Assembly: GCA_002005505.1 (NCBI GenBank)
Contig: MVGU01001743.1
Span: 5,001-32,500, forward strand
Source of the DNA: Botryococcus braunii
Lineage: Eukaryota; Chlorophyta; Trebouxiophyceae
Length of the DNA: 27,500 bases
Direction: 5' to 3'
The translations under genes and the position numbers were made by a program. The notes under the pieces are model-generated. The model ran no database searches, had not been told where the DNA came from, and saw nothing but the letters and a program-made list of their open reading frames with translations. Positions 1-27,500 of this stretch are shown here, in pieces (within the stretch, counting starts at the first letter, position 1; each line of letters opens with the position of its first letter).

Positions 1-1845
1 TGGGGATGCCCATGTGCGAGGGGAGATGTCTGGGTCATCCCATATCATGTCACTTTTACGGTCTAACAGATCCTTTACCTGTGAAATGTCAATCTGCAAG
101 GCTCTATCAAACCGCACATGGTCAGCTATATAGTATCCTAGTTTCTTAAGTTGTTGCATAAGGGTACCCGAAAACGTTTCTCGGCCTTCTACTATTGCCA
201 ACCTAATGTCATGCATGAGGACCTTGTAGTGTAATGAATCAGGTCTCATGGCCGCTATATTGTTCCAAAACCTGGCCATACGTAAGATCCAAGTTGAACA
301 CAAAGAGAATATGTTTAATTCACAATTGATTATTTCCTCAGGGATTGTCCGACGCACCCCCAAAATCTGAGCTAGGACCCGCTTGTGCGCATCCAATAGG
401 GGTATACTACTAGGTTTTGCCGAAGACAATTGCCTGCCTTGAAAGCATCTGAATGCCCAGACTTCACATCCATAGGAGATGAGGGGTGGTAGGCAAGCTA
501 AGTACAGTTCTGTCATGAGCATCATTGACATGTTGCAACCGAGATTGCTATAAGCTCTAGTAAGGTCTTCCCATGCTATCCAGAACCTCTGCTCAAGGTA
601 CTTAATGCCGGCTTGAAGGCCATTCTTGGCATGAATCTGTAATCCAAGGTATTTAACCTCCTGTACCGGACCAATTCTAACCCCTGCAACCTCTAGAGAG
701 GTAGAGGGTGTCCGAGGGTCTGGATTTACTGAAAGGTATTGCGTCTTGGCCCCATTTAGGCGCATGTCCATACTCTTACACCATTCTTGAGTAGCATTCA
801 CCAACACCTGTAGGTCCTCAACTGTAGGCGCGACGAGAACAAAATCGTCCGCAAAACCTAGCACTTGGATACGTATTATATTTAAACGTGTGCCATCAGG
901 TAGCTGAAGGCCAGCCGTGGGACAATGGTGTGCAAGATATCGGGGGAGTCCATCCGACATAATTCCAAATAGTGTAGGGCTAATGGGGCACCCTTGAGGA
1001 ACACCCGCACTTGATTCAAACAACCCCCCATGTTTGCCCTCAATCTTGATCGCCAAAACTGTACTGTCTATTACAGCTTGAGTAGCATAAAGAAAATCCC
1101 CTTGGATTCCCAACTGCTCCAAAATATGCCCTAACTTAAGACGCGATACCCTGTCATAAACTTTAGAGAGGTCCAGGATTGCAAAATGCAGTGGAGTGAT
1201 GCCCATTGCCCAATCTATGAGGTGTTGTATAACAAACAGTTGATGGGTGGTGGACATTTCAGGACGGAAGCCTGTTTGGCAATCAACACGCACACGGTAC
1301 TTCTCCAAGTAAGATACCAGACGCGAGTTCAACACGTTGGCATACAACCTCATAAGAGATTCGCCCACGGCAATGGGACGATAATTTCCTGTGTTATACG
1401 CGTCCCCTTTCTTATATACCGGTGTCACCAACCATACATTTGACTCCGCCGGTATGGTACGTTGTCTAAGCGCCATAGTAAAAGTGTCCGCAATGACCTG
1501 ACTTAACAGGTTTCGTGAGTAAGGATCCCCCGGGTGTGTAAGTGGCTGAGCATACCTAAACAACTCTGTAGGGTAACCATCTTTCCTCGGGGATTTCCCA
1601 TTGGCAAGTGGTCGGAGACCCAGTTCAATTTCCTCGACTGTGAAGGGAGCATTCAGCTCGTCGCACTGGTCGTGACCATGATCTTCGGGGACTTGATGGG
1701 GAGGATATGCCCCAATAGGCAGACCATGCGCGGGCTCTTCAGTTCCAAGACCACTTGCAAGGGAATTTATATAAGAATCCCAAGCTGACAAAACTCTAAG
1801 GGGTTCAGGCAGTCTATCTCTTTCACGCCGAAGGGTTTCCAAAAC
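1..1845 (-). CDS. LINE reverse transcriptase frame, partial
   Basis: I found no stop codon on the minus strand from 1845 down to 1 (615 codons), so this frame is intact and leaves the window. It begins just below a stop at 1846-1848 and has no start of its own, because a single-base frameshift cuts it from the linker frame. Visible RT motifs are: FTVEEIELGLRPLANGKSP near 1650-1590; QTGFR near 1280; the motif A region LDLSKVYDRVSR near 1145-1180; AGVPQGCPISP at 985-1008; LGFADDF at 841-861; and KYLGLQI plus ISYGCEVWA further on. Motif A has Tyr where Phe is usual (VYDRV). The family copies element RNA into DNA at a nicked target site. The frame is too open to be very old. LINE RT is firm; clade and activity are unknown. 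Confidence 0.85.
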
Positions 1846-2449
1846 CTATAGGGGTTGAAATGGTTTTGGTGTACCAATGTTTTAAGCTTTTGGGCCTGGT
1901 ATGCCCTTTTCTTTTTCCTCACAATAGCATGGTACTTACGCTCTAACCTCCGGAACTCATCACCCCGCCATTTGGTTAACATTCCATACCTCCAGACTTC
2001 CCGTTTAAGGGCCCGGCATTCCTGGTCAAAAAAGGGTTGATGTTGACGCCGGTGTCCATTGTGGGGATACCTTTTGTATTGGTCATGCATTCCTGCTTTC
2101 TTTGCAGCATCTTTTATGAGTGCGTAGAGGCAATGAATGCTAGACTTAATGTCCCCATCTTCAACCGCTTTTTCACATTGGCTCATGAGGTTTAACTCAT
2201 CACTCTGTAATGCTTGGACATATATTGATCCATTGCAAATTGGCACCAGCTAATTTGTGACAATGGGTGTCCCCCTTGATCAGAAGAGGGACACGGTCTA
2301 GGATGAATAGGAATAGACAAGGATGCACATAGTGGGAAATGGTCAGACTCTGACCTCTCACAATCAATGCCACTGTCTTCTAGGAAGCCAAACGTGACAA
2401 GAAGATGGGGAAATGTCCCCAATAATCTACTAAAAGCCAAACCTGACAA
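1767..2449 (-). pseudogene. LINE endonuclease end and linker, frameshifted
   Basis: Two overlapping minus-strand frames continue the LINE upstream of the RT. Frame 2449-2192 carries the endonuclease tail (GIDCERSESDHFPLCASL; the SDH triad is typical of APE-type endonucleases). Frame 2246-1767 carries the lysine/arginine-rich linker that leads to NPYRFWK. The join near 2218-2224 looks like a 2-bp insertion in a TATA run. The join to the RT near 1838-1842 looks like loss of one A in an A-run. The N-terminal endonuclease is missing. Frameshifts in short repeats may be real decay or assembly errors. Confidence 0.7.
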
Positions 2450-2482
2450 GAAGATGGGGAAGTGTCCCCAATAATTCTACTC
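2385..2482. repeat. 49-bp tandem duplication at the LINE 5' end
   Basis: The segment starting AAGCCAAACGTGACAAGAAG at 2385 is repeated from 2434 with a few substitutions and one indel near the end. The copy nearer the LINE encodes endonuclease residues. The second copy lies at the truncation edge, so the duplication may have arisen when the 5'-truncated copy integrated. Confidence 0.75.
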
Positions 2483-2486
2483 ACAT

Positions 2487-3238
2487 TCAGACCCAAACAG
2501 TCAATCGTGAGATAAACATATATGTTTATCCACAACTAATACGTATGTTGTATCCACAACTAATATGTATGAAAATGAAAGTATGGCCTTGAACAACCTC
2601 TTTGCAAACGCCGAAGTGAAAGAGGAAGAACTACGGTGGTAAAAATTGCCTCACGTGTCTTCCTGGTGCACCAGGAAGACATACCCCTTCCAACAATCAG
2701 TGATCTTGCTAATAATTGCTAACCTATCAGCTGCATTAACACCGTGTTGAAACCGTTACTCTCATGATACATTTAGCAAAAATTGACCAGCTCCCGCGTG
2801 CTGGTTGTCCCAAACCAATCTCTCTGCGGTGTGTTGTTGCTGCAATTGGCTGTTTCTCAAAACTGCCTGGAACAGCCGATTACCGTTTGCCACGCCTTCC
2901 CCCAACGACTACATGATTTTCGCATTGTTGTAGTACTTCGAATCTGGGGATTCCAGCAAAGCCAACGTCCTTCTCAGCACACACCAGACCAACAAAACCA
3001 TCTATGCTGTAACACGGAATCCCATGAGAACTAATTCTGTCCTGCATTTCAAGCACTTTGCAGGATTGCGTCCGTGAAACAGAATGACAACATCAGTACA
3101 ACAGCACAACTAAAACCATTAGGGTCCTTTCCACTTCATTCCACAGTTAACCATCAAAAGACCCATGCAACGCAGAGAATACACTTGCAACGCAGTTGAC
3201 CATCAAAAGACCCCTGCAACGCATGCGAGCGCGTTTGC
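2487..3238. other. Intergenic stretch, no gene seen
   Basis: No convincing coding or splice structure was found on either strand. It contains a short tandem of TATG/ATCCACAACTAATA motifs (about 2518-2570) and one perfect palindrome at 2656-2681. It would include the 3' UTR and downstream flank of the minus-strand gene that ends at 3400. Confidence 0.5.
2656..2681. repeat. Perfect 26-bp palindrome
   Basis: TGTCTTCCTGGTG is followed directly by its exact reverse complement, with no spacer. It is a self-complementary site able to form a cruciform. It is not part of a recognised element. Confidence 0.9.
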
Positions 3239-3275
3239 GTGCGCGTGCGTGTGCGCGCGCCTGTGCGCGCGCGCG

Positions 3276-3357
<82 letters not shown>
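3239..3357. repeat. GC/GT to CA dinucleotide tract
   Basis: Alternating GCGT/GC (to about 3282) passes into an uninterrupted CA run to 3357. All open frames across it (CVCV, THTH or ARAR repeats) are artefacts. On the minus strand it lies 43 bases after the stop codon of the host gene ending at 3400, so it would be a GU-repeat in that 3' UTR. Confidence 0.95.
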
Positions 3358-3360
<3 letters not shown>

Positions 3361-3399
3361 CTAAAGAAAAGAAAAGGGGAAGGACTTACTTCTGAGATA

Positions 3400-4890
3400 T
3401 TATGGCCTCAAATTTAAGAAGTCGTCCAACTCGTCTTCCTGCAATCATCAGTTCCCACCAAAGTTCATCAACCATAACTAAACCAAGTTTCATCAAAATC
3501 AAAAGATTGCTGCATACGTAGTGAATAAAGAATAACTAACAACGTGAAGCAGATGAATCATTTTTACCTGGAGGTCCATGAGCTCGGGATCAACAAGGGA
3601 CGCGTTGACATCAACCTGCACCATATTGTACCAGCCTGTCAAGAGTGAGTATGTTTCAAATAACAGAACTATACCTAAAAAAAAAGACATACATTGTCCC
3701 TGCTCATTTACATTATATCCGTTTGACTGTGATATAAAGGCAAATATTTGAAGGTTAGCAGCAGCGACAGCTCAAAAGATTACTATCTGCAAAGGAGCAA
3801 CAATGCAAGCAGACCAGGAAATCACGAGGGCTGCAAACTCACGAATAGCATATGTACCTGCTGGCCGGCGACATGCAACATCTGCCGTAAAGGTTGCTGA
3901 TGTCCACTGCCAGACTCCTGCAGCAAGAGCAGAAACACTTCAAGGAGGAGCTCTGCACGCCTGGATTTCAAGGTCGAATGCAAAAAACAAGCAGCAGCAG
4001 CGACTGAACAAAGGATTTACTATCTGCAAGCAAAGATGCAGCGATGCGAGCAAGGCTGGAAATCGTGAGGGCTCCAAAAGTCAAGCACAGCGTGTACCTG
4101 CTGCCTCGGGACATGAGACATCTGCTGAAAAGGTTACTGATGTCCACTGCCAGCCTCCTGCAGCAACAGCAGAAACACTTCAAGGAGAAGATCTGCACGC
4201 CTGGCAGTCAAGATCGAATGCAAAAAACAAGTAGTAGCAGCAGCGACAACACAAATGATTACTTTCTGCAAGAACAAAAGCATCAATGCAAGAAAAGCAG
4301 CAAATCATGAAGGCTCCAAGAGTCAAGAACAGTGTGTACCTGCTGGCTGGCGACGTGCGACATCTGCCGACAAGTTTGTTGATATCCACTGCAAAACTCC
4401 TGCAGCAAGAGCAGAAGCACTTCAAGGAGGAGCTCTGCACGCCTGAATTTCAATGTCGAATGCAAGAAACAAGCAGCAACAGCGACAGTTGAAAAGGATT
4501 ACTCTCTGCAAGCAAACAAGCAGCGATGCAAGCAAAGCAGGAAATCACGAGGGCTGCAAAGTCACGAACAGCATATGTACCTGCTGGCCGGCAACGTGCG
4601 ACATGTGCCGTAAAGGTTGCTGATATCCCCTGCAAGACTCCTGCAGCAAGAAAATAAACATTTCAAGCCTAGAATCTACATGTTGAAGGAAAGTGACAAG
4701 CTAGGGGACGCAGTAAAGTTACCTGCCACGAATCGGTGCAGTCAGATCCGAAAGGGATACAGATTGCCGGCTCCTGCCACTCCATCCCTTTTCTCCTTGT
4801 TCCGAAAAAGATTCACTTTCAAATGCGCATTTACAAAGAGCATCTTCCAGGAAAGTTTGGCACAGAGGAACGGCCAAACAGTGGCCTAAA
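3400..4890 (-). CDS. Host gene, 3' part, with tandemly duplicated exon-like units (model)
   Basis: Manual exon model on the minus strand; the protein is not recognised. The terminal exon is 3438-3400, coding EDELDDFLNLRP then TAA, after acceptor GATTGCAG. The preceding exon is 3635-3568 (68 nt), coding VDVNASLVDPELMDLQ, with donor CAG/GTAAAA. The junction is in phase 0 and reads as a continuous acidic tail. Upstream lie four 60-nt blocks, 3917-3858, 4157-4098, 4399-4340 and 4640-4581, each between TGCTGCAG and GTACRY. Before these, a frame from about 4880 to 4723 (SEQGEKGWSGRSRQSVSLSD and surroundings) ends at CAG/GTAACT. Implied introns are about 82-222 nt. The phase is unresolved: the frame from the upstream exon runs through all four blocks as R-S-L-A-V-D-I-S-N-L, but the frame that fits the 3568 exon is a different one. 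The gene may therefore be decayed, alternatively spliced, or missing an exon in my model. Earlier exons are not visible; the transposon complex lies there. Confidence 0.45.
3759..4690. repeat. Four tandem copies of a ~241-bp unit
   Basis: Equivalent points recur at 3858, 4098, 4340 and 4581, a spacing of 240, 242 and 241 bp. Shared segments include ATCTGCCG..., CTCCTGCAGCAA and CTTCAAGGAGGAGCTCTGCA. Copies differ by scattered substitutions and small indels, but the 60-nt block between the splice-like signals is the same length in all four. The last copy (4581-4690) degenerates at its right end. Confidence 0.85.
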
Positions 4891-4896
4891 TCTTTT

Positions 4897-5076
4897 AGAC
4901 CACCGCTATATGGGGATCTGGGGTGGTACTCGCGGAACAATTCCACCGCTTCTCGGTACCAGGGGATTTTTCGAAAACCCTCGGCTTCGCCTCGGGTTTT
5001 CGAAAAATCCCCTGGTACCTCGAAGCGGTGGAATTATTCCGCTTGTACCACCCCGATCCCCATATAGCGGTGGTCT
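4897..5076. repeat. 180-bp near-perfect palindrome (foldback or MITE-like)
   Basis: Arms of about 83 bp begin AGACCACCGCTATATGGGG and end with the inverse CCCCATATAGCGGTGGTCT. They surround a short centre (TCGGCTTCGCCTC) that is itself partly self-complementary. Only about six arm mismatches and one single-base indel are seen. There is no coding capacity. The shape suits a foldback element or a two-TIR MITE. The right arm's outer 35 bp recurs at 22188-22222. No clean target duplication was found. Confidence 0.85.
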
Positions 5077-5092
5077 TGTGGCATCCTTTACC

Positions 5093-6438
5093 GGGTTCCG
5101 TGCCCAACGGTACCCCCACAAAATTTTTCGGTTAGTTAGCGAGATTCAGTCGGGCTGCGGGGTTATAAATGTAGGTTCGAATCGATTGGTCGGATCGCCA
5201 CCCGGGTTTGTGAGGCCCCGGGACCTAGCACTTGGGAGGGACCTACTGGACCGCTCCCGGTCTTGCGACCGGTCTTTCGGACGATAACCGGAGGCTGGCT
5301 CCGATCGCGGTTAGGCTAGCACGGCTCTGACTGGTGGGGCTGGACTCGTGCTGGACCTTGTGGTTAAAGAGTTATTAGATTACTATCGGTTTTCTTAAAA
5401 GGTTTCTGTTCTCCAGGATGTGTGTTTTCTTCCTATTGTGTTTTCTTGAAGTTCATCCGGGTCTTCCGGATCAGGGTTTAGGCGGCTTACGGCTACGTCG
5501 CGGCGATTGCTCAGATGTTTCTCTGCTGTTGTGAGGACCTAGAATATGAGTATTTCGAAGTCTCTGTGGGGTCGGATGGTGGTGTGCGTTTGATCTCGTG
5601 GTGAGGCTTGTGAGGCCGTGTATGGTGTAAGTTTGTCGTCTTACTTACAAGGGTATTGTTCTACTCACGTTTATCTTTCAACTTGACAGGTTAATTATGA
5701 CTATATTATTTCACATTCAGTAGGAATTTGGGTGTTACCAGGCAAATTAACGGTTATCACCGGGACGATCAATGGCCTAACTCGGCAAGTCAGTGGTGTC
5801 ACAAAAAGTACTATTATACTGCAAGTGATGTGTTTCAGAAACAATTCCAAATAACAGGTCAAACAATCAACATCCCTATTTCGCCGGGGGCCGCGGACAG
5901 ACACGGAGTTGGGGCGCTATGCTTTACACGCAACTTTCCGAATTATACTGTTGCTTGTGGGCCGGAGGCTGAGCCCCTAATATACACTCTCCTCTAGTAA
6001 TACTTACAGCTTCCCAAGCCGTATTAACACATGCCCTCACATGATCAAGGGCGGCTAAAACACTGCCAACACATCGATCAGCGGACGGCTAAAAGTCAAA
6101 GTTCCTCGTGCCGAGCTGCATGGCACCTACCGAGTACCAAAGTCTCCGCGAACATTCAATTCCAACCGTTGCTTCGAATGAAAGCACCGGAATACACAAT
6201 TTTGCCCTTAGGACCTAAATCAGGGACAAATACCCCAGTCCAGGTACAAAAGGGTAAAGACAGGCGCCATTTTTCCACGACTTTATGAAACGTCAAATAA
6301 GAGCCATAATAAAAGCTGTACAAGTCCGATTGAGGGTTGTTTACTTATCACCTTTGTGGCTACGCCAAATACACACATTGTCAGTTTAAATCAATCGGAT
6401 GGCCACCAATGTACACGGTCACACTCCAGTTCACGACA
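5093..6438 (-). repeat. Probable 3' LTR of the gypsy element
   Basis: Aligns without indels to 20830-22175 at a constant offset of 15737, with three substitutions seen (5646, 5990 and 6004). Read on the minus strand it starts TGTCGTGAACTGG and ends CGGAACCC. The adjacent inner side has a purine tract at 6448-6463. The small ORFs inside are present in both copies only because the repeats are nearly identical; none resembles a known protein. Confidence 0.75.
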
Positions 6439-6447
6439 TATGTGGCA

Positions 6448-6463
6448 TCCTTTCCCCCCCCTT
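6448..6463 (-). other. Polypurine tract candidate of the gypsy element
   Basis: Minus strand AAGGGGGGGGAAAGGA lies 9 bases from the edge of the shared LTR sequence. Plus-strand DNA synthesis of LTR elements starts at such a tract, normally directly beside the LTR. The 9-base gap (TGCCACATA) starts with TG and may be the true LTR start, lost from the other copy. Confidence 0.5.
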
Positions 6464-7630
6464 AAAGGAGAGAAAGTCTGGAACGACTTTCGAGAGTGTT
6501 TGTCGAGAGGACTAAAGAGCATAAAGTACAATGCCTATGACATAAGGTACAAATAGTATGGGTATTCAATTCTGTCTTGTACTCACGCATGTAGGAATTC
6601 TTTCCTCCTCTAAGGGTTGGTCTTACTAATATCTTCGTGATATCATAATGTATTGAACTTAATATAATTTACTGAATAAGGTACAACATGTACTGCATCA
6701 AGTGTACTGCATATGGTCATCAAGGGATGCCCATTTTACACCACCAGAGTTCGAATGCATCAGATTGCTTCCACCTTGAAGGTGTACATGTCTGATAAAA
6801 GCAAGTTTCTCGGGACTAGAGCCGGTGTGACATCCTTTCTCCATCTTTGGGCTTCCAAACCCTCCAAATTCAATTGGTCCAGCCAGATTATTGCTCTGAT
6901 GCGCCGAGGTATTGCATATTCCTTGTTAAGATATCCATGATAGTAGAACGACTCCAATTGTGTCGGCTGCATGCGGCACGCTTGGTCTTTGCTCATTGTT
7001 CCTTGAACAGCTCCTTGTACTTCGTCCTTGCCGCAAGGTACTTTGTAGGTATCGTTGTCCATTGCTGCGCGTTGGGAAGGTGATTCATAATGCACCGCCT
7101 TTGCGGCATCACCGTTGTTCATCGGGGACCCTTGGCCCATGAGTATAGATGCGCGGGGCTGAATTGCTCTTCGCTTACATATGCCATCCAATTCCAAACT
7201 CCAACATTCCCTCAAGATACTGCTTTGGCTCAAGTCCTTTGAAGCAAGCTTCTTCTCATTCACGGTCTTTCTTCGTAGGAAGGATGCGACCTTCAGCACT
7301 CTACCGGTAGTGGTATAACTTACTTTAAACATTTTCAATGCGTGCAATACTATTCCTTTTCTAATTATTTCCTTTAATCCTTTTAGTGGTGGCTGGGATG
7401 GTACTTCCCAACGGTGGGTATTGATTCCCTCCAGGTCTTTCCTTTAGAATTTTGGGAAACAAGCGTGCTGCCGTCGTAGTACTCCTTAACAATGTCAAGT
7501 CGGCCCTCGTACCATGGTACTGTCCTTGGGCCAAATCCTCTGGTGGCCTTTCGTACAAGTGGCCAGTTGCGGGTCCTTCATTCAATAGGGAATTCTTTGG
7601 CGGCAAAATAGTAGTTCTGGGCCCGGCGTG
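6464..7630 (-). other. Gypsy 3' internal region without recognisable integrase
   Basis: This 1.2 kb lies between the pol stop and the 3' purine tract, where gypsy elements carry integrase. A minus-strand frame is open from 7443 to 6760 (228 codons, no ATG near its start), and a second one covers 7606-7361 in another phase. Neither shows an HHCC zinc finger or a D,D-35-E core. The long frame contains FYYHGYLNKEYAIPRR near its end and matches nothing I know. It may be a decayed accessory ORF or the residue of a deletion. Confidence 0.45.
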
Positions 7631-10600
7631 CTATTCGCTAGCATCCTTGCGGCTTGTCCCAGGTCGGTGTCGTTTGTCAGCGGCTAAGTACTCAAGTACT
7701 TCTTCATCGTCCACAAGGTCGCGAGAGGGGACGGCATCCGCAATCTGGTCACATAAAGGGCATAGCCAGGGTCCCCTGGGTACCCGGGCCAGTGCAGGCT
7801 CCAAACAGTCGATGTGGTATCCGTGGTTGCCGAGGTCACATAGTAGCATGGTCTCCTCATCATCTCTTCCCGTGCATACTTGGCACGGTACATCTTCCAT
7901 AAGCGGCGGGCTGTCAGTACGCATACGCGGTGTAGTCTTAGGTTCTTGGCTGGCCATAGCGGCAGAACGGCCAGATATAGTCTCCGTAGGCGGCTGCAGG
8001 TCATAAATCTGTGTTGATTCAATTCTCATCTCCGGAAGGCAGTCCCTGGAAGGGGGTGCATCATCCTCCGGGGTCGTCATGCGGCGTAGGGTTGGTGAAG
8101 TTACTATCTCTCCGCGCTGGGTGGTATCGTGCGCGGGTGGCGGGTAAGGTTGGTCCAGGTCCATTGTGTCTCCAGCAGGCGGCATATTTTCCTTGTCAAA
8201 GGTCATGGTGTAGCAGTGCATGTGGTTCTCCTCATTATTTTCTTCTTCTAACGGCGGCGGCGGCGGCTCTTCACTGTAGTCTTCTCCGGGGGGCGGCATT
8301 AGGCGTAGACGGGAAAGGCAATCCACATTCCCATGCAAGGTCCCCGAGCGGTGCTGGATGTCAAAGTCATATTCTTGTAGTTCGATGGCGTATCGTGCTA
8401 GTTTGCCGGACAAATTGCGTGAAGTGAGTAACCACTTCAAAGCTTTGTGGTCTGTTACTATAGTAAATTGAACTCCATAGAGGTAGGGGCGGAATAGCTT
8501 CACGGCCCACACTATGGCAAGCAGCTCCCCATCCGTTGGAGAGTAGCTGAGCTCTGCTCCTTGTAAAGTTTTGCTGGCGTATGCGATCACATGGTCACCA
8601 TCCTCGAACTCCTGGCCCAGAATGGCGGCGGCGGCTCCGGGCTGCCAATCAGTGTATAGGGTGAATTTCTTGCTGAAGTCGGGGTATCGTAAAAGCGGCG
8701 CATCCACTAGCATAGCCTTGATGGCTTCAAAAGCGGCTTGGCAGTCAGTGGTCCAGTTGAAAACAATCCCCTTTCTCGTAAGCCGCGTCAATGGGGCAGA
8801 TATGGCGGCCATGTTGTGCAGAAATCTCCTGTAGTAGTTTGCAAGTCCCAAAAAGGACCTGACTTCGGTCACGTTCGTTGGCGGTGCTGCGTTGAGAACT
8901 GCCTCAACCTTGGAAGGGTTGGGCTTTATGCCTTGGGGCGTGATAATGTATCCTAAGTACAACACTTCACTGCAACATAACTCACACTTGGCCGGGTTGG
9001 CTCTAAAGCCCACCGCACGGAAGCGTTCAAGCACTAACTTCAAATGAGTGAGGTGGTCCTTAAATGTGCGGCTGTATACCAAACAATCATCTAAATAAAT
9101 GACACAACACTTGCCTATTAAGTCTTGCAATAGAGTGTTAACAAATCTCTGAAGCGTAGCCGGGGCGTTACGCAAGCCGAACGGCATTGATACAAACTCG
9201 AATAAACCTTCTTTGGTGGTAAAAGCGGTCTTTGCACGGTCCTCTGGGGCTACTGGTATCAACCAAAAGGCTGACTTGCAATCAATCTTACTTAAATATT
9301 CCACCCCCTGACCTAAGGAATCTAGGGTCTCGTCTATCCTAGGCATGGGGTAGTTGTCACGTCGGGTAACTGCATTTAATGGACGGTAGTCAATACAAAA
9401 CCGGACAGAGCCATCCGGCTTGCCTACTAACACAGGCGAACTAGACCAAGGAGAGCTGGAAGGCACTATCACTCCAGCCTCTAGCATTTTGTGAACTTCT
9501 TCCTCGATCACCTGATCCTCCGAACGGGACAAGCGATAAGGGCGTGTTTTGATGGGGACCGCATCCCCAGTGTCTATGCGGTGGTGCATTAAGGTGGTTC
9601 TTTCCTGTACTATACCTGGGGAAAATACGTCCCTGTACTCCTGTAATAATCTCTCAATCTCTTCTTCTCTCTTAGGACCCAATTTTCGCATCCCGGTGGT
9701 GATTTTTAACATGGGATCGGGGTCCTGTTTCATCTTTTCAGTATTTGTTATCTCTCTCAACTTCTGCATACCAGGATCTTCCTTCCTAAGGGAGGTGGGG
9801 ACACGAACAATTATGACAGGCCATCTGGTAGGGCCATAACGACGTCGCAGACCTGCAGGGTCCTCTCCCGGGGCCGTGAAAAGCTGCACACCAGGAGGGT
9901 ATTGTTTGATGATCTCAAATTGCTCCATTACTGTAGGAAACCAAGGGGCAGAAGGCCACCATGGTAGCACAAGTACTGCACTAGTGGTAAAGGGACTACT
10001 GGTGAAACACGCGAGGCAGTGATTCACAACTCTGTCAATTATCGAAAAAGGTGGGTTGCAATATATACTCAAATGGGTCCAGCTCTGCTGTAAACAATCG
10101 TCCTCAGCGGACCAATACAAAGGTAACTGAGAGTTGTGACCTTGGAGATCACAACATGCGTCGAGGTCAAAAGGACCCCACTGTGTTTCAATTTCTCTAA
10201 AAACATTAGTTTCCAACATCCAATCTTCAGTCATGTAAGGATGGGCTGCTAACTCAAGCTCTCGACCCTCGTTGCTTACTGTCGCAATGTAAATCTCATT
10301 CTCACTTCCGGAAGAGAAAGCCTCATGCTCCTCCGAATACTCTTCCTCCTCCTCGGAGGGTTCAGTACTAGGAATTTCTCCCTCACTCCCGGAATAAAGG
10401 TCTGTTTCTTCCTGGGATTCTTCTGACAGATCGTTCTCAATGTTTATAATTTCGTCTGGTAGGCCGGGTACCCCAGGTACCCCTGGGTCGGCGGGATGAC
10501 CCGCGGGACCATCGAAATCTATTCCTGGGACTCTCGCGACGCAATATCGGTTGCTGCTTTTACTGGCAGGCATGACAGTGATGGGAACTCTCCCCATAAT

Positions 10601-11351
10601 TTGTGGTTCTATTCGAAAAGACATCTCTTGCTTGGCGAAGCTTATCTCGGCGTGAGCCTGAGTAAGCCAATCTGTTCCAAGAAGTACATCATAAGAAGTC
10701 GCTCCACTAACAAATACGTCAATTGGTATTACTAAGCCCTCAACTCCTACAGGGAGCTTGCGAATAATGCCCCAAGGAGTGGACATTTTCCCATCTGCAC
10801 ACGAGTATCTAAGACGTGAAGGCTCAATCTGATCAATTAAATTTAACTGTCGTGCGGCTGATTGTGAAATCATTGTGTTTGTGGCACCAGTATCGATGAT
10901 GCCATCCTCAAATACTAAGTCATTAATGATTATAGGTACGGTGGCAACAGTGGTGTTCACCGGATTCCTTTGCAGGTTTGATTGTGGCATTTGCGTTGAA
11001 GGTGACTCCTCGTTGTCAGTCCTGCTAGTTGAGGTGGTCCCTCCAGAAACGTAGATAACTTCCGCATTGGTAGCTCTCGCTGGCGGCGGGTCTCGCTGTC
11101 TGTTACGCAGAAATTCCTCACGGGACTCCTTTAGCTCCATGATTGACTTGTTGAACTCCTCCTCGCTGATGTGGTTCAGGTAGGTTTGTACGGTGAGCTT
11201 CATGGGAAGCCCTTTAATCTGCTGAATGGGTTCTGCCGTAGCTGGTGCGCTGGCCACTGGTCTCCTGTAGGCGGCGGGACGTGCGGCATTAGGTAGGGGA
11301 GGCAATCCTCCAAGGTCCACGTGTGGACGCGCTGCTGGCTCCCTTGCAGGT
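7631..11351 (-). CDS. Gypsy pol part: protease, methyltransferase-like domain, RT, RNase H, PHD finger
   Basis: Residues are counted from the GTG codon at 11320-11318; the frame stays open upward to the copia insertion and joins gag in phase. The aspartic protease has DTGA at 143-146 and LLGTDWL at 213-219. An acidic Glu/Ser-rich linker spans 296-345. A domain resembling phage-type N6-adenine methyltransferases follows at about 364-508 (WGPFDLDA at 381-388, CNPPF at 421-425). RT spans about 584-790 with D680 and YLDD at 742-745. RNase H has D891, E932, D957 and D1000. After a proline/acidic linker comes a PHD-type zinc finger at 1146-1190 with the fourth Cys replaced by Gly1164. The frame ends at residue 1229, just after VDDEEVLEYL, and no integrase follows. 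The protein would act in cytoplasmic particles and the nucleus. RT/RNase H identity is certain, the methyltransferase-like fold likely, its activity unknown. Confidence 0.9.
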
Positions 11352-12043
11352 TGTTAGGTTATGGGCTTGGCGTATTCCTGTGCAGTGGCGGCACGGAGGG
11401 TGTGAGTCAAAGTTCGCTCTACTGTGTGACGAAGAGTAGAGTCAAGAACATGAACAATCAAGGACTGATTGGGCAACTTTAAGGAAACACCCGGAGTGCT
11501 TGTGTAGTCCCAACCAAGTCTATTACAATTGCTCACTTGCTCTCTCTTAACAACGGAATTCAATCTACCCTAACTGGTACGTACTCAGAAAGGATCAATC
11601 TCATTGTCCGATGATAAGATAGCCAAGCACATACACATAACATGAAATACTAAGGTCAACAAAGCCTAAAATCTCCCATTCTATTCACAATCACGTTACC
11701 TGTGCAGTGGCGGCACGGAGGGTGTGAGTCAAAGTTCGCTCTACTGTGTGACGAAGAGTAGAGTCAAGAACATGAACAATCAAGGACTGATTGGGCAACT
11801 TTAAGGAAACACCCGGAGTGCTTGTGTAGTCCCAACCAAGTGCCTTGCCTCTCCGTGCTAGCACCACTACCTTCCTGCACTAAACGTGTCTGTAACTTGC
11901 GTTATCTCTATCTACATTCAAATTGTTCCTAACCGCGAAGTCTTTGCAGTTTCGCCCATATTAGTCATTTATTATTGTCACTGACGGAAATGCCACCATT
12001 ACTCCACTGAGGGAAAGGCATAAATAACTCATCCAATACAACA
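11352..12043 (-). repeat. Copia 3' LTR
   Basis: 692 bp, the same as 18072-18763 at an offset of 6720 with no difference seen. Contains a 143-bp direct repeat at 11377-11519 and 11699-11841. Confidence 0.97.
11377..11841. repeat. 143-bp direct repeat inside the copia LTR
   Basis: CCTGTGCAGTGGCGGCACGG...CCCAACCAAGT occurs at 11377-11519 and again, apparently unchanged, at 11699-11841, 322 bp apart. The other LTR has the same pair at 18097-18239 and 18419-18561. It was therefore in the element before it transposed and may duplicate promoter or RNA-processing sequence. Confidence 0.9.
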
Positions 12044-12063
12044 CTTCCCCTTGCCTTTTCCTC
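12044..12063 (-). other. Polypurine tract of the copia element
   Basis: Minus strand GAGGAAAAGGCAAGGGGAAG directly abuts the 3' LTR start TGTTGTATTGG and overlaps the last codons of the polyprotein, whose stop is at 12062-12064. It is the expected primer for plus-strand DNA. Confidence 0.85.
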
Positions 12064-15000
12064 ACCAGAACTTGGCAAGACCCAGTGAGTTTCTATGACC
12101 CTGAAACACTAATCTTACGAGTGGTTTAGTGAAGATGTCAGCCACATTCCTGGCAGACTGAATGTATTTGAAGTCAACCTGCCCCTTTGCAATAGCTTCA
12201 CGTGCAAAGTGACAGCTGATTGCAATATGCTTGGTATGTTTAGAATACACTGGATTCCTGAGGTGGTTGATGCACCCTTGGTTATCACAATGTATCTTCA
12301 CTATCCAAGGTAACACGCCAATTTCCTCTAGGAATCCCCTCAGCCAATTAGCTTCCTTCACAACAGCACTTGCTGCCATGAATTCTGCTTCTACTGTGGA
12401 AGTAGCCACAGCAGATTGCTTTTTGCTTCCCCACACAACTGCTCCTCCAAACACAGTGAGGACGAAGCCGGTGGTGGAGAAACGGTGGTCTTGATCTCCA
12501 CCGTAATCAGCATCAACATATCCCTCCAACTCTGTTTCTTTTCCACCAAGGATCAGAACCAGGTCTCGGGTTCCTTTAAGATATTTCAACACACGGATGG
12601 CCTCATTCCAGTGTGCTGTTGTGGGTGACATCCTGTACCTCGACAGAACTCCTACAGCCTGGGATATATCAGGACGAGTGGTGTTAGCTATGTAGAGCAG
12701 AGACCCAACTAACTCACAGTATCGATGACCAGGAGGCAGAACACTCCCAGCACCAATACTATCACTCCCATCCTTTGGTGCTGGCATCTGAGACATTACA
12801 AAATCTTTTGTCATTGGGGTATCGGGCCCAACTGACTCAAGATCAAGACCAAACTTCTCCACAAGTGCATCTATCTTAGGAATGCAACTCAGAGAGATTA
12901 ACCCCTTCTCTCTATCTCTCATGACTTGACAACCTAAGAAATCCTTCACCTCCCCCAGATCGTGGATGGTGAATTCTTTCTTGAGAAGCTCTTTCACTCT
13001 CTCCACCTCTGACATGCCCTTGGATACAATCAGGAGATCATCTACATAAATTAGCACGTAGGATTTACCCCCATCTTCAGAGCATCTCACATAAACTCCA
13101 GCATCACTCTTGCACACCACATACCCCATGACTTCAAGTTTGTCATTAAGGGTCTTGTGCCAGGCACGTGGGGCCTGCTTTAGGCCATACAGTGCCTTTT
13201 TGAGTCGACACACGGTATTACGATCACCATTCTCAAATCCTGGAGGTTGTGTTACATACACTTCTTCCTCCAGCTCACCATTGAGAAAGGCTGTCTTAAC
13301 ATCTACCTGGTGAATCTCGTAACCTTCCCTAGCAGCCACAGCTAGCAAGGTTCTCCTAGCTCCATAGCTGCTGGTTGGTGCAAAGACCTCCATGACATCT
13401 ACTCCAGGAATTTGTCGACACCCCTGAGCAACCAATCTTGCCTTGAATCTCAACACATTGCCATGTGCATCCATTTTCACTGAGAAAATCCAGTGAACTG
13501 GTATTACCTTATGTCCATGAGGTCTAGGAACATATTCCATAACCTCATGGGTGTCTAATGAATTCTGCTCTTCTTGCATCGCAGCTTTCCAGTATTCCCA
13601 CTGAGGAGACATCTGAGCTTCTCTTAAATTAGAGGGAACATGGATTTTACCAAATCTAACACCAGTGTGCTTCCCCTTCTCTCCCTTACCCTTGGGAGAA
13701 TCGTTGGTTGCACCCTCAGAACCCACTACTCTTCCACTGACACTCGCCGCACTACAGCTAGCTTTTCTCTCAGTGGTATCAGAGCTTTCTCTCATGCTTC
13801 TCTCTCTCTTGGATTCACACTTCGCACTGCTCAACTTGTTGTCTTGCACGCTCACATCTTCCTCCCAGACACAGGTACCTCCCGGGAAGCATCCATAGTC
13901 AGGAGGTTTCTCACATTGTCTGAGCTTCCGGTTCACCTCCACATCCACACGCTTACACATCCTCTCAAGCTCAGGCTCTTGAGGGCTCTCACAGGCAGGA
14001 GGAGGTAGGCTCTGGTCGCCCCTTTGCTTCCCCTCCCTTTCTTGAATTGTGTGTCTCTGACTTCCACGTTGTGTCACAAGAGTCTGTGACCTCTCATCCC
14101 TGACATCCTTCTCCCATACACAGGTACCTCTCAGGCTGCACTTGTAATTTGGGGGTACCACACACTGTCTGTGCACCTGATTCACCTCCTCTTCTCGGCT
14201 CTCACACAAGTACTGGGATGCAGACCCAGTACTGCTCTCACAGACATTTCTGGCTGTTTCCGAGAGAGTGGATTGTCTCTTCTCAGGACTGTGGCTGTCA
14301 CCACCTTCCCCTACCAGTCCACGCCACTGATGGGGAGAGCCAGGCGTTTCCACACAAGTCTCACCGCTGACATGAAGCTCATTCACTGGACAGGACCCAC
14401 CCGTGCAACTCAGCTCCCTGGGACCATTTGCAGTCATTATTGTGGCTGCCCCCCTCTCATCACTAACATGAAAATCAGAGCTCTCAGACTGGCACCCATC
14501 TACCTGCACTTCCCCTGGTCCCGGTGACTGTGTGTCACTTTCTGTTAGCCCCACTTTGTCTCTGCTCTCTCCCATCTCCTGTGACAGCAGGAGTTCTCTT
14601 GCAAGTGTTCGTTGCTCATGCCTCTGAGCTCTTGTCAGCCCATCAGCAGCCAAATTGGAATTCTCCAGGCTGGTTGGTCTGAGAGTCTCTTGAGCTCGCA
14701 TCATTTGTTGCTGTAGGCCCGAGTCCGAATGAGCGCCGCGGGCCAGGTCCAGAGTTGCTTCGATGGTCCTTCGGATCTCCGCGGGAGCAGTGGATCTCTG
14801 GGGGTCAGGCTCGGGCTCAGCCTTCCCAGAGGGTCCTGAACATTCTGAGTCTGCGTCTTTCTGGGAAATGTGAGGGTGCAATGTCTCAACGGACGAGTCC
14901 TGGATCTCTGCCTCACTGTCGTCTTCACAGGATACAGTAACTGGCTCTGGGTGCTGTTTGGAAGTGCTGGTTCCAGAGGGAACAGGGCACAGAAATTTCT

Positions 15001-17470
15001 CAGACTGAGCGGGAGTCACACTGAGACCAATACGAGAGGCCCCTCTGAGGTGCTCCACAAAGATGACATCTCTGCTTTCTCGCCATATGCCCCCACCCAT
15101 GTATATACGATAAGCTTTGGAGGAGGCTGAATAACCGGTGAGCATTCCTGGCACAGTTTTTGGTGCAAAGACTGGCCTCTGGACATCTGGGATATGCACA
15201 TATGCAAGGCAGCCCCATGTGCGCAGAAGTGAGACATCAGGCTTATATCCCCAGAATAATTCAAAGGGGGTAAGGTCCCTGCCTGTACTTGGGCCCATGT
15301 TGAGCAGGGTGCATGCTGTCTCCAGGGCTTCTTTCCAGAGGGTGGGACTGGCAGCAGCAAAGGCCAGGATAGTCCGGGTTCTTTCCTTCAGGGTTCGGTT
15401 GGCTCGTTCAGCCACTCCATTCTGCTGTGGGGTGTAGGGGGCAGAGGTCTCCAGCTTAGTCCCCTGGGAGGCACAGAACTCCTTGAACCGAGCATTAATA
15501 AATTCAGTTCCCCTGTCACATCTGACACACTTCACAGTGGTTTTTCGTTGCGTCTGCCAGTAAACAAGTAAGTCCCTGACAGCTGCACTGATGGTGTCTT
15601 TGGACTTTACTGGGATAACTGCTTTCCACTGAGAGGCTTCATCCAGTACAGTAACCCACAAACGTTCACCAGTAATGGCTGCAGGTGTAATGGGACCCAC
15701 AGTGTCTATGTGTACTCGGTCCAGAGGTTCCAAGGCAGGTCTGGTACTGGTTCCGAAAGAGGGTCTGGCAGTCTTTCCTTCAATACATGCTTCACAGTGT
15801 ACCGGGCAATCAGTGCAGGGAGAGAGGGAGGTGTCAATCCCAGTCACCAGGTTCTCCTTAGCAAGACGCTGCATCCACGTTTCTCCAGGGTGTCCCATTC
15901 TGCTATGCCAAATGTAACGTTTGGCACAGCTGTGCGACAAGATACTGGATTTTAACTGTTTGGTTGCACTGGCTGCATGCTTTGGTGTGCTGGTCCCTCT
16001 CACTGCAACTACACTATGAATGTAGTACAGTCCCATCTCTGCAGTGACCTGAGCTCTCCAGTGGTTTGGTCCACTGACATATGAAAAGGCACCCACATTG
16101 TCTGTTTGGAATACTGCACCATCCCTAAGGGCAGCAGATACTGACAGGATGTTGGTGGTAGCTGAGGGGACACACTGCACATGATGGATCCAGAAGGGAA
16201 TGCGTTGCGGGCTCAAAATACAGACTGACCCAGATGCAATAATACAACCAGTGGCATCAGAGGTAGCCAAGTGCAGGGGAATTGGTTTGGCATGGATGAT
16301 AGGATTATGCAGCAATGCCACGTCATTTACTAGGTGGACCGATGCCCCACTGTCAACCAGCCAGGAGTGCTGTAAGGGTTTACTGATCGTACTGTCCAGG
16401 ACATTGTGGGATATAGTGTACAGCATACCTTCAGGAGGAGGTGGAGGTGGAGCAGGAGGCTGGAACCAAGCAGGGAAGGCATCTGCACCATGATGGGCCA
16501 TTTGGGCTACTGGAGGATGGTGTCCACCCACAGGTGGCTGGCCCTGAGGCCACATGCCTTGCAGTTGCTGGACCGCTGCCACCACGTTCCTCTGGGTCTC
16601 CTCGTCCCTGCGCCTCTTTCTGCAGTCTCTCCAATAATGGCCCTTTTTATTACAGTAGTTGCAAACTCCCTTGGGATCAGATGCACTTGAAGACTGCTGA
16701 GCAGTTGCTGCACTTGCTGCTGGCGGGTTGCTGGCTCCACTAGTGCTTGGGGTGATGGCCAGGACTCTGGGCTGGCGGGGAGCTGTCTCATCAAAGCCCA
16801 GGGCCGCTGCAGTGGTACGTAGTAATTCAGCCAGTTTGTTGAGTGGAGATGCGACGGCTGTGGACAGGCTGCCAGGCTCCTTAGCTGCCTCAGGGAGACC
16901 CTGCACTATTTGGGTCGCTACAAAGCCATCCATCAGATGATGATTATTTCTGTGGAGGCAGGCTTTGAGATTGAGCATGCGATTCACGTATTGGGAAATT
17001 GTTTCATCATGTCTCATCCCTTGACCCATTTCTTGCAACCAGTCCATGTTTGCCTGAAGATTATGTCCACCAATGAATTTCCTGCATATGTACTCATATG
17101 CATCATATGCAGATCCCAGTTCTGCCAGTTCTCCTTGCCACTCCTCAGGCACAGATTCATACAACAGTAACAGAGCTGCTGCATCATGCAACGTGCCAGG
17201 CATGGCCTCCAGCACTGCAGGAAGGGACCCCTTTGCCTCATTGGCTGCCAAATAAGCACTCTTCCAGATCAGAATATTATGTCCCTTGTCCCTCAGTTTG
17301 ATGTGTACTTTAACCTGAGTGGGAATAACTTTTGGCAATACATCACCTTCCCCCCTTGATGTACTTGGGGTGCAGGGTTCTCGAACAGGTGTAGAGGTGG
17401 TGGTCTCGCTGCTTGAGGTTGACGCCCCACTCGTTGACTGCCCCTTCTTCTTCGATGTCATTGTCTGCAC
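12062..17470 (-). CDS. Copia Gag-Pol polyprotein, intact, 1802 residues
   Basis: A single frame from ATG at 17470, with no frameshift between gag and pol. Domains by residue are: copia-type Gag about 50-230; CCHC zinc knuckle C270, C273, H278, C283; proline run 338-346; aspartic protease DSGA at 373-376. The integrase zinc domain uses H522, H527, C559 and C562, and the catalytic core D589, D652 and E688. An unusually long hydrophilic spacer spans about 830-1270. RT covers about 1320-1560 (D1390 in VDVKTAFLNG, YVDD at 1475-1478) and RNase H about 1650-1780 (D1653, E1694 or E1696, D1729, ADIFTKPL end). All catalytic residues are present, so the copy looks competent. The spacer has two copies of RQC-x2-PP-x-Y-x-C-x3-GTCVWE-x-DV at 1101-1123 and 1185-1206. 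Copia identity is certain. Confidence 0.97.
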   Translation of the reverse strand: MQTMTSKKKGQSTSGASTSSSETTTSTPVREPCTPSTSRGEGDVLPKVIPTQVKVHIKLRDKGHNILIWKSAYLAANEAKGSLPAVLEAMPGTLHDAAALLLLYESVPEEWQGELAELGSAYDAYEYICRKFIGGHNLQANMDWLQEMGQGMRHDETISQYVNRMLNLKACLHRNNHHLMDGFVATQIVQGLPEAAKEPGSLSTAVASPLNKLAELLRTTAAALGFDETAPRQPRVLAITPSTSGASNPPAASAATAQQSSSASDPKGVCNYCNKKGHYWRDCRKRRRDEETQRNVVAAVQQLQGMWPQGQPPVGGHHPPVAQMAHHGADAFPAWFQPPAPPPPPPEGMLYTISHNVLDSTISKPLQHSWLVDSGASVHLVNDVALLHNPIIHAKPIPLHLATSDATGCIIASGSVCILSPQRIPFWIHHVQCVPSATTNILSVSAALRDGAVFQTDNVGAFSYVSGPNHWRAQVTAEMGLYYIHSVVAVRGTSTPKHAASATKQLKSSILSHSCAKRYIWHSRMGHPGETWMQRLAKENLVTGIDTSLSPCTDCPVHCEACIEGKTARPSFGTSTRPALEPLDRVHIDTVGPITPAAITGERLWVTVLDEASQWKAVIPVKSKDTISAAVRDLLVYWQTQRKTTVKCVRCDRGTEFINARFKEFCASQGTKLETSAPYTPQQNGVAERANRTLKERTRTILAFAAASPTLWKEALETACTLLNMGPSTGRDLTPFELFWGYKPDVSLLRTWGCLAYVHIPDVQRPVFAPKTVPGMLTGYSASSKAYRIYMGGGIWRESRDVIFVEHLRGASRIGLSVTPAQSEKFLCPVPSGTSTSKQHPEPVTVSCEDDSEAEIQDSSVETLHPHISQKDADSECSGPSGKAEPEPDPQRSTAPAEIRRTIEATLDLARGAHSDSGLQQQMMRAQETLRPTSLENSNLAADGLTRAQRHEQRTLARELLLSQEMGESRDKVGLTESDTQSPGPGEVQVDGCQSESSDFHVSDERGAATIMTANGPRELSCTGGSCPVNELHVSGETCVETPGSPHQWRGLVGEGGDSHSPEKRQSTLSETARNVCESSTGSASQYLCESREEEVNQVHRQCVVPPNYKCSLRGTCVWEKDVRDERSQTLVTQRGSQRHTIQEREGKQRGDQSLPPPACESPQEPELERMCKRVDVEVNRKLRQCEKPPDYGCFPGGTCVWEEDVSVQDNKLSSAKCESKRERSMRESSDTTERKASCSAASVSGRVVGSEGATNDSPKGKGEKGKHTGVRFGKIHVPSNLREAQMSPQWEYWKAAMQEEQNSLDTHEVMEYVPRPHGHKVIPVHWIFSVKMDAHGNVLRFKARLVAQGCRQIPGVDVMEVFAPTSSYGARRTLLAVAAREGYEIHQVDVKTAFLNGELEEEVYVTQPPGFENGDRNTVCRLKKALYGLKQAPRAWHKTLNDKLEVMGYVVCKSDAGVYVRCSEDGGKSYVLIYVDDLLIVSKGMSEVERVKELLKKEFTIHDLGEVKDFLGCQVMRDREKGLISLSCIPKIDALVEKFGLDLESVGPDTPMTKDFVMSQMPAPKDGSDSIGAGSVLPPGHRYCELVGSLLYIANTTRPDISQAVGVLSRYRMSPTTAHWNEAIRVLKYLKGTRDLVLILGGKETELEGYVDADYGGDQDHRFSTTGFVLTVFGGAVVWGSKKQSAVATSTVEAEFMAASAVVKEANWLRGFLEEIGVLPWIVKIHCDNQGCINHLRNPVYSKHTKHIAISCHFAREAIAKGQVDFKYIQSARNVADIFTKPLVRLVFQGHRNSLGLAKFW

Positions 17471-17519
17471 TCTATACGATTATCAAGGAAACATTCAGAC
17501 AGTCATCTCAACCACCGGA

Positions 17520-18005
17520 CTAATCACTGTCTGACTCCGTCTCCCAGTCAGCTTCACATCGAACACTCAGAGACAGGGTGTCTTTGAAAGCAGCTATCGG
17601 GATAGTGGACAATGCTAACTCCACTGAGTTGTACGCTGCAATTTCGGCTGTTTCCTGCTCTCTGTTCAGCCAGACAACGGTACGCCAATACTTCAGGAAC
17701 TTAGCCTTCGTGATGAACCCAGGCTCAAGATTCACAAACGAGATCTCCCACGGGGTGAACTTATAAGCTGGATACACAGGAAATCTATCCGCAAACCACG
17801 ATGGCAGAGGAAGCGGGCGTCCAGCGTACAGATGAAGAACGTAGTTTTTGATGACGAGTGCTCGCTCGTCCGGTGTACGTTCTCCTCGAGGTCCCCCAGC
17901 CTTGATTCGATCGTTGTACGAGGGAGGTCCAGTCCTTAGGTGCGCAGGAACGTTGACACAGGTAGTTTTTCTTGCCGTCTGCTTCGTGCGGCGTTTCTTA
18001 GCCCT
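17520..18005 (-). CDS. ATG-less leader ORF upstream of copia gag-pol, H3-tail-like start
   Basis: The frame is open from the codon after TGA (18008-18006) to TAG at 17520, 161 residues, and ends 49 bases before the gag-pol ATG. It contains no Met at all, so it would need a non-AUG start or splicing. It begins R-A-K-K-R then RTKQTARKTT: RTKQTARK equals histone H3 residues 2-9, covering the K4 and K9 contexts. The rest is protein-like, with YVLHLYAGRPLPLPSWFADR, then KFTPWEISFVNLEPGF, and an acidic end (WETESDSD). No family is recognised. It may be a captured host fragment, an accessory or Gag-leader protein, or a fortuitous frame. The length without stops and the composition favour real coding history. 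Confidence 0.5.
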   Translation of the reverse strand, partial: RAKKRRTKQTARKTTCVNVPAHLRTGPPSYNDRIKAGGPRGERTPDERALVIKNYVLHLYAGRPLPLPSWFADRFPVYPAYKFTPWEISFVNLEPGFITKAKFLKYWRTVVWLNREQETAEIAAYNSVELALSTIPIAAFKDTLSLSVRCEADWETESDSD

Positions 18006-18054
18006 TCACGGTTGTCTTCCTCCGTCTTCAGAGCCACCCACACTCAACGGGAGA

Positions 18055-18071
18055 GTGGTGGGCCCATAACC
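18055..18071 (-). other. Copia primer-binding site, half-tRNA type (initiator Met)
   Basis: The plus strand directly beside the 5' LTR reads GTGGTGGGCCCATAACC. As I recall the sequence, this equals the anticodon-arm segment of plant-type initiator tRNA-Met, not its 3' CCA end. The minus-strand RNA is complementary to it. Drosophila copia and yeast Ty5 are known to prime from an internally cleaved initiator tRNA-Met at this same region, so priming by a half-tRNA is inferred. Confidence 0.75.
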
Positions 18072-18086
18072 TGTTAGGTTATGGGC
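18062..18086. repeat. Inverted repeat masking the copia primer-binding site
   Basis: GCCCATAACC (18062-18071, primer site side) and GGTTATGGGC (18077-18086, inside the LTR end) are exact complements with a 5-base loop TGTTA. In the element RNA the LTR end could pair with the primer site in a 10-bp hairpin. Confidence 0.9.
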
Positions 18087-18763
18087 TTGGCGTATTCCTG
18101 TGCAGTGGCGGCACGGAGGGTGTGAGTCAAAGTTCGCTCTACTGTGTGACGAAGAGTAGAGTCAAGAACATGAACAATCAAGGACTGATTGGGCAACTTT
18201 AAGGAAACACCCGGAGTGCTTGTGTAGTCCCAACCAAGTCTATTACAATTGCTCACTTGCTCTCTCTTAACAACGGAATTCAATCTACCCTAACTGGTAC
18301 GTACTCAGAAAGGATCAATCTCATTGTCCGATGATAAGATAGCCAAGCACATACACATAACATGAAATACTAAGGTCAACAAAGCCTAAAATCTCCCATT
18401 CTATTCACAATCACGTTACCTGTGCAGTGGCGGCACGGAGGGTGTGAGTCAAAGTTCGCTCTACTGTGTGACGAAGAGTAGAGTCAAGAACATGAACAAT
18501 CAAGGACTGATTGGGCAACTTTAAGGAAACACCCGGAGTGCTTGTGTAGTCCCAACCAAGTGCCTTGCCTCTCCGTGCTAGCACCACTACCTTCCTGCAC
18601 TAAACGTGTCTGTAACTTGCGTTATCTCTATCTACATTCAAATTGTTCCTAACCGCGAAGTCTTTGCAGTTTCGCCCATATTAGTCATTTATTATTGTCA
18701 CTGACGGAAATGCCACCATTACTCCACTGAGGGAAAGGCATAAATAACTCATCCAATACAACA
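18072..18763 (-). repeat. Copia 5' LTR
   Basis: 692 bp; transcription enters from the right. TGTTGTATTGG...CCATAACCTAACA on the minus strand. Followed at its outer edge by the CAGGT target duplication (18764-18768). Confidence 0.97.
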
Positions 18764-19907
18764 CAGGTGCAGGAGGGGGTGCTGCTGGTGTTGTAGGTTC
18801 TACTGGTTGTCTCTGAGCTGGTGCAGGCCGAGGGGCGGCAGGCCTTGGTATGTTTCTTGGGTCAACTGTGGTGTCCTCCAGATTGTTGGGGCGGCGCCGA
18901 AGCAGCGGTTGGTTTGCTTCAGGTGGACTTTCTGCTGGCCTCTTAGTGGCATATATAGGATACACGGGAAAAGGATCCGTGAATCCATCATGCATTATTG
19001 TGGCGTGCTCCGGGGGCGGTTGCTCCGGTTGCTGTTCATGCTCCACAAACTTGGTGAAGTTGGCTGTGGGCTGTCGCTGTAGTTCTGCGATTTGAATTCG
19101 TAGTCTCTCCATCTCCCTTGTGAGGGTGTCAATGTCATTAATTGGGGGTGGCGCAGGTGCCTCCCTTGGTGGGTTGTTTGGTGCAATCTGCCTAGGCGGT
19201 GCTGCTGGCTGCTGGTTGCGTCGCTCCGGGAAGTCTCGCTGACGCTGCCAATTTCTGTTGTCTCTATTGTTCTCTCTCTGATTTTGCTGCGGCGGCGGGC
19301 GTGCTGCACGCTGATCCATATTGTCATCGGCGCGGCGATTCCATTGATCCATCCTCTCGCGCGCCGGCACTTGTATGTTCTGGCTTGAATACATGCCCCC
19401 TAAAGGCGCGTGTCCAAATGTTTGTTCATAATCAGCTGCCAATTTTATAATGTCGGCTAACGCTCCTTTGCCGGGGTAGGTCATCTGAACCCTCTCACGT
19501 AGATGTGGTACTAGACCTTTAACAAATAGTTGTGTTACCATTCTGGGAGGCAGAGAGTTCTGCAAATAACCCACTATTTTCCTGAATCTGTCAGCATAAC
19601 TCCTAACAGTCTCATTAGATTGTTGTGCACATGTGTCTAATTTCAACATAAGGGTGTTCTCATCGAGGCCAAATCTTTCGAGAAAAGCCTCCTTGCATTC
19701 ATCCCAGTCACTAAAGTCATCTTGATTTGCACGAAACCAGGTATATGCTTCTTCACGCATTGCGTGTTTGACAAATCGTAAAACTCGATCGCCCACTATA
19801 TGGTTGATCTCAATAAACAACTCAAAGGACTCAAGCCACTGAAAAGGGTCTTCTGTGGGCTTTCCATAGAAAAATTCTAAACGAACAGGAGTTTGTACGT
19901 CTGCCAT
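18681..19907 (-). CDS. Gypsy Gag part, split from pol by the copia insertion
   Basis: Starts at ATG 19907. Element coding runs to 18764; the last ~28 codons to the stop at 18681 come from the copia LTR. Residues 1-165 match the Ty3/gypsy retrotransposon Gag type (FYGKPTEDPFQWLESFELFI, W in the YTWF segment, KEAFLERFG, RSYADRFRKIV), the capsid that packages element RNA. Residues 190-250 are rich in Arg, Asn and Gln and probably bind RNA, since no CCHC knuckle is present. A short helix-like stretch (about 262-282) and a proline-rich tail follow. Counting phase across the insertion (18769-18770 plus 11351 form one codon) shows that Gag and Pol were one frame of about 1619 codons, with the insertion in the Gag-protease linker. 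Confidence 0.9.
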   Translation of the reverse strand: MADVQTPVRLEFFYGKPTEDPFQWLESFELFIEINHIVGDRVLRFVKHAMREEAYTWFRANQDDFSDWDECKEAFLERFGLDENTLMLKLDTCAQQSNETVRSYADRFRKIVGYLQNSLPPRMVTQLFVKGLVPHLRERVQMTYPGKGALADIIKLAADYEQTFGHAPLGGMYSSQNIQVPARERMDQWNRRADDNMDQRAARPPPQQNQRENNRDNRNWQRQRDFPERRNQQPAAPPRQIAPNNPPREAPAPPPINDIDTLTREMERLRIQIAELQRQPTANFTKFVEHEQQPEQPPPEHATIMHDGFTDPFPVYPIYATKRPAESPPEANQPLLRRRPNNLEDTTVDPRNIPRPAAPRPAPAQRQPVEPTTPAAPPPAPVLYWMSYLCLSLSGVMVAFPSVTIIND

Positions 19908-20829
19908 TCTAGTTGTTTAATCAAACAAGGCCTTACGCTCTAGATGGCCTAACACACTATTAGAGATTACGCTCGTGTGTTCACGACACAAATTAATGTC
20001 AGATATGGCTGGTACTGCTACTTACTGTATTGCTGATTCTGCTGTTTTAGCTGGCTGCAGGGGTGCCTGTTCAACAAACGGAGTGTAATCAGACCCCTCC
20101 TAAAGGGGCATCCCGTGAACCCAATTGCAATCGTGCAATGCTAGTCTATTGTAAATTTGGTAATACAAGGTTTCTTTCTGCTTGTTACATTCACTGCAGT
20201 TATAAAATTAACGAATCGTATTACTAAGGTTGCAGTATCTTCAACCTAAACAAGGTCCCACTACCAACCTTGGACTTCCAGAAGATAAAGGCAATCCTTA
20301 CAAAGGTACTGTGAATGATCTTTAAATACTACAACAACTGCTACTACAATTTCTTAGATCGATCAAATATATATTCTTCCTGATGCGTATCCAACTACCG
20401 CGATCTTTGGGGCTGCAAAGATTTCGATAAACAAACAATCAAGCAATCGCGGCTATGAAATTAAGGTCTTTACTGTTGATAAAATTCACACAAACAGAAA
20501 TCAAGTGCTGCAATCAATCAAATTGTCTCAACTAACCGTGCAGTACAGACGATGATGTGCTATAAACTGAACTTTCCAAAAGTATGGTTTCGCTTCAAAC
20601 GGTTGATGCTGATGCTTCTGCTGTCAACTCCTGCGACAAACGGAATGTAATCAAGCCCCTCCTAAAGGGGTATACCCAGCCCTATATGCAGACAAAGCTC
20701 AACTGATTCAAGTTACGGTACAACTTTGTACAAGAAACACGGCAAACTCTGCGCAGAAAGACCAGCTTCGAAGAGCCTAGGGTTAACAAACTTAACACGC
20801 TAATGACTCCCTGGACGGATCGCCATATA
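19908..20829 (-). other. Gypsy 5' leader, no gene seen
   Basis: Untranslated leader between the 5' LTR and gag. Two related segments lie near 20067-20115 and 20628-20675 (AACGGARTGTAATCARRCCC followed by CTCCTAAAGGGG), so part of the leader is duplicated. Each carries a small CCCCT/AGGGG hairpin. No open frame worth noting. Confidence 0.6.
20807..20825 (-). other. Possible gypsy primer-binding site
   Basis: Minus strand TGGCGATCCGTCCAGGGAG starts with the TGG expected for pairing to a tRNA CCA end and lies 4 bases from the 5' LTR. I cannot match it to a specific tRNA. Confidence 0.35.
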
Positions 20830-22175
20830 GGGTTCCGTGCCCAACGGTACCCCCACAAAATTTTTCGGTTAGTTAGCGAGATTCAGTCGGGCTGCGGGGT
20901 TATAAATGTAGGTTCGAATCGATTGGTCGGATCGCCACCCGGGTTTGTGAGGCCCCGGGACCTAGCACTTGGGAGGGACCTACTGGACCGCTCCCGGTCT
21001 TGCGACCGGTCTTTCGGACGATAACCGGAGGCTGGCTCCGATCGCGGTTAGGCTAGCACGGCTCTGACTGGTGGGGCTGGACTCGTGCTGGACCTTGTGG
21101 TTAAAGAGTTATTAGATTACTATCGGTTTTCTTAAAAGGTTTCTGTTCTCCAGGATGTGTGTTTTCTTCCTATTGTGTTTTCTTGAAGTTCATCCGGGTC
21201 TTCCGGATCAGGGTTTAGGCGGCTTACGGCTACGTCGCGGCGATTGCTCAGATGTTTCTCTGCTGTTGTGAGGACCTAGAATATGAGTATTTCGAAGTCT
21301 CTGTGGGGTCGGATGGTGGTGTGCGTTTGATCTCGTGGTGAGGCTTGTGAGGCCGTGTATGGTGTAAGTTTGTCGTCTTACTAACAAGGGTATTGTTCTA
21401 CTCACGTTTATCTTTCAACTTGACAGGTTAATTATGACTATATTATTTCACATTCAGTAGGAATTTGGGTGTTACCAGGCAAATTAACGGTTATCACCGG
21501 GACGATCAATGGCCTAACTCGGCAAGTCAGTGGTGTCACAAAAAGTACTATTATACTGCAAGTGATGTGTTTCAGAAACAATTCCAAATAACAGGTCAAA
21601 CAATCAACATCCCTATTTCGCCGGGGGCCGCGGACAGACACGGAGTTGGGGCGCTATGCTTTACACGCAACTTTCCGAATTATACTGTTGCTTGTGGGCC
21701 GGAGGCTGAGCCCCTAATATACACTCCCCTCTAGTAATACGTACAGCTTCCCAAGCCGTATTAACACATGCCCTCACATGATCAAGGGCGGCTAAAACAC
21801 TGCCAACACATCGATCAGCGGACGGCTAAAAGTCAAAGTTCCTCGTGCCGAGCTGCATGGCACCTACCGAGTACCAAAGTCTCCGCGAACATTCAATTCC
21901 AACCGTTGCTTCGAATGAAAGCACCGGAATACACAATTTTGCCCTTAGGACCTAAATCAGGGACAAATACCCCAGTCCAGGTACAAAAGGGTAAAGACAG
22001 GCGCCATTTTTCCACGACTTTATGAAACGTCAAATAAGAGCCATAATAAAAGCTGTACAAGTCCGATTGAGGGTTGTTTACTTATCACCTTTGTGGCTAC
22101 GCCAAATACACACATTGTCAGTTTAAATCAATCGGATGGCCACCAATGTACACGGTCACACTCCAGTTCACGACA
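20830..22175 (-). repeat. Probable 5' LTR of the gypsy element
   Basis: Partner of 5093-6438 (1346 bp, no indels, three substitutions at 21383, 21727 and 21741). Its outer edge is followed by GTCTAACTAATACTT and not by the TATGTGGCA seen beside the other copy. Confidence 0.75.
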
Positions 22176-22233
22176 GTCTAACTAATACTTGTACCACCCC
22201 GATCCCCATATAGCGGTGGTCTAACTAATACTT
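22176..22233. repeat. Palindrome fragment between 15-bp direct repeats
   Basis: GTCTAACTAATACTT occurs at 22176-22190 and 22219-22233. Between them is a 28-bp piece (GTACCACCCCGATCC...AGCGGTG). Together with neighbouring bases, 22188-22222 equals the outer right arm of the 180-bp palindrome (5042-5076), in the same orientation. It looks like a deleted copy or footprint of the palindromic element with its target duplication. Confidence 0.75.
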
Positions 22234-22680
22234 AGCCGGGGAGTTGAGTCAACTCAGTTGACCCCTCGACGAATGCGGGACAATCGGGGAACTTGTTCTT
22301 AGACAAAGTTTCGACCCTTACAGGACCCGATTCGACAGTGTCCGATTCGACAAACGTCAGTATGACCCCGAAACTGCTGTGATGGGGGGATCACTGCAAG
22401 ATCAAAAGGAGATGGCCCTTTCAAACCGGGATCTCTTCTGAAGGCCACAATATGGCTGAGCTCGGAGACTCACAAAGTGAAGAAGATTCAAACTGCGGGC
22501 CATGCATCCTATTATATATGCTGGTACGCGAGGTTTGGGGTACTTGTGTAGAGAGTCCGTGCAGCGAACTGATTGGACGTAAACAGCTAAAATCCCCAGG
22601 TATCCCCATGCACTTGACCGCTGGATATTTGGTATGTAAAGCCTTAAATGATTGAACATCCTTTTCAATGTGTTCTGCAT
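22234..22680. other. Flanking DNA, no gene seen
   Basis: Single-copy-looking sequence with small local repeats (GAGTTGAGTCAACTC near 22249, paired CGATTCGACA near 22330-22350). No convincing exon or element was recognised. Confidence 0.4.
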
Positions 22681-22681
22681 A

Positions 22682-22798
<117 letters not shown>

Positions 22799-22859
22799 CA
22801 CAAACACGGTAAACAGCACCAGAAACCAAGGATCCTGCCCAAAACGTTGGTGTCGACAC

Positions 22860-22883
22860 CATGGTCCTGACGTCAGGACCATG
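22860..22883. repeat. Perfect 24-bp palindrome
   Basis: CATGGTCCTGAC followed directly by its exact reverse complement, with no spacer. Same architecture as the palindrome at 2656-2681 but unrelated sequence. Confidence 0.9.
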
Positions 22884-23379
22884 CTAGCTAGAACGTAGAG
22901 GCTTATTACATGAACATCTTTAGACTACCCTCGAATACCTCCCTTCATGCTCGTATTTTATTTTGATTTTTTTTGCATAAACACCAACGCTTAACTTGAC
23001 CATTGTTTACGGCGGTCCTGCGGGCGCACGCATATGCATCATACACTCTGCTGGACATTTCTATTTGTTATTGAAAGAATAATCGCCCATTATTAAAAGC
23101 TTATCAACTGGTCAGCTGCCTTGGGCCAGTCGTATGAGGCCCTCTCGATCAGCTGAGCCTCTTGTGAACGCAGACACGCTAATGCAACGTGTGCTGACCG
23201 AACACGCTATTGCAAAATGTTCATTTCAAAGAGCCTTTTGAAGCTTATGGCCACTTCATTGCCCAGATAGGGCTACTTGGCTACTTCCTGCTATATACAT
23301 GGCATTTTCGCATGCATGTGTCCATATGGCCACATGGACTCAACGGCAAACCGCGACTGTCAGTAAAAATCACGCTGCA
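22884..23379. other. Intergenic stretch, no gene seen
   Basis: No supported coding, splice or repeat structure on either strand. Confidence 0.4.
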
Positions 23380-23528
23380 CCTGCCGCAGTACAAGTCACT
23401 CAGACTGTGCCAGTACAATAATCTGCCGCAGCAGCTGTGGCAGTACATGTCACTTAAGAACTGTGGCAGTACAAGTCAGGCAGAAACTGCGGCAGTACAA
23501 GCCCCGCGGAAAACTGCGGCACTACAAC
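23380..23528. repeat. Minisatellite, ~24-30 bp unit, six copies
   Basis: The core CTGYGGCAGTACAAGTCA recurs with anchors at 23386, 23410, 23440, 23466, 23492 and 23519, with variable spacing and substitutions. The plus-strand open frame 23210-23533 owes its C-terminal half to it. Confidence 0.75.
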
Positions 23529-24187
23529 TATAGCTACTGGACATCAAGAAGGGCCGAAAAATTGATCGCCTTCTCGTTTGAAACTCGCCTAATCATCTGG
23601 ACGGTCTTACAAACTTTCTAATTTACCCACCTGCCAATTTCCCAACCTATCAACTTCCCAACTTACCAGGCTATTAAGAAGTGCAGCTCATGCATACATT
23701 TGGATATAGTAGCAAAGCTGCCCAGGAAATTCGCGCCCCACAGGACTGCTACAGCAGCATGCAGCCCAAAATATCACACGCACACACGCAGAGCACGCTT
23801 CGAAACTCACGATTTCCTACCATGTCACCCAAGAATGGTGATAAGCACTAGCGGCCATGTACTACCCTCCCTCTCTACACACATTGGAGTGCTCTTGGAT
23901 GCAGACCCCAAAGGGAGCTCACCGGACGTATTGCAACACTTGCACCCCTGCAACTGCATGCAGGCCCCAAAACATGCATGCTAAAAAATACTTGGAACGA
24001 ACAGGCCATAGACCATGTGTCTTACAGTGCCTCAAGGGCTGTGCGAGCAGTACGCAACTGCAGCCCATAAGATTGAATCCCGCACCGCCTGACCACAGCC
24101 CCGCTGAGCTGCTGCCTCGTGAACATTGCAGGTGCAATAACAGCATGCTACATTACCACTCCGTGCCTCTCTTGACATCATCACCTT
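23529..24187. other. Intergenic stretch, no gene seen
   Basis: Plus-strand frames at 23700-23984 and 23857-24237 lack recognisable domains, and overlap each other in different phases. I see no supported gene here. Confidence 0.4.
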
Positions 24188-24705
24188 ATGCAAATATCGC
24201 CATCCATCACCACATGCATGTTGCCGTTGTTAGCTAAATATCACCATCCATCACCTCATCGATGTTGCTGTTGTCAGCTAAAAATCACCATCAATCGCCA
24301 CATGGCTGTTGTTCTTGGCTAACTATCTCTATCCATCCCCACATCGATGTTATTGTTGTTAGCTAGATATCCCCATCCATCCCCACATGCCTATTACTGT
24401 TGTTAGCTAAATATCACCATTCATCAACACATGCCTGTTGTGGTTGTTGTTGGCTAAATATGACCATCCATCCCAACATGCATGTTAATGTTGTAAGCTA
24501 GATATCACCATCCATCACCACATCAATGTTGCTGTTGTTAGCTAAGTATCACCATCCATCTCCACATCGATTTTGCTGTTGTTACCTAAATATCCCCATC
24601 CATCACCGCATGCCTGTTGTTGCTGTTCTTAGCTAAATATCACCATTCATCCCCACATGCCTGTTGCTGTTGTCAGCTAAATATCACCATCAATCGCCGT
24701 ATGCC
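24188..24705. repeat. Minisatellite, ~44-bp unit, about twelve copies
   Basis: Unit of the form TAGCTAAATATCACCATCCA followed by TCACCACATG and a GTTGCTGTTG segment. The CCATCCATC anchor recurs near 24200, 24245, 24287, 24332, 24373, 24416, 24463, 24509, 24552, 24596, 24641 and 24687. Units differ by many substitutions, so the array is old. The whole period varies and no spacer class exists. Confidence 0.85.
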
Positions 24706-25163
24706 TGCATCAGCAATGAAGAAATAGGGGTATAATCACCCCATGCTTGCAGGGATTTGTTGTCACTGCCACCCGCTTTCCAGATCATACACCATCGCCC
24801 CAAGCCCGGGCTATTACTCAGCTGCAAGCCGCACTCTTACACTTGCGCAGCATCAGAGGCGTGCTTCCTAACTTATGCACCACAACCCTTCCTCAAAGAC
24901 CACTGAAAGCATGGTCACACCATGCTTTGGAGGCTATGCATCCTCACAAATCTCAGCTGCTTCTGCATTCATAACTAAAAACTGCTCTCTATGCAAATCC
25001 AACACGTACTCTATCAACTGATCAGTGCTATGGACCGAACAGGGGACCGAACGGGCAACAGTTAGTGTGAGTGACTAGTAACACCCCATGCTCCAGTGTG
25101 CTGCTCCAATCACAACATGCCTGATTAAGCATTACATAACCACGCTGCTGTGTTTGGGGATGA
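24706..25163. other. Downstream flank of the right-hand host gene
   Basis: Contains the 3' UTR side of the minus-strand gene ending at 25164. One plus-strand frame (24747-24974) has no recognisable content. Confidence 0.4.
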
Positions 25164-27154
<1,991 letters not shown>

Positions 27155-27254
27155 CTTAATCTCCCTCTGCACAGTGTTCCGCTTTCTTGGGGCACCCACC
27201 TGTGCATAGACACCTCCCCGATGACACGCGTACGCATGCACAAGTAAAAAAGGC

Positions 27255-27495
27255 TTGTCCCCCAGAAGACTTCCCTGGTCCCCAAGCGGCCCCAACAGAG
27301 GCTCCCAAAATCTTTCCAAAACGTGACTCCCAAGGGAGCTCCAAAATGATGCCCCAAACAGATCCCAGAAGTACTAGTGCCCAAGGGAGTCTTAAAGGAC
27401 AAATCCCAAAACCATCCCAGAAACTTCTCCCAAGGGAATCCCAGCAAAACTTTGCCAAGGGGAATCCTAAGGACAATTCCCAAAGAGGTCCGAAA
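27255..27495. repeat. Degenerate repeat built on CCCAAGGGA
   Basis: CCCAAGGGAG/AATCC motifs recur near 27329, 27381, 27430 and 27455 among other CCCAA words, with irregular spacing of about 25-50 bp. Open frames on both strands here (PLG/PWEK-type repeats) follow from it. No gene is supported. Confidence 0.5.
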
Positions 27496-27500
27496 TAACA

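Follow-up and report, generated by a model that had tools for sequence, protein, structure and literature searches.

A histone H3 tail-like leader protein in Ty1/copia elements of Botryococcus braunii, possibly aimed at host H3K9 methylation

A leader gene ahead of gag-pol

Directly 5′ of the gag-pol frame of a retrotransposon in the trebouxiophyte green alga Botryococcus braunii, a reading frame opens with residues of the histone H3 tail, which raises the question of whether this frame is a gene and, if so, at what its product might be aimed. The locus lies in the window, i.e., the whole stretch of 27,500 nucleotides that was analysed. A sequence-only reading had described at this place a 161-codon frame without any ATG, and this is borne out: the frame runs on the minus strand from 18005 to 17520, where it closes with TAG. 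Its first residues are indeed RAKKR, and residues 6-13 read RTKQTARK and are followed by TT, all as claimed. The element to which the frame belongs has the following parts.

18764 to 18768, no strand: target-site duplication ACCTG on the 5′ side of the copia insertion; the flanking ACCTG abuts the TGTTG of the LTR and recurs directly after the 3′ LTR
18072 to 18763, minus strand: copia 5′ LTR, 692 bp, TG...CA, identical to the 3′ LTR
18057 to 18071, minus strand: probable copia primer-binding site GGTTATGGGCCCACC, called from the sequence and directly adjoining the LTR
17523 to 18005, minus strand: leader protein frame, 161 codons, with AGG at the start position and the stop TAG at 17520-17522
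17967 to 17990, minus strand: RTKQTARK of the leader, equal to H3 residues 2-9, from the translation; conserved in branches A-C
17586 to 17915, minus strand: helical domain of the leader, residues 31-140, with the conserved core YPAYKFTPWE, from the predicted structure
17523 to 17555, minus strand: acidic C-terminal tail of the leader, EADWETESDSD
12065 to 17461, minus strand: gag-pol, one open frame, 1799 codons from MTSKKKG (first Met), 1805 from stop to stop
11352 to 12043, minus strand: copia 3′ LTR, 692 bp
11347 to 11351, no strand: target-site duplication ACCTG on the 3′ side of the copia insertion

The window element is a Ty1/copia LTR retrotransposon, with paired LTRs running from TG to CA, a short target-site duplication and an integrase that precedes the reverse transcriptase. 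Pfam places rve at 585-684 and RVT_2 at 1312-1556 of the 1805-residue gag-pol frame, and the complete series of gag and zinc knuckle (both weak matches), integrase, SH3-like domain and RVT_2 follows the copia order. The primer-binding site GGTTATGGGCCCACC presumably resembles the half tRNA-iMet site of Drosophila copia. Each LTR also contains an internal direct repeat of ~300 bp with a spacing of 322 bp and 64% identity (18072-18693 and 11352-11973).

As for its surroundings, the copia element is nested in a gypsy element, with gypsy gag at 18681-19916 and pol at 7631-11353. Two identical direct repeats of 300 nt (5093-5392 and 20830-21129) are probably the gypsy LTRs, in which case the gypsy element would measure ~16 kb with the copia element nested in it. 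The gypsy polyprotein (7631-11353, minus strand) ends in a PHD finger (Pfam E 1.5e-9) and also includes a Dam-like adenine methyltransferase (3.6e-13), so that another element of the window likewise has a chromatin-related module. Elsewhere, reverse-transcriptase-like frames at 1-2249 (minus strand) look by eye like LINE fragments, and repeat arrays with units of ~44 bp and ~240 bp occupy 24175-24707 and 3789-4667.

When the window leader was used as a query against its own 176-Mb genome, 150 matches were scored among 796 candidates, with identities falling from 100% to 45%. A branch D leader and a third query, P0007, each gave 150 scored matches in turn (of 809 candidates in the same genome and of 797, respectively), and the three sets of matches overlap partly. 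Internal stops in relatives, which would have spoken against a gene, are not a family-wide trait, since 129 of the 150 matches to the window leader are stop-free and 21 have stops, as counted over the matched stretches, some of which are partial. Gag is regularly preceded by the leader: among 100 gag matches checked (125 in total), 96 have a leader or a leader tail directly upstream on the same strand, the four without one being on C128, C205, C232 and C473. The frame is under purifying selection, with dN/dS of 0.085-0.258 (Nei-Gojobori) for 12 hand-picked pairs of open frames; the analysis was limited to open full-length frames, of which 51 were found, or 45 once identical DNA was removed. 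When all pairs are taken, pN/pS is 0.19-0.31 within groups and 0.28-0.55 between groups, where synonymous sites are saturated.

Profile searches with the leader extended the family by gene models from Botryococcus and by a small number of metagenome proteins, and a further profile search added nothing new to these; the proteins nearest to the window leader are the EukProt gene models Botrbrau1. In a tree of the leader domain without its tail (49 rows), branch D stands apart from the rest with a support of 100/99, and the metagenome proteins fall on the A-C side, outside A-C, under the root as drawn. A D copy, L132, has LTR-like upstream repeats, the primer-site sequence, a leader and a gag start with the STSRGEGDVLPKVI segment of the window element. 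Since this is an equal layout, D is the same kind of element as the window copia. The leader is best explained, from these comparisons, as the first gene in a Botryococcus superfamily of Ty1/copia elements, encoding a small protein that is presumably translated in the cell.

AlphaFold2, run on 36 aligned sequences, predicts a mostly confident helical domain at about residues 31-140, which reaches a mean pLDDT of 84 when modelled alone. Residues 1-20 have a pLDDT below 50, as expected for a histone-like tail. No Pfam family was found for the leader at E ≤ 1 and no PDB sequence match at E ≤ 10, so that by sequence no recognisable histone fold or domain follows the tail; fold searches with the model gave no significant match. 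On the predicted structure, the best explanation is that the leader consists of a disordered, H3-imitating tail at the N terminus, followed by a compact helical domain and an acidic C-terminal stretch.

The H3-like tail and its ninth residue

The H3 likeness was assessed against chance in two ways. A pattern coding for TKQTARK has 297 exact matches in the 176-Mb genome and none when reversed; among the matches listed, three fall in host H3 genes and the rest contain DNA words known from the leader families, and all 10 places whose context was read are leaders. For two D tails with 12/16 and 11/16 H3 matches, not one of 400,000 residue shuffles each was as good, and for a third, weaker tail (7/16) 362 of 400,000 were. 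By these counts, the H3 match of the leader tail is not a product of chance.

In branches A-C, the tails read MAKKRRTKQTARKTT, MAKRRRSKQTARKTT and MAKKRTKQTARKTT, with KK or KR residues inserted after Ala1 and KKRR-type basic runs at the start. The H3-like stretch is conserved across these relatives, which keep K4-Q5-T6-A7-R8-K9 despite heavy synonymous change. In a tally of 73 copies, A7 is present in 73, T6, R8, K9 and T10 in 72 each, and T11 in 71. Rows entered this tally if position 4 was K or R, position 5 was Q and positions 10 and 11 were T, S, I or P, with 6-9 left free, so that the K4 and Q5 counts arise partly by construction; the tally takes in nine rows with P and one with I at position 3, the R8G copy among these. 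Three copies break the site (L067, R8G; L077, K9N; L074, T6R). Fourteen loci fall outside the tallies (L027, L028, L029, L065, L066, L075, L080, L081, L082, L083, L091, L106, L112 and L117), some of them frameshifted or cut. Two of the fourteen, L091 and L106, belong to D and have Met9, and L082, which stands alone, has a tail (IARTPKWRKGL) with hardly any likeness to H3.

Such conservation could in principle reside in a cis-acting RNA signal for packaging, dimerisation or splicing, and not in the peptide. The 5′ leader is the usual place of such signals, and the region is kept in both of the aligned deletion forms described below. However, over H3 codons 4-9 of A-C (24 distinct DNAs) the synonymous sites vary heavily and the amino acids stay (pS 0.857 vs pN 0.035), the same residues being written with different codons, which makes an RNA signal very improbable as the thing conserved.

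Branch D tails, e.g., MARTRQTGRMSTGG, MGRTKQTGRMSTGGKRP, MARKRPTGRMSTGG and MGRTKQSGRMSTGGKRP, are more H3-like than those of A-C at the very N-terminal end, yet have Met where H3 has K9. The best of them, L158, equals host H3 (MARTKQTARKSTGGKAP) at 13 of 17 residues, the start Met included. Of 60 fetched D stretches, 58 are readable; 56 of these have Met at position 9 and the other two have Ile. Genome-wide, an exact pattern for the D tail that stops at R8 matches 310 times (reversed control, 3), with ATG as the next codon in 302 (control, 0) and a Lys codon in none (control, 1). Met or Ile at the position of the target lysine with Arg before it is thus confined to branch D, A-C having Lys there. 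In a tally of 63 D rows, R2, G7, R8 and G12 are each found in 62, and positions 3, 4, 5, 6, 10 and 13 vary; position 4 is Arg, not K4, in 51, and the one row without Gly at position 7 has Arg. Its 61 Met and two Ile at position 9 are conditional, the tally having admitted M, I or K there; it counts one genomic place twice (L086 and L132) and leaves out the D-like rows L097, L099 and L149, all of which read GRM.

By the genome-wide and fetched counts, Met9 is near-fixed in D. Common descent alone could explain this in young copies; the synonymous divergence of the D tail speaks against it, pS being 0.466 and pN 0.166 over the whole tail (H3 1-12). The corresponding pN/pS of 0.36 compares with 0.31 for the D protein, i.e., the tail is no more constrained. 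Codons 7, 8, 9 and 12 give a pS of 0.485 and a pN of 0.066, but these positions were chosen after their conservation was known, and the whole-tail figure is the fair one.

The metagenome relatives keep the basic character of the tail and lose exact H3 matches: P0005 and P0011 have Arg at position 9 (QTARR), and in P0009, P0010 and P0015 the tail is scrambled. It is therefore worth asking whether the tail is simply a basic, disordered RNA- or DNA-binding or nuclear-import segment, whose H3 likeness stems from a shared use of basic peptides or from inheritance and which does not act on histone enzymes. The basic runs of A-C, the metagenome tails and the ordinary constraint on the whole D tail are all in keeping with this. 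What it does not readily account for is that uncharged H3 residues and their order are kept (Q5, T6, A7 and T11 in A-C; T11, G12 and often Q5 and G13 in D), that shuffles of equal composition fall short for two of the three D tails tested, and that Met9 is near-fixed amid varying neighbours. On balance, we regard a generic basic segment as unlikely.

The tail might also be a recently captured fragment of a host H3 gene, carried without function. The 13 of 17 matches of L158 (start Met counted) invite this thought, as does host H3 exon 1, which spans the region. However, where residues are common, D tails share 0-4 of 7-10 codons with host H3 in a small sample, and the leader is under purifying selection; host H3 genes share 3-7 of 12-13 codons with one another. 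Comparison with the organism's own H3 genes, which the sequence-only reading had suggested as a way to tell capture from convergence, makes a recent, functionless capture highly improbable, and either ancient capture or convergence would fit the counts. One divergent host H3 gene, L034, with the tail MARTKQTARKSVGGNRP, is possibly a centromeric H3; the GGNRP in its tail resembles the GGNRPPP of some D tails.

The original claim of a conserved coding sequence with a genuinely H3-tail-like N terminus stands, given hundreds of copies, dN/dS and the conservation of the tail. By sequence, the leader is an H3-tail mimic, the match being beyond chance, under selection and borne by a non-histone protein.

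Start-less and truncated lineages

The absence of ATG in the window copy is a peculiarity of its sublineage. Eight copies (L001-L008, L007 being the window copy) have AGG at the start position after an in-frame TGA, where most branch A relatives read ATG GCT AAG after that same TGA. ATA is found at the leader start in L060-L062, and nearly all other readable relatives have ATG, the exceptions being L082, L097, L099 and L149. Six of the seven other AGG copies match the window copy to ~750 bp upstream, the edge of the LTR, beyond which their flanks are unrelated; L004 departs already 200-250 bp upstream. Because these copies share element DNA and have unrelated flanks, the AGG sublineage spread after the loss of the standard start. 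The ATA sublineage was inserted at three separate sites. Since start-less sublineages spread, the leader is either not strictly needed in cis or made in another way.

Truncated leaders are a second such group. When 10 places with the tail word were fetched, nine proved to have leaders cut within the domain by one of two deletions (seven and two copies), and the tenth is shortened in another way. The deletion copies (L133-L136 and L138-L142) keep the H3-like tail without the C-terminal half of the domain, and the two deletions, whose junctions were aligned for L133 and L134, end at an almost identical point near the stop codon. Most TKQTARK places, among the matches listed, have the same DNA word as the deletion copies, which may therefore be very numerous. 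Several leaders of the deletion form precede an open gag-pol frame. This abundance of truncated and start-less lineages fits a product that acts in trans, and would fit one that is dispensable as well.

A possible target in host H3K9 methylation

K9 of H3 serves cells as a silencing mark. In published work, an H3 tail whose target lysine is replaced by Met or Ile becomes a trap for its methyltransferase. We propose that the leader, by mimicking the H3 tail, targets the presumed H3K9-methylation machinery of the host, acting as a substrate or decoy in A-C and as a K9M-type inhibitor in D, a proposal that we consider evenly poised between right and wrong. The tail would present an H3K9-like site to this machinery. 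In A-C, including the window copy, the substrate-like QTARKTT might itself be methylated, or it might keep the methyltransferase or chromodomain readers occupied. In D, R-[M/I]-S-T-G-G would be a dead substrate that binds the active site of the SET domain and traps the enzyme as H3K9M does. The silencing of the element would be weakened as an outcome, and, because a diffusible inhibitor would help every copy, a lineage could still spread after losing its start codon or half of its domain. We infer binding and inhibition of an SUVH-type methyltransferase, to the benefit of the element.

The tails favour the H3K9-methylation pathway over a reader of H3K4 or of the free N terminus, since R8-K9 or R8-Met9 is kept throughout, A-C have insertions after Ala1 and D has Arg4 in 51 of 63 tails. 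According to passages of PMC8303541, the human enzyme SUV39H1 demands R8, prefers or tolerates K/R at position 4 and T/S/A/Y at 6, and likewise S/K/R at 10, A/G/S/T at 11 and G/K/Q at 12. Measured against these human specificities, D tails lie within the sets at position 4 in 63/63, 6 in 62/63, 8 in 62/63, 11 in 63/63, 12 in 62/63 and 10 in 51/63, and at position 7 none of the 63 has a residue that those passages name (PMC8303541). In Chlamydomonas, the SUVH homologue SET3p is an H3K9 mono-methyltransferase needed for the silence of transgenic tandem repeats, as reported in passages of PMC8566409. In the genome of the window, one exon with SET and post-SET domains was found; among solved structures, the one nearest to it in sequence is the H3K9-specific SUVH6, although a weak match led to the exon and MLL-type enzymes score nearly as high.

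The same K9 context could serve a different end, in which the tail binds chromatin readers and anchors Gag particles or the preintegration complex at chosen chromatin, thereby steering integration. Reader-recruiting mimics of the H3 tail are known in general, the leader gene adjoins gag, and the intact site of A-C could be methylated and then read by chromodomains. However, the D site cannot be methylated, because it has Met in 302 of 310 matches and never Lys, and an H3K9M peptide was unbound by the fission-yeast chromodomains tested, according to passages of PMC5030085. We therefore find tethering through readers unlikely.

Several points weigh against the inhibitor reading itself. Metagenome relatives have Arg9, a residue that is inactive in the EZHIP work, D has Gly7 and A-C have extra basic residues. 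The abundance of truncated and start-less lineages may mean that the product is dispensable, constraint on the D tail as a whole does not exceed that on the D protein, and site-breaking copies (a few) and matches with stops (21 of 150) exist. Going further, the superfamily may have evolved its own "oncohistone," a trans-acting, H3K9M-like trap beside sisters with a K9 decoy and outside relatives with R9, in an arms race over one residue in which cheater lineages use the inhibitor of others; we would put this a little short of an even chance.

Known systems resemble the leader in part. H3K9M histones, the mutant H3 that traps Clr4/G9a, likewise have Met for K9, and R8 is kept and T11/G12 are mostly kept in D; they are, however, mutated histones, whereas the leader is a separate retrotransposon protein with G7 and often R4, for which inhibition is proposed by analogy. 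The mammalian PRC2 inhibitor EZHIP (CXorf67) is, like the leader, a non-histone protein with Met at a lysine position after Arg. It inhibits PRC2 with a K27M-like peptide in which Met or Ile work and Lys or Arg do not, as stated in passages of PMC6513997, and Ile is the one other residue in readable D tails. In contrast to the leader, with its N-terminal K9-like region in a mobile element, EZHIP is a host gene with a K27-like peptide near its C terminus. VANC of the Arabidopsis VANDAL transposons is an element-encoded counter to host silencing, the role proposed here, but it is sequence-specific, leads to DNA methylation loss on its targets and is not from a copia element, and the abstract of PMC5735166 contains no H3 mimicry. 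The additional ORFs of plant LTR retrotransposons are extra genes beside gag and pol, as is the leader; a term search for "histone" in the main text of a review of them (PMC7264820) gave no match, and no 5′ leader gene with an H3-like tail appears in passages of that review. In the top-ranked open-access matches on histone mimicry and transposable elements, on anti-silencing, on additional ORFs and on Botryococcus retrotransposons, no retrotransposon protein that mimics H3 is described.

The leader touches on the open question of how transposable elements escape silencing by H3K9 methylation. If D tails act like H3K9M, nature would have selected the lysine-to-methionine trick of tumour histones and EZHIP, here at K9 and in a selfish element. 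With K, M or I, and R at position 9 of one scaffold, the idea is directly testable, and if it is true, these tails would be genetically encoded inhibitors of H3K9 methyltransferases.
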